From the NCBI GenBank assembly GCA_949879795.1, contig CATLBR010000011.1, forward strand, positions 1 to 64,000: a DNA stretch of 64,000 nt, in the 5' to 3' direction. The notes beneath the pieces are model-generated. The model was not told the origin of the DNA and did not search any database. It saw only the letters and a list, made by a program, of their open reading frames with translations. Source of the stretch: an uncultured Hungatella sp. GTDB taxonomy: Bacteria; Bacillota; Clostridia; Lachnospirales; Lachnospiraceae. Position numbers and translations under genes: made by a program. This document shows, piece by piece, positions 1-64,000 of the stretch (the stretch's first letter is position 1; the number at the start of each line of letters is the position of its first letter).

Positions 1-206
1 CTCAATCGGCTTCGCCGCAAATTTTGAGCGATTTGTCAAGCGTTTTTTGAAAAAAAGTGGGTGATTTTTTGAAATAAGGGTCTGAAAGCCTTATAAAATC
101 AGGGCTTAAGATTCCGAAAAGTTATCATCTTAGATAGGAGGATTTTCCCTTACTCAACCCGCGGCCCCCGCCCACAGGCGGCAATACCCCTTTCGGAGAC
201 CTGCGC
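1..206. other. Left-edge intergenic sequence, unassigned
   Basis: No convincing reading frame, RNA gene or mobile-element end was seen here. The first 150 bases are AT-rich with several T runs. Around 172-189 there is a short GC-rich hairpin (ccgcc-caca-ggcgg followed by caat) that recurs near 21048 and 23086 and is listed as a dispersed repeat. Confidence 0.4.
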
Positions 207-242
207 GTAAAAACGGGACGCCCCACCTGAGACATCCCGTTG
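207..242 (-). terminator. Rho-independent terminator of the AlbA_2-domain gene
   Basis: On the minus strand an 8-bp stem (acgggatg at 240-233 with cgtcccgt at 220-213, one G-T pair) is followed by a run of T (plus-strand A at 209-213). It lies about 30 bases beyond the stop of the minus-strand gene ending at 273. Confidence 0.75.
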
Positions 243-272
243 TCCATACCTTATTTTTCATTATTTCGCAAT

Positions 273-1733
273 TTATTGCTGGCCCTCTGAATTCGTATAA
301 AACAACTGCCTTTGGCTCTTAGGTTTTTCCGGTATGCTCATGGACATCATCCCTTGCTCCACCAGAGGCATCACATGCCGGCCGATGGCATAGGAAACGG
401 AGGTAAGACCCAGATATTCACAGATCTCCTTTCTGGTCCTGGGAGTTCTGCAGAATAGCAGCAGATTTTTCACATCCTCATACTGCGGGTCGGAAACAGA
501 AGCCTTTTTCTCCGGCTCCCTGTAAAACCGAACCACAAAGCTGCCTCTTTGATCGGAAAATTCCGGCTCTCTCAAGCCATACTCCTCCATAGCTCTCCTG
601 ATGGTGGGGATCCCCGAGTACCTGTTCTCCGTGACGCCCAAGATCTCCAGAGCCAGGGCCAGCACCGGATTACGAGTATCCGGCTGTACTTTGCCCAGCT
701 GATCGCACCGGATCCTGCCGTAGATTCCGCCGGGATTACGGATCTCCAGCCTGTCCTCAAACATAAGAATCTGGATCGGCATGCCCTCAGTCTGAAAGCT
801 GTAATCCCGATGTACCAAGGCATTGATCACCGCCTCTCTCACCGCCGCCATGGGATAGTCCGTCCTGTCCTCCCTCTTCCCGTCGAACTGTCTGATAATA
901 GTTCTGGTTCTCATATTTTTTCTCACAAATGCCAATGCTCCTTCCAGCATCTGAGGGATGGTTCCCTCAATCCTCTGATTATCCAGAAACCGTTCGCCCA
1001 GAACACCTGTCTCTCCCAACTCAGTCCCCGGAACCACGACTGCCGTCACACACAGCTGGGGAACATAGGCCTGGGGGAACATGCCGAACAGCATAACTGC
1101 AGCCAGTGTCACCTGTCCCTTCCTGGTGATGCTCATCAATTCACAGATATCTGTATCCTGCAGACCGGCCAAGTTGGGTTTCCCCCTCTTCAGCTGCCGG
1201 ATATAATCTTCCACCGCCTCCTGATTCAGAGAAGAAAAGGCTGCCCTGGGCACCTGCCTCACATCGTCCTGATATTTCTTCCGGAATGCCTCATAGCTGT
1301 AGATCTCATACTCGGTCATAGGCTCATCGCTGTCGCCAATCCGCACAAAAGATCCCTTTAACCTTCCCGACCCCCTGTAATAGCAGGGCCGCTCCGCCAG
1401 ATCCATGCCTGGGATCTCTGCCGCCACAAAGCTCTTTCCCTCTTTTTCCAGTATTGTCAAAAGAGGCCTCACCGCCGGTTCCATCTGCAGGCACTGGGCA
1501 TTTACCTTCTTCTGAAGATCCTGGGCATCATAAACTCCGTTTTCCTCATAATCCTGCTCTTCATCAATGCCAAAGACGATAATGCCTCCGTCATCCTGAT
1601 TGGAGAAGCCGGACAAGGTGTCGTAAAGTTTTTTAGGGCATCCCCCTGCCGCGCTTTTTAACTCCAATGTCTGTGTCTCACATTTCAGATTTTGGATTTT
1701 ATTTAATAATTCAGCAAATTCTTCTGATGTCAT
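273..1733 (-). CDS. AlbA_2 (Schlafen-like) domain ATP-binding protein
   Basis: A 486-residue protein of the family often labelled 'ATP-binding protein' or 'RecG-like transcriptional regulator'. The N-terminal part (about 15-140) fits an AlbA_2 domain: an ELK start, then FSNQDDGGIIVFGI, typical of the nucleic-acid/nucleotide-binding core. The middle (about 290-400) fits the degenerate HATPase_c_4 module, with AVREAVINALVHRDYS and the glycine-rich ENRYSGIPTIRRAMEEYGL. The end (about 420-475) looks like a winged helix (TRKEICEYLGLTSVSYAIG). Such proteins are thought to be DNA-binding regulators, but few have a known target. It has its own ribosome site (AGGAGG) at 1741-1748 and its own terminator. 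No neighbour suggests a pathway. Confidence 0.8.
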   Translation of the reverse strand: MTSEEFAELLNKIQNLKCETQTLELKSAAGGCPKKLYDTLSGFSNQDDGGIIVFGIDEEQDYEENGVYDAQDLQKKVNAQCLQMEPAVRPLLTILEKEGKSFVAAEIPGMDLAERPCYYRGSGRLKGSFVRIGDSDEPMTEYEIYSYEAFRKKYQDDVRQVPRAAFSSLNQEAVEDYIRQLKRGKPNLAGLQDTDICELMSITRKGQVTLAAVMLFGMFPQAYVPQLCVTAVVVPGTELGETGVLGERFLDNQRIEGTIPQMLEGALAFVRKNMRTRTIIRQFDGKREDRTDYPMAAVREAVINALVHRDYSFQTEGMPIQILMFEDRLEIRNPGGIYGRIRCDQLGKVQPDTRNPVLALALEILGVTENRYSGIPTIRRAMEEYGLREPEFSDQRGSFVVRFYREPEKKASVSDPQYEDVKNLLLFCRTPRTRKEICEYLGLTSVSYAIGRHVMPLVEQGMMSMSIPEKPKSQRQLFYTNSEGQQ

Positions 1734-1955
1734 TTTAGTTTCTCCTCCTATATATTTAACATTTTACCATTTTATTTGAGTTTATGCAAGAAACTAAAAT
1801 CAACAATTTGAGATTCTGCTTTAAATTTCACTTTCTGTTTTATGCCGATGTTTCTCTGTGAAACACTGCGTATCTCCTTGATTGCCTCACTGCAGGGCCT
1901 GCCTGGTCTGTTCATTGCGGCTCTGCCTCCCCGGCCCCGCAGCCATATGGCTGTA

Positions 1956-2160
1956 TCAAACATCCACAGATTGTATCATAATCGGTTTCCCCGTAGTCTG
2001 GTACAGATGCACGACGGAACTCCAGTCTCCATAGTAGGCGTCGCTCACGGCGATGGCCCTGTCCATATCGGGAGAGTCGTCATAGATGCCCCAGCCTGCT
2101 CACCCGATCCAGCTTCGGAGAGCCCAGCCCCAGAATTTTTTTCTTCCAATAGGGACGGCT
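1956..2160 (-). pseudogene. Relic of a CDP-glycerol glycerophosphotransferase-like gene
   Basis: Just after the phosphohexomutase stop, minus-strand translation gives two recognisable pieces in different frames. The first (about 2151-2099) reads YWKKKILGLGSPKLDRV. The second (about 2098-1959) contains GWGIYDDSPDMDRAIAVSDA, then YYGDWSSVVHLYQTTGKPIM, and ends at a TGA at 1956-1958. From memory of the family, these match the 'LGSPKFD' and 'AVSDAYYGD..SSVV..Y..TGKPVMIQ' blocks of clostridial proteins annotated as CDP-glycerol glycerophosphotransferases. In intact proteins the blocks are separated by several dozen residues, so this looks like an internal deletion plus a frameshift in a C-terminal remnant. 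No start codon or ribosome site is visible. Confidence 0.55.
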
Positions 2161-2180
2161 GGCCTCCCCCGCATTCTTTG

Positions 2181-3932
2181 TCAGCACATCAGCTCCCCTG
2201 CCAGCCCCGCAGCCGCCCTGGCCAGGCTCTCCAGCTGCCTGTCCCCGTCCTCTTTGCTGTCTCCCCTGACTCCCATGTAGATCTTCATCTTCGGCTCTGT
2301 CCCCGACGGGCGGACACAGCACCAGGCACCTCTTTCCAGGTCAAAATACAGCACATTGGAGCGGGGAAGCCCTGCGCCGGCCGTCTCTCCTGTCCTGCAG
2401 TCCAGCACTGTCCCCTTCTCATAATCCCTGAACTTCTCCACCTTGTACTCCCCGATTCTCTCCGGCGGATTCCTTCGCAGTTCCTCCAAAAGACTCTGTA
2501 TCTTTCCCGCGCCTTCCACTCCCTTCATGGTCACCGTGGACAGGCCCTCCCGGAAATATCCGTATTTCTCAAAAAGCAGGTCCATCTGCTCACACAGGGT
2601 CAACCCCTTTGACCGGTAGTAGGCGGCCGCCTCGCACAGCATGGCCACCGCCGCCACCGCGTCCTTATCCCTGGCGTGAGTACCCGTCAGGCAGCCGTAG
2701 CTCTCCTCATAGCCGAAGAGAAACCGACGGTCGCCGTTTTGCTCAAAAAACTTGATCTGTTCCCCTATGTATTTGAAGCCTGTGAGAGTCTCGATCCGCT
2801 CCACGCCGTAGGCCTCCGCTATGGCCCGGGACATCTTTCCCGACACGATCGTGGTCACCACCGCCCCGTCCGGCGGAAGCCGGCCCAGTTCCTTTTTCTG
2901 AGACAGAATGTATTCCATGATGATCATACCCGACATGTTTCCCGTAAACGGCCGGTATACCCCGGTGTCCCTGTCCCTGGCGTAGATTCCCAGCCGGTCC
3001 GCATCCGGATCCGTGGCAAGAACCACATCCGCCTCCACCTGCCCGGCCAGCCCCAGAGCCAGGGCAAAGGCCTCTGGATCCTCCGGATTGGGATAGCTGA
3101 CCGTGGGGAAATCTCCGTCGGGATGTTCCTGTTCCGGAACCACAAACACCTGCTCAAACCCCAGCTCCCTGAGGATCCGCCGCACAGGCAGATTTCCCGT
3201 GCCGTGGAGGGGGGTGTAGACGATTTTCATGTCTCGCCCCTGCTCTGCAAGGATCTCTTTGTGAAGCACCAGCTTCTTCAGCTCCTCCATGTACCGGCTG
3301 TCGATCTCGGGCCCGATCTCCTGATAGAGCCCCCTGCTTTTTGCCTCCTGAAAATCCATAGTTCTCACCTGGCTGTAATCGGCAATGCCGTTGACCTCCC
3401 GTATGATCTCCTTGTCTCTGGGGGCGGTGATCTGCGCCCCGTCCTCCCAGTACACCTTGTAGCCGTTGTATTCCGGCGGGTTGTGGCTGGCCGTCACCAC
3501 AATCCCCGCCGCGCACCCCAGCTCCCTGAGGGCAAAGGACAGTTCCGGCGTGGGCCGCAGGGACTCAAACACATATGCGCGGATACCGTTTGCCGCCAGG
3601 CACAGAGCCGCCTCCCGGGCAAATTCCGGAGATCCGTGTCTGGAATCGAAAGCGATGGCCGCCCCTCTCTCTCCTGCCTTCTCCCTGTTGATATAGTTGG
3701 CAAGACCCTGGGTCGCTTTCCTCACCGTGTACACGTTCATCCGGTTGGTGCCTGCCCCCAGCACTCCTCTCAGGCCTCCGGTTCCAAACTCCAGCTCCCG
3801 GTAAAAACGGTCCGTGATCTCCTGCTCATCGCCCCTGAGAGCCTCCAGCTCTTTTTTCGTCTCCTGGTCAAACACCGGCGACCCCAGCCATGCTTCATAC
3901 TCCCTGGCCGCCCTCTCTTCCAATCCTTCCAT
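2181..3932 (-). CDS. Phosphoglucomutase/phosphomannomutase (alpha-D-phosphohexomutase)
   Basis: Interconverts hexose-1- and hexose-6-phosphates in the cytoplasm. The 583-residue protein has the phosphoserine loop TASHNPPEYNGYK (147-159, Ser149), the metal-binding DPDADR (308-313) and a C-terminal sugar-phosphate loop RPSGTEPKMKIY. Length fits the Firmicutes phosphoglucomutase family. The start at 3932 has GGGGAGG six bases upstream; a second ATG at 3935 is too close to that site, and longer in-frame extensions run into the GH130 gene and have no ribosome site. It follows the GH130 gene by 13 bases. That position suggests its substrate includes the mannose-1-phosphate released by GH130, giving mannose-6-phosphate, although it may also act on glucose phosphates. 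The family assignment is firm; the mannose role is inferred from context. Confidence 0.9.
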   Translation of the reverse strand: MEGLEERAAREYEAWLGSPVFDQETKKELEALRGDEQEITDRFYRELEFGTGGLRGVLGAGTNRMNVYTVRKATQGLANYINREKAGERGAAIAFDSRHGSPEFAREAALCLAANGIRAYVFESLRPTPELSFALRELGCAAGIVVTASHNPPEYNGYKVYWEDGAQITAPRDKEIIREVNGIADYSQVRTMDFQEAKSRGLYQEIGPEIDSRYMEELKKLVLHKEILAEQGRDMKIVYTPLHGTGNLPVRRILRELGFEQVFVVPEQEHPDGDFPTVSYPNPEDPEAFALALGLAGQVEADVVLATDPDADRLGIYARDRDTGVYRPFTGNMSGMIIMEYILSQKKELGRLPPDGAVVTTIVSGKMSRAIAEAYGVERIETLTGFKYIGEQIKFFEQNGDRRFLFGYEESYGCLTGTHARDKDAVAAVAMLCEAAAYYRSKGLTLCEQMDLLFEKYGYFREGLSTVTMKGVEGAGKIQSLLEELRRNPPERIGEYKVEKFRDYEKGTVLDCRTGETAGAGLPRSNVLYFDLERGAWCCVRPSGTEPKMKIYMGVRGDSKEDGDRQLESLARAAAGLAGELMC

Positions 3933-3945
3933 CATATGCCTCCCC

Positions 3946-4965
3946 TTATCTGCGTCCGGTCTCCCTGTCGCTTTCCATGAGCCTGCTGTGCTCCTTGATA
4001 TAAGCTCCGATCTCATCGGCTCTTGTAAATGCCAGCGCGATGTAGCTGTCAGCCGCGCCGTAGTAGATGGCGATTCTCCCGTCCGACGGATCGCAGAGTG
4101 TGGCGCATGGGAAACAGACATTTGCCACAAATCCTCTCTCCTCGTACCACTCCTCCGGAGTCAGGAGGAAATCCTCGCACCGGTATCTGACGATCGAAGG
4201 ATTGTCCAGATCCAGGATGGCGCCGCCGATGCTGTACACATACCCGTTGCAGGTGCTGCTGACTCCGTGATAGAAAAGCAGCCACCCTTCATCGGTCTCG
4301 ATAGGCGCCGCCCCGCCTCCGATTTTTAAGGACTGCCACCACTCCTCCCCTTTTCCCATGACATGGCGGTGTTTCCCCCAGTATGTCATGTCCGGGCTCT
4401 CGCTGAGAAAAATGTCTCCGAAGGGCGTATGGCCGCTGTCGCTGGGGCGGGACAGAAGCATAAAATTCCCCCCTACTTTTCTGGGAAACAGAACCGCGTT
4501 TCTGTTAAACGGGAGAAACGGATTTTCCAACCGCTGAAACGACTTAAAATCTCTTGTCACTGCCATGCCGATGGCTGCCCCGTAAAAATCCTGACACCAC
4601 ATAATATAGTAGGTGTCCTCCACCTTCACAAGCCTGGGGTCATAGGCATATGGGGGCATAAACTCCCGTCCGTCTTCATCTGTAAAATGAATTTTCTCTT
4701 TCTCAAAATCCCAGCGGATGCCGTCTTTGCTTCTCCCCAGATAGATGTAGGGCACCCCGTTGACCTGCTCTCCCCGGAACACACCGATAAATCCGTCTTC
4801 AAAGGGTACCACGGCGGAGTTGAATATCCTGCTCACTCCCTTTATTGGGTTTCTCCCCACCACAGGATTGTCCCTGTATCTCCACACCGGCGCATTCTCA
4901 GGCTTTTTTTCCTGCTCCTGCCACGGCATATTTTTAATCTCGGGCGCAATAAGTTTCATATCCAT
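3946..4965 (-). CDS. GH130 beta-1,4-mannooligosaccharide phosphorylase
   Basis: A 339-residue cytoplasmic glycoside phosphorylase without a signal peptide. It shows the five-bladed propeller signatures of GH130: NPVVGRNP near 33-40, FNSAVVPFEDGFIGVFRGE (48-66), and AYDPRL near 107-112, whose Asp is the family's proton donor. The length (about 330) matches subfamily GH130_2 (mannooligosaccharide phosphorylases) better than the longer GH130_1 mannosylglucose enzymes, but this is a judgement without alignment. The enzyme uses phosphate to remove the non-reducing mannose, giving alpha-mannose-1-phosphate. GGAGG lies six bases before the ATG. It sits between GH36 and the phosphohexomutase in one minus-strand group, which supports an intracellular mannan-degradation role. 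Confidence 0.88.
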   Translation of the reverse strand: MDMKLIAPEIKNMPWQEQEKKPENAPVWRYRDNPVVGRNPIKGVSRIFNSAVVPFEDGFIGVFRGEQVNGVPYIYLGRSKDGIRWDFEKEKIHFTDEDGREFMPPYAYDPRLVKVEDTYYIMWCQDFYGAAIGMAVTRDFKSFQRLENPFLPFNRNAVLFPRKVGGNFMLLSRPSDSGHTPFGDIFLSESPDMTYWGKHRHVMGKGEEWWQSLKIGGGAAPIETDEGWLLFYHGVSSTCNGYVYSIGGAILDLDNPSIVRYRCEDFLLTPEEWYEERGFVANVCFPCATLCDPSDGRIAIYYGAADSYIALAFTRADEIGAYIKEHSRLMESDRETGRR

Positions 4966-4994
4966 ATATCCTCCTCATCTTCTTATTTTCTATA

Positions 4995-7265
4995 TCATCC
5001 CACCCTGGTAAAATGGTACATCACACTGACAAAATCGCCTTTCATCCGGGGAACCAACAATCCCCCGTACATCAACAGGGCCCCTTTATATATCTTCCCG
5101 TCCATCGAAGGCAGGGTAACCTTCTCGTCAGAATCCAGCATGGAGAACTCCTCCTTCCTGCATTCTTCGTCTTCTTCCTCCAGCCGGTACTCCGCCTCCG
5201 GGGCCAGTCCCTTCAGGTATATTTTCCTGCTTCTCTGGTTGGGCTCCGCGAGGACCTGGACATATGTCACCAGGGCTTCATCCTTTTCTTTGGACACCAC
5301 CTGCCAGCAGTCATACCGGTGATTCTCGGACCAAGAGGCGATCCGGTAATAATCCCCCTCCCGAACCAAAGGCTGGAAACGGTGGTACATCTCCACCTGC
5401 TCCTGGATCATATTTTTCTCATCTTCCGACAGCCTGGTGATATCCAGCTCATACCCAAAAGTTCCCGCCATGGCCACATGCCCACGGGTCTCAAAAGGCG
5501 TGATGCGCCCCACAATGTGATTGGGGCACGCGCTTACGTGGGCGCCCATGGCCCCCAGAGGATAAAGAAGGGCTGTTCCCTCCTGTATGGCCAGGCGTTC
5601 AACCGCATCCATATCATCGGAGCACCAGATCTGCGGGCTGTAGTAGAGCATCCCCGGGTCGAACCTGGCTCCCCCGCTGGCGCAGTTTTCCAGCAGAAGA
5701 TCCGGAAATTCCCTGTGAAGCCTCTCCTGCAGCTCATACACTCCCAATATATACCTGTGAAACAGTTCGCCCTGATGCTCCCGCCCCAGACAGCAGCCTC
5801 CCACATCGGTCATCTGCCGGTTCATATCCCATTTTACATAAGAAATAGGAGCGCTTTTCAATATTTCCGAAACAGACTGCCAGACATAGTCAACCACCTC
5901 CTGCCTGGAAAGATCCAGCACGTACTGGGCCCTGCTCTGGACAGGTTCTCTTCCCGGTATATGCATAGCCCAGTCAGGGTGCTCCCTGTACAAATCGGAG
6001 TCCGGAGACACCATCTCAGGCTCAAACCAGATGCCGAACTCAATTCCCAGCTTCTTTACCTCCTCCACAAGACAGGGAAGTTTTTCCGGGATTTTCTTTT
6101 CGTTTACCTTCCAGTCACCCAGAGAGCCTGCAGGCTCATTGCGTTGTCCAAACCACCCATCGTCCAAAACCAGCATCTCGATTCCCCGCTCAGCCGCTTC
6201 CCTCGCTATCTCCAGAAGCCTGCGGGAATCAAAATCAAAATAAGTTGCTTCCCAGTTGTTGATGAGAATAGGCCGCTTTTTGTGAAGATATGAACTGCGG
6301 ATCAGATGCCCCCTGTACAGATCATGGAAAATACGGGTCATCTTCCCAAGTCCCTGGTCTGAGTAGACGCACACCACCTCCGGCGCCGTAAAGGACTCTC
6401 CCTGACCCAGCACCCACTCGAAGCCCTCCGGGTTGATGCCCATGAGCATCCTGACGCTGCCGAACTGGCTCAGCTCCGCCTCCGCCACAAAATTGCCTGA
6501 ATAGACAAAATGCATGGCGTAGACGTCGCCCCTGTCCTGTCCCGCATCCCGTCCCATCACCGCCAGAAACGGGTGATCCTGGTGGCCCGACTCTCCTCTG
6601 CAGGAAGAAACCATCTGCTTCCCAAAACACAGAGGTCTGCGCACCATGTGGCGCTCCCGCGCCCAGGAACCTCCCAGGGTAAGCAGATCCACATCTTCCC
6701 CGTCCATATCCATGCAGGCTGTCAGCACTTTCTCCAGGTACAGGGGCTGCTGCCCTTCGTTGATCAGTTCAACGCTCCGAACCACCGCAGGACTGTCCGC
6801 AAATACGCTGTACCGCAAAATCACCTTCAACCCCAGAACATGGTCCCGGCAGTCCAGCTCCAGCGTCGCGGCCTTTCCCTCTTTTCCCCCGGCTTCAAAC
6901 GTGGCGGGCAGCCCCGGCAGTCTCGGCTTGCCGTCCAAAATCCGATGTCCCTCATAGTGCAGCTCGCATCCTCTGTAACCGTCGGCGGAGCGCACCCTCA
7001 GACAGCTCTCCCGGTAATCCCCGACTCCCCATGTGGAGTATTCCCACGGAAAACAATCGGCAAAAGAACCTTTGTCTTTGATATTGTTGGAAGGGACAAA
7101 GGGTTTCTCATCCGTCCTCATAAGATAACCGCACCTGCTGTCGTCTATCTTTCTGCCATAGTAAACATGGCCCACATACACCCCATCGGCAATACCGATG
7201 ACGTATTCCGTATCCTGGGCAGTCAGCCGAAATAATCCTTCATTCTTCAAATATTCAATTCCCAT
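4995..7265 (-). CDS. GH36 alpha-galactosidase, cytoplasmic
   Basis: A 756-residue GH36 enzyme, the usual length for the bacterial tetrameric type. It has the N-terminal beta-supersandwich, then a TIM barrel with LVLDDGWFG (365-373), the nucleophile Asp480 in YVKWDMNR, ENCASGGARFDPG (526-538), and the acid/base Asp550 in CSDDMDA. No signal peptide is present, so it acts on imported oligosaccharides. In this locus the likely job is to strip alpha-1,6-galactose branches from galactomanno-oligosaccharides before phosphorolysis by GH130. An AGGAAG site precedes the ATG. It starts the second half of the locus: a strong terminator (7381-7412) separates it from the 2306-residue gene upstream. No clear own promoter was found in 7266-7380, so it may depend on read-through. 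Confidence 0.93.
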   Translation of the reverse strand: MGIEYLKNEGLFRLTAQDTEYVIGIADGVYVGHVYYGRKIDDSRCGYLMRTDEKPFVPSNNIKDKGSFADCFPWEYSTWGVGDYRESCLRVRSADGYRGCELHYEGHRILDGKPRLPGLPATFEAGGKEGKAATLELDCRDHVLGLKVILRYSVFADSPAVVRSVELINEGQQPLYLEKVLTACMDMDGEDVDLLTLGGSWARERHMVRRPLCFGKQMVSSCRGESGHQDHPFLAVMGRDAGQDRGDVYAMHFVYSGNFVAEAELSQFGSVRMLMGINPEGFEWVLGQGESFTAPEVVCVYSDQGLGKMTRIFHDLYRGHLIRSSYLHKKRPILINNWEATYFDFDSRRLLEIAREAAERGIEMLVLDDGWFGQRNEPAGSLGDWKVNEKKIPEKLPCLVEEVKKLGIEFGIWFEPEMVSPDSDLYREHPDWAMHIPGREPVQSRAQYVLDLSRQEVVDYVWQSVSEILKSAPISYVKWDMNRQMTDVGGCCLGREHQGELFHRYILGVYELQERLHREFPDLLLENCASGGARFDPGMLYYSPQIWCSDDMDAVERLAIQEGTALLYPLGAMGAHVSACPNHIVGRITPFETRGHVAMAGTFGYELDITRLSEDEKNMIQEQVEMYHRFQPLVREGDYYRIASWSENHRYDCWQVVSKEKDEALVTYVQVLAEPNQRSRKIYLKGLAPEAEYRLEEEDEECRKEEFSMLDSDEKVTLPSMDGKIYKGALLMYGGLLVPRMKGDFVSVMYHFTRVG

Positions 7266-7311
7266 GCCTCATTTCTTCCTTTCTATATCTCGGGCTTTTA
7301 CTTTATGAGTC

Positions 7312-7335
7312 CGCAGCCGGGCGCATGCAGGTTTG
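7312..7335. repeat. 24-bp intergenic repeat, copy 1
   Basis: cgcagccgggcgcatgcagg plus tttg matches 21 of 24 positions at 23148-23171. Both copies lie in the 5' leader of a minus-strand carbohydrate gene (GH36 here; the CBM32-like gene there). It may be a dispersed repeat fragment or a leader element. Confidence 0.45.
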
Positions 7336-7380
7336 GTTGACAGCTGTAAGAAATGTCAAATCTGTCTGCCGCTTTCTAAG

Positions 7381-7412
7381 AAAAGGGACGCCGCCCCCGC
7401 GGCGCCCCTTTT
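7381..7412 (-). terminator. Terminator after the 2306-residue gene
   Basis: A 14-bp stem (plus arms 7381-7394 and 7399-7412, one mismatch) made of a GC-rich core flanked by A/T runs. On the minus strand it reads AAAAGGGGCGCCGC, a four-base loop, then the other arm ending CCCTTTT and CTTAG. It lies just past the stop at 7420 and splits the locus into two transcription blocks unless read through. Confidence 0.8.
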
Positions 7413-7419
7413 TAAAACT

Positions 7420-10400
7420 TTATTCTTCTGCTTCTTCCTTTTTCCTGGCGGGACGTTCTTCCGCCAGGGCCGCCTCGGTTCCCGACAATGTTCCGGCTTT
7501 TGTCTCACCCTCATCCTCATCGTTTTTTTCTTCTGCGCTCATGTAATCTATGATTACCTGGCTTCCGTCCATCTCCAGCACTGTCACCGCGATCAGGCCT
7601 GACCTGGGTTTTCCTGTCCACCGTATCACGGCCATATCGTCCTGGTCACTCTCGTAGATTCCGTCCCCGCCGTCTCTGACAGCATCGGAGGCCGTGGCCT
7701 TTCTGCGCCTGCGCAACGCATTGGAACCGGTGGCGTCTGTCTCATCCGCCTCCTCAATCATCACCAGGAAATAGCCGTCGGAGAACAGTTCCATATCTAC
7801 TGCCACTTCCTGGCCTTCCCGGTAGTCCTCACAGTAGTCCGCCAGATCCAGAATGATGGTTTCCGGTTCTGTGAATGTGTGGATTAAGTCATCTTTCGAG
7901 ATAAAGTCGGTCAGGGATATGAGGAAGGCAGGTTCTTCCGCCTTCTCTACCGTGATGCTGTCAATGTCCACTCCCGTGGAATCATCCGCCATCCACCAGA
8001 TGGATACGCTCACCGCATCTCCCGACGGCATTGTGCTCCACTCGAATGTGGCTTTCTCTCTCTCGTCCGTCGCGTTGGAGCCAAAGCTGTTTCCGTCGTT
8101 CGCCTTTTTCCAGCTGTAGCCGTTTTCAGACGCCGGGTCCACCACATTCCCTTCCAGGATTCCGTTAAATCCTTTATCAGAACTCAGCTCCACCCTAATC
8201 TTTACCTGGTCCTGGCCAGCCGCGTAGTCTGCTAAGTACTCTCCCAGCTTCAGGGGATAACTGTCATATCCTCCGCCTGCATTCTTCTCGTTCACAAAGG
8301 TATGGATCGGAGTCTTCTCCGGTTCCTTCTCTTCCCTCACTACCGTGATGCTGTCAATATCCACTCCCGCAGAACCGTCTGCCATCCACCAGATAGATAC
8401 GCTCACCGCATCTCCCGACGGTATCGTGCTCCACTCGAATGTCGCTTTCTCTCCCCCGTCCGTCGCGCTGGAGCCAAAGCTGTTCCCATCATTGGCCTTC
8501 TCCCATCTGTAGCCGTTTTCGGACGTTTCGTCCACCACATTTCCTTCCAGGATTCCGTTGAACCCTTTATCCGAACTCAGTTCCACCGTAATCTTTACCT
8601 GATCCTGGCCAGCCGCGTAGTCTGCTAAGTACTCTCCCAGCTTGAGGGAATAGCTGTCATACCCGTCGTTTGCGTTCTTCTGGTTCGCAAAAGTATAGAT
8701 CGGGGTCTTCTCCGGTTCCTTCTCTTCCCTTACTACCGTGATGCTGTCAATATCCACTCCCGCAGAATCGTCCGCCATCCACCAGATGGATACGCTCACC
8801 TCGTCTCCCGACGGTATCGTGCTCCACTCGAACGTCGCTTTCTCTCTCCCATCCGTCGCACTGGAGCCAAAGCTGTTCCCGTCGTTCGCCTTCTTCCAGC
8901 TGTAGCCGTTTTCGGACGTTTCGTCCACCACGTTTCCTTCCAGGATTCCGTTGAAGCCTTTGTCCGAACTCAGCTCCACTGTAATCTTTACCTGATCCTG
9001 GCCAGCCGCGTAGTCTGCTAAGTACTCTCCCAGCTTGAGGGAATAGCTGTCATATCCGTCGTTTGCGTTCTTCTGGTTCGCAAAAGTATGGATCGGGGTC
9101 TTCTCCGGTTTTTTCTCTTCCCTCACTACCGTGATGCTGTCAATATCCACTCCCGTGGAATCGTCCGCCATCCACCAGATGGATACGCTCACTGCGTCTC
9201 CCGACGGCATCGTGCTCCACTCGAATATCGCACACTCTCTCCCGTCCGTCGCGCTGGAGCCAAAGCTGTTTCCGTCGTTCGCCTTTTTCCAGCTATAGCC
9301 GTTTTCGGACGTTTCGTCCACCACGTTTCCTTCCAGGATTCCGTTAAATCCTTTATCAGAACTCAGCTCCACCGTAATCTTTACCTGGTCCTCGCCAGCC
9401 GCGTAGTCCGGCAGGTAGTCTGACAGCTTCAGGGAATAGCTGTCATATCCTCCATCCTGGTTCTTCTGGCTCGAGAAAGTATAGATTGGTTTCGTCTCCT
9501 GCTCGCCCTTCTTCACAATCTCCACCGTCACGCTCACCAGCTTCAGCGGCAGCTTGCTGTCGTCCCCTGCCTGGATACTCACGTTGTCCGCGGTCGGCGT
9601 CGTCTCCAGGCTGATGCTCTTTCCTGTGGACAGGATCTCCTTCTCTTCCTCCACATCCGAGTTCACCATCAGCTTCGCCTGGGACTCTTTGTCAAATGTG
9701 GCCGTGATCCTCACACGATCCCCCACCTCATAGCCTTCACAGTGACTGGATATGGCTGCGTTGTACGTGTCGTTCTCCGCCCCCCATGCATGCTCAAAGG
9801 TGTAAATCGCCTCCACCGGCTTCTCCTGCTCGCCCTTCTTTATAATCTCCACCGTCACGCTCACCAGCCCCAGGGGCAGCTTGCTGTCATCTCCCGCCTG
9901 GATGCTCACACTGTCCGTGGTCGGCGTCGTCTCCAGGCTGATGCTCTTTCCTGCGGACAGGATCTCCTTCTCTCCCTCCACATCCGAGTTCACCATCAAT
10001 TTCGCCGTGGATTCCTTGTCGAATGTGGCCGTGATCTTCACCCGGTCGCCCACTTCATATGTCTTGCAATAGTCAGATATGGGCGCGCTGTAGGTGTCGT
10101 CGTTCTGACCCCACGTATTTTTGAAAACATAGATGAGATCCGGTTTCGGTTTCTCGTCCGGCTTCGGTTTCTCGTCCTTCTTCTGCTCCACTTTCACCGA
10201 CAGCAGATTCACCGCCGCGTTCCCGTTCATATCCATAATCTGGATATTCATGTAATCGTTGGCCGGCGTGATGGTCTTTGTGAGGACCTTCACCGCCTGG
10301 CTTCCCTCCGCGTTGGTGTAGCCGTTCTCCCCGTTGTAGCCGATCTGCGCTTTCACATCATTGTCAAAGGTCAGCGTCACCACAGTCTCCAGACCCGGTT

Positions 10401-13400
10401 CAAAGCCGCTGTTGTAAGCGCCGAACGATGTCTCAAATCCGGTCCACTCGGCCATAAACCTGTGGATTCCCTTCACCGGTTCCGCCTTCTTCACAATCTC
10501 CACCGTCACATCCAGAAGCCTCAGAGGCAGCTTGCCGTCGTCTCCTGCCTGGATGCTCAGGTTATCTGTGCCGGGAGTGGTCTCCAGAGTGATCCTGGGG
10601 CCTACGGCAGTGATCTCGCCTTCTCCCTCCACGCCGGAAGTCACCATCAATTTCGCCTGGGAGGCCTTGTCGAACACCGCTGTGATCCGCACTCTGTCTC
10701 CCACCTGGTATTCCTCCTTGCAGTGGCCGGATATGGGAGCGCTGTAGGTGTCGTCCTCCCCGCCCCACGAGTGGGTAAAGGTGTAAATCGCCTCCACGGT
10801 CTGGACCGCCTGGATTTTCAGAAGGTTCGCCGCCGAATTGCCGTTCATATCATGCATCCACACAGTCAGTCTGTCGTCTGCAGGAGTGATTGTCCATGTA
10901 AATGTCTTCCCGGGTGCATTCCCCTTCTCTTCTGCCGTCCCTGCGCCCTCCTTGCTGTACCGGATGCCTGCCGTCACCTCTTTGTCAAACGTCAATGTCA
11001 CCGTCACAGGTTTTCCCTGGACAAATGTATCCAGATACTGGCTGAAGCTGAAATTCAGTTCTTTCTTATCTCCCGTAAATGTGCCCAGGATTTCCTGTTC
11101 CTGTTCCACTTTCACACCGACAAGTTTCACCGTGCTGTTTCCGTTCATATCGGCGATTCCTATGGACAGGCTGTCGTCGGAAGGCGTGACGGCTGTGGTA
11201 AATGTTTTACCTGTGCCTTCGCCCTCCGCCCGGGTCCAGTCCGGAGAATTGTAGTCCACATAAGCCTTCACATCCGCGTCAAAAGTCAGCGTCACTTTTG
11301 TCTTCTTTCCTGCCCTGTAGTCTTTGTTGTAGGCGCTGAACGTGGTGTCAAAGCCGTTCCATGCCCCCCGGAACACCTTGACGGCGCCGCTCTGGCTGTC
11401 AAAACATCCTTCTTCGCCGTACACGATGACAAATTTGGAGAATTTGCTGCTGGCAAATGTGACCGTGTTGGGATTTCCGTCCAGATCCTCCAGGAAATCC
11501 GCCGCTTGGTCGTGGAAACGCACCACCGCGAACTCATAGCCCTTTCCCTGCAGTTCTCTCGGAACAGGCATCTTAAACTTTATGGGGTCCTCGGTCTGAG
11601 TCACCTCCGTCCTGCTTTCGCCTTCCTGCTTATATATGGTAATATCCGATGCCCTGGCAATTTTTATGCTCCCCGGTTCACCTTCTGCCAGAGCCTGTAT
11701 CCTGCTCTCCTCCTCCTGGGAGACCTGACTGTTCTCCACGGAGATTGCCACCCTCACGCCTCTGTCGATCTCCTCCTTGGTCAGCACCGCGGTTCCCGCT
11801 TCCCTCAGAGACAAGGCCAGCATGCCGTCTTCGTACTGTCCTTCCACGGACACGATATCGTTAAAGTTGGGTTTTCCCTCAATCTCCACCTTGATGTTCA
11901 GGATCTTTACATGGCTGACTCTTGAAGGCAGCTCCCCAAGCTGGATGCCCACGTAATCGTCGTCCGGCCTGCCGGTTCTGGAAATACTTTCCGAACTCTG
12001 ATAATCCGTCACATTCCATTTCCCGTCTATATTGAAAGCAATGGCAAGGGGCGCCGGCTTATCAAATTCCGTCGTAACCTTCACCGTATCTCCCACCTGG
12101 TAGTCGGAATGCCATTTGCTCAGTTTGGTGCTAAATCCGCTCCACGAGGAGGTGAGCACCGCGATGGGCTCCTCTTCCAGAGTCTTATCCTGCTTTACCA
12201 CCTTCACCTCGGTGACTTTCATCTCGCCGTCGCCGGAGCTGATCTGCATGTTGCTGATCTCCTGGGGAATCAGATAGAACGCCAGAGCGTCCTGGATATC
12301 CCTGTAGGAAAATACTGCCTTCCCGTCTTTCACATAGGTGGGCGCCACTCCCTGCTGCTGTCCGTCGCTGGTGGTAAACTGCAGGCTGGGTTCCACCCCT
12401 TCTTCTGCCTCATAGGACACAACCAGATAGATTCCCTCTTCCAGTTTTTTCACGATCTCTTCCCAGTTTTCCACGTCTCCCCACTGCCATGAATCCAGGG
12501 TGAGGTTCTGGGGATAGATATCTCCGGTCTTATCGGCCACATCCTTATAAACAGTCCGGTTGGGTGAGTTGTAGTCGCTCTCCTTCTCCACTCTGGGTTT
12601 TTTCTCGTCTCCCGGGTCGCTCACCTTCTTATCCGAGATCCATATGTTGGTGATCCTCACATCATTGTAGGCGGAGAGCTGAATGGAATCCACTTTGGCA
12701 TCCCAGCTGATTCCCATCATATTCCGGAACACGTCCATGCGCATGCTGACAACATGTTTCCTGGTGCAGTCTTTCTCCGAAAGTTTATAGCTCTTTCCGT
12801 TTTTCCACTCTCCGTTCACGGAGGCTCCCCATGTGAGCACCGTCCAGCCTTCATGGCCGTAGGAGGGTCCCATATACTCCACACACAGGTATTTCTCGTC
12901 TGGCGTATCCAGCATCCGCTCGATATCCCCGCAGACCCAGGACTGGTTGGGCAGCCCGTCCTTGAACATAGACTCCTCTCTGGGAATCTCCGAACCTACA
13001 TGCAGCGTCAGTTCCTCGATCTTTCCGTCGCTGTAAGCTCCAAGATTCAGGTAGGATACATTGCTCTCGGAGGTTATCTTCATCATCCTCCTGAGATATT
13101 TGACGCTGAAGGTCTGTGTCACCTTCTTAGCAGAGTCCTCGCTGTCCGCGCTGTAGCCCGGGCCGTTGACCCACTCTCCGTCCACGCTGGCTCCCCATCC
13201 CAGGATTCCCCAGTTCTCATGCTCTGCCGCGCTGGAGTAGGTCAGGGTGATCCAGTCCGTATCCGCGCAGTCCAGAATCCATCCGTCGTCAGTCTCATAC
13301 TGCTGGTTGGCTTCCCCTGCAAACAGCAGGTAGTCCCCCGGCTCACTGTACCGGGTACTTGCCAGACGCCCGCCGCCGTGGGCCGATACGCCCGGTCCCT

Positions 13401-14340
13401 TTTTCAGGATATCCACGCTGACAGAGACTACGCCGATCTTATAGTTGGCCCACATATCCGTGATCTGAATGTTCAGATAGTCATTGTCCGGCGTCATCTC
13501 CCTTGTTATGGACTGACCGTCCCCGGTGAGAGAAGTCCACTGGCCGTCTATATTCATGCCCAGCTGGCTGGACACGTACTTGCTGTAGTTTACGGTCACC
13601 CGCACCTGATCACCCGGCTCATAGTCCGGATTAAAATCAGAAAATTTCGTCTCGTAACCCTGCCACAGCCCTGTAAACTTGTGGAGATAGGTTCCTGTGT
13701 CCGCCTCCCCTTTCCTGACGATCTCCACGGAGATATGGGTCAGGTTCACGCTGGGAAGCCCTTTCAGATCCGATATCTGAATATTCAGGTAATCGCTGTC
13801 CGGCACCAGGGTGATATTCCTTTTCTTTCCCTCGCCTCTGAAAGAGTTCCAGGCCCCGTCGATGTAAAGTCCGATCTGGCTGGTGACTGATTTGTTAAAA
13901 GAAAGCTGGATTCGAACCTCGTCCCCCGGTTCATACCCTTCTATATAGTCGGTGAGTTTGCACTCGTAACCTACCCACAGACTTGTAAACTCGTGGAGAC
14001 AGCGGGTGTCCTCTTCTTTCTCATCCTCCGCGAGGATACTCTCTGTCTCTTCCTGGCTTTCTGCCTCACTCGAGCCGCCGCTCTCTTCTGCCGCGGCTCC
14101 CGACTCGTCGGCTCCTTTCGCCTCACCGGATTCCTGCATTTCCCCAATATTCTCTGATGCTGTCCCGCCGGCGGGCTCTGCCTGGGTTTCCGCCTCGGCT
14201 GCCGCTCTGGTCTCCTCGATCAGCTGTCCGGCAGAGGCCATGCTGACCCCTCCGGAAGTCACCGCCAGAGCTATACAGAGCGCCATGGACATGGACCGTT
14301 TCGCCACCATGCTCTCCCAAAGATTTGAGAAATGCCTCAT
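7420..14340 (-). CDS. Giant secreted multimodular repeat protein of the mannan locus
   Basis: A 2306-residue secreted protein with no recognised catalytic domain. A signal peptide (1-37, cleavage likely after ASA) is followed by an acidic low-complexity linker (38-103), then a chain of about 95-130-residue beta-rich modules. Type A (105-210, 218-315, 727-822, 987-1080, 1083-1180, 1293-1386) shares a start like F..W.GYET..S.Y and an end like VSVEIVKKG. Type B (about 330-450, 452-570, weaker 595-715) shares WGASV(D/N)GEW. Type C (1183-1285, 1402-1502, 1512-1613) shares DDTYSAPIS and QAGDD.KLPL. Type D is four near-identical 131-residue repeats (1619-2142). A divergent end module follows (2150-2270). 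The modules resemble carbohydrate-binding beta-sandwiches, but I cannot assign a CBM family. No LPXTG, SLH, dockerin or C-terminal membrane segment is visible, so the mode of surface attachment is unknown. It starts 13 bases after the GH26 stop with GAGGAGG upstream, so it is probably co-transcribed. A role in holding mannan at the cell surface is inferred. Confidence 0.85.
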   Translation of the reverse strand: MRHFSNLWESMVAKRSMSMALCIALAVTSGGVSMASAGQLIEETRAAAEAETQAEPAGGTASENIGEMQESGEAKGADESGAAAEESGGSSEAESQEETESILAEDEKEEDTRCLHEFTSLWVGYECKLTDYIEGYEPGDEVRIQLSFNKSVTSQIGLYIDGAWNSFRGEGKKRNITLVPDSDYLNIQISDLKGLPSVNLTHISVEIVRKGEADTGTYLHKFTGLWQGYETKFSDFNPDYEPGDQVRVTVNYSKYVSSQLGMNIDGQWTSLTGDGQSITREMTPDNDYLNIQITDMWANYKIGVVSVSVDILKKGPGVSAHGGGRLASTRYSEPGDYLLFAGEANQQYETDDGWILDCADTDWITLTYSSAAEHENWGILGWGASVDGEWVNGPGYSADSEDSAKKVTQTFSVKYLRRMMKITSESNVSYLNLGAYSDGKIEELTLHVGSEIPREESMFKDGLPNQSWVCGDIERMLDTPDEKYLCVEYMGPSYGHEGWTVLTWGASVNGEWKNGKSYKLSEKDCTRKHVVSMRMDVFRNMMGISWDAKVDSIQLSAYNDVRITNIWISDKKVSDPGDEKKPRVEKESDYNSPNRTVYKDVADKTGDIYPQNLTLDSWQWGDVENWEEIVKKLEEGIYLVVSYEAEEGVEPSLQFTTSDGQQQGVAPTYVKDGKAVFSYRDIQDALAFYLIPQEISNMQISSGDGEMKVTEVKVVKQDKTLEEEPIAVLTSSWSGFSTKLSKWHSDYQVGDTVKVTTEFDKPAPLAIAFNIDGKWNVTDYQSSESISRTGRPDDDYVGIQLGELPSRVSHVKILNIKVEIEGKPNFNDIVSVEGQYEDGMLALSLREAGTAVLTKEEIDRGVRVAISVENSQVSQEEESRIQALAEGEPGSIKIARASDITIYKQEGESRTEVTQTEDPIKFKMPVPRELQGKGYEFAVVRFHDQAADFLEDLDGNPNTVTFASSKFSKFVIVYGEEGCFDSQSGAVKVFRGAWNGFDTTFSAYNKDYRAGKKTKVTLTFDADVKAYVDYNSPDWTRAEGEGTGKTFTTAVTPSDDSLSIGIADMNGNSTVKLVGVKVEQEQEILGTFTGDKKELNFSFSQYLDTFVQGKPVTVTLTFDKEVTAGIRYSKEGAGTAEEKGNAPGKTFTWTITPADDRLTVWMHDMNGNSAANLLKIQAVQTVEAIYTFTHSWGGEDDTYSAPISGHCKEEYQVGDRVRITAVFDKASQAKLMVTSGVEGEGEITAVGPRITLETTPGTDNLSIQAGDDGKLPLRLLDVTVEIVKKAEPVKGIHRFMAEWTGFETSFGAYNSGFEPGLETVVTLTFDNDVKAQIGYNGENGYTNAEGSQAVKVLTKTITPANDYMNIQIMDMNGNAAVNLLSVKVEQKKDEKPKPDEKPKPDLIYVFKNTWGQNDDTYSAPISDYCKTYEVGDRVKITATFDKESTAKLMVNSDVEGEKEILSAGKSISLETTPTTDSVSIQAGDDSKLPLGLVSVTVEIIKKGEQEKPVEAIYTFEHAWGAENDTYNAAISSHCEGYEVGDRVRITATFDKESQAKLMVNSDVEEEKEILSTGKSISLETTPTADNVSIQAGDDSKLPLKLVSVTVEIVKKGEQETKPIYTFSSQKNQDGGYDSYSLKLSDYLPDYAAGEDQVKITVELSSDKGFNGILEGNVVDETSENGYSWKKANDGNSFGSSATDGRECAIFEWSTMPSGDAVSVSIWWMADDSTGVDIDSITVVREEKKPEKTPIHTFANQKNANDGYDSYSLKLGEYLADYAAGQDQVKITVELSSDKGFNGILEGNVVDETSENGYSWKKANDGNSFGSSATDGREKATFEWSTIPSGDEVSVSIWWMADDSAGVDIDSITVVREEKEPEKTPIYTFANQKNANDGYDSYSLKLGEYLADYAAGQDQVKITVELSSDKGFNGILEGNVVDETSENGYRWEKANDGNSFGSSATDGGEKATFEWSTIPSGDAVSVSIWWMADGSAGVDIDSITVVREEKEPEKTPIHTFVNEKNAGGGYDSYPLKLGEYLADYAAGQDQVKIRVELSSDKGFNGILEGNVVDPASENGYSWKKANDGNSFGSNATDEREKATFEWSTMPSGDAVSVSIWWMADDSTGVDIDSITVEKAEEPAFLISLTDFISKDDLIHTFTEPETIILDLADYCEDYREGQEVAVDMELFSDGYFLVMIEEADETDATGSNALRRRRKATASDAVRDGGDGIYESDQDDMAVIRWTGKPRSGLIAVTVLEMDGSQVIIDYMSAEEKNDEDEGETKAGTLSGTEAALAEERPARKKEEAEE
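7915..9486 (-). repeat. Four tandem 393-bp coding repeats
   Basis: Four in-frame units of exactly 131 codons begin at residues 1619, 1750, 1881 and 2012 of the giant protein. Units share long identical stretches such as DQVKITVELSSDKGFNGILE and SIWWMADDS. The nucleotide sequence is also nearly identical between units, which points to recent duplication and makes the repeat number likely to vary between strains. Assembly collapse or expansion is possible here. Confidence 0.9.
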
Positions 14341-14353
14341 AATTTTTCCCTCC

Positions 14354-17300
14354 TCACCTTTTTTTCTTCTTCCCTTCCATGATCAAGGCCATCAGGCATC
14401 CCACCGCCGCCAAAGCCACCATTCCCGAAAGTATGGGAAGCAGCCAGGATGCGGCAGAAACCTTCTTCACTGTTCCGGAGGCAGTCTCCGTCTCTTCTGT
14501 GCTGTTATTGCTTTCTTTTTCTTCCCCCGCAGCCTGGGAAGCCGTATCCGCCTCGGTTTCCGTGTCGGCCTCCCTGCCGTCCCCCGTGTCCTTTATCAGG
14601 AACTCCGGTTCTGTCTTTCCCCAGACCACCGCGCGGATATCGTCGTAGTACAGCGCCCCCTGAACCAGTCCGTCGCCGTCTATGGCAGGTGAATCCCCGA
14701 TGGCATTGACCCACAGGCCAAAACCGGATACCCCCGCCGCTGCCTCCTTTGACAGGACTCCCTTTCCGTTTTTATCCTGGAACTCACTGAAAGGCAGGGT
14801 CACCAGGATAGGAGATGTGGTGCCTGCATACTCCGGGTACTCCTGGAGATAGGCCTCATAGGAACCGCCGCCTCCGGTGTTGATCTGCACCACGGTCTTC
14901 TGGTTTTTCCCGTCGGGCTTCACCCAGAACTGCAGCGCGTCGCATCCTGACCAGTCCGCCTCCTTGGGGAATTCGCAGCCCGCCCATCCGGTCCGGGTCT
15001 CCTTGTAGTCAAACTTCAGGGCATACTCCCCGTCATTTCCCATATCGTCAGCCAGGCTGATGCTCATCTCGCACCCGCTGTCCTTGTTGGTGCTCCAGCT
15101 GTCCAGGAGAAGATTGGTCAGCCCTCCGTAAAAGTCGAAGGTATCGATCACCAGGGGATCCTCGGCCATAGGCTCTATATTGCAGATAACCCGAATCTCC
15201 TGAAGTTTCTCCCCGTCTCCGTAGAGTTCGATCTTACCGTCCGCGTCCGGCTCCAGCTCCCCTGCCGCAGCCGCGTCCAGAACAGCCTCCACATATTTCC
15301 CGTCCACCGCGGCCGGTATAACCGTCTCCTTGCCGCCGGCTTTCAAGCGGAATTCCGCCTCCCCTGCTTCCCGGTTCAGCCTGGCCGCCAGCTTGGTCTC
15401 TCCCAGGACTCTGCTGCCCGCCACAGGCTCCGTCATATATCCGCTGACCTGCTCCGGGGAAACCAGAGTGGTGTCTGTCAGATTGCCTGCCAGGATGCTT
15501 TTCAATACCTCTGCCTGGTCGCCGGCAAAGATGCTCCCTTTGTGGTTGTACATGGAGATAAATGAATCCAGCAGCTCGTGTCCGAACACCTTTCCGCCTT
15601 CTCTCCTCTCCACCACGAAGGGCGTATAGTATCCGCCGCTTCTGGCATAGTTGGACCACAGCATAAAGTAACAGCAGTCATATTCCGGTTTCACCATGAT
15701 GTCCAGCATCTCCGTGTACCACCGGGGCCTCCGGTTTCCTGTCTCCGGGATTCCGCCGCTCTTCATGGATGACATACCTGTCTCCGTCACCGCCATGAGC
15801 TTGCCGTGTTCTTTGGCAAATGCGTCGGTCAGTTTCAGAGTATTCTCAAAGTTCTTTAAAAACGTGTATCCCTCCTCATCGGGAGCAGGATTGTTGTCAT
15901 AAGTGTCAAAACCTACCAGATCTACATACTCGTCGCCGGGATACCGCTCCTCGTACTCTTCCAGGCTGGCCGCCTCCGAGCCTGGGCCATAGAGATACAG
16001 CAGGTTGTGGATATCTCTCTCGTCCCTGAGATACTCCACCGTGTATTTATACATACTTTTGTAAGTCTCCGCATCGCAGAAGGCTTTGCCCCACCAGAAC
16101 CAGCTTCCTGTATTCTCGTGGAAAGGACGGAAAAGCACCGGCCCCTTTACCTGGCTTACATAATCTGCTATGAGATCCAGATGGGCTCTGAACGCCTGGT
16201 GAAAGGCTCCTCCCGGCAGAATCTGGTTCATGCAGTCGCCGGTGAGCACATAGGAATCCGCCGGCGAAAAATCGAACCCGTCATAGCTGTTCTCAAACTC
16301 TCCTTCCAGCTTCACCGTGCCTGAAAAGTTGGGCATGTGGCTGGACAGCGTGATCACCGCCCCCCGGTCTATAGCCTCGTTGCTGAACAGGGCCGCAGCC
16401 CTGATATTCCCCTGGTTGGTGTCCGGCAGCTGTTCCCCCGGATGGCGCTGATTGTATTTCTCTGCAAACCCTGCAAACCCTCCTCCGCAGTCCATACCCA
16501 CGATGGCGGCCAGTGAACCTGTCATATCCTCTGTATCCGAATCTGTCAGGTCCCCCGCCCCCGCCTTCAGCACTGTGTCCTCCATGTGTCCGTAGAGGGT
16601 GGCGTCCGATTCCCCCACCGCCTTCAGGTACTGGTACAGCGCAGCCGTGGAGGCGTCCGCCTTCGGATCCGCCAGCTTTATCTCCCCCGCGTAGTCAATC
16701 GAATCTCCGTTGACCGTAAGCGCCCCCCGGCCGCTGGAGACCGCCGTCTGGGTCTTGGCCAAAACCGTGGACTCTACCAGAAATTTTTCCTTTTTCACGT
16801 TGCTCAAGGTGATGTTGTCGATCCACACGCTTCCTCTGTAATCCGTGTATTCGCCCACAAGCAAAATCATCAGTTTTGCCGGTTTCTCCCGACCGGTATA
16901 TTTCTCGTCACAATTCAGCGACAGATTCACCAGCTTCAGCCCGTCTGCGTCCTCCGCGGGTATCTCCTGGATGTTCACGCTCTGATCCCCGAAAATATTG
17001 TCGGAAAAGGCCCTCACCGACAGTTTCCCCGTGGTAAATGCCGACGGGTCATAGTACAGATCAAAATTCAGCGCCTTGTACGGAGAATAGTCGATCCCCT
17101 CCGTCTCTTCCAGGCAGATCCCTGTCTGGCTGTAGCTGTTGTCCGTGTTCAGGGAATAGTCCAGTTCCAGCTTCAGCATCCCCTTAGACGGGTCGTGCTC
17201 ACAGCTTCCCTCTCCCTCATAGCTGTCCCCTGACCAGCTGTCGTCATATACCCATCCCTGGGCTCCTTCTTCAAAATCCCACACTCTCGCCGTCTCCGAA

Positions 17301-17413
17301 GGATCCGTCCCCGGCTCCCCGAAAGCACTCATCGAACCTGCGGGAGAAGCAGCCAAAATCACTGCCAGCATGGCGGCCGCTCCTCGTGGTCTTAAACGTC
17401 TCTTCTTTACCAT
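14354..17413 (-). CDS. GH26 endo-beta-1,4-mannanase, membrane-anchored, with two binding modules
   Basis: A 1019-residue secreted enzyme predicted to cut mannan at the cell surface. Order: signal peptide (1-31), a CBM27-like beta-sandwich (about 41-205, starting VWDFEEGAQGW), a GH26 barrel (about 255-630) with acid/base Glu433 in RPFHENTGSWFWWGK and nucleophile Glu544 in AVTETGMSS, a small beta domain (650-745), a CBM23/27-like module (753-932), an acidic Ser/Thr linker, and a C-terminal membrane segment (989-1012) ending KKKKR. This layout resembles the cell-attached GH26 mannanase known from Roseburia. The start at 17413 has GGAGG five bases upstream; an in-frame codon 33 bases earlier has none. 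The gene follows the second permease after a strong hairpin (17423-17458). Catalytic assignment is firm; the CBM families are assigned by eye. Confidence 0.93.
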   Translation of the reverse strand: MVKKRRLRPRGAAAMLAVILAASPAGSMSAFGEPGTDPSETARVWDFEEGAQGWVYDDSWSGDSYEGEGSCEHDPSKGMLKLELDYSLNTDNSYSQTGICLEETEGIDYSPYKALNFDLYYDPSAFTTGKLSVRAFSDNIFGDQSVNIQEIPAEDADGLKLVNLSLNCDEKYTGREKPAKLMILLVGEYTDYRGSVWIDNITLSNVKKEKFLVESTVLAKTQTAVSSGRGALTVNGDSIDYAGEIKLADPKADASTAALYQYLKAVGESDATLYGHMEDTVLKAGAGDLTDSDTEDMTGSLAAIVGMDCGGGFAGFAEKYNQRHPGEQLPDTNQGNIRAAALFSNEAIDRGAVITLSSHMPNFSGTVKLEGEFENSYDGFDFSPADSYVLTGDCMNQILPGGAFHQAFRAHLDLIADYVSQVKGPVLFRPFHENTGSWFWWGKAFCDAETYKSMYKYTVEYLRDERDIHNLLYLYGPGSEAASLEEYEERYPGDEYVDLVGFDTYDNNPAPDEEGYTFLKNFENTLKLTDAFAKEHGKLMAVTETGMSSMKSGGIPETGNRRPRWYTEMLDIMVKPEYDCCYFMLWSNYARSGGYYTPFVVERREGGKVFGHELLDSFISMYNHKGSIFAGDQAEVLKSILAGNLTDTTLVSPEQVSGYMTEPVAGSRVLGETKLAARLNREAGEAEFRLKAGGKETVIPAAVDGKYVEAVLDAAAAGELEPDADGKIELYGDGEKLQEIRVICNIEPMAEDPLVIDTFDFYGGLTNLLLDSWSTNKDSGCEMSISLADDMGNDGEYALKFDYKETRTGWAGCEFPKEADWSGCDALQFWVKPDGKNQKTVVQINTGGGGSYEAYLQEYPEYAGTTSPILVTLPFSEFQDKNGKGVLSKEAAAGVSGFGLWVNAIGDSPAIDGDGLVQGALYYDDIRAVVWGKTEPEFLIKDTGDGREADTETEADTASQAAGEEKESNNSTEETETASGTVKKVSAASWLLPILSGMVALAAVGCLMALIMEGKKKKR

Positions 17414-17422
17414 GCGCACCTC

Positions 17423-17458
17423 CGCTATTGTGATACAGGGGGGCAAAACGTGTTTTGT
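17423..17458 (-). promoter_or_regulatory. Intercistronic hairpin between permease and GH26 genes
   Basis: A 17-bp inverted repeat (17423-17439 and 17442-17458) with one mismatch and a 2-base loop. No T run follows on the minus strand, so it is more likely an mRNA-processing or stability element, or a partial attenuator, than a full terminator. It could adjust enzyme level relative to the transporter. Confidence 0.6.
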
Positions 17459-17474
17459 CCCCCTGTATGTCTCA

Positions 17475-18323
17475 TTACCCTTTTACAGCTCCTGCCGCCA
17501 TTCCGCCGTACACCTGCCTCTGGAATATGAGGAACAGGATCAGGATCGGAATGATGGTGATGATAACGCCTGCGCAGATGTAGTTGTACTGATTTCCATA
17601 AGGCCCTGTGAATGTGTATAGGGCCGTGGAGATTGTCTTCAGCTCCTGCGACTGAAGGTACAGATTTGAGGCATAGTACTCATTGTACACGCTCACGCCC
17701 TTGAGCAGCAGGGAAGTTATGATGGCAGGCTTTAAAAGCGGGAACAAAATCTTGAAAAACACCCCGAAATATGTACATCCGTCCATGATAGCCGACTCGT
17801 CCAGAGACACCGGCAGATTCTCGAAAAACTGCAGGAAGATGTAGATGGAGATAATGTCCGTTCCCATAAGCACGATCATATACCCTACCAGACGGTTCAC
17901 CAGACCCAGGGAGTACATGATCTGATAAATCGTCACCTGCATGGCGATTCCCGGCAACAGCGCCGCAAACATAAACAGATTCTGCACGATCCCTCTTCCC
18001 GGAAACTTAAACCGGTTCAGCACATAGGCCAGCATGGAACCCATGAACACCGAGGCTGTCAACACTACCACCAGCACCATCCCGGTGTTGAAAAATCCCC
18101 GAAGCATGTTGGCCTTCTGAAAAGCGATGACAAAATTCTCAAAGTTGAAAAACGACTGGGGCAGATCCAGGACCGATGTGGAGGCGTACTCCTCATTGGT
18201 CTTAAACGCCGTGAGAATGCACACACAGACCGGGATCAGGGCGCACAGGGTGGCGCATATCAGGGACGCGTATTTCAAGATCTCGAACAATACGGAAATA
18301 GGTTTTCTTTTTTTCAGCTTCAT
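17475..18323 (-). CDS. ABC sugar transporter permease (MalG/UgpE type)
   Basis: A 282-residue inner-membrane permease with about six membrane segments, beginning near residues 15-37. It carries the cytoplasmic EAA-type loop around SLDESAIMDGCTYFGVFFKI, where the ATPase docks. The C-terminus GGMAAGAVKG is typical of sugar permeases of this class. Its ATG overlaps the TAA of the preceding permease by one base (TAATG at 18321-18325), so translation is probably coupled. With the partner permease and lipoprotein it forms a CUT1-type importer, here inferred to import manno-oligosaccharides. No ATP-binding subunit is encoded in the window; a shared MsiK/MsmK-like ATPase elsewhere is likely. Confidence 0.92.
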   Translation of the reverse strand: MKLKKRKPISVLFEILKYASLICATLCALIPVCVCILTAFKTNEEYASTSVLDLPQSFFNFENFVIAFQKANMLRGFFNTGMVLVVVLTASVFMGSMLAYVLNRFKFPGRGIVQNLFMFAALLPGIAMQVTIYQIMYSLGLVNRLVGYMIVLMGTDIISIYIFLQFFENLPVSLDESAIMDGCTYFGVFFKILFPLLKPAIITSLLLKGVSVYNEYYASNLYLQSQELKTISTALYTFTGPYGNQYNYICAGVIITIIPILILFLIFQRQVYGGMAAGAVKG

Positions 18324-19330
18324 TATACTGCCGCTCCCTTCTGAGCGTTTTTCCTGCGCTCTTCTCTCTTTCTCTTTCTCACTGCCGCCTTGGACTCGTC
18401 GTCGGTCCCGTTGTCAAACACATAGGCAAAGAACAGTTTCTGAGCCACTGTGCAGATGATGATGATCACCAGAAGCACGATAGCCATGGCGCAGGCCAGA
18501 CCTACTTTCTGATTCTCATGGGCAAGGCGGTTCATAATTACAAAATAGGTTCCTGTACCCATGGTTCCGTTGGTGATAACATAGGGCGGCTCGAAAGCGC
18601 TCAGGGAACCGCTGATGGAGAGGATCAGATTCAGCACCACGATGGACTTGATGCTTGGCAGGATGATGTAGATAAACCTGTGCCAATTGTTGGCGCCGTC
18701 CAGGGCTGCCGCCTCGTAGAGGTCGTTGTCCACGGACATCATGGCGCCCAGAAACATGATCATGTTCTGCCCCGTATATCTCCAAACGGAGGTGGCTGCC
18801 AGAGCGAAGTTGTTGATACTCTGATCCTGAAGCCAGTAGGGAATGTCCTCCAGGCTCATCCCGAACATCTGCAGCAGAGAATCGAGGACGAATCCCCTGG
18901 CGTAGAAAAACTTAAAGATAAATCCCACGGCAATACCGCAGATCAGATAGGGGAAAAACATGGCCGCCTTGAACACGGACTCGCCCTTCACTTTGAACAC
19001 CATCATGGTGGCGAAGAACAGGGCCAGACCCAGCTGCACCACCGCGCCTCCCATGTAGTACACGCTGACAAGGAGGGCCCTGAAAATCTCCGGCCTGTTG
19101 AACACATCCACATAGTTGGCCAGACCCACAAATTTCTTGGGGCCGATATACTTCATATTGTAGAAACTGAACTGCACCATCTTCATAAACGGCAGATATG
19201 TAAATACGATGAGAAGCAGCAGGGGCGCAAACAAAAATGTCACGATCACCAGCATCTGCTGTACTTTCCTGCTCTTAAACTTCTCCGCGAATGTCTTCTG
19301 ACCCACAGCCGTGCCTGCACTTTTACCCAT
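18323..19330 (-). CDS. ABC sugar transporter permease (MalF/UgpA type)
   Basis: A 335-residue integral membrane protein and partner of the downstream MalG-type permease. Membrane segments begin near 30-55 (MLVIVTFLFAPLLLLIVFTY). The EAA loop is visible as YEAAALDGANNWHRFIYIILP. The last 20 or so residues are very basic. The ATG at 19330 is preferred: GGAGG lies seven bases upstream, while the GTG one codon earlier is too close. It lies 12 bases after the lipoprotein gene in the same operon. CUT1 family membership is clear; the substrate (manno-oligosaccharide) is inferred from the GH26/GH36/GH130 genes alongside. Confidence 0.92.
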   Translation of the reverse strand: MGKSAGTAVGQKTFAEKFKSRKVQQMLVIVTFLFAPLLLLIVFTYLPFMKMVQFSFYNMKYIGPKKFVGLANYVDVFNRPEIFRALLVSVYYMGGAVVQLGLALFFATMMVFKVKGESVFKAAMFFPYLICGIAVGFIFKFFYARGFVLDSLLQMFGMSLEDIPYWLQDQSINNFALAATSVWRYTGQNMIMFLGAMMSVDNDLYEAAALDGANNWHRFIYIILPSIKSIVVLNLILSISGSLSAFEPPYVITNGTMGTGTYFVIMNRLAHENQKVGLACAMAIVLLVIIIICTVAQKLFFAYVFDNGTDDESKAAVRKRKREERRKNAQKGAAV

Positions 19331-19342
19331 CACGTGTCCTCC

Positions 19343-20719
19343 TTAGTTTTCCAGTATGCTCACTCCCAGATTCTCTTGAGCTGCAGACCACTTGGCATTC
19401 CATTCACCCATGATGGTGTCCAGGTCCTTTGTCTTGTAAAGGGCGGCCTCCAGGATCTCACAGTCAGGATAGTCGTTGTTGTTGACTCCCACCTCGCTCT
19501 CGTTGTTCACCTCGTCAAACAGGGTCTCCTCCCCTTCCGGCGACGGGTTGTTGCTCAGGATCTCCACGCCGTCAAACTCAGACAGGGAATCCGGAAGCGG
19601 TTCGGATTTCAGAGCGGGGATCGTTCCCTCATCCTTGAATATGGGAGACTCCTCCAGAAGCCACTTCAGATATACCATAGCCGCGATCTGGTTGTCGCCC
19701 GTGGCCTTGTTGTTGATGGCGTAGGCATAATTTCCGTCTCCGGAGGCGTAGCGCTTGCCGCCCACCGTGATGGGGAACGGCATGTAGCCGATGTCCTCAG
19801 GGGTGGAACCTGAGGCCTTGCACTGATCCACGGCCCAGGAGCCAAGCACCATAGACGCGATCTCACCCTTGTTGATCAGACCCTTGGAGGACTCCCAATC
19901 GGTGCTGGCCGGGTCATCCTCCACCAGCCCTCTGCTCACCGCCTCATAGAGTACATAGTACACGGCGTAGGGGCCGGTCATGTCGTCTCTCCTGGCAAAT
20001 GGGTCCTTGGTGTGGACGATAGTATTGTTCATAAAGTCCGGGTCGCCGGTTGCGGAGATTCCGATGTACTGATCCCAGGCGCCCATGGGCCAGCCTGCGG
20101 AGAAGTTGGTGTACAGCGGCACCGCGTCGGTGTTGTCCTTGATCTGCTGCAAGCAGTCCAGAAACTGGTCCGGCGTGGAGGGAAGCTCTGTGATCCCCGC
20201 CTCCTTCCATATTCTCTTGTTGTAGATGACACCTCCCGCTGTTCCGCCGTTGGGAATCCCGTACTGGAGGCCGTTATAATTCTTGTCCGCCAGGAAGTTG
20301 TAGATACCGTCCAGTGTCTTGTAGTCTCCCAGGGGAGAGAAGTACTCAGACATCTCACTCTTGCTGACAGATGTGGGAATATAGCAGATATCTCCCCAGT
20401 CGCCTGTGGGAAGGCGAAGGTTGAGAGACTGCTCATAATCCGTAAGTCCCTCATACTCCACGGTAATGTTGGGATAAAGTTTCATAAATTCCTCCGCGTA
20501 CCCCTTGTACACCGTGTCCACCACGTCGGTCCGGTTGGTCAATATCTTGATGGAAGCCGTGATATCCTGATAGTCCTCCCCCAGTTTGATAGCGTCTATG
20601 GTAGGCAGTTCCACTGCAGTTCCCCCTGCCTCTCCTTTTCCTGAACCGCCGCATCCTGCCGCCAGAGAACCTGCCAGCACTGCTGCCATTGTCAGAGCAA
20701 CCACTTTTTTAGTTTTCAT
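19343..20719 (-). CDS. ABC transporter sugar-binding lipoprotein
   Basis: A 458-residue extracellular solute-binding protein of the CUT1/family 1 type, anchored by a lipid on Cys23 of the lipobox LAAGC. A Gly/Ser/Glu-rich linker precedes the binding domain, which shows the usual sugar-binding features: ITVEYEGLTDYEQSLNLRL near the start and GNYAYAINNKATGDNQIAAM later. It is the first gene of the operon and has a sigma-A promoter at 20755-20783. The ATG at 20719 is chosen because GAAGGGTGG lies about eight bases upstream; an in-frame GTG 12 bases earlier overlaps that site. Inferred to capture manno-oligosaccharides released by GH26. Confidence 0.92.
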   Translation of the reverse strand: MKTKKVVALTMAAVLAGSLAAGCGGSGKGEAGGTAVELPTIDAIKLGEDYQDITASIKILTNRTDVVDTVYKGYAEEFMKLYPNITVEYEGLTDYEQSLNLRLPTGDWGDICYIPTSVSKSEMSEYFSPLGDYKTLDGIYNFLADKNYNGLQYGIPNGGTAGGVIYNKRIWKEAGITELPSTPDQFLDCLQQIKDNTDAVPLYTNFSAGWPMGAWDQYIGISATGDPDFMNNTIVHTKDPFARRDDMTGPYAVYYVLYEAVSRGLVEDDPASTDWESSKGLINKGEIASMVLGSWAVDQCKASGSTPEDIGYMPFPITVGGKRYASGDGNYAYAINNKATGDNQIAAMVYLKWLLEESPIFKDEGTIPALKSEPLPDSLSEFDGVEILSNNPSPEGEETLFDEVNNESEVGVNNNDYPDCEILEAALYKTKDLDTIMGEWNAKWSAAQENLGVSILEN

Positions 20720-20754
20720 AACTTTATCCACCCTTCTTTTTTAATGTTTATTTA

Positions 20755-20783
20755 ATTATAATATCATATTAATTTAATTTCAA
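20755..20783 (-). promoter_or_regulatory. Promoter of the mannan ABC/GH26 operon with putative operator
   Basis: On the minus strand TTGAAA (20783-20778), a 17-bp spacer, then TATAAT (20760-20755). The spacer holds the 12-mer ttaaattaatat (20777-20766), which also occurs in the lacI promoter at 22238-22227. Since a LacI-type gene lies next door, this shared sequence is a candidate operator, although it lacks the central CG of most LacI-family sites and the region is AT-rich. Confidence 0.7.
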
Positions 20784-21088
20784 CAGAAAAGTGGTATAAT
20801 TTAAATTATTGTTAAATACATACAATTCTATTTTGATTTCTTGTATATTTTGCCCGATTAATTTTTTTCTTTTTTGTTTATTAAGTAAATTTTTATATAT
20901 TATTCTCCTTTTATTAACCTCATCTATAATTAAACAAATATTTTTCTGTTTTATTTCTGATTTTACCCGATAGCAGGCCGGCGCCCCACCCTGTGTACAA
21001 TCAAACATAGAAGACTTTTCTCCCCCTCCCGCCGCACGGCTCCCGCACTGCCGACAGGCGGTAATACTGCTCCTTTCGGGGACATGGG
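20784..21088. other. Intergenic region between lacI and the ABC operon
   Basis: 20784-20960 is extremely AT-rich with no supported gene. From about 20970 it turns GC-rich and contains a copy of the dispersed ACAGGCGG hairpin (about 21048-21065, CTGCC-gaca-GGCGG then taat). The upstream AT-rich part may act as an UP-like or regulator-binding region for the operon promoter; nothing more specific is seen. Confidence 0.4.
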
Positions 21089-21131
21089 CAAAATAAACAG
21101 GGCAGGAAACCTGTCTCCAGATCTCCTGCCC
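21089..21131 (-). terminator. Terminator of the LacI-type gene
   Basis: An 8-bp stem (gggcagga, minus 21131-21124, with tcctgccc 21107-21100) with a 16-base loop, followed on the minus strand by TGTTTATTTTG. It lies 16 bases after the lacI stop. Confidence 0.7.
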
Positions 21132-21146
21132 TCAAACTCTGCCCGA

Positions 21147-22187
21147 CTATTCTTCTTTTTCCCTGCCGCCTCCGCCGCTCTCTTTTAAACACTTTACACT
21201 GTCCTTCACCACCACTCTCCCCGACACCACTCTTATATCAGAGGGAGCGCACCCGTGTTCTGCAAGGGACACCACAATCTTGACTGCGCACCGAACCATC
21301 TCCTTGATGTCCACCTCGTAGCTGGTGATCTTTACATCACAGAGCCCCTCGTAGAGATAATTGTCAAATCCCACGATAGACACATCCTCGGGAATCCGGT
21401 ACCCCCTGCTCTCCAGCAGATTGATCACCTCGCTGGCGGTCAGATCGCAGTTGCAGGCGAAAGCTGTGGGCATCCGCTCCGGCAGACGGATATTTCCGAT
21501 CTGCCCCGCCATGGTCCGGTCGTCCATCACCCAGTCCTGATTCACCTCAAGACCACTCTCGAGGAGCGCCTTCCTGTAGCCAAAATACCGGTCTGTGATG
21601 CTGTTGCTGGCCAGGAGCGTACCTACATAGGCTATCTCCCTGTGTCCCTGGTCGATAAGATAGTTGACCATCTTGTACATCCCATAGTAATTATCCGCCA
21701 TGACAGAGGGACACCTGAGGCCTTTCATCATAAAATCCACCAGAACCACCGGTATATCCTGCTGCCTGTCCAGAAATTCCAGATACGCCCTGCCGATCTC
21801 CCCGATGACGATCAGTCCCTGAATCTGCTGCTCCACCGCGAACAGAGGCATCTCCAGGGCCGCCTCCCGCTCATGGCGCAGCACCTCAAACAATATGACG
21901 CAGCTGTGAGAGCCCGCTATCAGCGACAATTCCTGATATACTTTCCAGTAATAGGAAGGGTAGGAACCCAGATACTTCTCGCCGATGATCACCCCGACGT
22001 TGAAGATCTTTTTTCCGCCTGACGACATGGCCCCCTTGGTCTGATATCCCATCTCTGCCGCCGTGCGCTTGATCCTGGCCCTCAGCTCCTCGCTCACACC
22101 CTTCTGCCCAGCCAGCGCGTTGGACACCGTGACTGTACTCACCTGCAGTCTCTCCGCAATATCAGACAAGCGAACCGTCTTTTTCAT
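21147..22187 (-). CDS. LacI-family transcriptional regulator
   Basis: A 346-residue regulator. Residues 5-50 form the LacI helix-turn-helix (VRLSDIAERLQVSTVTVSNA) with the hinge that follows. Residues 60-335 form the periplasmic-binding-like sensor domain (VGVIIGEKYLGSYPSYYWKV; GFDNYLYEG). It has its own strong promoter and terminator and lies directly upstream of the sugar-binding lipoprotein gene on the same strand. Control of the mannan operon by a mannose-containing sugar is the natural inference. A 12-mer shared by its own promoter and the ABC promoter suggests autoregulation. Confidence 0.92.
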   Translation of the reverse strand: MKKTVRLSDIAERLQVSTVTVSNALAGQKGVSEELRARIKRTAAEMGYQTKGAMSSGGKKIFNVGVIIGEKYLGSYPSYYWKVYQELSLIAGSHSCVILFEVLRHEREAALEMPLFAVEQQIQGLIVIGEIGRAYLEFLDRQQDIPVVLVDFMMKGLRCPSVMADNYYGMYKMVNYLIDQGHREIAYVGTLLASNSITDRYFGYRKALLESGLEVNQDWVMDDRTMAGQIGNIRLPERMPTAFACNCDLTASEVINLLESRGYRIPEDVSIVGFDNYLYEGLCDVKITSYEVDIKEMVRCAVKIVVSLAEHGCAPSDIRVVSGRVVVKDSVKCLKESGGGGREKEE

Positions 22188-22223
22188 CTTGACCCCACCT
22201 TATATTAATCCATTTTTAAATTT

Positions 22224-22252
22224 ATTATATTAATTTAACTTAAAAATGTCAA
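22224..22252 (-). promoter_or_regulatory. Promoter of the LacI-type gene
   Basis: A perfect minus-strand sigma-A promoter: TTGACA (22252-22247), 17-bp spacer, TATAAT (22229-22224). The shared 12-mer ttaaattaatat (22238-22227) overlaps the -10 element, a suitable place for autorepression. Confidence 0.75.
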
Positions 22253-22259
22253 TCACTCT

Positions 22260-23051
22260 CTACGCATTTGTCCCAAATACCTGGATCTGCGTCAATGCGG
22301 GGAACGGGGACGGGTCATCGGCCTTTATCAGCTCACTCAGTTTCAACCATGTAACCTTCTTTTTCTGTATATTAAACACGTGCGGTTTCACACTCTTCTC
22401 CATCTTAACCACCTCCGTGCTTCCGTCGGAGAAGGTCAGGGTTGCCTGAATCCACCAGTTGTCGTGTGGAAAATCGGCCCTGGTGTACAGACAGAGCCTG
22501 TCTATGTCCACAGCGCGCCCAAACTCCAGGGTAATCTCCGCGTCATCCTGCCGGTTGATGCCCCAGGACTCATAGGGCCACTGCCCGTGGGACTCGTTGG
22601 CCACCACTCCGTCGATGGCGTTCCTGGCGGCAAACACCGCCTCGCCTCTGGTTTCCACGTTGGCGTAAGCATGGGGATAGCACCCTGTGTCGCCGTGCTG
22701 ATCCATCACATTCTTTGCCAGTTCCCTGTAATTTCCGTTTTCAAAATCCCAGGCCCCCCGCATGGTGATATAGTGCCGCTGTCCCGTGAAAGCCGCCGGG
22801 TTGTAGGATACCTTTCTCTCTCCAAAGGGGATCACATACTCTACGCGCTCTTTTGTCAGATACACGTAGGCCTCATCCATAGAGCCGTCCACGCGGACCA
22901 CATAGAAGGCATCCGTCTGGTCCGTGTCAAACAGAATCTTGTCCCCAGGTATGTACTCTCCTTCATAGACCGCGGCAATCTGGTCCTCTCCCTGGACCTG
23001 ATATTTGATTTCCCCCCGCTCGCCGCATACGGTAATGCTCAGCTTTGCCAT
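22260..23051 (-). CDS. Intracellular CBM32/discoidin-like carbohydrate-binding protein
   Basis: A 263-residue protein with no signal peptide or membrane segment. Residues about 1-110 are beta-rich and unassigned. Residues about 125-260 resemble an F5/8-type (CBM32-like) jelly roll: AARNAIDGVVANESHGQWPY, then LEFGRAVDIDRLCLYTRAD and WWIQATLTFSDGSTEVV. Such domains usually act outside the cell, so a cytoplasmic copy is odd; similar proteins are common and uncharacterised in Lachnospiraceae (recollection). GGAG lies eight bases before the ATG. It has its own promoter (23203-23231) and ends eight bases before the lacI -35 element. A link to sugar sensing or handling in the mannan locus is only a neighbourhood inference. 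Confidence 0.7.
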   Translation of the reverse strand: MAKLSITVCGERGEIKYQVQGEDQIAAVYEGEYIPGDKILFDTDQTDAFYVVRVDGSMDEAYVYLTKERVEYVIPFGERKVSYNPAAFTGQRHYITMRGAWDFENGNYRELAKNVMDQHGDTGCYPHAYANVETRGEAVFAARNAIDGVVANESHGQWPYESWGINRQDDAEITLEFGRAVDIDRLCLYTRADFPHDNWWIQATLTFSDGSTEVVKMEKSVKPHVFNIQKKKVTWLKLSELIKADDPSPFPALTQIQVFGTNA

Positions 23052-23085
23052 GACAATTCTCCTTTTTATTTAAAGTCCGCCGCCC

Positions 23086-23104
23086 GACAGGCGGCATTAA
23101 TTCA
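23086..23104. repeat. GC-rich hairpin of a dispersed family
   Basis: GCCGCC-cgaca-GGCGGC followed by att. Closely related short hairpins occur at about 172-189 (ccgcc caca ggcgg caat) and 21048-21065 (ctgcc gaca ggcgg taat). All are intergenic. Here it falls in the leader, just upstream of the ribosome site of the CBM32-like gene. Confidence 0.5.
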
Positions 23105-23147
23105 GGGATTCCCTATGCGCCCTCCGGACTTCCATAGGTGGTGCGCC

Positions 23148-23171
23148 CACAGCCGGACACATGCAGGTTTG
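23148..23171. repeat. 24-bp intergenic repeat, copy 2
   Basis: cacagccggacacatgcagg plus tttg, matching 21 of 24 positions at 7312-7335. It lies in the 145-base leader of the CBM32-like gene. Confidence 0.45.
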
Positions 23172-23202
23172 TTTTCCCCTATTATGTAACACATGTGATA
23201 TT

Positions 23203-23231
23203 ATAATAGCATGAATTGGACAGATTGGCAA
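23203..23231 (-). promoter_or_regulatory. Promoter of the CBM32-like gene
   Basis: Minus strand: TTGCCA (23231-23226), 17-bp spacer, TATTAT (23208-23203). The transcript would have a leader of about 145 bases holding the 24-bp repeat and the GC-rich hairpin. A CACATGTG palindrome lies just downstream of the -10. Confidence 0.6.
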
Positions 23232-23249
23232 CAACAGCCTGACTTCTCA

Positions 23250-23300
23250 TAAACATCAGGGCTGTGTCCCCAGGTATCCCGGCAAACACAGCCCTGATGT
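23250..23300 (-). terminator. Terminator of the spoIID-spoIIQ unit
   Basis: A perfect 15-bp stem (23253-23267 with 23286-23300) lies 11 bases after the spoIIQ-like stop. On the minus strand it is followed by TTTATGAG, a weak T tract. Confidence 0.65.
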
Positions 23301-23310
23301 CTAACTGATT

Positions 23311-24129
23311 TTATTCAAAGTAGTCCACAGGATCTACCTTGCTTCCCTGATGTTCCAGCTGAAAGTATACATTGCTGCCCTCCACGGAATAATACTTGGT
23401 GGGCTCCGCCACATAGCCCATGACTTGTCCGGCCTCCAGGTACTCATTTTCCACCACCTGGATTTCCTTAAGCTGGCCGCATGTGGCCGTGTACTCATTG
23501 CCCAGATCAAGAACCACAAAGTTCCCCAGTTCCTCGTCCGCGCTGACCGCCACTACTCTGGCGTTGGCAGGCGCCACCACAGGCTGGCTCACCTCAGCCT
23601 GGATCACTACTCCCGGATTTACCTGATACTGATCCAGCGTGGGGAAATAGATGGTGGTGTCCATGCTGTAATCAAGGAGAATATTGCCCATAACCGGCCA
23701 GGCCATACGGCTGGTATCGGAAAAGTCAAGCACCAGGGATACGGCGTTCTCCAGGCCTGAACCTGCAGGAGCCACCTGAACCTCCCCTGTCCCGGCCGTC
23801 GTCTTCTGACCGGTCTGTGTCTGCCTGGACGGTTCGGTTTCTGAGATTTTTGTACCTTTCTCCTGTACATCCGTCCTGCTGTCGGAAGCCGTAACCATCT
23901 GCTCTCTCTGGGCATCCGCGGTGCCTGCCACCTGGTCGTCTGCCTCTGACGGGTTCTCTTCTGCAATTATGGTCCCCTGTAAATTTTCCATGTAGGGATT
24001 TTCTTCCCCGGGGACATTTCCTCTTTGAATCGTAACGACTCCTGCTGCGGCAACAATAGTCAGCAGGCCCAGTACCAACATGACAAGAAATAGTTTGTCC
24101 TTGAACATTTGATTGAATCTCTCTTTCAC
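23311..24129 (-). CDS. spoIIQ: SpoIIQ-like protein with degenerate M23 (LytM) domain
   Basis: A 272-residue membrane protein: one N-terminal membrane segment (about 13-33), a Ser/Thr/Glu-rich stalk (35-115), then a LytM/M23 fold (about 130-272). In sporulating clostridia SpoIIQ sits in the forespore membrane, contacts SpoIIIAH and is needed for engulfment. Placement directly after spoIID supports this role. The usual zinc ligands appear to be missing: the H-x-x-x-D region reads QVNPGVVI and the H-x-H region is not evident (TATCGQL, FQLEHQG), so it is probably non-catalytic. The start is GTG with AGGTGAT upstream. It lies 45 bases after spoIID. The usual next gene, spoIIID, is absent. Confidence 0.75.
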   Translation of the reverse strand: MKERFNQMFKDKLFLVMLVLGLLTIVAAAGVVTIQRGNVPGEENPYMENLQGTIIAEENPSEADDQVAGTADAQREQMVTASDSRTDVQEKGTKISETEPSRQTQTGQKTTAGTGEVQVAPAGSGLENAVSLVLDFSDTSRMAWPVMGNILLDYSMDTTIYFPTLDQYQVNPGVVIQAEVSQPVVAPANARVVAVSADEELGNFVVLDLGNEYTATCGQLKEIQVVENEYLEAGQVMGYVAEPTKYYSVEGSNVYFQLEHQGSKVDPVDYFE

Positions 24130-24174
24130 CGTTTATCACCTCGGTACTATTCTTACCAAAGGTTCCGGAGTTAT

Positions 24175-25107
24175 TCATTGTTCTTCCCAAATTATTTCGA
24201 TATTCTTGTAATAGGCGGACAATATCTCTTCTGCCGTCATTCCTGCCGCGGCTTTCCTGTGAGCTCCGTACTGACTCAGGCCGTATCCATGTCCCTGGCC
24301 CCGGCAGACAGCCCTCACCCCTCCCTCATAGTCTTCCAGCGCAAAAGCCGACGACGGAAGACCCAGGGTCTCCCGAACGGATTCCCCGTCAAAGATATGG
24401 GTGCCGATCTGAATTTCCGTCACATATCCCGCCGCGTCTCTCCCCACAGTCTGAATGGACTCCGGAATCTGGTCTTCAGTCAGGCTCTCCCCCTCCTTGA
24501 GCCGGTGAATCAGATCCGTGAACTGTCCTGCCGTCCACGCGTTCACCGTCAGGTAGCCCTCTGCCTCCAGATCTTCCTGGCTCTCCACAGATGCCAGATA
24601 GGGATGGCCTTCGTCTCCCTCCCTGGTACAGCCTGCGCTGAGTCGGTGGAATAAAGGTTCTATATATTCTCCATCTGAAAGGATCACGGCTCCCCTGGTC
24701 TCCTCCACTGCCTGGCGGACTTTTTGATAATACTCCAAAAACCGGGGCTTTCCCCACAGTTTTTCCATCTGCTGCTCTTCCAGATACTCTATACTCAGTT
24801 CTGACTGGGGAATCTCGGTTCTCCCCTCCATCTGACGGTACACATAAGTTCTGGCGATGACCGCCTGTGCCTTCAGCGCCTCCTTCTCATAGTCCGCCGG
24901 CATCTGCCTGGCCACCACCCCCACCAGATACTCTTCCACATCCACATATCCCTGCCCCTGCCTGTCCAGGCGAATCCTCCTTCTGCCCGCCGTCTGTCCC
25001 TGATCCCAGTAGCTGTCTGAGGTTCCTTTTATGGTTCCACTGAAAACCAGGGTCCCTACATAGGGAAACAAAACCGCGATTACACAAAAAAACCAGAATT
25101 TCCGCAT
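24175..25107 (-). CDS. spoIID: Stage II sporulation protein D (lytic transglycosylase)
   Basis: A 310-residue mother-cell membrane protein that cleaves glycan strands during engulfment. A membrane segment (about 4-24) is followed by a SpoIID domain: VDVEEYLVGVVARQMPADY with EALKAQAVIARTYV (the conserved region of the catalytic Glu), SAGCTREG, and the C-terminal GHGYGLSQYGAHRKAAAGM. Length and motifs are typical. Its ribosome site AAGAGGGGG lies inside the 3' arm of the glgP terminator hairpin, and a sigma-E-like -10 falls in that hairpin's loop (see 25108-25158). It is followed by the spoIIQ-like gene. Confidence 0.95.
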   Translation of the reverse strand: MRKFWFFCVIAVLFPYVGTLVFSGTIKGTSDSYWDQGQTAGRRRIRLDRQGQGYVDVEEYLVGVVARQMPADYEKEALKAQAVIARTYVYRQMEGRTEIPQSELSIEYLEEQQMEKLWGKPRFLEYYQKVRQAVEETRGAVILSDGEYIEPLFHRLSAGCTREGDEGHPYLASVESQEDLEAEGYLTVNAWTAGQFTDLIHRLKEGESLTEDQIPESIQTVGRDAAGYVTEIQIGTHIFDGESVRETLGLPSSAFALEDYEGGVRAVCRGQGHGYGLSQYGAHRKAAAGMTAEEILSAYYKNIEIIWEEQ

Positions 25108-25158
25108 AAAAATTCCCCCTCTTCTCTATCTCTATGAAGAGGGGGAACAGATTATTTC
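25108..25158 (-). promoter_or_regulatory. glgP terminator hairpin overlapping the spoIID promoter and ribosome site
   Basis: Minus strand: 11-bp stem TTCCCCCTCTT (25147-25137) / AAGAGGGGGAA (25123-25113), then TTTTT (25112-25108) abutting the spoIID ATG at 25107. The 3' arm contains the spoIID ribosome site. The 13-base loop begins CATAGAGAT, which fits a sigma-E -10 (CATAnnnT), and GAAATAAT 14 bases upstream fits a loose -35. A transcript starting there would lack the 5' arm and expose the ribosome site. The hairpin is seen; the promoter is inferred. Confidence 0.6.
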
Positions 25159-25164
25159 TTATCT

Positions 25165-27657
25165 TTATATATTGACCTGAATCTTATCCAGATGCCACAG
25201 CTCATCCACATACTCCTTAATGGTTCGGTCGGAGCTGAACTTGCCGGAGCAGGCCACGTTGAGTATGGCGGCCTTTGCCCACCATTCTTTGTCCCGGTAA
25301 GCCTTGTCCACCCTTCTCTGGGCGTCCCCGTAAGACACGGCATCTCCCAGGATAAAATAGGTATCCGCCCTGTCTATGGAGTTGCCGCTGAGCAGAGAGT
25401 TGTAGATGTCCCGGAACAGCCCCGGATTGCCCGGAGAGAAAGTGCCGTTGATCAGCTGGTCCATGACTCTGCGGATATTGCCGTTGCTGTTGAAGATGTC
25501 GATGGGATAGTAACCGCCGTTTTTCTCATAATTGATCACCTCATCGGCGGACATGCCGAAGATAAAGGCGTTCTCCTCTCCCACTTCCTCCACGATCTCC
25601 ACATTGGCTCCGTCCATGGTTCCGATGGTCAGAGCGCCGTTGAGCATAAACTTCATGTTTCCTGTTCCGGAAGCCTCCTTGCTGGCTGTGGAAATCTGCT
25701 CGCTGACATCAGCGGCAGCGAAGATGATCTCCGCGTTGCTCACCCTGTAGTCCTCGATAAATACCACCTTCAGCTTGCCCTGGATCTCCGGGTCATTGTT
25801 GACCACGTCGGCCACGGCGTTGATCAGCTTGATGGTCAGTTTAGCCCTCTTGTACCCGGCTGCCGCCTTGGCTCCGAAGATAAAGGTCCTGGGGATCATA
25901 TCCAGGTCGGGATTATCCTTCAGCTGGTTGTACAGATGGATCACATGAAGGATATTCATCAGCTGCCGCTTGTACTCGTGAAGCCGCTTTACCTGCACGT
26001 CAAAAATGGAGTTGGGATCCACGTCGATGCCGTTGTTCTCCTTGATATATTTGGCCAGACGGAGCTTGTTCTGGTACTTGATCTCCATAAATTCTTTCTG
26101 AGCCTTGGGATCGTCGGCATACTTCTTAAGGCCCGCGATCTGAGGCAGGTCTGTGATCCAGGCGTCGCTGCCCAGCTTCTTTGTAACCCAGTCAGCCAGC
26201 AGCGGGTTGCCGTGGAGAAGGAATCTTCTCTGGGTGATGCCGTTGGTCTTGTTGTTGAACTTCTGGGGCATCATCTCGTAGAAATGCTTCAGCTCCTGGT
26301 TCTTTAAGATCTCCGTGTGGAGCCTTGCCACGCCGTTGACAGAGAAGCTGCCCACGATTGCCAGATGGGCCATGCGCACCTGGCCGTTGTAGAGGATGGC
26401 CATCTTCTCCACCTTCCGCTCGTCTCCCGGATACAGATGACGGATCTGAGCCTCGAAGCGGCGGTTGATCTCCTCCACGATCTGGTAGATACGGGGAAGG
26501 AGCTTGGAGAACAGGTCGATGGGCCACTTCTCCAGGGCCTCGGACATGATGGTGTGGTTGGTGTAGGCGCAGGTCCTGGTGGTTACCTCCCATGCCTCTT
26601 CCCAGGTCAGGCCCTCGTCATCCAGAAGGATCCTCATGAGCTCCGGCACTGCCACGGTGGGGTGGGTATCATTTAACTGGAACACCACCTTCTCGTAGAG
26701 CTTGCGGACATCGTCGTGGTTTCTCTTGTATTTCTTGATGGCTCTCTGTACGCTGGCGGAGATGAAGAAATACTGCTGTTTTAACCTCAGCTCCTTGCCT
26801 GTATAATGGTTGTCGTTGGGGTAGAGCACATCGCAGATGTTCCTGGCCAGGTTCTCCTGCTCCACCGCCTTCTGGTACTCGCCCTTGTCAAAGCTGTCCA
26901 GAGCGAAGGTGTTCACCGGCCTGGCGTCCCAGATCCTCAGGGTGTTGATCACATTGTTGCCGTAACCTACCACAGGCAGATCGTAGGGAACCGCCAGCAC
27001 GGACTGGTAGCTCTCCTGGACAAACTTCTGCTTGCCATCCTCCCAGATGGTAGACACTCTTCCTCCGAACTTCACCTCCTGAGCGTACTCGGAATTGCAC
27101 ACCTCAAAGGGGTTGCCGTCCTTGAGCCACTCGTCAGGGATCTCGATCTGGTAGCCGTCCTCGATCTTCTGCTTGAACATGCCGTAGTGGTAGCGGATGC
27201 CGCAGCCGTAGGCCGGGTAGCCCAAAGTGGCCAGGGAGTCCAGGAAACAGGCAGCCAGACGGCCCAGACCGCCGTTGCCAAGAGCCGGATCCGGCTCCTG
27301 GTCCTCAATGATATTTAAGTCCACTCCGATCTCATCCAGAACTTCCTTGATCTCCTTCTGGGCGCAGATATTGATGATGCTGTTGCCCAGGGCCCTTCCC
27401 ATGAGAAACTCCATGGACAGGTAGTAGACCATCTTGGCATCGCTCTTCTCCGCCTCTTTAAAGGTGGCGATCCAGCGGTCCATAATGACATCTTTCACCG
27501 CGTGGGCCACGGCCTGGAACATCTCCTTGGGAGTCGCCTCATCCAGGCTCTTGCGGTAATTGTTCTTAATGTAGTAAATGATGGTGCGCTTGAATTCGTT
27601 TTTGTCAAACTGGGGCTTTTTCACCTCGGCCGCCACAGGGGCTGTCTCTGTGCTCAT
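25165..27657 (-). CDS. glgP: Glycogen/alpha-glucan phosphorylase
   Basis: An 830-residue cytoplasmic GT35 enzyme that releases glucose-1-phosphate from glycogen or maltodextrin. It has the N-terminal catalytic half with ALGNGGLGRLAACFLDS and the C-terminal PLP-binding block EASGTGNMKFMLNGAL, whose Lys carries the cofactor; length is standard. The ATG at 27657 has GAGGAG about ten bases upstream; an in-frame extension upstream overlaps ileS and is not favoured. It lies 19 bases after ileS. It is followed by a terminator whose stem reaches the spoIID start. Glycogen use during sporulation may explain the neighbourhood, but this is speculative. Confidence 0.96.
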   Translation of the reverse strand: MSTETAPVAAEVKKPQFDKNEFKRTIIYYIKNNYRKSLDEATPKEMFQAVAHAVKDVIMDRWIATFKEAEKSDAKMVYYLSMEFLMGRALGNSIINICAQKEIKEVLDEIGVDLNIIEDQEPDPALGNGGLGRLAACFLDSLATLGYPAYGCGIRYHYGMFKQKIEDGYQIEIPDEWLKDGNPFEVCNSEYAQEVKFGGRVSTIWEDGKQKFVQESYQSVLAVPYDLPVVGYGNNVINTLRIWDARPVNTFALDSFDKGEYQKAVEQENLARNICDVLYPNDNHYTGKELRLKQQYFFISASVQRAIKKYKRNHDDVRKLYEKVVFQLNDTHPTVAVPELMRILLDDEGLTWEEAWEVTTRTCAYTNHTIMSEALEKWPIDLFSKLLPRIYQIVEEINRRFEAQIRHLYPGDERKVEKMAILYNGQVRMAHLAIVGSFSVNGVARLHTEILKNQELKHFYEMMPQKFNNKTNGITQRRFLLHGNPLLADWVTKKLGSDAWITDLPQIAGLKKYADDPKAQKEFMEIKYQNKLRLAKYIKENNGIDVDPNSIFDVQVKRLHEYKRQLMNILHVIHLYNQLKDNPDLDMIPRTFIFGAKAAAGYKRAKLTIKLINAVADVVNNDPEIQGKLKVVFIEDYRVSNAEIIFAAADVSEQISTASKEASGTGNMKFMLNGALTIGTMDGANVEIVEEVGEENAFIFGMSADEVINYEKNGGYYPIDIFNSNGNIRRVMDQLINGTFSPGNPGLFRDIYNSLLSGNSIDRADTYFILGDAVSYGDAQRRVDKAYRDKEWWAKAAILNVACSGKFSSDRTIKEYVDELWHLDKIQVNI

Positions 27658-27676
27658 AACTGCTATGCTCCTCTCT

Positions 27677-30600
27677 TTATTCTGTTTTCTCAACTCCAAG
27701 TGTAACATGTTCTCCGTTAATATTCCAGTCTTTTGTGAAACCGTTCATCTGGCCTGTAAGGATCTCTTCTGCCAGAACGTCGGCCCTGATATCCGCCTCG
27801 TAGGTTTTCATGAGACCGGCAATCTTTTCATTGCCATCCTCATAGACCCGGATATGGTCAACCACCTCAAAGCCGGCCTCTTTTCTCATGGTCTGGATCT
27901 TGCTGACCAGCTCCCGGACAAAGCCTTCCTCCACCAGTTCCGGCGTCAGATTGGTGTCCAGAACCACGGTCACGGTGTTGTCCGCCTCGGTCACATAGCC
28001 CTCCTTCTGAGCCATGTCGATGAGAAGGTCTTCCTCGCCCAGGACCACGGAGGTTCCGTCAAAATCAAAGGTCAGGTTTCCTGTCCTCTTCAGGGTATCC
28101 ATGGCCTCATTGCCGTCCACCTGGGACAGGGCCTTTCGGATATTGTTCAGCTGTTTGCCGTACCTGGGTCCCACGGTCTTTAACTGAGGCTTGAAGGTGT
28201 AGGAGGTAAATTCCCTCACGTCATCGGTAAAGGTCACCTTCTTCACGTTCAGCTCTTCCTCGATGATCTCCACATAGAACCGGGACAGTTTCTCCGGAGC
28301 TTTCACGAACATCTGGCTGATGGGCTGGCGGTTCTTCATATTGGCGTTGTTCCTGGCCGCCCGGCCCATGACCACGATCTTTAACACCTCGTCCATGTCG
28401 GTCTCCAGCTCCTTATCGATCCACTCTTCCCGAACTTTCGGGAAATCGCACAGATGGATGCTCTCCGGCGCGGTCTTATCCACTTTACACACCAGGTTCT
28501 GATAGATGGACTCTGTCATGAACGGGATCATGGGAGCCGCCGCCTTGGACACATCTACCAGGGCCGTATACAGGGTCATGTAAGCGTTAATCTTGTCCTG
28601 CTCCATACCTTTGGCCCAGAAACGCTCTCTGCTCCTTCTCACATACCAGTTGCTCATGTCATCCACAAAATTCTGGAGAGCCCTGGCTGCCTCGGGGATC
28701 TGGTAATTGGCCAGACAGCTGTCCACATCCTTCACAACACTGTTCAACTTGGACAGAAGCCACTTGTCCATGACCGGAAGCCTGTCATAGTCAAGACTGT
28801 ACACCGTGGGATCGAAATCGTCGATGTTGGCGTAGAGCACGAAAAAGGCGTAGGTGTTCCACAGGGTACCCATGAACTTCCTCTGGCCCTCCGTCACAGC
28901 CTTCCCGTGGAACCGGTTGGGCAGCCAGGGGGCGCTGTTGATATAGAAATACCAGCGGATGGCGTCGGCGCCGTAAGTCTTTAAGGCGTCAAAGGGATCC
29001 ACCGCGTTGCCTTTGGACTTGCTCATCTTCTGGCCGTTCTCATCCTGGACATGGCCCATAACGATGACATTTTTATAGGGCGCCTTGTTGAAGATCAGGG
29101 TGGAGATGGCAAGGAGGGAGTAGAACCATCCTCTCGTCTGGTCCACTGCCTCGGAGATGAAATCCGCCGGGAACTGCTCTTCAAACAGCTTCTGGTTCTC
29201 AAAAGGATAGTGGTGCTGGGCAAAGGGCATGGCTCCGGAGTCGAACCAGCAGTCGATCACCTCCGGCACCCTCTTCATCTGTCTGCCGCACTTGGGACAG
29301 GTGATGGTCACCTCATCGATAAAGGGACGGTGGAGCTCAATGTTCTCCGGACAGTTGTCTGACATGGACTTTAACTCTTCAATGCTGCCCACGGAATGCT
29401 GGTAGCCGCAGTCGCACTCCCAGATATTTAAGGGGGTCCCCCAGTACCGGTTCCGGCTGATTCCCCAGTCCTGAACATTTTCCAGCCAGTCTCCGAACCG
29501 GCCTTTGCCGATGCTCTCGGGAATCCAGTTGATGGTGTTGTTGTTGCGGATCAGGTCCTCCTTCACTGCCGTCATCTTGATGAACCAGGACTCTCTGGCG
29601 TAGTAGATGAGAGGAGTATCGCATCTCCAGCAGTGGGGATAGCTGTGCTCAAAAGCAGGGGCGGAGAACAGAAGGTGTTTCTCCTCCAGAGCCTTTAAGA
29701 CCATGGGATCCGCCTTCTTCACAAAGACTCCCTCCCAGGGGGTCTCTTTTGTCATGTTACCTTTGGAGTCCACCAGCTGGACGAAGGGCAGATCATATTT
29801 TCTCCCCACCTTGGAGTCATCCTCACCAAAGGCAGGGGCGATGTGAACCACGCCGGTACCATCGGTGAGAGTGACATAGTTGTCGCAGACCACATAGAAG
29901 GCCTTCCTGCGCTGTTTTTCACAGATGGCCGTGGCGCAGTCAAACAGGGGCTCATATTCCTTATACTCCAGATCCTTTCCCGTATAAGTCTCAAGGACTT
30001 CATAGGCAGGGCGGCCGCTCTCCTTGTCCGCCAGGCCTCCCAGCACCGTGTCCAGAAGAGCCTGAGCCATATAGTAGGTATAGCCGTCCGCCGCCTTCAC
30101 CCTGGCGTAGGTCTCATCAGGATTCACACACAGCCCCACATTGCTGGGCAGGGTCCAGGGGGTTGTGGTCCAAGCCAGGATGTAGGCATCCTCACCTTTC
30201 ACCTTAAACCGGGCAATGGCGGACCGCTCTTTCACATCCTTGTATCCCTGGGCAACCTCGTGGCTGGACAGGGGAGTGCCGCATCTGGGGCAGTAGGGGA
30301 CGATCTTGAAGCCCTTGTAGAGAAGACCTCTCTCCCAGATCTGCTTTAAGGCCCACCACTCGGATTCGATATAATCATTGTGATAGGTGACATAAGGATC
30401 ATCCATATCCGCCCAGAAACCCACGGTGGAGGAAAAATCCTCCCACATACCTTTGTACTTCCACACGCTCTCCTTGCAGTGGGCGATAAATGGCTCCAGG
30501 CCGTACTCCTCGATCTGTTCCTTGCCGTCCAGGCCCAGCATCTTCTCCACTTCCAGCTCCACCGGAAGTCCGTGGGTGTCCCAGCCGGCTTTCCGGGGAA

Positions 30601-30841
30601 CCATGTTTCCTTTCATGGTCCGGTATCTGGGGATCATATCTTTGATGACTCTGGTGAGCACATGGCCGATATGGGGCTTGCCGTTAGCCGTAGGGGGACC
30701 GTCGTAAAACATGTAGGTGGGATGGCCTTCCCGGCTCTTGATGCTCTTCTCAAAAATACCCTGGTCCTTCCAAAACCTCTCTACCTCTTTTTCTCTCTCC
30801 ACAAAGTTCAGATCCGTGGAGACTTTGTCATACTTCGCCAT
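27677..30841 (-). CDS. ileS: Isoleucyl-tRNA synthetase
   Basis: A 1054-residue class I synthetase charging tRNA-Ile. It has GPPTANGKPHIGH (48-60) with the HIGH motif, the editing (CP1) domain in the 190-400 range, QKMSKSKGN near 603-611, and anticodon-binding and C-terminal domains. A zinc-type CxxC pair is seen in ITCPKCGRQMKRVP. The motif set fits the larger, eukaryote-like IleS class often found in Clostridia. A T-box leader with an AUC specifier lies upstream (30890-31140), so expression responds to uncharged tRNA-Ile. Confidence 0.97.
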   Translation of the reverse strand: MAKYDKVSTDLNFVEREKEVERFWKDQGIFEKSIKSREGHPTYMFYDGPPTANGKPHIGHVLTRVIKDMIPRYRTMKGNMVPRKAGWDTHGLPVELEVEKMLGLDGKEQIEEYGLEPFIAHCKESVWKYKGMWEDFSSTVGFWADMDDPYVTYHNDYIESEWWALKQIWERGLLYKGFKIVPYCPRCGTPLSSHEVAQGYKDVKERSAIARFKVKGEDAYILAWTTTPWTLPSNVGLCVNPDETYARVKAADGYTYYMAQALLDTVLGGLADKESGRPAYEVLETYTGKDLEYKEYEPLFDCATAICEKQRRKAFYVVCDNYVTLTDGTGVVHIAPAFGEDDSKVGRKYDLPFVQLVDSKGNMTKETPWEGVFVKKADPMVLKALEEKHLLFSAPAFEHSYPHCWRCDTPLIYYARESWFIKMTAVKEDLIRNNNTINWIPESIGKGRFGDWLENVQDWGISRNRYWGTPLNIWECDCGYQHSVGSIEELKSMSDNCPENIELHRPFIDEVTITCPKCGRQMKRVPEVIDCWFDSGAMPFAQHHYPFENQKLFEEQFPADFISEAVDQTRGWFYSLLAISTLIFNKAPYKNVIVMGHVQDENGQKMSKSKGNAVDPFDALKTYGADAIRWYFYINSAPWLPNRFHGKAVTEGQRKFMGTLWNTYAFFVLYANIDDFDPTVYSLDYDRLPVMDKWLLSKLNSVVKDVDSCLANYQIPEAARALQNFVDDMSNWYVRRSRERFWAKGMEQDKINAYMTLYTALVDVSKAAAPMIPFMTESIYQNLVCKVDKTAPESIHLCDFPKVREEWIDKELETDMDEVLKIVVMGRAARNNANMKNRQPISQMFVKAPEKLSRFYVEIIEEELNVKKVTFTDDVREFTSYTFKPQLKTVGPRYGKQLNNIRKALSQVDGNEAMDTLKRTGNLTFDFDGTSVVLGEEDLLIDMAQKEGYVTEADNTVTVVLDTNLTPELVEEGFVRELVSKIQTMRKEAGFEVVDHIRVYEDGNEKIAGLMKTYEADIRADVLAEEILTGQMNGFTKDWNINGEHVTLGVEKTE

Positions 30842-30889
30842 TTACAACCTCCATTTCTTTCTTCTCTCACAGCCAAGCATGCCTTACGA

Positions 30890-31140
30890 CAAAAAGCCTC
30901 CATCCCCGTAATGAGGACGAAGGCCGCTTCGCTGTACCACCTATTACTGCATACAAACATATGAGTTCCCCATAACGGCGGAAAAACCGGCAAGACCTAC
31001 TAAGGCTTTCTCTTTCAGTCCGCGACTCCGAAGTGATCTTCATGTCCGCCCTACTTGTACCGGTTTCCCACCATCGCCGGCTCTCTGAAACGTTCCTGGC
31101 AGCACTACTGTCTTCCTCTGCGTCTTTTCTCTGCTATGTC
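30890..31140 (-). promoter_or_regulatory. T-box leader of ileS, specifier AUC (Ile)
   Basis: Minus-strand leader with T-box sequence AGGTGGTACAGCG (30942-30930), followed by a terminator GCCTTCGTCC...GGATGGAGGC and TTTTT (30924-30891). The specifier region GAAGATCACTTCGGAGTC contains ATC (31037-31035), an isoleucine codon matching the downstream gene. Stem I begins near 31100. Binding of uncharged tRNA-Ile is expected to favour the antiterminator. Confidence 0.9.
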
Positions 31141-31146
31141 AATACC

Positions 31147-31333
31147 ATGATGCCAGGGTCAAAAGGTTATGTATGACATGCTTGCATGTCGATACATGAC
31201 TTTGGGACCCGTAAAAACATGAAAAAGTAGCCCGATAGGGCGGATTTTGAATGTTTTTAGGATTGCGGGAGCATGAAATGCGGAGCAATCCGTAGGCATC
31301 AGGGGTCAAAATACCTTTTGACCCCAACATCAT
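31147..31333. mobile_element. MITE-like 187-bp element with terminal inverted repeats
   Basis: The ends are inverted copies: ATGATGCCAGGGTCAAAAGG on the left and, read from the right end, ATGATGTTGGGGTCAAAAGG. Inside are a perfect palindrome gacatgc-tt-gcatgtc (31174-31189), a hairpin ggattgc...gcaatcc (about 31260-31291), and at the right end a 10-bp hairpin ggggtcaaaa-tacc-ttttgacccc (31302-31325). There is no transposase. A 3-base acc flanks the left end and follows the right end, a possible but weak target duplication. Multi-copy status cannot be seen from one window. Confidence 0.55.
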
Positions 31334-31402
31334 ACCGTTTCATTATAGTGACAGAGCCCGGGCTTGTCAAGAAAAAGGATTGTTATTTATTTGACAATCC
31401 CT

Positions 31403-31430
31403 TTGTGTTTTCGGAATTTTATGATATACT
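31403..31430 (+). promoter_or_regulatory. Probable promoter of pncB
   Basis: TTGTGT (31403-31408), 16-bp spacer, then an extended -10 TGATATACT with TATACT at 31425-31430. The transcript would start about 50 bases before the pncB ATG. Confidence 0.5.
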
Positions 31431-31485
31431 TTCCTAAAATCATTCACAGCCCACTGTGAATCCCGATAAAAAGGAGAATTTTACT

Positions 31486-32946
31486 ATGGCGGATCGAAAT
31501 TTAACACTACTCACAGATTTGTATGAACTGACAATGATGCAGGGATATTTTAAAGAAAAGGATGCCAATGAGACCGTGATCTTTGACGCCTTTTACCGCG
31601 CCAATCCAAACAACAACGGATATTCCATCTGCGCTGGCTTAGAGCAGGTCATCGACTACATCAAGAATCTTCACTTTGAGCAGGCGGACATCGACTACCT
31701 CCGCTCCACCGGCCTGTTCGGAGAAGATTTCCTGGAATATCTGAAACATTTTCACTTTTCCGGGGACATCTACGCCATCCCGGAAGGCACAGTAGTCTTT
31801 CCCAGGGAACCTCTGGTGAAGGTCATCGCCCCCATCATGGAGGCCCAGCTGGTGGAGACTGCCCTCTTAAACATCATCAACCATCAGAGCCTCATCGCCA
31901 CCAAGACCGCCAGGGTCATCTACGCCGCCCAGGGCGACGGGGTCATGGAGTTCGGTCTTCGCAGGGCTCAGGGACCTGATGCAGGAATCTACGGGGCCAG
32001 AGCCGCCATGATCGCCGGCTGCATCGGCACCTCCAACGTTCTGGCTGGGCAGATGTTTGATGTCCCTGTAAAAGGGACCCATGCCCACAGCTGGATCATG
32101 AGCTTTCCCGATGAGCTCACCGCCTTCCGCACATACGCCAGGCTCTATCCCACTGCCTGCATTCTTCTGGTGGACACCTACGACACGTTGAAATCAGGTG
32201 TTCCCCATGCCATCCAGGTGTTTAAAGAGATGCGGGAAGCAGGAATCCCTCTGACCTTCTACGGAATCCGGCTGGACAGCGGCGACCTGGCCTACCTGTC
32301 CAAGAAAGCCAAGAAGATGCTGGATGAGGCAGGATTTTCCGATGCCGTGATCTCCGCCTCCAATGACCTGGATGAGAACCTGATCAGCAGCCTGAAACTT
32401 CAGGGGGCCGCCATCAACTCCTGGGGAGTGGGCACCAACCTGATCACTTCCAAAGATTGTCCTTCCTTCGGGGGCGTATACAAACTGGCCGCCATCAAGG
32501 ACAAAGCCACCGGCAGATTTATCCCCAAGATCAAGGTCTCCGAGAACGCGGAGAAGATCACCAACCCGGGCAACAAAACTATCCGAAGGATATACAACAA
32601 GGATACCGGTAAGATCATCGCCGATCTGATCTGCCTGGTGGATGAGGAGTATGACTCCAACAACTCTCTGCTGCTTTTCGACCCTGTAGAGACATGGAAA
32701 AAAACCCATCTGGCCCCCGGCAGCTATGTGATGCGGGAACTGATGGTTCCTGTGTTCCTGGAGGGAACATGTGTCTATGAGTCACCCAGAGTCATGGATA
32801 TCCAAAAGTATTGCACGGAAGAGCTGGCCACTCTCTGGGATGAATCCCGCCGTCTGGAGTACCCCCACCGCACCCATGTGGATCTCTCCATGCCTCTGTG
32901 GAAAATGAAAAACCAACTGCTGGATCAGTACCATCACAATGACTGA
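31486..32946 (+). CDS. pncB: Nicotinate phosphoribosyltransferase
   Basis: A 486-residue cytoplasmic enzyme of NAD salvage that converts nicotinate and PRPP, with ATP, to nicotinate mononucleotide. Typical motifs are LLTDLYELTMMQGYF near the start, the catalytic-His region GTHAHSW, and DSGDLAYLSKKAKKMLDEAG. The start at 31486 has AAAGGAG eight bases upstream; an in-frame GTG 30 bases earlier has no such site. It is a single-gene unit, with a promoter near 31403-31430 and a terminator-like hairpin beyond 33084. Confidence 0.95.
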   Translation: MADRNLTLLTDLYELTMMQGYFKEKDANETVIFDAFYRANPNNNGYSICAGLEQVIDYIKNLHFEQADIDYLRSTGLFGEDFLEYLKHFHFSGDIYAIPEGTVVFPREPLVKVIAPIMEAQLVETALLNIINHQSLIATKTARVIYAAQGDGVMEFGLRRAQGPDAGIYGARAAMIAGCIGTSNVLAGQMFDVPVKGTHAHSWIMSFPDELTAFRTYARLYPTACILLVDTYDTLKSGVPHAIQVFKEMREAGIPLTFYGIRLDSGDLAYLSKKAKKMLDEAGFSDAVISASNDLDENLISSLKLQGAAINSWGVGTNLITSKDCPSFGGVYKLAAIKDKATGRFIPKIKVSENAEKITNPGNKTIRRIYNKDTGKIIADLICLVDEEYDSNNSLLLFDPVETWKKTHLAPGSYVMRELMVPVFLEGTCVYESPRVMDIQKYCTEELATLWDESRRLEYPHRTHVDLSMPLWKMKNQLLDQYHHND

Positions 32947-33083
32947 TCTTCATGTTCATGTTTTGTTTACAATTCTTTTACAACAATGTTACAGCCACGA
33001 TAAATTTTTTTCACAATTGGAGGGTATACTTTAACCATCGAAAGTAAAGCTGCTTACATTTGATAAGATTTTTTTCATAATCC
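32947..33083. other. Intergenic region after pncB, unassigned
   Basis: AT-rich, no gene. A TATACT at 33025-33030 could be a -10 element but has no matching -35 at proper spacing. Otherwise nothing specific was seen before the hairpin at 33084. Confidence 0.3.
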
Positions 33084-33124
33084 GCCGGTCGGCCCGCAAG
33101 GGTCAGACCGGCTCCTCCCTTTTA
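33084..33124 (+). terminator. Hairpin, probable terminator after pncB
   Basis: Stem gccggtc (33084-33090) with gaccggc (33106-33112), then CTCCTCCCTTTT. It is about 140 bases past the pncB stop, so it could instead end a short transcript starting near 33025. Confidence 0.45.
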
Positions 33125-33218
33125 CAGGATTTCTTCGAAGAGCCATCTCTGCAACTCTATTTCGTGCCGCGCTCACGGCTTTCTTCATCTTTTATACGTA
33201 GAAACAGCAAATTTCCTG

Positions 33219-33250
33219 TTCATAAACTTCCCTTTTCTGCACATACTTTA
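33219..33250 (+). promoter_or_regulatory. Sigma-G-like promoter of the SpoVAF/GerA-type gene
   Basis: TTCATA (33219-33224), 17-bp spacer, CATACTTTA (33242-33250), resembling the sigma-F/G pattern (-35 near GnATA; -10 CATnnTA). Forespore expression would suit the downstream gene. Assigned by eye. Confidence 0.4.
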
Positions 33251-33294
33251 TTCTGAACAGTTTTGAAGTCTAAAAACAGGAAGGAGTGTATCCC

Positions 33295-34707
33295 ATGGAT
33301 TTTTCAACACAGATCCAGGACAACATCCAGACAATGAATGAACTTCTGGACGTAAATACCAACTTTGACGTGGTATACCGGACTCTGCGCATCGGAGGGC
33401 GCATGGCCTGCGCCTATTTTATAGACGGGTTCACCAAGGATGAAGTGCTTCTGAAAATATTTCAGGTGTGGTCCTCCATAAAACCGGAGGACATGCCTCA
33501 GGACGCCCACGAGTTTTCCAAACAGTATGTGCCCTACGGCGAGGTGGGACTGGTGTCTGACAAGGATTCCGTCATTGTCCAGCTCCTCACGGGCATCTCC
33601 TGTATCTTTATCGACGGCTATGACTGCTGTCTCACCGTTGACTGCCGAACCTACCCCGCCAGAGGCGTTTCGGAGCCGGAGAAGGACAAGGTCATGCGGG
33701 GCTCCCGGGACGGCTTTGTGGAGACCCTCATTTTCAACACGGCCCTCATCCGCCGCAGGATCCGGGATCCCAGGCTTACCATGGAGATCTTAACCGCCGG
33801 GGAAAGCTCCCACACAGACATCGCCGTCTGTTATGTGAAGGGACGTGTGGATCAGCAGATGCTGTCTATGATCAAGAACCGCATCCAAAACATCCATGTG
33901 GACGCTCTCACCATGAACCAGGAAAGTTTGGCGGAATGCCTGTACCCCAGCAAGTGGTACAACCCTTTCCCCAAGTTCAAGTTTTCCGAGCGCCCCGACA
34001 CTGCTGCCGCCTCCCTTTTGGAGGGCAATATCATCATCCTGGTGGACAACTCTCCTGCGGCGATGATTCTGCCCTCCTCGGTATTTGACATCATCGAGGA
34101 GGCGGACGACTACTATTTTCCCCCGGTTACAGGCACTTACCTGAGACTGTCCCGGATGGTCATCTCTCTTCTGACCTTGTTTTTAACTCCTATATGGCTT
34201 CTGCTCATGCAAAACCCGCAGATCCTGCCGCCATGGCTCCAGTTTATTCAGCTGTCGGAACCTCCCTATGTGCCTCTCTTTTTCCAGCTGATGATCCTGG
34301 AGTTCGCTATCGACGGCCTGCGGCTGGCAGCTATCAACACCCCCAATATGCTCACAACCCCTCTGAGCGTCATCGCCGGCATCGTCCTGGGCGAGTACTC
34401 TGTCAAATCCGGGTGGTTCAACAGCGAGACCATGCTGTACATGGCCTTTGTCACTGTGGCCAACTATTCCCAGGCCAGTTTTGAGCTGGGCTACGCCCTG
34501 AAATTCATGCGCATGCTCATGCTCATACTCACCGCCCTATTCAACTGGTGGGGGTTTGCCCTGGGTGTCCTCCTGTCTGTCTGCGCCGTGGTGTTCAACA
34601 AAACCATTGCCGGGAAAAGCTACATCTATCCGCTGATTCCCTTTAAATGGTCGGAACTTAAGAAACGGTTCCTCCGGGGACGTCTGCCCCACACGGAAAA
34701 AGGCTGA
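33295..34707 (+). CDS. Spore germination protein, GerA/SpoVAF family
   Basis: A 470-residue spore inner-membrane protein. The soluble N-terminal half (about 1-275) has family features such as GMACAYFIDGF-like RMACAYFIDGFTKDEVLLKI and VRGSRDGFVETL-like RGSRDGFVETLIFNTALIRR. The second half (about 285-450) has five or so membrane segments. It is slightly shorter than receptor A subunits and stands alone without B and C subunit genes, which fits SpoVAF-type accessory proteins better than a full GerA receptor. The ATG at 33295 has GGAAGGAG eight bases upstream; an in-frame GTG at 33286 sits on that site. The upstream sigma-G-like promoter supports forespore timing. Confidence 0.88.
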   Translation: MDFSTQIQDNIQTMNELLDVNTNFDVVYRTLRIGGRMACAYFIDGFTKDEVLLKIFQVWSSIKPEDMPQDAHEFSKQYVPYGEVGLVSDKDSVIVQLLTGISCIFIDGYDCCLTVDCRTYPARGVSEPEKDKVMRGSRDGFVETLIFNTALIRRRIRDPRLTMEILTAGESSHTDIAVCYVKGRVDQQMLSMIKNRIQNIHVDALTMNQESLAECLYPSKWYNPFPKFKFSERPDTAAASLLEGNIIILVDNSPAAMILPSSVFDIIEEADDYYFPPVTGTYLRLSRMVISLLTLFLTPIWLLLMQNPQILPPWLQFIQLSEPPYVPLFFQLMILEFAIDGLRLAAINTPNMLTTPLSVIAGIVLGEYSVKSGWFNSETMLYMAFVTVANYSQASFELGYALKFMRMLMLILTALFNWWGFALGVLLSVCAVVFNKTIAGKSYIYPLIPFKWSELKKRFLRGRLPHTEKG

Positions 34708-34720
34708 TCAAGGCTGTCTC

Positions 34721-36973
34721 TCAGCGGAAGATCGAGCTGATGGCGCGGGCGATCTCTTTTAAAATGTTCCATATTCTGTCCAGGAAATTTCCCTGGGCAT
34801 GGAAGGCTTCGTCCACCTCCGCCTCCGGTTCCTTTTCTGTCTCCCCGGTGCCCTGGGTTCTGAGAATAATCTGAAGACTCTGGGGTTCCCGGTTGCCTGC
34901 AGAAGTAAAAGAGACCTTCCTGGCATTGACATCCGCGTTAAGCAGATTCATCTTCTCCCCTGTGTACTCATCCCACTTGTCCTCAATGAGATCTTCCACG
35001 GTTGTTTTCGCATCCCGGATAGTGGTGGTTCTGGACAGACCTTCGATACCGTGATTCAATGCCTCGGACAGGCCTTCTATGGTTATCCTGGCGCCTCTGT
35101 CCAGAGGGACTCCCGCCTGTCTCAGGGTGTTCTCCACATCTGACATGAGCCGATACATGGCGTCTGTTCCCTTCACCGCACTGTCGATGAGACGCCCTGT
35201 ATCTTCTGCCGCCTCGACGGCTGTCTGGTGATAAGCGTTTACAGTACCTCTCACCGCAGACACCTGACCTATGACATCCTGGATGCTGCTCCCGCCTCGT
35301 TTTAAGGTGCTTATCACATCTCTGCTGTCCGACAGCACATAGGATATACTTTCTCCCCCGACGCGAACCCGGCTGATCATGGTCTCCAGAGCATCAATCT
35401 GGCCCTGAACTTCCTCAATCAGACTGTCAAGTCGTGCCGCAGCCTGGTCTCCGACTCCACCCGTCAGCTTTTTCAGCTGTTCAATCAGCTGCACAAGTCC
35501 CGGATCGGGTGTGATCCCTCCCATACTTTCCTGGAGCTGACGGAGCGCGTCGCTGGCGCTGGCTATCAGTCTGTCAAACTCTTCCTGCGGCAGCTGAGGC
35601 AGCCCTGCTCCCAGAATTTTGTCCAGCTTATCCTTCAGCTGCTTTACCTCCTCCGGAGATATCCCCATAATGTCTTCATGGCCCTCCAGGGAATCTCTCA
35701 GCGTCTGAAGGGAATCCATATAAGTCTGAGCCCTTGCTCCTTTCTTTTCCAGTTTCTCTTTTGCGGACTTCAGCTGTTCCAGATCCTTTTTCAGCTTTTC
35801 CAGCTGGCTCTCCCACTCTTTCAAATCGTTACCCGCGTTGTCCAGAATATCCCCTGTACTTTTCAGGTCATCCCGCACGTCGGACAGATCCCAGCCCAGG
35901 TCTTCCAGATCATCATCCAGTGCCTCGACCAGATCCGTCAGGTCGTTTATGTCGGCATTGCCGTCTTCCAGGGCATTCCGCGCCTCCTCCACATAGCCTG
36001 TAAACGGAATCCCTCTGTCAGACAACTCCATCAGTATCTCCAGAGCCTTGTCGGCATCTATATAGATCCCCTCTTTTCTTCCGGAGATCGCCTGCCTGGA
36101 CTGCTCTAAAGACTGAAGTCCATCCACCGTGGTGTGAAGCCCCTGTTCAATACCCTCCAGGCTGTCCAAAAGAACATCCAGACTGTCGCTGATCGCGTCC
36201 GCCGAATCCTTTACCGTATCCCTGGCATCCCGCAGTTCTCCCAGGTCGTCCAGCTGGCTTAAGGTCACGGGAACCATGAGAAACATCAGACCGCCGAACT
36301 GAAAATCATCGCTCCCTATCCTCAGCTCAAAATGCTGCTCTTCTCCCGGAAATACCATAAACAGCACTGCTTTCATGGATCCTGCCGACTGAATCTGAGC
36401 TCCCGGGGCCTCCACGCTGAGATTTTTTTCCATATCCACCACCGACGCCACTTCCAGCGTCATGTTGTTCTTATAGTAATCGCCGGCATCCCGATCCGGC
36501 AGTATATCTATGAGGATCTCCACCAGCCCTTTCTCGTGGGCGATCTCCTCCAGAGTCCGCTCCACGCCGTTGAGCCGATAGGTTACATGTATATCCCAGG
36601 GAAGGCTCTTCGCCGCCTGCTCCGGTTCCAGTTTCCCTTCAAAATAGAACCGATCTATATCCGAATCCTCCTGCAGACGAAAAACAACCTGGCTGCCGTC
36701 TATGTGGGGAACAGTGTAGTCGGTCATATTGTTGACCTCCAGGTAGTCTCCGTAATCCACGATCTCCTTTGTACCATAAAGGCTGTAGCTTTTCACCACA
36801 CTGGCTTCCGTGATACCTCCATAGGGGTCCATGGTTATGTACATGGCCTCGTCACAGTCTGCCTGCCCTGCCTGGCCAAATGCCGCAGCAGTGCTGCCCG
36901 CCGCCAACCACACTGCCAGCGCCATAGCCTCTGCGGCATTTCTCCGTCTTCTATGTCTTCTACTGCCCGTCAT
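34721..36973 (-). CDS. Secreted coiled-coil protein paired with the MMPL transporter
   Basis: A 750-residue exported protein of unknown function. An Arg-rich signal peptide (about 1-34, ending AAAFGQA) precedes a beta-rich N-terminal domain (about 35-240), then a long helical/coiled-coil region (about 245-650) with many heptads, and an amphipathic C-terminal helix (FLDRIWNILKEIARAISSIF). It contains no second membrane segment. The gene overlaps the end of the MMPL gene by 14 bases; the ATG at 36973 has GGGAG nine bases upstream, whereas the ATG at 36982 touches it. The overlap indicates co-translation and a shared complex. The coiled coil recalls the extracytoplasmic part of YhgE/Pip-type proteins, but homology is not established. 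Confidence 0.75.
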   Translation of the reverse strand: MTGSRRHRRRRNAAEAMALAVWLAAGSTAAAFGQAGQADCDEAMYITMDPYGGITEASVVKSYSLYGTKEIVDYGDYLEVNNMTDYTVPHIDGSQVVFRLQEDSDIDRFYFEGKLEPEQAAKSLPWDIHVTYRLNGVERTLEEIAHEKGLVEILIDILPDRDAGDYYKNNMTLEVASVVDMEKNLSVEAPGAQIQSAGSMKAVLFMVFPGEEQHFELRIGSDDFQFGGLMFLMVPVTLSQLDDLGELRDARDTVKDSADAISDSLDVLLDSLEGIEQGLHTTVDGLQSLEQSRQAISGRKEGIYIDADKALEILMELSDRGIPFTGYVEEARNALEDGNADINDLTDLVEALDDDLEDLGWDLSDVRDDLKSTGDILDNAGNDLKEWESQLEKLKKDLEQLKSAKEKLEKKGARAQTYMDSLQTLRDSLEGHEDIMGISPEEVKQLKDKLDKILGAGLPQLPQEEFDRLIASASDALRQLQESMGGITPDPGLVQLIEQLKKLTGGVGDQAAARLDSLIEEVQGQIDALETMISRVRVGGESISYVLSDSRDVISTLKRGGSSIQDVIGQVSAVRGTVNAYHQTAVEAAEDTGRLIDSAVKGTDAMYRLMSDVENTLRQAGVPLDRGARITIEGLSEALNHGIEGLSRTTTIRDAKTTVEDLIEDKWDEYTGEKMNLLNADVNARKVSFTSAGNREPQSLQIILRTQGTGETEKEPEAEVDEAFHAQGNFLDRIWNILKEIARAISSIFR

Positions 36974-39080
36974 AAGCCACATCTCCCTTTCGCTTTAATC
37001 TTCTTCTCGCAGCCCTTTGGGCCGCCCTCTCCTGCTGCTTTCTTATAGGCTTGTCAAAACCTGCCAGAAGAGCCGGCAGCAGCGACAGCACCAAAACCAT
37101 GGACAAAAGTGCCCCTCTCCCCACCAGACGCCCCACCTGGGAGATAGCCTGGATAGTCGATGTAAAATATAGAAGATACCCCACCACCGTCAGTATGGAA
37201 CCCGATGTGATAACTGACAGGGCGCTTTTGGATATAGCCGCCACTGCCGACTCCCTGCTGTCCATGGTCTCCCGCATTTCCATATAATTGTTGGTCATCA
37301 AAATGGAATAGTCTATGGTAGCTCCCAGCTGAAGACAGCTGACAATAATATAACCTATGTACACCATACTTTCTCCCAACACATAGGGCAGAGTCATGTT
37401 GAGGTAAATCGCCACCTCGATAGGAATAATCACCAGAATAGGAACCATCACCGACCGGAATGTGATCATAACCACCGCCGCCACACCCAGAAGGGAGATA
37501 ACGGAAACCCTGCTGTAGTCTTCTGTGAGAATATCTCTGATGTCTATAGTGGTGGGAGTCATCCCGATCACATAGGAATCCTCCGGGTAATAACTTTTCA
37601 CGATCTCTGTCAGCCGGTTGCTGCAGGCGAAGGAATATTCGCTCTCCTCCAGGGTCTTCATGGATATAAGGATTCTGGCGTACCTGTCTGTCCGCAGCTG
37701 CTTTGTCACATTGCCAGGCAGAAAACTTTCCGGTATTCCCTGAGGCAGGGTTCCTGCCATGGAAAGGGCATAGTCGATAAAGTCCTGTTCCTCCAGCTCC
37801 TCTGTCAGTTCCCTCTCTTTCACCACGCTCCCGTTGGGCACCATGGCGATAACCACGTTGGCTTTGCCGAACACCTGCTCGATCTCCCTGGAATCCTCAT
37901 AGACCCTGGTTCCCGGTCCCGACCCCAGGGCGTCGTCCCCGTAGTAAAAATAATTCATGGACTGGCCGAAGTAACAGGGGACTGCACAGGCCAGAGCCGC
38001 GATCAGAACCGGGATCCGTATCCGGTACATGACCTTCCCAAGCCCCTCAAAAGAAGGAATCAGAGGCCGGTGAGCCGTCTTCTCGATTTTCCGGTCAAAC
38101 CTTAAAATCAGCGTGGGCATCAGAAGCATCACCGTCAACAGACTGCAGATGATCCCTTTGGTCAGAACAAATCCCACATCTTTCCCTATCTTAAACTCCA
38201 TCAGTGCAATCACCAGAAATCCCACGATAGTGGTAGCCCCGCTTGCCATGATGGAACTGCACGCCTCCATGATGGCCCTGGCCATGGCCTCCTTTGTATC
38301 CATCCCCGTATTTTTAAAGGCGGTGTAGGTGTGCAGCAGAAAGATGGAATAGTCCATGGAAACCGCCAGCTGCAGGATAGCCGCCGTGGAAAAGGTAAAG
38401 AAGGATATTCTCCCGAACATCAGGTTGGAACCCATGTTCAGGATAATTGCCACAGCCATAATAAGAATAAACAAAAAAGGTTCAAACCAGGAGGTGGTGG
38501 TCAGTGTGAGAATCAACCAGATGATAACCACAGCCATGGCGATAGCCACGGCGATCTCCCTGGAGATGGACTCCTGCCGTTCTTTGCTGGACACCGCGCT
38601 GCCTGCAAAGCATCCTCTCTCCCTCCCCACGATGTCATAAATCTCTCTTATGGCTTTATGAGTGCTCTCGTCCGCGTCCCCGTCCTCAAAGATGATCTGA
38701 AACATGGCATTTCCGTCTTTATAAAATTTGTCGCTGAGACTGTTGCCCAAAAACGCACCTCCCGCATAGACATTGGTGGCCAGGTCAGAGCCCACGATCA
38801 GCTCCACCCCCTCCACATCCCCGATCCTTTTGCGGATGGCCCTGGCCTCCTGGAGGCTCACATCCTTCACCATCACCCTGGCCATGCCGGGATAGCCAAA
38901 TTCCTCCTCCATCACATCCAGAGCCTGTTTCGTGGGGGCAAAATCCGGCAGATACTTGCTCAGGTCATAGTTTACTCCCACAAACAGATAACAAAAACCA
39001 CAGATTATAACAGCCAGGAAAAAGAGCTTTTCAATAGCCTTTCCCTTCTCCACCGTAAAGCGAGCCAGCTTTTCTAACAT
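36960..39080 (-). CDS. MMPL/RND-family transporter
   Basis: A 706-residue membrane protein of the MMPL branch of the RND superfamily, as used for lipid, glycolipid or drug export. It has two halves, each with a membrane segment, a large outside loop and a five-helix bundle. The first half contains SMDYSIFLLHTYTAF and the second the matching TIDYSILMTNNYMEM, the conserved (S/T)xDY of MMPL proteins that supports proton relay. It is preceded by a GGGAGGGG ribosome site and a region with twin palindromes (39121-39148), and is divergent from a TetR-type regulator. It overlaps the coiled-coil gene downstream. Substrate unknown. Confidence 0.9.
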   Translation of the reverse strand: MLEKLARFTVEKGKAIEKLFFLAVIICGFCYLFVGVNYDLSKYLPDFAPTKQALDVMEEEFGYPGMARVMVKDVSLQEARAIRKRIGDVEGVELIVGSDLATNVYAGGAFLGNSLSDKFYKDGNAMFQIIFEDGDADESTHKAIREIYDIVGRERGCFAGSAVSSKERQESISREIAVAIAMAVVIIWLILTLTTTSWFEPFLFILIMAVAIILNMGSNLMFGRISFFTFSTAAILQLAVSMDYSIFLLHTYTAFKNTGMDTKEAMARAIMEACSSIMASGATTIVGFLVIALMEFKIGKDVGFVLTKGIICSLLTVMLLMPTLILRFDRKIEKTAHRPLIPSFEGLGKVMYRIRIPVLIAALACAVPCYFGQSMNYFYYGDDALGSGPGTRVYEDSREIEQVFGKANVVIAMVPNGSVVKERELTEELEEQDFIDYALSMAGTLPQGIPESFLPGNVTKQLRTDRYARILISMKTLEESEYSFACSNRLTEIVKSYYPEDSYVIGMTPTTIDIRDILTEDYSRVSVISLLGVAAVVMITFRSVMVPILVIIPIEVAIYLNMTLPYVLGESMVYIGYIIVSCLQLGATIDYSILMTNNYMEMRETMDSRESAVAAISKSALSVITSGSILTVVGYLLYFTSTIQAISQVGRLVGRGALLSMVLVLSLLPALLAGFDKPIRKQQERAAQRAARRRLKRKGDVAYDGQ

Positions 39081-39120
39081 AAGCCCCTCCCAATCATCTT
39101 TTCTTTACTGTACATATATA

Positions 39121-39148
39121 TTATTAATAATCAAATTATTATTAATAA
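39121..39148. promoter_or_regulatory. Twin palindromic operators between MMPL and tetR genes
   Basis: Two copies of the perfect 10-bp palindrome TTATTAATAA at 39121-39130 and 39139-39148, 18 bp centre to centre, inside a larger inverted repeat (39121-39131 / 39138-39148). They lie in the divergent promoter region, next to the tetR -35 and upstream of the MMPL start, as expected for a TetR-family operator. Confidence 0.6.
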
Positions 39149-39156
39149 ACATTATG

Positions 39157-39185
39157 TTGATTTTCTTGTTGATTTGTATTATAGT
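39157..39185 (+). promoter_or_regulatory. Promoter of the TetR-type gene
   Basis: TTGATT (39157-39162), 17-bp spacer, TATAGT (39180-39185). It begins nine bases after the second palindrome. A TTG start at 39323 implies a leader of about 130 bases. Confidence 0.6.
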
Positions 39186-39322
39186 ATAGAAAGAGAGATG
39201 ATTCAATGGTTAATATTTCCTGGTTTTGTCTGTTAATGAACATATATGTCATTTTTTGTTTAGCCAACTGCCCAAATGCGGCACTTGACTCATTGCTCGC
39301 AGAAATAGAGGAGGGAAAATAT

Positions 39323-39931
39323 TTGAACGTCGCAAAAGAGGACCGAAGAATACGCAGGACCCAGCGCCTGCTGAAAGAGAGTCTCGCGGAGCTTATGTCA
39401 GAGAAAAATTTTAACAATATCACTGTCAAAGATATTACGGAGAAAGCGGATCTGAACAGGGGAACTTTCTATCTCCACTACACGGACACCTATGGACTCT
39501 TAAAAGCCATGGAGGAAGACGTGCTGAAAGATTTCCAGGAGATGATCGACAACTACCTCCACATGGGGCCGCCTACGGATCTGATGCCCGTGCTCTCCCC
39601 GGTGATTCACTATATTGTGCAAAACAGGGACATCTGCATCAATCTCTTTGAGAACAGCGCCTCCAACGACTTTCAGCTGAGCTTTAAGAACCTGGTCCAC
39701 AGGAATGCCCTTGTGCTGGCTGAGCAGATGTATTCGTCCTGCCGCTCTGATTCATTTGACTATTTTTTTGAGTTCGCCATCTGCGGCGCCATCGGTATCA
39801 TCCGGAAATGGCTGGCCTCAGATATGAAAGAGACCGAGGAATGCATCGCCCGCATCAGCAACGATGCCGTCCTCTCCGTGGCCCGGTCTTTCTTTGGTCC
39901 GCCGCGTATGGTTCCCGCACAACCGGCATAA
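39323..39931 (+). CDS. TetR/AcrR-family transcriptional regulator
   Basis: A 202-residue regulator. The N-terminal helix-turn-helix covers about 8-55 (RIRRTQRLLKESLAELMSEK, then NITVKDITEKADLNRGTFYL), and the C-terminal domain is of the type seen in clostridial TetR proteins. A TTG start at 39323 is proposed because GAGGAGGG lies seven bases upstream and it gives the usual N-terminus. An ATG at 39206 is in frame but adds 39 hydrophobic, un-TetR-like residues and has a poor ribosome site. It is divergent from the MMPL gene, so it probably represses that operon and itself through the palindromes at 39121-39148. Confidence 0.85.
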   Translation: MNVAKEDRRIRRTQRLLKESLAELMSEKNFNNITVKDITEKADLNRGTFYLHYTDTYGLLKAMEEDVLKDFQEMIDNYLHMGPPTDLMPVLSPVIHYIVQNRDICINLFENSASNDFQLSFKNLVHRNALVLAEQMYSSCRSDSFDYFFEFAICGAIGIIRKWLASDMKETEECIARISNDAVLSVARSFFGPPRMVPAQPA

Positions 39932-39992
39932 GTTCCTGCACAGCGCGCACACCTCAGCAGATACCTGTACCTGCCCGGCAAATATCCGCAGC

Positions 39993-40054
39993 GAAAAAGG
40001 CAGGCACAGAGGGCGGCTTGTACAGATCATATGACCTGTATAAACCGCCCTCTG
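39993..40054 (-). terminator. Long hairpin terminator between tetR and the TIM-barrel gene
   Basis: A 20-bp arm pair (40006-40025 with 40035-40054, a few mismatches). On the minus strand it is followed by GCCTGCCTTTTTCGC, giving a T tract for the epimerase-like gene. The hairpin may also end tetR transcription from the other side. Confidence 0.65.
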
Positions 40055-40067
40055 TACCTGTCCGCCT

Positions 40068-40907
40068 CTACACCTGATCGTAGATTTTCTGCAGATAAGC
40101 CACATCGCTGTGATACCTGTCTTTGCTGGAATTCTCCAGAAGCATGGTGATGAAGGGCTTCTGAGCCTTTAAGTTCCTCATCAGGGGTTCATAGTGGAAC
40201 AGCCCGTCCCCCACATGGGCGAACTCCTGCTCCCCCTCCTTCAGGACAAAATCTTTCACATGAACCATGGATATCCGATCCCCGTACAGCTTAAAGGCGC
40301 TGTGGATGACCTGATCCTGGTTAAGATAATTCTCGGCGCTGATCAGGTTCACCGGATCCAGAATGGCCTCCACATTGGGGGAATCTATATCTTCCAGAAA
40401 TCTGCGCATAAGCTCCGGGCAGTACAGGGTGTGGTCGTGAACCGCCTCCACCCCCACGATGACTCCCAGCTTCTCCGCCGCCGCCACAATCTCCCTCATG
40501 CTCTTCAGCAGAAGCTGATAGCAGCCTTCTGTATAAGTGTAGGGCACCACGTTAAAGTCCGTGTCATACCGCCCGGTCTCTGTCCCCACCATGTCAGCGC
40601 CTATGGCCCTGGCGTACTTCAGATGTTCGATAAACTTTCTTACAGCCTCCTGGCGTTTGCCCTCATCCGGGTTGACGGGGTTGATGTAACAGCCGAGAAC
40701 AGCCACATGGATCCCTCTCTCGTCCAGCTTCTGCCGGATCATACGGCCAAATCCCGGGGAATAATGTCCGTAATTAAAGTCAAACCCTGATATGGATTTC
40801 CCGAACGCCAGCTGAATCTGACTGATCCGGTTATCTCTCACCGCATCCAGCACTGTATCTATGTCCCCCTTGGGGCATATATCATGACATCTCATCCCAT
40901 AATTCAT
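40068..40907 (-). CDS. Sugar phosphate isomerase/epimerase-like TIM-barrel protein
   Basis: A 279-residue cytoplasmic protein of the xylose-isomerase-like/AP endonuclease 2 TIM-barrel superfamily. Likely metal ligands are in VGVEAVHDHTLY (Glu, His), EAILDPVN (Asp) and SMVHVKDFV (His), and a late Glu in MLLENSS. Family members isomerise or epimerise ketoses, or act on inositol derivatives, so the exact reaction cannot be named. The ATG at 40907 is preferred (GGTGG five bases upstream) over an in-frame GTG at 40916. It is a single-gene unit with its own terminator. There is no evidence linking it to the mannan locus. Confidence 0.8.
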   Translation of the reverse strand: MNYGMRCHDICPKGDIDTVLDAVRDNRISQIQLAFGKSISGFDFNYGHYSPGFGRMIRQKLDERGIHVAVLGCYINPVNPDEGKRQEAVRKFIEHLKYARAIGADMVGTETGRYDTDFNVVPYTYTEGCYQLLLKSMREIVAAAEKLGVIVGVEAVHDHTLYCPELMRRFLEDIDSPNVEAILDPVNLISAENYLNQDQVIHSAFKLYGDRISMVHVKDFVLKEGEQEFAHVGDGLFHYEPLMRNLKAQKPFITMLLENSSKDRYHSDVAYLQKIYDQV

Positions 40908-41017
40908 AGTTACCACCGCCTTTTCTGCTTTTGTACCAAGTATAGCACAGGTTTAAAACAGCCGCAACCGGCTCTCAGAGTCCTGTATACCAGTCCTCTA
41001 TATCCTGCATAATAACC

Positions 41018-41057
41018 AAATCCGGCAAACCGTATCAACACGGGGCTTGCCGGATTT
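41018..41057 (-). terminator. Terminator of guaB
   Basis: A perfect 11-bp stem (aaatccggcaa 41018-41028; ttgccggattt 41047-41057) about 50 bases past the guaB stop. On the minus strand it ends GGATTTGGTTATT. Confidence 0.65.
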
Positions 41058-41106
41058 ATCTGGTCTTTAGATGTACCTGATTCTCTTGCTCATTTGCCTG
41101 TGGAGC

Positions 41107-42594
<1,488 letters not shown>

Positions 42595-42608
42595 TTATTT
42601 AGTATCCT

Positions 42609-42637
42609 AATATAGCAGATTTCAGAAGGCTTGTCAA
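42609..42637 (-). promoter_or_regulatory. Promoter of guaB
   Basis: Minus strand: TTGACA (42637-42632), 17-bp spacer, TATATT (42614-42609), about 50 bases before the ATG. Confidence 0.75.
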
Positions 42638-42730
42638 ATATATTTTCTGATTTTTTTACCCCGTGCTTTCCACAGTCTGTTACTGATCATTTATAATATA
42701 GTAAGCTGGTCTCGGCCCCCCTCCCTGGTT

Positions 42731-43228
42731 TTAAAAAACTACTTTTCTCGGCGCCCTCTGGCGGATATGCTGCAGAATCTTGTCGTTGGGCTCAAAGATA
42801 ATCTTGGTTATCTGCCCGCCTTCGCCGTGACAAATCATACCGTACACTTTGGCTCCCTGGGTGTGGGAACCGAAGTCCAGTATCTTCATGTTCGGCCCTT
42901 CCAGATCCTTGAGCATGTAGGAATCCAGGGGGGCTATCAGCTGAACATCGCCTAATGTTCCTTCCCATACTTTCTTTCTCCTGGCCTGCCCCATGATCTT
43001 GTCGATGGTGATCTGATCGTTGACAATAAGATACTCGAATTCCAGGCTCATGTTCTGAAAGAGAAAGTATGTGGCAGCGCCTGCGGCCGTGAGTACTAGA
43101 ATGCCTAGGGGGTTGGTCAGGGCAAGAAACGCGCTGATAACGCACAGGACTATCAGGGCTGCTTTGATGATGATGTTTGAGGCTGGGGCTTTTCGCTTTA
43201 CCAGCCATTCGGTGTAAGAATCGTTCAT
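42731..43228 (-). CDS. Small membrane protein with PH-like C-terminal domain (DUF6106-like)
   Basis: A 165-residue protein starting MNDSYTEWLVKRK. Two close membrane segments (about 19-58) are followed by a soluble part (about 60-165) with a beta-rich, bacterial-PH-like character (FEYLIVNDQITIDKIMGQAR; KKVWEGTLGDVQLIAPLDSY). I recall clostridial families of this kind annotated as DUF6106, but have not checked. Function unknown. The nearest ribosome-like site (AAGGA) is about 12 bases from the ATG. It lies between the groEL terminator and guaB and appears to be an independent unit. Confidence 0.7.
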   Translation of the reverse strand: MNDSYTEWLVKRKAPASNIIIKAALIVLCVISAFLALTNPLGILVLTAAGAATYFLFQNMSLEFEYLIVNDQITIDKIMGQARRKKVWEGTLGDVQLIAPLDSYMLKDLEGPNMKILDFGSHTQGAKVYGMICHGEGGQITKIIFEPNDKILQHIRQRAPRKVVF

Positions 43229-43337
43229 ATGGCTTTTGTGTCCTTTCTTGGGTAATTGAAAAAAAAGGGGGAGGGCTCGTCCGGCTGGGGCGGATGTTGC
43301 GATGTGAGCGAGAGCAGAGGGCTTGGCCCTGAGTAAT

Positions 43338-43405
43338 GGCTGGCTCCAGAGGCTGGCTCCAGAGGCTTAGCTCCAACGGCTTGACTCCAGAGGCTTAGCT
43401 CCAAC
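43338..43405. repeat. Short tandem repeat, five units of 13-14 bp
   Basis: Consecutive units: ggctggctccaga, ggctggctccaga, ggcttagctccaac, ggcttgactccaga, ggcttagctccaac. Intergenic, between the small membrane protein gene and the groEL terminator. Function unknown; it is the type of sequence that changes length by slippage. Confidence 0.7.
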
Positions 43406-43432
43406 GCTTCGCGTTCTCGCTATCCGTTGCTC

Positions 43433-43495
43433 GCAAAATAGAAAGCGCGGGGGTTGCTCATGCAAGCATGGCAACCCCCGCGCTTTCTATTTTGC
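43433..43495 (-). terminator. 25-bp perfect hairpin after groEL
   Basis: Arms 43433-43457 and 43471-43495 are perfectly complementary (25 bp), ending in AAAATAG/CTATTTT so it can terminate in both directions. The 13-base loop contains catgc-aa-gcatg, itself a palindrome. It lies 11 bases past the groEL stop. Unusually strong for a terminator and possibly a dispersed repeat. Confidence 0.8.
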
Positions 43496-43506
43496 TCTGC
43501 TTTCGC

Positions 43507-45132
<1,626 letters not shown>

Positions 45133-45259
45133 TCATTCCTCCAGTTTCTTTCTACAGTTCTGTTCCTTTTGTGCCCGGGAGCACCGCAGTACGTTCTCTG
45201 CCCCGATGGCTCCGGACCTGCGTCAAATGACTATACAACCTATTGCTTTGGCTGCTGCC

Positions 45260-45544
45260 TTACTCAATCACAGCCAGAATATCATTCTGTTTCACAATCA
45301 CATATTTCTCATCGTCTGCCTCAACCTCGGTTCCGGAGTACTTGGAGTAGATTACCTTGTCCCCAACCTTCACCTGCATGGTGACTTCCTTGCCGTCTAC
45401 CACCCCGCCCGGACCTACAGCGATCACCTCCGCCTGCTGCGGTTTCTCCTTTGCCTGACCTGGAAGAACGATACCGGACTTGGTAGTCTCCTCTGCTACC
45501 AGCTGCTTTAATACAACTCTGTCAAATAACGGCGCTAACTTCAT
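45260..45544 (-). CDS. groES: Co-chaperonin GroES (10 kDa)
   Basis: A 94-residue lid subunit of the GroEL chaperonin. It has the N-terminal MKLAPLFDRVVLKQL and the mobile loop EETTKSGIVLPGQAKEKPQQ, then the barrel with VGDKVIYSKYSGTEV. It is the first gene of the operon, with AAGGAGG before the ATG, a sigma-A promoter and a CIRCE operator upstream. Confidence 0.98.
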   Translation of the reverse strand: MKLAPLFDRVVLKQLVAEETTKSGIVLPGQAKEKPQQAEVIAVGPGGVVDGKEVTMQVKVGDKVIYSKYSGTEVEADDEKYVIVKQNDILAVIE

Positions 45545-45591
45545 ATATGATTCCTCCTTAAGATTAATGCTCTCGTTTTGTTCACAAGAAT

Positions 45592-45634
45592 GTTATAGCA
45601 CCCTTTGTTAGCACTGTCAAGACTCGAGTGCTAA
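45592..45634 (-). promoter_or_regulatory. groESL promoter with CIRCE operator (HrcA)
   Basis: CIRCE: TTAGCACTG (45608-45616), nine bases, GAGTGCTAA (45626-45634), one mismatch from the consensus arm pair. It overlaps the -35 of a promoter on the minus strand, TTGACA (45620-45615), 17-bp spacer, TATAAC (45597-45592). This indicates heat-inducible HrcA repression. Confidence 0.93.
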
Positions 45635-45762
45635 TTTTTTCAAATTTTTCCAATCTCTTTATTATTTTATAATATTTTTTTTAATATATACCTTCCATTT
45701 TTGGAATAATGGTATTACAATAGACATAAATGATGAGTTAACACAGAAAGGAGCATTCCACC

Positions 45763-46155
45763 ATGGCAAAAAAGAATTTTGGCAAATTTCTTGCTTTGGC
45801 AACCATTACCGGTGCTGTCGCCGCCGGAGTTTCTTATTTTCTGAAATACCGGTCCTTCCACGCGGAGCTGGAAGAGGATTTCCATGATTTTGAGGACGAC
45901 GACTTTGACGGAACACTGCCCCACGAAGGAGAATCCGCGCCCCGCAACTATGTACCTCTTGGCGAGAAAAAAGAGGAGGCCATGGATACTGTAGAAGAAG
46001 CAGCCGAGTCCGCGGCCCAAGAGACAGGCGAGATGGCCGGACAGGCTTCCGAGAACGTTGACGAGACTGCTGAAGAAGCAAAAGAACACCCAGCCGAAGC
46101 CGCCGGGACGGCGAAGGATATGACCACTACCATCGAAGAAGACACCCAGGCTTAG
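45763..46155 (+). CDS. Small acidic membrane-associated protein, unknown function
   Basis: A 130-residue protein. A basic start (MAKKNFGKF) and one membrane segment (about 9-27, LALATITGAVAAGVSYFLKY) are followed by a very acidic, Ala/Glu-rich tail (about 32-130) with predicted helix. It resembles YtxH-type or other single-pass stress-associated proteins in layout only. AGAAAGGAG precedes the ATG. It stands alone, divergent from groES, and ends at a good terminator. No specific function can be given. Confidence 0.7.
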   Translation: MAKKNFGKFLALATITGAVAAGVSYFLKYRSFHAELEEDFHDFEDDDFDGTLPHEGESAPRNYVPLGEKKEEAMDTVEEAAESAAQETGEMAGQASENVDETAEEAKEHPAEAAGTAKDMTTTIEEDTQA

Positions 46156-46204
46156 TCACTGCCTCCAAGGAGGTCTATATAGAGCCACATTTCACTGCCC
46201 ACAC

Positions 46205-46256
46205 GGGAATCCCCCGGAACGCGCTGACAGTGTGTTCTGCCGGATTCCTTTTTTTG
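46205..46256 (+). terminator. Terminator of the acidic membrane protein gene
   Basis: Imperfect stem GGAATCC..CCGGAAC / GTTCTGCCGG.ATTCC followed by seven T (46249-46255). Confidence 0.75.
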
Positions 46257-46284
46257 TCCATAGAAAGAAAAGGAGACCTTTTTT

Positions 46285-47190
46285 ATGATACCTCCCTGTC
46301 TCACTTCAACGGGAACCGTGGGGATCTGCTCCCCAAGCCACATAGCTGTTCCCGAGAACTATCAACGTATCCGGGATGTCCTCTGCCGCAAAGGATTTTC
46401 TGTGGTGGAAGGAGACAATCTGTACAAGGACACCGACGGCTACCTGGCCTCCCCCCAGGAGAGAGCCGACGATTTTAACCGGCTCATCGCCGACAGCCAT
46501 GTGGAGCTGGTGTTCTTCGGCGGAGGGGAAGGGAGCGTAGAAATCATTCCCTATATCGATTTTCACAACATCCGCCGTCACCCCAAATGTATCTTGAGCT
46601 ACAGCGACGGGACAACCATTCTGAACGTCATCTGGTCACGGACCGGCCTGGAGACTTACTACGGCCAGTCTCCCCACATGTTCCTGGACCTGCGCAGTTA
46701 TGACTATGACCAGTTTATCAGCCATCTGGTGAGCAGGGAAGCATGCGAACACGTCTCAGACAGTTCCTGGCAGGTGCAGACTTCGGGGACGGCAGAGGGG
46801 ATCCTGGTCGGGGGATATTCCCGCAACTTCGCCCTTCTCCTGGGAAGCCCGTCATTTTCCTGGTGCCCGGATGAAAAATACATTCTCTTTCTGGAAGACC
46901 ACGAGCGGTTCGGCGGTGTAGACTATGTCAGCGCCATGCTGTCCAACATAGAGCAGCAGCCCTTTTTCCGCCGCGTCACCGGTCTGCTCTTCGGCCGCTA
47001 TTCGGATAATCCCCACCCATTCCTCCTCCACCGCCTGGAACGGCTGGGGCAGGAGTGGAACATTCCCGTGGTCTACTGCGGTGACTTCGGGCACAACAGC
47101 GAACATGGGCGCGGAGGCGGACACGCCATCCTGCCTATCGGCCGCAGAGTCAGGCTGGAGACCGCAGGCTGCTGTCTCCGGTATCTGTAG
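46285..47190 (+). CDS. S66-family peptidase (LD-carboxypeptidase / MccF-like)
   Basis: A 301-residue cytoplasmic serine peptidase of family S66. It has the N-terminal fold start GTVGICSPSH, the nucleophile Ser in LSYSDGTTIL near 111-116, and later Glu and His candidates (FLEDHE; GDFGHNSEHG) for the Ser-Glu-His triad. S66 members either trim the D-Ala from peptidoglycan tetrapeptides during recycling (LdcA) or cleave peptidyl-nucleotide antibiotics (MccF). The sequence alone does not decide between them. AAAGGAG lies before the ATG and a terminator follows. Confidence 0.85.
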   Translation: MIPPCLTSTGTVGICSPSHIAVPENYQRIRDVLCRKGFSVVEGDNLYKDTDGYLASPQERADDFNRLIADSHVELVFFGGGEGSVEIIPYIDFHNIRRHPKCILSYSDGTTILNVIWSRTGLETYYGQSPHMFLDLRSYDYDQFISHLVSREACEHVSDSSWQVQTSGTAEGILVGGYSRNFALLLGSPSFSWCPDEKYILFLEDHERFGGVDYVSAMLSNIEQQPFFRRVTGLLFGRYSDNPHPFLLHRLERLGQEWNIPVVYCGDFGHNSEHGRGGGHAILPIGRRVRLETAGCCLRYL

Positions 47191-47226
47191 CATACAGAAT
47201 CAAGATTCAGGCAATATAGCCAAAAC

Positions 47227-47263
47227 ACCCCGCCCCTGCCGGCTGGCAGAGGCGGGGCTTTCT
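47227..47263 (+). terminator. Terminator of the S66 peptidase gene
   Basis: GC-rich stem ccccgcc (47228-47234) with ggcgggg (47251-47257), inner pairing cctgcc/ggcag, followed by CTTTCTTG. Confidence 0.75.
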
Positions 47264-47283
47264 TGTGTCAGATAATTTTCTTT

Positions 47284-49557
47284 CTACTGGATCCACTGAC
47301 CGTTGGCATCAACATTGTAGCCGTCAGGTGTGGTGGTGTTCACCAGAAGTGCTCCCTGAGTTCCGTCGGATACGTTGTTGAAATAGTACCAGACTCCGTC
47401 GATCTGCTGCCATCCGGTGAGCATGGCTCCCATGAGACCGTCGGATACAGGATTCAAGTAGTAGCGGTGTCCGTCGCTGTCTGTGAACCATCCCCTGCAG
47501 ATGTAGCCGTTGGCGTCAAAGCGATACCATCTTGCCACTCCATTGTAATCCACATACTGCCAGCTGTCCACTGCGTAGGAACCGTCTTTAAGGCGGAACC
47601 ACCAGCCGGTTTCATCCAACATCCACTGGCCGGACAGAGTTCCCGAACTCTTGCCGGTTGATGACGAACCGGAACTGCCGGAACCTCTTCTGTTTGGAGC
47701 AGCCGGCTTCTTGTCGTCGTCTTTGCTCAGTGCAAATACATATGTACTGAATCGATCAGTTAAAAATGATATTTTACCGTCTTTAATGGTTATCTTTACT
47801 TCAATGGCAGCGCCGCCGTGGATATTGTAAAGTTTCAGGTTTGCCTTCAGCTCTGCCAAAGCCATTTCTTTATATGTCTTGGGCACCGGTATGGTAATTA
47901 CCACCGGCATGTTCAGTTCTGACTGAGCGTTGCCGTCGAAGAACAGGCTGATATCAAAGGGAACAGGATTCTCAAATGCTCCGCCGACATGGTCTTTCCA
48001 GTCATCGTCTTTCGCAGCATCAACTTTCAGCTCAACCGTAGAACCTGCCGGAGCGTTGAAAGCGGCACCTGCTACGGATACGCTTCCGTCCAGTTCACCC
48101 TTCGCTCCTTCCGCGACTTGCGGAGCTTTTACCTCAATCCTCTGGCTCTCCTTGTAAGCCTTCTCCAGTTTCTCAAACTGTTCCGGCTCATCCAGCCACT
48201 GGTCCTCAAAAGCGGCTTTCTTCTCGTCGTCGAATTTCTCGGTATAAATATTCTTCAGCTGTTCGACTGCTTCTTTTTCTTCTCCCGGCTGGAATTCTGT
48301 CTTGTTAATGATGTTTGAAACAGTGTTCTCGTCCTCGGTGATCTCGCTTCCGTTCTCATCCTTTGGCAGCACCGTGCTGACAACAAACGGTTTTGTAGCC
48401 TCAACGTCATCTATAACCAGCAGGATCTCATCGCCATCTCCATTGACCTTATCGTTTTTATAAATGATGGTGCATACTCCGTCCGCGGAGATCTGAGTCT
48501 TGTCTGACAGGAACTTGCCCTGGATCTTGCTGCCGATCCACACATCATGGTCGTTGGTGAAGCTCTTCATGGCGTCGCTTGTACTTGCCTTATCTTCCGC
48601 GGGCTCTGTGAGCTGGAACTTCAGCGTCACTTCCCTGCCCACTTCCGTCTTCACGGTTGTCTCGCCTATGGGTTCGATCTTCTCAACCCTCTTGCGGGCC
48701 GCGTCGGAAGTAGTGGCTACTCCTGCTTCGTTGAACAAGAACCATTCACCGTCAATATAGAGGCTCTTATTTACTGCCCTTTCTCCTCTGTATTGGTAGT
48801 AATACACGTTTTTGCCGTCTACACTTTCGCGCCAGTCACGCATGATCATATGGCCGTCCTTGTCAAAGGCATACCACGCTCCCCTGATCTCCTCCTCATC
48901 GTCGCGAACCAGCCCTCTCTCCTTGCTCACATTCTTAAAATAATACCAGAATGCGTCTTTGTCGCCGTCTTTCGCCTTGTGTCCTTCCGCGTCTAAAAGC
49001 ACCCACTCCTTCGATGCCAGGCGGCCGTCCTGATAGGCATAAAAAATCTCGTCTGGACGTTCCGCAGAAATTCCGGTAATCAACTCATCGCTTCTCATAA
49101 TCCCCGATTCAGGCTCAAAGGAATACCAGCTGCCGTCAATCTCTTTGAGACCGTCCTTCACCACGCCGCCAGTAAGCCCGCCGTCCACCTCCTCGATATC
49201 CCCGAAACGATACCATGTACAATCACATCCGTCGGTATGTGTGCATTTATGGCCGTCTTTATCCAGGAACATCCACTTGTTAACGGCGAATTGGCCTCCA
49301 GGTGTAATATAGAATGTACTGCCGTCCACCTCAATCCGCTTATCCGTCTCCATGACTCCATTCTCATCGAATGAGTACCACTCTCCCTGGACTTGATGGA
49401 CTTTTCCGACTATCGGTTTGCCGTCGCTTTCTCTGTAAAAGTGCCAGCCATCGTCCTCCAATTCCCACTTCGCGAATGATGTCAGCACACCTGCATTCAA
49501 TGCCATAGATGCCGCCAGAACAATCGCGAGACGTTTTTTCCAAGTCTTTTGCCGCAT
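47284..49557 (-). CDS. Secreted cell-wall-binding-repeat surface protein
   Basis: A 757-residue exported protein. The signal peptide is about 1-29 (ending TSFA). Cell-wall/choline-binding-type repeats run from about 30 to 285, with units such as GEWYSFDENGVMETDKRI and GAWYAFDKDGHMIMRDWRES. A central part (about 295-620) has beta-sandwich-like and helical segments. A Ser/Gly linker (about 630-650) leads to more repeats up to the end (GWWFRLKDGSYAVDSWQYVD; WYRFDANGYICRGWF). The repeats should bind the protein non-covalently to wall polymers. Two ATTSDA/ASTSDA motifs followed by basic residues (281-290 and 324-333) echo a motif in the 2306-residue mannan-locus protein. No catalytic domain was recognised. 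Confidence 0.85.
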   Translation of the reverse strand: MRQKTWKKRLAIVLAASMALNAGVLTSFAKWELEDDGWHFYRESDGKPIVGKVHQVQGEWYSFDENGVMETDKRIEVDGSTFYITPGGQFAVNKWMFLDKDGHKCTHTDGCDCTWYRFGDIEEVDGGLTGGVVKDGLKEIDGSWYSFEPESGIMRSDELITGISAERPDEIFYAYQDGRLASKEWVLLDAEGHKAKDGDKDAFWYYFKNVSKERGLVRDDEEEIRGAWYAFDKDGHMIMRDWRESVDGKNVYYYQYRGERAVNKSLYIDGEWFLFNEAGVATTSDAARKRVEKIEPIGETTVKTEVGREVTLKFQLTEPAEDKASTSDAMKSFTNDHDVWIGSKIQGKFLSDKTQISADGVCTIIYKNDKVNGDGDEILLVIDDVEATKPFVVSTVLPKDENGSEITEDENTVSNIINKTEFQPGEEKEAVEQLKNIYTEKFDDEKKAAFEDQWLDEPEQFEKLEKAYKESQRIEVKAPQVAEGAKGELDGSVSVAGAAFNAPAGSTVELKVDAAKDDDWKDHVGGAFENPVPFDISLFFDGNAQSELNMPVVITIPVPKTYKEMALAELKANLKLYNIHGGAAIEVKITIKDGKISFLTDRFSTYVFALSKDDDKKPAAPNRRGSGSSGSSSTGKSSGTLSGQWMLDETGWWFRLKDGSYAVDSWQYVDYNGVARWYRFDANGYICRGWFTDSDGHRYYLNPVSDGLMGAMLTGWQQIDGVWYYFNNVSDGTQGALLVNTTTPDGYNVDANGQWIQ

Positions 49558-49626
49558 GTACCTGTTATCCTCCTTTATGCTTGATTTCTATAGTTTACCA
49601 TAAACGAGAAATAAATGAAAGTCTTT

Positions 49627-49704
49627 TTGGCAATATTGCTAAAATATTTTTCTTAAGTCTCTGAATTATTGCCAATAATATATAAATTGTCAATATTTGG
49701 CAAT
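49627..49704. promoter_or_regulatory. Three TTGGCAAT motifs upstream of the wall-binding protein gene
   Basis: TTGGCAAT at 49627-49634, its reverse complement ATTGCCAA at 49668-49675, and another copy at 49697-49704 (inside the end of the MocR gene). The first is part of ggcaatattgc, a near-palindrome. They flank a possible minus-strand promoter (TTGACA about 49694-49689 with AATAAT 17 bp downstream). Possible regulator sites. Confidence 0.4.
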
Positions 49705-51108
49705 CCATGCCTCACACAGCCTTCTCACTCCCTCCTCGATCTGCTCCTCGCTCAATTTGGCATATCCAAGCATCACTGTAGAAGGCCCGCTGTCCCGAAG
49801 CCCATGAATACAGTGGGAAGACAGCCCGTAGACCTTCACCCCCCTCTTCTCCGCCTCCTGAATCAGCCACTCCTCGCTCCGTCCCTTCTTGCTGGTGAGC
49901 AGTATGTGAAGCCCCGCATACTCTCCGCGGATCTCGAAATCCTCTTCCAGCCCTCGAAGCTGTCCCAGAAGGCAGTCGTGCTTGCCTTTGTAGATCGCCC
50001 TCATGCGGTTTAAGTGGCGCTCGTAGTACCCCTCCGTCAAAAACTGATAGAGAATATTCTGATCGATTCTGGACACGGTGCAGGCATAGAATCCAAGTTT
50101 CTTCTGATAAACCGACAGAAGGGGGTTGGGCAGCACCAGATATCCCATACGGATGGCAGGGGCAATGGACTTGGAAAATGTTCCCATATAGATCACCTTC
50201 CCCGTCTTGTCCAGACCCTGGAGAGCAGGGATCGGTCTTCCCCTGTACCGAAACTCACTGTCGTAGTCATCTTCAATCAGATACCGGTTCTTTTTCCTGC
50301 CTGCCCATTGGAGAAGTTCCTGCCGTCTGGTCACCGGCATGACGATTCCCGTAGGGTACTGATGGGAGGGCATCACGTATGCCACATCCGCACCTGTCGC
50401 CTCCAGAGCCTGCACCTCCATGCCGAAGCTGTCCATCTTCACAGGCGCCATCCTGCATCCCAGGCTCTCCAGCACCCGATACGCCTGTTTGTAGGTAGGG
50501 TTCTCCATGGCGATGGCCCTTCCATGTCCCAGTATCTGAGACAAGAGCATCAGCAGATATTCATTGCCCGCCCCCACGATAATCTGTTCCGCCTGGCAGC
50601 TGACCCCTCTGGCCGAGTGGAGGTAGCCTCTGATCGCCTCCCTGAGGGCCGGCTCGCCCTGGGGAGAGCCGGTGAGAAACATCTCCTTGTTGTCCTCCAC
50701 CAGCGTATTTCTGGTAACCTTTCTCCAAGTGTTATAGGGAAAATGGGTCAGATCAATCCCTCTGGGGGAAAAGTCAATCTCGGCCCCACCCTCAGATTTC
50801 TCCGATTCCTGAATAAAAGCCCCCTGAAGCTCTGTCTCCGCCTCCAACAGCTCTTCCATGCGGAGAACGAAATATCCCCTGTTGGGCAGCGCTTCTATAT
50901 ATCCTTCCGCCATCAGCTGGTCATAGGCCATCTGGGTGGTGGACCTGCTCACTTTCAGGTTCTCCGCCAGGGTTCTGGTGGAGGGGAGGCGAACCCCCTC
51001 CCTCAGGCTTCCCTGCCGAATCTCCCCTTTAATATACTGATAAATCTGTTCATACATGGGTTTTGCCCCATGGGCATTTAAAGGAATCATCAATTCTACA
51101 AGTTTCAA
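49690..51108 (-). CDS. MocR-family regulator (GntR winged helix fused to PLP aminotransferase-like domain)
   Basis: A 472-residue regulator. The GntR DNA-binding domain covers about 10-80 (YEQIYQYIKGEIRQGSLREG, LPSTRTLAENLKVSRSTTQM). The aminotransferase fold covers about 120-470, with the PLP Lys in YMGTFSKSIAPAIRMGYL and DDYDSEFRYRG upstream of it. MocR proteins use PLP or amino-acid derivatives as effectors (PdxR, GabR). A TTG start at 51108 is proposed: GAGGAGG lies five bases upstream, while the ATG at 51090 has none and longer versions add an unrelated N-terminus. Neighbours give no clear target. Confidence 0.87.
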   Translation of the reverse strand: MKLVELMIPLNAHGAKPMYEQIYQYIKGEIRQGSLREGVRLPSTRTLAENLKVSRSTTQMAYDQLMAEGYIEALPNRGYFVLRMEELLEAETELQGAFIQESEKSEGGAEIDFSPRGIDLTHFPYNTWRKVTRNTLVEDNKEMFLTGSPQGEPALREAIRGYLHSARGVSCQAEQIIVGAGNEYLLMLLSQILGHGRAIAMENPTYKQAYRVLESLGCRMAPVKMDSFGMEVQALEATGADVAYVMPSHQYPTGIVMPVTRRQELLQWAGRKKNRYLIEDDYDSEFRYRGRPIPALQGLDKTGKVIYMGTFSKSIAPAIRMGYLVLPNPLLSVYQKKLGFYACTVSRIDQNILYQFLTEGYYERHLNRMRAIYKGKHDCLLGQLRGLEEDFEIRGEYAGLHILLTSKKGRSEEWLIQEAEKRGVKVYGLSSHCIHGLRDSGPSTVMLGYAKLSEEQIEEGVRRLCEAWIAKY

Positions 51109-51222
51109 AACAGCCTCCTCACAAAATCCGCCATCCCGGTCTCCTTCTGATTTTCCCTGCGCCCGGCAAGCAAAAAAGCTGACTGGTTTTTCATCCCACA
51201 TCAGCTTTTTAGTATCTGTCTG

Positions 51223-52899
51223 CTATTTGTTCAGTTTAAACGAGCTCTTGAGAGACACGATGCGGTTGAACACCAGCCGGTTAGGCCTGCTGTCCTTGCT
51301 GTCCACGCAGAAATATCCGTTTCTCATAAACTGGAAACTGTCATATGCCTTCACGTCCGCCAGGGCGGGTTCCACGTAACACTCCTTCAGCACAGTCAGC
51401 GAGTTGGGATTCAGGTTCAGGCTGCCGTCCTCGTTGAGCTTGCCTTTCTCCTCATCCACAATATTCTCATACAGGCGGCACTCCACCTGAACAGCCGTGT
51501 TGACGGCAACCCAGTGGATGGTTCCCTTCACCTTCCGCCCTGTAAAGCCTGAACCGCTTTTTGTCTCCGGATCGTAGGTGGCGTGAACCACGGTAATATT
51601 TCCGTCTTCATCTTTCTCACAGCCTGTACAGGTGACAAAATAGGCTCCCATAAGACGAACCTCATTGCCGGGGAACAGACGAAAATATTTCCTGGGAGGC
51701 TCCTCCATAAAGTCTTCCCTCTCGATATACAGCTCTCTGCCGAAGGGCACTTTCCGCTCTCCCAGCTCCTCATTTTCCAGATTGTTGGGGATGACCAGCT
51801 CCTCTGTCTGCCCCTCCGGATAATTGTCGATGACCAGCTTAACCGGATCCAGAATAGCCATCATGCGGGCTTTCTTCAGTTTCAGATCCTCACGGATACA
51901 GTACTCCAGCATGGCGTAATCCACGGAACTGTTGGCCTTGGCCACACCTACCAGCTCCACGAATTTCCTCAGTGATTCCGGCGTATACCCCCGTCTCCTG
52001 AGAGCGGCGATGGACACCAGCCGAGGGTCGTCCCAGCCGTCCACGATCCCGTCCTCAACCAGCTTCTTGATATATCTCTTTCCCGTAACCACGTTGGTCA
52101 GATACAGCTTGGCAAACTCGATCTGTCTCGGCGGATTCTCAAACTCACACTCTCTCACAACCCAATCGTAGAGAGGCCTGTGGTCCTCAAACTCCAGGGT
52201 ACAGATGGAGTGGGTGATGTGCTCTATGGCATCCTCTATGGGATGAGCGAAATCGTACATGGGATAGATGCACCATGTGTCGCCGGTGTTGTGATGGCTC
52301 ATGCGGGCCACCCGGTAGATCACCGGATCTCTCATATTGATATTGGGGGACGCCATATCGATCCTGGCTCTCAAGACCTTCTCCCCATCCTGGTATCTGC
52401 CCTCCTTCATCTCCTCAAACAGTCTGAGGTTCTCCTCAACACTTCTGTTCCGGTAAGGGCTTTCTTTCCCGGGAGTCTTAAAATCCCCTCTGTACTCCTT
52501 GATCTCCTCCGCGCTCAAGTCACACACAAATGCCTTTCCTTTTTTGATCAGCAAAACCGCGCACTCGTACATCTGCTGGAAATAGTTGGACGCGAAAAAC
52601 AGGCGATCTTCAAAATCAGCTCCCAGCCACCTCACATCCTCTATGATGGACTGGACGAACTCTTCCTTCTCCTTTGTAGGGTTGGTATCGTCAAACCGCA
52701 TATTAAACTTGCCGCCGTACTTCTGAGCCAGGCCATAATTCAGGAGAATCGACTTGGCGTGTCCGATGTGGAGATACCCGTTGGGCTCCGGCGGAAAACG
52801 GGTCTGCACATGGTCATAAACTCCCTCCGCCAGATCCCTGTCTATCTCCTGCTCTATAAAGTTTCTGGAATTCTCTGTGATCTCTCTGTTCTCTTCCAT
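51223..52899 (-). CDS. glnS: Glutaminyl-tRNA synthetase
   Basis: A 558-residue class Ib synthetase charging tRNA-Gln. It has [16 protein letters not shown] (35-50) with the HIGH motif, [14 protein letters not shown], an acceptor-binding domain, and the C-terminal beta-barrel anticodon domains. Of two adjacent ATG codons, the second (52899) has GGAGG six bases upstream. Many Firmicutes use GatCAB instead, so a direct GlnRS suggests an acquired gene, as in other gut Clostridia. A promoter is at 52938-52966. Confidence 0.96.
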
Positions 52900-52937
52900 C
52901 ATATTCCTCCATCCCTAGTATTTCCTGATATCTGGCT

Positions 52938-52966
52938 ATCATACCACATTTTCCGGAATTAGGAAA
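52938..52966 (-). promoter_or_regulatory. Promoter of glnS
   Basis: Minus strand: TTTCCT (52966-52961), 17-bp spacer, extended -10 TGGTATGAT with TATGAT at 52943-52938, about 40 bases before the ATG. Confidence 0.55.
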
Positions 52967-52970
52967 GAGG

Positions 52971-54212
52971 TTACTGGGTCTCCCAGTGAAGAATCTTCCA
53001 TTTTCCGCCTTTTTTCCCTATGACAAACCGGATCTGTCCTTCTTCTGTATCCCCGTCCGCAGTCTGTCTCAGTATGGCGTCCAAGAGATAAATGTGATTC
53101 ACAGGACCGCTTTCGTAGTCCACGGTCATCCCATACTCCATCATCAGCATAGATACCCCCAGCTGCCAGGGAAGCCTCTCCCCGCCTGTCACCTCTATGG
53201 TGATCCGGGCCGTCTCCTCAAGCTCGTCTTCCAGTTCATCCCGGTCTACCCCCATGCTGGTAAAGAACTCTTCTGCCAGAACATCTTCCAGGGCGTCCAC
53301 GTCCCCGTTCTTAAATGCTTCCGTCATCTCCTCCAGCGGCTTTAGATACCGGGAGTCGTCCTCCCCCGTACAGGCCGATAAACCTGCAAAGCATTCATCG
53401 TCAAGACAGAGCAGCTGGACATCATAACTGTCATTTCCCGGATTGTCCCAATAGTACAGCGTATATTCCCCCACCCTATTTCCCGAGGCTCTGTCCTCTA
53501 TCTCTCTCTGGATCACGCTCCCGTCATAGTCCCCGTAATCCTCTGTCATCTGCTCCAGAATTTTTTCCAACTCATCCTGTCCAGCTGCATCCGGCTGCCA
53601 GAACACGGCTCCGATCTCGTCGGGGACTCCTATGGTTTCCCGCAGATCCTGATCCGAAAATTCCGTCCCCTGAATCACCACCGTTCCGTCCATTCCCCCA
53701 TATCTGACGGCCTCTCTCGCCTCAATGACAGAAAATCCCTCCCCCTCGGTGACGGTTTCCCTCTCAAAGGGCTCGGGGAGATCCGTGAACCTGGTTCCTA
53801 TATATACCAGATAGGAGTCCAAAACCTTGTTCCCGCTTCTCTTTTTGCTTTGGGATGAGCCCTCTGACTCCCGCTCATCCTCCTCTTCGCCGTCCTTGTT
53901 TCTGTCATCTTCTTCATGTTCGTCATCTTCTTCCTGATCCCGCTGCTCTTCTCTCCTGCTGCCGCGGTCTGACTCGGCGGTGCCTGCTCCGCTCCCTCCA
54001 TCCGTGAAACCGCGGAACAGAAAAAAGACACCTACAGCTATAAGAGCAAGGATAGCCAAAACCGCGGCCACCCAGACCGCAGCCGCAATACCCCTGTTTT
54101 TCTTCGGCTCCCGCCCGGAGTGACCCGGAACAACAGAGATCTGCCGAGCTCCGCAATGGCGGCAAAATTTGGACTGCTCCGGTATCTCTTTTCCACAAAA
54201 CTGACACTTCAT
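52971..54212 (-). CDS. Zinc-ribbon membrane protein with acidic linker
   Basis: A 413-residue single-pass protein of unknown function. An N-terminal zinc ribbon (Cys3, Cys6, Cys17, Cys20: CxxC-x10-CxxC) is cytoplasmic, followed by a membrane segment (about 42-66), a very acidic/basic low-complexity linker (about 70-130), and an outside domain (about 135-413) whose end resembles an NTF2-like fold (IRFVIGKKGGKWKILHWETQ). The layout recalls TcaA-type and other zinc-ribbon membrane proteins. The ATG at 54212 has AAGGGGGAG upstream and gives the CxxC N-terminus; longer versions reach into the tRNA terminator. Confidence 0.75.
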   Translation of the reverse strand: MKCQFCGKEIPEQSKFCRHCGARQISVVPGHSGREPKKNRGIAAAVWVAAVLAILALIAVGVFFLFRGFTDGGSGAGTAESDRGSRREEQRDQEEDDEHEEDDRNKDGEEEDERESEGSSQSKKRSGNKVLDSYLVYIGTRFTDLPEPFERETVTEGEGFSVIEAREAVRYGGMDGTVVIQGTEFSDQDLRETIGVPDEIGAVFWQPDAAGQDELEKILEQMTEDYGDYDGSVIQREIEDRASGNRVGEYTLYYWDNPGNDSYDVQLLCLDDECFAGLSACTGEDDSRYLKPLEEMTEAFKNGDVDALEDVLAEEFFTSMGVDRDELEDELEETARITIEVTGGERLPWQLGVSMLMMEYGMTVDYESGPVNHIYLLDAILRQTADGDTEEGQIRFVIGKKGGKWKILHWETQ

Positions 54213-54325
54213 CTTTCTCCCCCTTCCTTTCTGCTTCGTGTACAATCGAGCGGGGGCGGTTTTTCCCTCGCCCTGCAGGCACCCGCCAGCTTTGCTGACA
54301 ATCTTCCTTTGAGTGCCCGAGTACA

Positions 54326-54363
54326 TAAAAAAGACAGAAACCCCGATCTCTCAGGACTTCTGC
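54326..54363 (-). terminator. Terminator of tRNA-Thr
   Basis: Minus strand: CAGAAgtCC...GGggTTTCTG followed by TCTTTTTT. It lies about 15 bases downstream of the tRNA 3' end. Confidence 0.65.
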
Positions 54364-54375
54364 CGCTATCGAAAA

Positions 54376-54448
54376 AGCTGATGACGGGACTCGGACCCGT
54401 GACCTCCTCACTACCAATGAGGTGCGCTACCACCTGTGCCACATCAGC
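54376..54448 (-). tRNA. tRNA-Thr (anticodon GGT)
   Basis: Acceptor GCTGATG/CATCAGC, anticodon stem CCTCA/TGAGG around the loop TTGGTAG (anticodon GGT), T stem ACGGG/CCCGT. CCA is not encoded. Two departures from the standard are visible: the T loop reads TCCGAGT, so C replaces T55, and the D stem GCAC/GCGC contains an A-C mismatch (12-23). A good promoter (54486-54514) and terminator suggest it is still expressed. Confidence 0.85.
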
Positions 54449-54485
54449 CTCTCTCTGAACCTAAGACTATGCTTAAGCCTTAGAT

Positions 54486-54514
54486 ATAGTATCATGTCCA
54501 CCTGATTTTGTCAA
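54486..54514 (-). promoter_or_regulatory. Promoter of tRNA-Thr
   Basis: Minus strand: TTGACA (54514-54509), 17-bp spacer, TACTAT (54491-54486), about 40 bases before the tRNA. Confidence 0.7.
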
Positions 54515-54553
54515 TAAGAAATTTTATTTTTATAAAAAGAACTTCTGCCCGGA

Positions 54554-54580
54554 ACCAAAACCATTTTGACTCATAGTTTA
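54554..54580 (+). promoter_or_regulatory. Sigma-K-like promoter of the DUF4397 gene
   Basis: ACC (54554-54556), 15-bp spacer, CATAGTTTA (54572-54580), fitting the late mother-cell pattern AC...CATAnnnTA. If real, the DUF4397 protein would be made during spore coat formation. Assigned by eye from a loose consensus. Confidence 0.35.
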
Positions 54581-54608
54581 AAGTAAAACATCAATGAGGC
54601 TTTTCTCT

Positions 54609-55643
54609 ATGGCTGATAATAACACCGGCAACTCCAGCGCCCATTTATCCCCAGAAGACTATGAGGAGACCACAACTGTCTCCCAGGAAAGCGCAGCTCC
54701 TTCATATTCCTATTCAGATACGCCCCGGACAGCCGACGCTCCGTCCGCCCATTCGGGAAACGACTACGGGCTGACTCTGCCCATCGCTCCCGAAGGCGGC
54801 ATACCTGCGTATACCGGCAACACCATGGGAGGCTCCGGCTCAGACAACGATTACGGGCTGGTGCACCCTATAGCCCCTGGAGGCGGAATACCTGCATATC
54901 CCGGCAACACCGTCTGGCATCCTCCGGTTATCACTTTTCCGGTATTCCCCTCATGTCCCGGGTGCTCTCCCTGTACCGACTGCGGTTTTTCTCAGAACAA
55001 TGCTCAGGTGCGCTTCCTCAACGCTTCAACCAACACATTTCCTGTCAGTGTGAGCATTGATAATACAATCTATGCCGCAAACACCAGATTTGGCACTATC
55101 TCCGACTACAGTCAGCTTGCCGACGGATTCCACACCGTGACCGTCCGGCGGGCTTCCGGACTTCGGACCGTTCTTCTCCAGCAGACCTTCCCCTTCACCG
55201 GCGGTCAGAAATACACTCTGGTCCTGGTGGACACTGCTGCCGGAGGACTGGCCATGAGCCAGGTGGCAGATGTAGGATGCAACAATATGAACTACAACAC
55301 AGGGTGCTACCGGGCCGCCAACATGTCGTACAGCGGCTCCAGCTATGATGTGATGCTGTACAACGGCGACACTGTATTCCGCAATATAGGCTTCCGGGAG
55401 GTGACTGCCTACAAACAGGCGATGGCCGGCTCCTACCAGTTCTATATCACCAATACCAGCACGTTTTCCGTCATCCGCGAACTCCCGATGATCGTCATCG
55501 GAGCAGTCTCCGCGGGGAATTTCACCAGTGAACCTCTGGTGTCCTTCCAGCTGGATATCTCCGCAGGCGCGCGTTACACCTCCTATCTTATCGGCAACAA
55601 CTGGTCCGACGCCGGTTTCCGGGTACTGACAGTTATGGACTAG
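54609..55643 (+). CDS. DUF4397-domain protein with N-terminal repeats
   Basis: A 344-residue protein of unknown function. The N-terminal third is Ser/Thr/Pro/Gly-rich and disordered, with two imperfect copies of NDYGLTLPIAPEGGIPAYTG about 32 residues apart. A Cys cluster (CPGCSPCTDCG) follows, then a DUF4397 beta-sandwich region (about 130-340), starting AQVRFLNAS and covering two related halves. DUF4397 proteins are usually exported, but no signal peptide is visible here. Together with a sigma-K-like promoter this would suit a spore surface protein; that is inference. The ATG at 54609 has GAGG about nine bases upstream; an ATG at 54594 has none. Confidence 0.7.
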   Translation: MADNNTGNSSAHLSPEDYEETTTVSQESAAPSYSYSDTPRTADAPSAHSGNDYGLTLPIAPEGGIPAYTGNTMGGSGSDNDYGLVHPIAPGGGIPAYPGNTVWHPPVITFPVFPSCPGCSPCTDCGFSQNNAQVRFLNASTNTFPVSVSIDNTIYAANTRFGTISDYSQLADGFHTVTVRRASGLRTVLLQQTFPFTGGQKYTLVLVDTAAGGLAMSQVADVGCNNMNYNTGCYRAANMSYSGSSYDVMLYNGDTVFRNIGFREVTAYKQAMAGSYQFYITNTSTFSVIRELPMIVIGAVSAGNFTSEPLVSFQLDISAGARYTSYLIGNNWSDAGFRVLTVMD

Positions 55644-55648
55644 AAGCC

Positions 55649-55690
55649 GCAAAAAGTCCCGGACGGCATTCTCATCCTTATCCGGGACTT
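55649..55690 (-). terminator. Terminator of the pilus-like operon, probably bidirectional
   Basis: A perfect 10-bp stem AAGTCCCGGA (55654-55663) / TCCGGGACTT (55681-55690). On the minus strand it is followed by TTTTTGCGG. It lies between the convergent DUF4397 and pilT genes. Confidence 0.8.
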
Positions 55691-55695
55691 GTGAA

Positions 55696-56760
55696 TTACA
55701 GTCTCTCGATCTTCTTTGCCATCAGTTCGCTGTTATTGCTGTAATTGATGGCATCTTCTTTTGAGATGGTTTTCTGCTGGTACAGCTGTATCAGGCTGGC
55801 ATCCATAGCCACCATGCCTTCCTTCTGAGAAGTGGCGATCACGTTGTCAATCTGATGAATCTTGGACTCGCGGATCATGTTCCGAATGGCATTGTTGAAG
55901 AACATGATCTCAAAAGCCGGCTGTACCCCGCCGTCCAGAGTGGGAAGCAGCTGCTGGGAGATAACCGCCTGCATAACCATAGATATCTGCACTCGGATCT
56001 GCTGCTGCTGTCCGGGAGGAAAGCTGTCGATAATACGGTCTATGGTGTTGGCGGCTCCCACGGTGTGGAGGGTGGAGATCACCAGATGTCCTGTCTCCGC
56101 CGCTGTCATAGCCGTCTTGATGGTCTCATAGTCTCTCATCTCTCCCAGAAGGATAACATCCGGAGCCTGCCGCAAAGCCGCCCGCAGCCCGGACACATAA
56201 CTCTCTGTATCCGATCCGATCTCCCTCTGAGACACCACACTCTTATCATGGCGGTGAAGATACTCGATGGGATCTTCCAGAGTGATCACATGAGCATTTC
56301 TCGTCCTGTTGATCTCATCGATGACACAGGCCAAGGTCGTACTCTTTCCGCTTCCGGCCGGTCCTGTCACCAGCACCATGCCCTTTGTCATCTTTGCCAC
56401 ATCGATGATAGTTCTGGGAAGATGAAGTTTCTCATAGTCGGGCAGCTCGAAGGTGATGATGCGGATGATTGCCGCCAGAGATCCTCTCTGCCTGAACACA
56501 TTGGCACGAAACCGAGATAGTTTTGGAAGGGCAAAAGAAAAATCGTCGTCCCCCGTCTCCTGAATCCGTTTCATACTTCGGTTGCCCGCCGTCTTGTAAA
56601 GCTGGGTGACCATCTCGTCAATCTGGTCAGGAAACAATTTTTTTTCCTCATAGTATTCGATTCTCCCTCCTACCTTGTAGGAAAGGGGCATCCCCGCTAC
56701 CAGGAAAATATCTGACGCCTGCCGGTTTACCGCCGCGCCCAGCAATTCTACAATATCCAT
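55696..56760 (-). CDS. pilT: PilT-type twitching motility ATPase
   Basis: A 354-residue cytoplasmic hexameric ATPase of the secretion superfamily. It has Walker A GPAGSGKST (133-141), the Asp box LEDPIEYLH (161-169), Walker B VILLGEMRD (202-210), the His box ETGHLVISTLHT (222-233), and the PilT-type signature AIRNMIRE near the C-terminus. In classic systems PilT retracts type IV pili. Here it is the only ATPase in the cluster; no PilB/GspE is present, so it may be the sole motor. The ATG at 56760 has GGGAGGAG six bases upstream. It is the last gene of the operon. Confidence 0.93.
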   Translation of the reverse strand: MDIVELLGAAVNRQASDIFLVAGMPLSYKVGGRIEYYEEKKLFPDQIDEMVTQLYKTAGNRSMKRIQETGDDDFSFALPKLSRFRANVFRQRGSLAAIIRIITFELPDYEKLHLPRTIIDVAKMTKGMVLVTGPAGSGKSTTLACVIDEINRTRNAHVITLEDPIEYLHRHDKSVVSQREIGSDTESYVSGLRAALRQAPDVILLGEMRDYETIKTAMTAAETGHLVISTLHTVGAANTIDRIIDSFPPGQQQQIRVQISMVMQAVISQQLLPTLDGGVQPAFEIMFFNNAIRNMIRESKIHQIDNVIATSQKEGMVAMDASLIQLYQQKTISKEDAINYSNNSELMAKKIERL

Positions 56761-56777
56761 ATTAATCTCCTCCCTTG

Positions 56778-57242
56778 TCAATTCCCGCTCCAGACAGGCA
56801 TAGACCTGTCAATCTCATAATCCTCTGACTGGTAGACATTCCAGGCCAGAATCCTGTACCCTTTCTCCTCACGGCACGGTTCCAGCGCCACATGGAGCTT
56901 CTGTCCGTACAGCATATCCAAATCTGTCTCTATGGTGTTAGTCTCCTCATGATAATATTCTCCCAGCCGCTCTTTAACAAGATGCAGGTAGGCCTCTTCC
57001 GAAGAAGATATATTGAGACATTCCCCAAGCTGCTCCTCCACCATGGCCGTAAACTCCACCGCCTGGCCGTCCGCCTCATAGTATCCCTTGACAGACTGGG
57101 CATTTTTTCTGGCCAGATTCCAGTCGCTGCCCGCGCTGCTGAGAGAGAGGAGTCCAAAAATCGTCAGACACAAAATTATAAAAATCAAGATCAGGGATGA
57201 GGTGCCTATGTTGGCCCGTCCGCCTGACTGTCTGTTGTCCAT
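56778..57242 (-). CDS. Small single-pass membrane protein of the pilus-like operon
   Basis: A 154-residue protein with one N-terminal membrane segment (about 14-36, SLILIFIILCLTIFGLLSLS) and an outside domain. The membrane segment followed by a long helix (NLARKNAQSVKGYYEADGQA) recalls minor pilins, but the usual G/FTLxE cleavage site is absent. Such proteins occur next to PilT/PilC genes in Clostridia. The ATG at 57242 is preceded by AAAGGA at suitable spacing; upstream in-frame codons overlap the previous gene. Function unknown. Confidence 0.7.
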   Translation of the reverse strand: MDNRQSGGRANIGTSSLILIFIILCLTIFGLLSLSSAGSDWNLARKNAQSVKGYYEADGQAVEFTAMVEEQLGECLNISSSEEAYLHLVKERLGEYYHEETNTIETDLDMLYGQKLHVALEPCREEKGYRILAWNVYQSEDYEIDRSMPVWSGN

Positions 57243-57276
57243 AGTTAAATTTCCTTTCATTAACAGAAGCGGAAAA

Positions 57277-57696
57277 TCATTCCGCAATCTTCTTTGCTGT
57301 CAGCAAAAACAGTTCTGTGCCGTCCTCTGAGCGCAAAACCCTTATCTGTGCCTCCTCCACAAGCCCTTTTACCTCCACTGTCATCTGGGCCGTGAATCCT
57401 GTCTCCCTCTCTGCTTCTGTCACGTTCCACTGAGAATCCCAGCAGATAACCCTCATGTCCCCTTCCTCTGACAAATAAAATCGTGCCCTGAGGCCATCTG
57501 TATCCTCAGCCTTCCATATCTCCGCGACGCTCTCCGCCGCGAGAGAAGCCTGATTCGTATCACGTGCCAGGCGGCTTAAATTGTTGGCTCTGACAAACAC
57601 CAGAATACAGATGCTGGCACACAAAATGAAGAAACACACCACTGCGATCATTTCCATGAGAAACAGTGCAGTTCCCGAATCCCGTTTATTTCTCAT
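57277..57696 (-). CDS. Pilin-like small membrane protein
   Basis: A 139-residue protein with an N-terminal stretch MRNKRDSGTALFLMEMIAVV leading into a membrane helix (about 10-34) and then a polar helix, which is the general shape of a type IV pilin or TadE-like protein. A Glu (Glu15) lies in the hydrophobic stretch, but the canonical prepilin peptidase site is not obvious. The gene overlaps the end of the previous one by 11 bases, with GGAGG eight bases before the ATG. Confidence 0.65.
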   Translation of the reverse strand: MRNKRDSGTALFLMEMIAVVCFFILCASICILVFVRANNLSRLARDTNQASLAAESVAEIWKAEDTDGLRARFYLSEEGDMRVICWDSQWNVTEAERETGFTAQMTVEVKGLVEEAQIRVLRSEDGTELFLLTAKKIAE

Positions 57697-58180
57697 CCGC
57701 TACGCCTCCGCTTCTGATATTCAGCAGCAGTCTGGTGTCCGACTGATCTGCCACCTGCACCTCCAGGACATTTCCCTCCTGGCGGAAGGTCAGGCCACGG
57801 CTGTCGATAATCTCCAGACCGTCTGCCAGCCCCAGACCGCTCCCGGCATTGGTAAACAGTTCTCTCACTGCCCCGTCCATATAATAGATCCATGTGACAT
57901 AGCTTACCCCGTTGATCTCCTGAGTCAGCTCCAGCACGGCTGTGTCCTCTATGGTCCTGACGGCAATGCTGTCCGCCTTGTCATTCTGTCTCACCTTGTT
58001 GGCCACATAGTTTAAGACAACCTGGCCGGAATAGTTCTCCTCGATGCGGCTGTTGATATTCTCATAGACCTTTCCGCCGATCAGAACCGTGAACAGCGCA
58101 CTCAGCACAAACACCAGAAACAACAGCATGGTAAAGAGAAGGTTCATGGTCTGTCTGTTTTGCTGTACCTTTTTTTTCAA
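57686..58180 (-). CDS. DUF4860-like membrane protein of the pilus-like operon
   Basis: A 164-residue protein with one membrane segment (about 13-36, NLLFTMLLFLVFVLSALFTV) and a beta-rich outside domain. From memory it matches the clostridial family annotated DUF4860, found beside PilC/PilT genes. A TTG start at 58180 is proposed with GGGGGAG about six bases upstream; the first ATG (58147) would lie at the membrane segment. It overlaps the pilin-like gene downstream, so translation is likely coupled. Function unknown. Confidence 0.65.
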   Translation of the reverse strand: MKKKVQQNRQTMNLLFTMLLFLVFVLSALFTVLIGGKVYENINSRIEENYSGQVVLNYVANKVRQNDKADSIAVRTIEDTAVLELTQEINGVSYVTWIYYMDGAVRELFTNAGSGLGLADGLEIIDSRGLTFRQEGNVLEVQVADQSDTRLLLNIRSGGVADEK

Positions 58181-58194
58181 ACCTCTCTCCCCCT

Positions 58195-58533
58195 TTACTC
58201 TTCCATAATCCTGGAATTGACCGTGATGCTCGGCATAATATTGGACGCAAAGCCTTCGTAAAACACATCAAACCGTTCCCTGTCTATCTTAATCCCATAA
58301 TTTTCCTCCAGGTATGCCACCGAAGGCGGATACCGCCCCTCTATGGCATAGCACTGGACAGAGGCTCGGGCGATGGCGCTGCGCAGAGTCTCTGCCCCTT
58401 CCTTCTCCATGCGGTCGGACATGGACAGGACTCCCTGCAAAAACACGCCGATAACAAACCCGAACACCACCAGGGATACCACATATCCCCTTATGATTTT
58501 CCAACCGTTTTTCAACTGTTTCACTGTGATCAC
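58195..58533 (-). CDS. Pilin-like small protein
   Basis: A 112-residue protein: basic N-terminus, one membrane helix (about 16-36, GYVVSLVVFGFVIGVFLQGV), then a polar helix and a small domain. IARASVQCYAIEGRYPPSVA resembles the region after the helix in type IV pilins. No standard G-F-T-L-x-E cleavage site is visible. It begins with GTG at 58533; a second GTG at 58524 is possible. It starts three bases after the PilC stop. Confidence 0.65.
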   Translation of the reverse strand: MITVKQLKNGWKIIRGYVVSLVVFGFVIGVFLQGVLSMSDRMEKEGAETLRSAIARASVQCYAIEGRYPPSVAYLEENYGIKIDRERFDVFYEGFASNIMPSITVNSRIMEE

Positions 58534-58536
58534 CTG

Positions 58537-59589
58537 CTATCCTATCGCTGACAATATGCCCACCAGCGGCAGCATGACCGACAGAAGGACAAGACCTACG
58601 GATACAGCCAGAACCGCCACAATGGTAGGCTCCAGCCTGGATATGGTGTTGTCGATGGAGGCGTCTGCCTCCTCCTCATATCCCAAAGAGATAGTCTGCA
58701 TCACCGTGTCCAGTTTTCCGCTTCGGTTTCCCACCTTGATCATCTGAATCTGGAACCCGTTAAACAGACCCGAATCTTTCATGGCCTCGTCATAATCATT
58801 GCCTGTCTCCAGGCTTTCACGGCAGGTGGCCAGGCATTCCCGGACCTTGCTGTTGCCCACCAGTTCCTCTGCCAGCTCGATTCCCTTTTCCAGCTCCACC
58901 CCGCCTTTCAGAGTCAGAGCAAGGACGGCACAGCAACGCCGCTTCGCCACCAGAAGAGCCGTCTTGTTGGAGCGCTTAAATCTCTCTGTCATAGTCTCCA
59001 CAATATGTATCTTCCTTCCCAGCTTTGAGGCGATATACAGCCCCAGAACCACCACTGCCAGCACGGCGGCAGCGGCAAGAGCCACGCCGCTGAACACGCC
59101 TCCCAGCCGTATGGCCGTCTGAGATACAGGCGACATCTGCGCTCCCAGCTGCTGGTACACTTCCTCAAACACAGGCATAACCCTGGTAAACAGCACAAAC
59201 AGCACTACCAGAAGCATCAGCACCATCATGACGGGATAGGTTACGGCGTTGCGTATATTCCGGATCATCCGGTCCTCTTTGTCATAGTAGACAGAAAGGG
59301 ATTCCATCATCTCGTCCAAAGTTCCCGTCTCATCTCCCAGCTTCGCCATCTTTACCACATAGTCGGGAAAACTTTCCGTCTTCTCCAGGGCTTCAAAAAC
59401 CCTGGCTCCCAGCTCAATCTCGTCTGCCAGAAACAGCAGCCTCTTCTTCTCGTCTTCATTTGCCGCGTCCTCTGCCATGATACGCAGCCCCTCCTCCAGA
59501 TGAACTCCTCCTTTCAGAAGAATGGACACCTGGAGGCAGAAAGCAGAAAGTTCCTGATATGTGTATTTCTGCTCTGTCTTCTTACCCAT
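58537..59589 (-). CDS. pilC: Type II secretion/pilus inner-membrane platform protein (PilC/GspF)
   Basis: A 350-residue inner-membrane protein with two T2SSF domains (about 10-130 and 210-335), each with the family pattern (SAFCLQVSILLKGGVHLEEG; LALTLKGGVELEKGIELAEE). Membrane segments are near 115-138, 160-188 and 320-345. It is the platform on which a secretion ATPase acts. It is slightly shorter than typical PilC (about 400), mainly in the N-terminal part. It lies between the transglutaminase lipoprotein and the pilin-like genes. Confidence 0.9.
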   Translation of the reverse strand: MGKKTEQKYTYQELSAFCLQVSILLKGGVHLEEGLRIMAEDAANEDEKKRLLFLADEIELGARVFEALEKTESFPDYVVKMAKLGDETGTLDEMMESLSVYYDKEDRMIRNIRNAVTYPVMMVLMLLVVLFVLFTRVMPVFEEVYQQLGAQMSPVSQTAIRLGGVFSGVALAAAAVLAVVVLGLYIASKLGRKIHIVETMTERFKRSNKTALLVAKRRCCAVLALTLKGGVELEKGIELAEELVGNSKVRECLATCRESLETGNDYDEAMKDSGLFNGFQIQMIKVGNRSGKLDTVMQTISLGYEEEADASIDNTISRLEPTIVAVLAVSVGLVLLSVMLPLVGILSAIG

Positions 59590-59604
59590 GAACGTTTCTC
59601 CTTT

Positions 59605-60591
59605 TTAATAACAGTATTTCTGCTGATAGTTGGCTCCGTTGCCGATGTACTGTTTGATGGAATCGCTCTGCCCGCCGGTAGACGCGAATGTCGGGTCTGC
59701 CAGAGACCAGTTGGTCCCGTCAAAATAGATATAGTTATCCAGCCAGCCCACACCGTCAATGTACACATTCACCCATGCGTGGTAAACGCTTCCCGTATAT
59801 CCGATCACCAGCTTGGACGGGATATCCTGGGAGCGGAGCATGGATACCATCAGAGCCGCGTAGTCAAAACAGATACCTGTCCCCGAAGACAGAGTCTGGT
59901 CTACACTGGGCAGATATCCGCTCTGAACGGAGGCAGCTTTGGCAGTGTCATAGGTTGTATTGTTGATCACGTAGTTGTACACATTGTTCACCACACCTAT
60001 AGCGTCTGTAGCGCCGGCTGCTACCTCTGCCGCCTTCTGAACCGCCGCGCTTCCCTCGGAGAAATTCACATACTGGTTGGGATACAAAAACGGCTCATAC
60101 TGGCTGGCCAGAGACACATCTATATTCTGGCTGAACGCCTGGGAATAGCTGGTGCCCTGAACCTGCTCAAAGACTTTAACCGAGTAGGTTCCGCTGCCTT
60201 CTGAAAGCGGGAACACCTCGTAGGCCGACCTGGCATTCAAATCATAAGTGTAGGTCAGATCACCTTTTGTTATCTGCACCTTGATCTTTCCCACACTGCC
60301 CGAATACTTCACCATCACATACCCGTTCTGAGTGTTGGAGGCATCCACCGTCACAGGGCCGTTGGCGTAAGTCACACTGCCTGACGCCGTGGGAACCCGC
60401 ACCAGACTCCCCTGGGGCTTGGAATACAAAGGCACCATGCCGTCCTCGATCACCGCCAGCTGCCCGCCGGTCTCCGCCGCTGCCGCCTCCACACTCTCCG
60501 GCTGGGAGCCCCCGCCGGAACAGCCGCCTGTGCCAAAAGCCGCCGCCATGACAACCGCTCCTAAAAATACTTTCCATTTTCTTTTTCTCAT
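59605..60591 (-). CDS. Transglutaminase-like lipoprotein
   Basis: A 328-residue exported lipoprotein. The signal peptide ends in a lipobox FGTGGC (lipidated Cys near residue 24). A transglutaminase-like domain (about 190-320) shows the Cys-His-Asp triad: SGTGICFDYAALM, VYHAWVNVY and LADPTF. The bacterial families act as proteases, amidases or cross-linking enzymes on surface proteins. It is the first gene of the pilus-like operon, 15 bases before pilC. An action on the surface or pilin-like proteins of the operon is inferred only from position. The ATG at 60591 has GAGGTG five bases upstream. Confidence 0.85.
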   Translation of the reverse strand: MRKRKWKVFLGAVVMAAAFGTGGCSGGGSQPESVEAAAAETGGQLAVIEDGMVPLYSKPQGSLVRVPTASGSVTYANGPVTVDASNTQNGYVMVKYSGSVGKIKVQITKGDLTYTYDLNARSAYEVFPLSEGSGTYSVKVFEQVQGTSYSQAFSQNIDVSLASQYEPFLYPNQYVNFSEGSAAVQKAAEVAAGATDAIGVVNNVYNYVINNTTYDTAKAASVQSGYLPSVDQTLSSGTGICFDYAALMVSMLRSQDIPSKLVIGYTGSVYHAWVNVYIDGVGWLDNYIYFDGTNWSLADPTFASTGGQSDSIKQYIGNGANYQQKYCY

Positions 60592-60654
60592 ACTGACACC
60601 TCTATTCTTTAATATTCTGCACACCAGTCCTTTATATCCGGACTGCTGTAAAAC

Positions 60655-61395
60655 TTACAACATGCGCTGCCTCACTATCTCATAGGCCAGGACTCCTGCC
60701 GCCACCGAGGCATTGAGAGAATCTATATCTCCCCTCATGGGAATGGCGGCCGCCATGTCGCAGTTCTCCCTGACCAGACGGCTGACACCGTCTCCTTCGC
60801 CTCCCACTACCAGACCTATAGGCCCCTTTAAATCCAGGCTGTACATCAGCTCCCCCTTCATATCCGCACACACAAACCAGAGACCTTCCCTCTTCAGCTG
60901 TTCCATGACAGCCGTCAGATTGGTAACCTTCGCCACTGGTGTGTAGTTCAGGGCACCTGCGGAGGTCTTCGCCACAGTGGCAGTCAGTCCCACAGCCCTG
61001 CGCTTCGGGATGATCACCCCATGGGCTCCCGCCAGATTGGCGGTTCTGATGATGGCGCCAAGATTGTGAGGGTCCTCGATGCCGTCCAGCAAAATAATAA
61101 ACGGCGGCTCTCCCTTCTCCCTGGCCCGTGCCAAGATGTCTTCCACCTGGACATAGCCGTAGGCGGAGACCTGAGCCGCCACCCCCTGGTGGTTTCTGCT
61201 CTGGGCCAGCTGGTCTAACCTTTCTTTCGACACAAAGGTTACAATGGTATCCTGTTTTTTGGCCTCTCTCAAAATGGTCTGTACCGGGCCGTCCTTGCAC
61301 CCTTCCAGCACATACAGCTTATCAATAGTTTTCCCTGAGCGAAACGCCTCAACCACCGTGTTCCGTCCCAGGATCAGTAAATTTTCCTCGTTCAT
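60655..61395 (-). CDS. rlmB: 23S rRNA (guanosine-2'-O-)-methyltransferase RlmB-like (SPOUT)
   Basis: A 246-residue SPOUT methyltransferase. The N-terminal substrate-binding domain is about 1-75; the catalytic trefoil-knot domain carries motif 1 LLDGIEDPHNLGAIIRTA, motif 2 GLVVGGEGDGVSRLVRENCD and motif 3 SLNASVAAGVLAYE. The likely target is 23S rRNA G2251. The ATG overlaps the mrnC stop by four bases. The gene order cysS-mrnC-rlmB is standard in Firmicutes. Confidence 0.93.
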   Translation of the reverse strand: MNEENLLILGRNTVVEAFRSGKTIDKLYVLEGCKDGPVQTILREAKKQDTIVTFVSKERLDQLAQSRNHQGVAAQVSAYGYVQVEDILARAREKGEPPFIILLDGIEDPHNLGAIIRTANLAGAHGVIIPKRRAVGLTATVAKTSAGALNYTPVAKVTNLTAVMEQLKREGLWFVCADMKGELMYSLDLKGPIGLVVGGEGDGVSRLVRENCDMAAAIPMRGDIDSLNASVAAGVLAYEIVRQRML

Positions 61396-61850
61396 TCCGC
61401 CTCCAGTTCTCCGATTTTTTCCAGGCCGTGCCTGACAAGCTCCAGAAGCCGCTCAAACTGTTCTGTCAGATACAGGTAACCTGTCAGAGCCTCCAGCCCG
61501 GTGGCCATGCGGTAGTCGATGACAGAGGCATTTTTTGCCGTGGTCATGGACTTGGCATTCCTCCCCCGCCTGAACACCGCCCGCTCCTCCTCTGTCAGCT
61601 CATCCTCCAGAAGTCTTACAATATCTGCCTGAGTCTTGGCCTTCACCAGACCGGAACTCCTTTTGTGCAGCTTATTCACCTGCATATTACCCCGGTTCAT
61701 CACCAGGCTCCTGACGATGAGTTCATACACCGCATCCCCCAGATATGCCAGAGCCAGTGGGGAGTAGATCTGGGCGTCCTGTCTTTTAAGCCCCAGTTTT
61801 TCCCTGCAGCAGTCCGTAAAACTCAACACTTCTTTTATGCCTTCTTCCAT
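61392..61850 (-). CDS. mrnC: Mini-ribonuclease III
   Basis: A 152-residue RNase III-like enzyme without a double-stranded RNA-binding domain; it matures 23S rRNA ends. The signature is LALAYLGDAVYELIVRSLVM with the catalytic Asp, and RRGRNAKSMTTAKNASV further on. It overlaps cysS by 16 bases and rlmB by four, so all three are translated together. Confidence 0.95.
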   Translation of the reverse strand: MEEGIKEVLSFTDCCREKLGLKRQDAQIYSPLALAYLGDAVYELIVRSLVMNRGNMQVNKLHKRSSGLVKAKTQADIVRLLEDELTEEERAVFRRGRNAKSMTTAKNASVIDYRMATGLEALTGYLYLTEQFERLLELVRHGLEKIGELEAE

Positions 61851-63247
61851 TTAACTCCTTCTCTTGTGTCCTCCAGAATAATCCCCATATCCAGAAGTTT
61901 CTGACGAATCTCGTCTGCAAGAGCAAAATTTTTCTCTTTTCTCGCCTTCTGTCGGGCGGCGATCATCTCTTCCACCTGGGTATCCAGATTTTCCTTTTTT
62001 CTCTCCGTGATGATTCCCAGTATGCCGCAGAGCGTCTCCACAGTGTCTCTCAGATATCGCACATAGGCTTTGCTGCTGCCCTCTCCCGCCGTGGAGTTGG
62101 CCAGCTTTACCAGTTCGAACACCGCCGACACTCCGTCTGCCGTGTTGAAATCGTCCTCCATGGCCGCCTCATATTTTGCCACCAGGGCCTGAGCCTCCTG
62201 ACACAGCTTCTCTTCATCCCCCCGGATCTCCTCGTCCCCGGTTCCAGCCTCCAGCTCTCTCAGCTTATCCACGCTGTTGAGTATTCTCTCCAACCCGTTT
62301 TTCGAGGCCTCCATTAACTCCTCGCTGAAGTTTAAGGGACTGCGGTAGTGGGCGCCGCTGAGCATAAAAAACCGCAGCACCTGAAGGTCGAATTTCTCTC
62401 CGATCTCCCTGACAGTAAAAAAATTCCCCAGAGACTTGGACATCTTTTTGTTGTCAATATTCAAAAATCCGTTGTGCATCCAGTATCTGGCCAGCTCTTT
62501 TCCGCTTGCGGCTTCGCTCTGGGCAATCTCATTCTCATGGTGAGGAAAGATCAGATCTTCTCCGCCCCCGTGAATATCAATCTGCTCGCCCAGATACTTT
62601 TTTGACATGGCCGAACACTCGATGTGCCATCCCGGTCTTCCCTGGCACCAGGGAGACTCCCAGAAAGGTTCCCCTTCCTTTTTCGGCTTCCACAGCACAA
62701 AATCCGAGGGGGACTCCTTGCCCTCCTCGCCGGTCACTTTGATCTCCCTGAATCCGGACTGCAGTTCATCCAGATTTTTGTGAGACAATTTCCCGTATCC
62801 TTTAAACGAATCAGTCCTGAAATACACGGTTCCGTCCTGGGCCCTGTAAGCGTGGCCTTTCTCCATAAGAGTCTCTATGAGATCGATCATCCCGTCAATC
62901 TCCTCCGTGGCCTTGGGGTGGACCGTGGCAGGTCTGACATTCATGGCCTCCATATCTGTCCTGCACTCTTCAATATATCGCTGGGAGATCACGGCAGAAT
63001 CCACGCCCTCCTCCACCGCTCTCTTTATGATCTTGTCGTCTACATCTGTAAAATTGGAGACAAAATTCACCTCATAACCTTTATATTCCAGATAACGGCG
63101 AACCGTGTCAAACACGATCATCGGTCTGGCATTGCCGATATGAATAAAATTATACACTGTGGGACCACAGACATACATCCTCACCTTTCCCGGTTCCAGT
63201 GGGACAAACGCCTCTTTTCTGCCGGTCAGTGTATTAAAGATTTTCAT
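61835..63247 (-). CDS. cysS: Cysteinyl-tRNA synthetase
   Basis: A 470-residue class I synthetase. It has the Cys zinc ligand in [18 protein letters not shown] (25-42; the HIGH motif is HIGN), [10 protein letters not shown], the zinc ligands in [13 protein letters not shown], and [10 protein letters not shown] near 266-275. The ATG at 63247 has GAGGAGG six bases upstream. It overlaps the end of ispF by 14 bases and mrnC at its own end. Confidence 0.97.
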
Positions 63248-63821
63248 GGTCTTCCTCCTCAACTTGAATATTCCCGCTTTCCCGTCCGCCGCACTTTTGA
63301 CATCTGCCGCATCCGGCTGCTTCTATTCCGTAATCATAACAGTAATCCCCCGGTGCTGTCAATAAGGTGATGGCCTGCGAGGAGATCCCCTGGCCCGTCC
63401 CTGTAAATCCAAGCCCCTCCTCCGTGGTGGCCTTGACACTGACTCTGTCCCGGGACAGCTTTAAGACAGCGGCGATATTCTCCTCCATCTGAGGACGGTA
63501 AGGCGCCAGTTTAGGCCGCTGGGCAATGACGGTGGCGTCTATATTCTCTATAATAAATCCTCTCTCTTCCAGCAGAACTCCCACATGCTTTAGCAGCTCC
63601 AGACTGGAAATCCCCTCGTAAGCCGGATCCGTATCAGGAAAATGCTGTCCGATATCCCCCAGTGCCGCTGCTCCCAACAGGGCATCCATCACGGCATGAA
63701 TCAGCACATCCGCATCCGAGTGTCCCAACAGCCCTTTCTCATAAGGAATGTCCACACCGCCCAAAATCAGTTTTCTTCCTTCTGTCAGACGATGTACATC
63801 ATATCCCAGTCCTATTCTCAT
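63234..63821 (-). CDS. ispF: 2-C-methyl-D-erythritol 2,4-cyclodiphosphate synthase, with Cys-rich tail
   Basis: A 195-residue enzyme of the non-mevalonate isoprenoid pathway. It has the metal ligands in GYDVHRL (8-14) and [20 protein letters not shown], and the C-terminal [20 protein letters not shown]. The normal enzyme is about 157-160 residues; here about 36 extra residues follow, with a Cys-rich stretch [10 protein letters not shown] and an acidic end. This tail may bind metal, or may simply arise from overlap with cysS. GGAGGA precedes the ATG. It is the first gene of the ispF-cysS-mrnC-rlmB group. Confidence 0.94.
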
Positions 63822-63887
63822 AAATGTCTGTCCTCCTCTGTCTACATGTATAAGAGTTGAGATCAGGCGTCTTCCCGCCTGCTTTCT

Positions 63888-64000
63888 CTACACGATCATC
63901 CGCACTTTGCCCGGAATGCACCTGAGCTGAAGTTCTCTTTGACACACGCAGCACTCCCCGTCGGCATGAACCGGCATAGGACGCTCTACATATATCTCCA
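63888..64000 (-). CDS. C-terminal end of a probable diacylglycerol/lipid kinase (partial)
   Basis: Thirty-six codons and a TAG stop (63888-63890) run in from the right edge: EIYVERPMPVHADGECCVCQ, then RELQLRCIPGKVRMIV. The pattern of (M)PVHADGE followed by a strand ending in an IPG-V-I-type tail matches the C-terminus of YegS/DagK-family lipid kinases. Too little is visible for certainty. Confidence 0.5.
   Translation of the reverse strand, partial: EIYVERPMPVHADGECCVCQRELQLRCIPGKVRMIV

Follow-up and report, generated by a model that had tools for sequence, protein, structure and literature searches.

In Bacteroidota, surface glycan-binding proteins (SGBPs) are non-catalytic proteins that are encoded together with the enzymes and that belong, as outer-membrane lipoproteins, to SusCD-type systems. 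How Gram-positive gut bacteria without SusCD systems retain polysaccharide is, to our knowledge, not well understood. B. ovatus distributes the binding and the cleavage of mannan over separate surface proteins, according to the available part of PMC6385246, and the same partial text gives the domain order of RiGH26 of the Gram-positive Roseburia intestinalis as CBM27-GH26-CBM23 followed by Ig-like domains. The literature found, including the accessible portions of PMC6385246, PMC13278490, PMC13003330, PMC5320581, PMC10992016, PMC8612152, PMC13357471 and PMC9112005, describes no Bacillota mannan locus with a giant binding protein as a separate component; as most subscription papers lay outside this literature, its silence is weak evidence of novelty.

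The locus analysed here lies in a 64,000-nucleotide stretch of DNA (the window) and resembles the RiGH26 system in belonging to Bacillota (Clostridium cluster XIVa for RiGH26) and in combining an extracellular GH26 bearing its own CBM with an ABC importer, GH36 and GH130 (PMC6385246, available part). It differs in that a 2306-aa modular protein (MOD) is encoded beside the enzyme, whereas the available part of PMC6385246 places the CBMs on RiGH26 itself and mentions no separate binding protein, in agreement with what the sequence-only reading had stated for Roseburia. We consider it probable that MOD is a non-catalytic carbohydrate-binding array, that is, the binding half of a beta-mannanase made as a separate polypeptide and encoded in an operon shared with GH26 and the importer. 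The features of the locus are collected in Table 1.

Table 1. Coordinates of the MOD locus in the window.
Feature	Position	Strand	Basis or remark
GH130 (mannooligosaccharide phosphorylase family)	3946..4965	minus	Pfam
GH36 (alpha-galactosidase family)	4995..7265	minus	Pfam
Terminator-like site just 3' of MOD	7384..7398	minus	weak, consensus match only
MOD (modular protein)	7420..14340	minus	intact ATG-started ORF, 2306 aa, secreted, non-catalytic
Acidic C-terminal tail of MOD	7423..7524	minus	anchor motif not found
Module F (degenerate E)	7525..7935	minus	self-comparison/profiles
Module E4	7936..8313	minus	self-comparison/profiles
Module E3	8323..8706	minus	self-comparison/profiles
Module E2	8716..9099	minus	self-comparison/profiles
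Module E1	9109..9495	minus	self-comparison/profiles
Module A9	9499..9813	minus	self-comparison/profiles
Module A8	9829..10137	minus	self-comparison/profiles
Module A7	10177..10476	minus	self-comparison/profiles
Module A6	10480..10794	minus	self-comparison/profiles
Module A5	10801..11097	minus	self-comparison/profiles
Module A4	11101..11394	minus	self-comparison/profiles
Module D	11413..11871	minus	without Trp; no family found
Module A3	11872..12171	minus	self-comparison/profiles
Module C	12187..12591	minus	CBM65_1-like, under Pfam cutoff
Module B2	12622..12984	minus	self-comparison/profiles
Module B1	12985..13365	minus	self-comparison/profiles; modelled, pLDDT 95.4
Module A2	13390..13695	minus	self-comparison/profiles; modelled, pLDDT 97.9
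Module A1	13699..14007	minus	self-comparison/profiles
Signal peptide region of MOD, residues ~1-38	14227..14340	minus	hydrophobic segment; cleavage site inferred
GH26 beta-mannanase, CBM-like domain and C-terminal TM anchor	14354..17446	minus	Pfam, TM segment
ABC permease 2	17475..18323	minus	
ABC permease 1	18323..19333	minus	
Extracellular solute-binding protein (SBP)	19343..20731	minus	
Promoter-like TTGAAA-17-TATAAT ahead of SBP gene	20755..20783	minus	kept in 9/9 aligned loci
LacI-family regulator	21147..22187	minus	

The GH26 gene, which is likelier to start at the ATG at 17413 than at the listed TTG, encodes a protein in which PF02156 (129 bits) and a CBM_11-type domain score above cutoff and a C-terminal TM segment starts at residue 996; a match to the mannan endo-1,4-beta-mannosidase 4yn5 (E 1.6e-47) identified it as a mannanase. 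Its ORF ends at 14354 and the MOD ATG, directly preceded by a Shine-Dalgarno-like GGAGG, lies at 14340, which leaves the 13 nt gap behind an anchored, CBM-bearing GH26 that had been read from the sequence. On the minus strand between the promoter-like site and the MOD stop codon, two weak terminator-like sites were detected, one inside permease 1 and one inside MOD. Scanning of this region gave 5 promoter-like sites versus 8.6 in shuffles and 17 terminator-like sites versus 12.6, so that only the conservation of the promoter-like site was given weight. The genes of the operon are presumably co-transcribed. Between the LacI and peptidase M23 genes, positions 22260-23051 of the window encode a 263-aa DUF7402-domain protein.

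MOD proved to be an intact ORF with a signal peptide, and neither a catalytic motif nor LPXTG, SLH, dockerin or a C-terminal membrane segment was found in it, as the sequence-only reading had described. Its single TM-like segment is the N-terminal hydrophobic stretch (residues ~17-37), and inspection of the signal sequence by eye revealed no lipobox. A second TM-like segment and LPXTG were likewise not found in the 13 MOD proteins of related loci, although contig ends truncate those of L059, L061 and L071. Catalytic, SLH, dockerin and cohesin domains were all missing from the Pfam list to E 10, in which HMMER filters remove most matches above ~0.1, and NCBIfam gave no match to E 1. In contrast to the SGBPs of Bacteroidota, MOD thus shows no lipobox or anchor and is accompanied by ABC importer genes. 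It is like Sas20 of Ruminococcus bromii in being an extracellular multi-domain polysaccharide binder, by prediction, of a Gram-positive gut bacterium, but Sas20 has starch as ligand, two binding domains and a place in amylosomes (PMC9112005, available part), whereas MOD has 18 modules and showed no part for docking.

Self-comparison and profiles resolved 18 modules within residues 112-2272, which fall into five types by sequence; the earlier estimate of at least four types therefore holds, while its count of about sixteen was too low. Nine A, two B, one C, one D and five E modules, the fifth E being degenerate and termed F, follow each other in the order A-A-B-B-C-A-D-A-A-A-A-A-A-E-E-E-E-E. 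The A and E types share a distant relationship (phmmer E as low as 4e-6). The A modules have a conserved Trp (residue 226 in A2), and the B modules an invariant one. Modules E1-E4 share 83-95% protein identity, with Ks of 0.23-0.51 and Ka/Ks of 0.09-0.27 between copies, which indicates that the repeats are maintained by selection.

The sole carbohydrate-related Pfam match in MOD was CBM65_1 at residues 630-712 (20.4 bits, cutoff 25); the B-B-C stretch of the window protein scored 22.2 bits and thus also stayed below the gathering cutoff of 25. CBM65_1 was matched by 10 of 14 B-B-C stretches at E <= 0.1, and PUD by three of the 14 (best E 8.3e-4). All other Pfam matches of the whole protein were under cutoff, the runner-up to CBM65_1 being a 21-residue Ribosomal_L21e match (E 0.0042). 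Nothing credible among PDB sequences was matched by whole MOD (phmmer) or by profiles of its modules (A, E, C, B, D and the B-B-C stretch), and the seven matches of A to E 10 (best E 0.043) included no CBM. On these sequence grounds MOD is assigned to neither CBM65 nor CBM80.

Structures were modelled for one A module (A2) and one B module (B1). Both were predicted to be beta-sandwiches, and CBMs topped both VIA lists. The A model matched best the CBM80-type modules of Ruminococcus flavefaciens Cel5A (5fu2, 5fu3, 5fu4, 5aos and 5aot), with 77-80 of 97 residues aligned at 14-17% identity. The B model had SGBP-B of B. ovatus (PDB 6e9b) as its top VIA match and may also resemble the CBM65 fold. 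The fold lists further held CBM36, CBM6, CBM11, CBM22, BcsB, galectin, Cry-toxin and GOLD domains, so fold by itself cannot name the ligand; absence of a family from these lists was not treated as exclusion. MOD resembles SGBP-B through the model of module B, and it may resemble the CBM65 of Eubacterium cellulosolvens EcCel5A through the weak sequence match of C and the predicted fold of B, and the CBM80-type Cel5A modules through the predicted fold of A. It is unlike the latter in showing no sequence-family link and in stringing nine A modules together without a catalytic domain. It is unlike CBM65 in remaining under the Pfam cutoff and in having no enzyme domain, whereas CBM65 sits on a GH5 enzyme and GH5-CBM80-GH5 is a listed architecture (PMC10992016, available part). 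The comparison with CBM families proposed in the sequence-only reading gave predicted CBM-like folds for A and B and left C below the CBM65_1 cutoff.

A large, repetitive, secreted protein of variable repeat number could also be mainly an adhesin or matrix protein for the host surface or the cell's own wall, sharing only its regulation with the mannan operon. The A modules show scattered weak matches to Ig-type and other Pfam families, which would fit such a role. We nevertheless regard this as very improbable: LPXTG, SLH and a C-terminal TM segment, the marks of a cell-wall-anchored adhesin, were not found, no adhesin or wall-anchor domain exceeds the Pfam cutoff in the window protein, CBMs come first in both VIA lists, and a GH26 fusion and B modules on GH26 and GH5 enzymes (see below) argue against it. 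An Ig-adhesin label for the A modules was dropped because the Pfam matches of 82 A modules were scattered, with the commonest, Big_12, found in 4/82 at E <= 0.1.

Scanning of the genome collection gave 13 MOD loci (L059-L071), with L051, L052, L053, L054 and L055 lying on the same contigs as L066, L065, L068, L067 and L071, respectively, and each pair counted once. As five of the 13 loci are the five genus members found separately, the split arrangement is present in 14 genomes including that of the window. Genome names point to rabbit (Lapin) and mouse (D16-56, 1XD21-29, MGBC) as hosts; strains D16-56 and 1XD21-29 are cultured relatives. A GH26 gene or remnant was located directly upstream of MOD in 13/13 loci and, with the window, in 14/14 split genomes. 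GH26 of L060 (7773-9805) appears broken beside an intact MOD, by true loss or assembly error: its residues 12-322 and 667-1030 are matched by two ORFs, and the middle by no listed ORF. The L065 contig carries the GH26 tail only. Within the genus, MOD is present in six of 26 genomes, and a GH26 query (E <= 1e-50) recovered seven of the 26, namely the six MOD carriers (at least 54% identity) and G023 (41%). G002 has a second GH26 copy at 42% identity, and in G004 the bulk of GH26 is on a different contig from MOD, to which a GH26 tail adjoins.

The core A-A-B-B-C-A-D has the same order in every MOD protein that extends far enough (13/13; the remaining one, L071, is cut after A-A-B-B-C), and the A/E repeat tail varies, giving 13-18 modules in the 11 proteins uncut by a contig end. 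The core is under purifying selection, with Ka/Ks of 0.05-0.13 in six ortholog pairs; a seventh, the sole pair with the window protein, was saturated; GH26 gave 0.06-0.17 in five of these six pairs. The component singled out by the sequence-only reading is thus real and well conserved.

Eight loci (L059-L064, L069 and L070) out of 13 have the order LacI, SBP, permeases, GH26, MOD, where permease 1 of L064 is missing from the ORF list, a longer antisense ORF having been retained, and the contigs of L059 and L061 end within MOD. GH36 follows MOD in L060, L062, L063, L064, L069 and L070, with a close GH130 in L063, L064, L069 and L070; the L062 contig ends within GH36, and no GH130 match was seen across the remainder of the L060 locus. 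Two or three additional ORFs (400-630 aa) lie between MOD and GH36 in L062 (16332-19423) and L063 (16277-20644), the first with a start that resembles an HSP90-type protein. The contigs of the five rabbit-type loci (L065-L068 and L071) show no importer gene next to GH26-MOD. Pfam identified a GH2 gene upstream of GH26 in L051 and L053; at this place L055 has an ORF with a start much like that GH2, and L054 a 683-aa fragment. L051 and L052 have a GH36 gene downstream as well.

In G160, which belongs to a different genus of the same family, a 2278-aa ORF joins GH26 and MOD modules: its first 540 residues correspond to residues 405-950 of GH26 and residues 593-1970 to residues 342-1629 of MOD, with the module order B-B-C-A-D-A8. 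The N-terminal part of this GH26 is in a separate ORF owing to an apparent frameshift, of which the junction between GH26 C-terminal half and modules, in one uninterrupted frame, is independent. A tree of GH26 C-terminal halves (22 rows, 16 different) placed the G160 sequence (L056) with 16 split-GH26 rows, apart from five other-GH26 rows (100/99), with a long-branch warning for L056 and L095 and only a tentative position for L056 among the split GH26s. The phmmer E-value between the L056 half and the window GH26 was 1e-54, versus 1.6e-17 or worse for other GH26s. The fusion is known from this one case only. It also bears on a role of MOD as a scaffold assembling GH26 and other proteins by protein-protein contacts, as might be proposed from the operon pairing, the many modules and the Trp-free module D, which may play a structural part. 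Such a role is improbable, as GH26 and MOD are covalently joined in G160, so that docking is unneeded there, and as the cohesin and dockerin of cellulosome or amylosome scaffoldins were not found in the Pfam list to E 10.

B-B-C matches occurred in 8/397 family genomes. Seven proteins other than MOD carry B modules: the G160 fusion, the GH26 enzymes L094 and L095 with lipoprotein-like starts, the GH5 enzyme L092 with Big_2 domains, and L091, L093 (at a contig end) and L096, which are without any Pfam match. GH26/GH5 enzymes thus account for 4/7 of these carriers, or 3/6 without the fusion. A/E-like modules were also detected in L091, L093 and two GH5 proteins, L058 from the window's own genome and L057 from G160. 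The A profile matched 3/299 family genomes and 1/392 order genomes, the latter being the window's own; E-like modules were found in 5/387 family genomes, and B-B-C in 1/388 genomes of the phylum scan, again the window's own. The order (392 genomes) and phylum (388 genomes) scans turned up no module match beyond the family, E cutoffs varying between scans and genome draws overlapping.

The GH5 carriers lend some weight to MOD being an array for another wall polysaccharide (xyloglucan, mixed-linkage glucan or cellulose) that tethers the cell to plant fibre, on which GH26 works on mannan. In the available part of PMC10992016, beta-glucan and xyloglucan are given as ligands of the EcCel5A CBM65 modules, and the CBM80 row reads cellulase/mannanase with beta-glucans/xyloglucan. 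We consider this alternative unlikely, as the pairing with GH26 is constant, GH36 and GH130 are near in several loci, and one relative has the GH26 fusion.

A mannan-binding array, our preferred reading, is based on the observed gene pairing, the one fusion, the modules common to GH26 and GH5 enzymes, the CBM-like A and B folds and the operon layout. The core A-A-B-B-C-A-D and the A/E tail would be CBM-type modules jointly binding a beta-mannan-type polysaccharide through many weak contacts, avidity probably arising from module repetition; beta-mannan as the ligand is suggested by GH26, GH36, GH130 and the importer. MOD would gather polysaccharide at the cell near the TM-anchored GH26, which would cut it, and the ABC importer would take up the fragments. 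MOD itself may be held at the surface via polysaccharide shared with GH26 or via its acidic tail, and by our own estimate 18 extended beta-sandwiches reach some tens of nm, perhaps enough to cross the cell wall. From the earlier proposal of a mannan-capturing or scaffolding protein, capture is thus supported, while scaffolding is improbable.

MOD has the modular architecture, the lack of a detected catalytic domain and the pairing with GH26 of a non-catalytic multi-CBM protein, its binding being predicted, and is best placed as a novel version of the glycan-binding proteins already known. A wider reading, on which we are evenly divided, is that a group of gut Lachnospiraceae possesses a split mannanase, whose catalytic-anchor part and 13-18-module array are two co-inherited proteins, as a Gram-positive counterpart of SGBPs, built from two or more CBM families (A/E and B) not covered by Pfam and with a tail that lengthens and shortens by module duplication. 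With MOD as a very large binder dedicated to one paired enzyme, and with a relative that carries the two as a fusion, the benefit of keeping binding apart from cutting becomes directly testable; the protein also supplies new candidate mannan-binding modules.

Asp/Glu exceeded Lys/Arg in the last 60 residues of all 11 MOD proteins uncut by a contig end, and likewise in the G160 fusion and the two GH5 proteins L057 and L058; this recurring acidic tail may be a lead to how MOD is retained at the cell. In L065-L068 the last 23 residues of MOD (ETPDIPKNAILP..GDH..) are near-identical among them and absent from the window protein, and could be a sorting or binding tail. The GH5 enzymes L058 (7254-13559, 2101 aa) and L057 (7028-12232, 1734 aa) also contain other modules without a label, and their long acidic tails are rich in Lys/Glu; a 494-aa choline-binding-repeat protein is encoded beside L058, and an ORF alike in size and start beside L057. 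L091 (4490-7870) is a further glycan-binding candidate: its 1126 aa comprise a hydrophobic segment at the N terminus, recognised by eye, a single B module, a pair of A/E modules and other unnamed repeats. In L096 (6355-8751), three consecutive ORFs of 188-194 aa have similar signal-like starts, and at least the first carries a B-like module.
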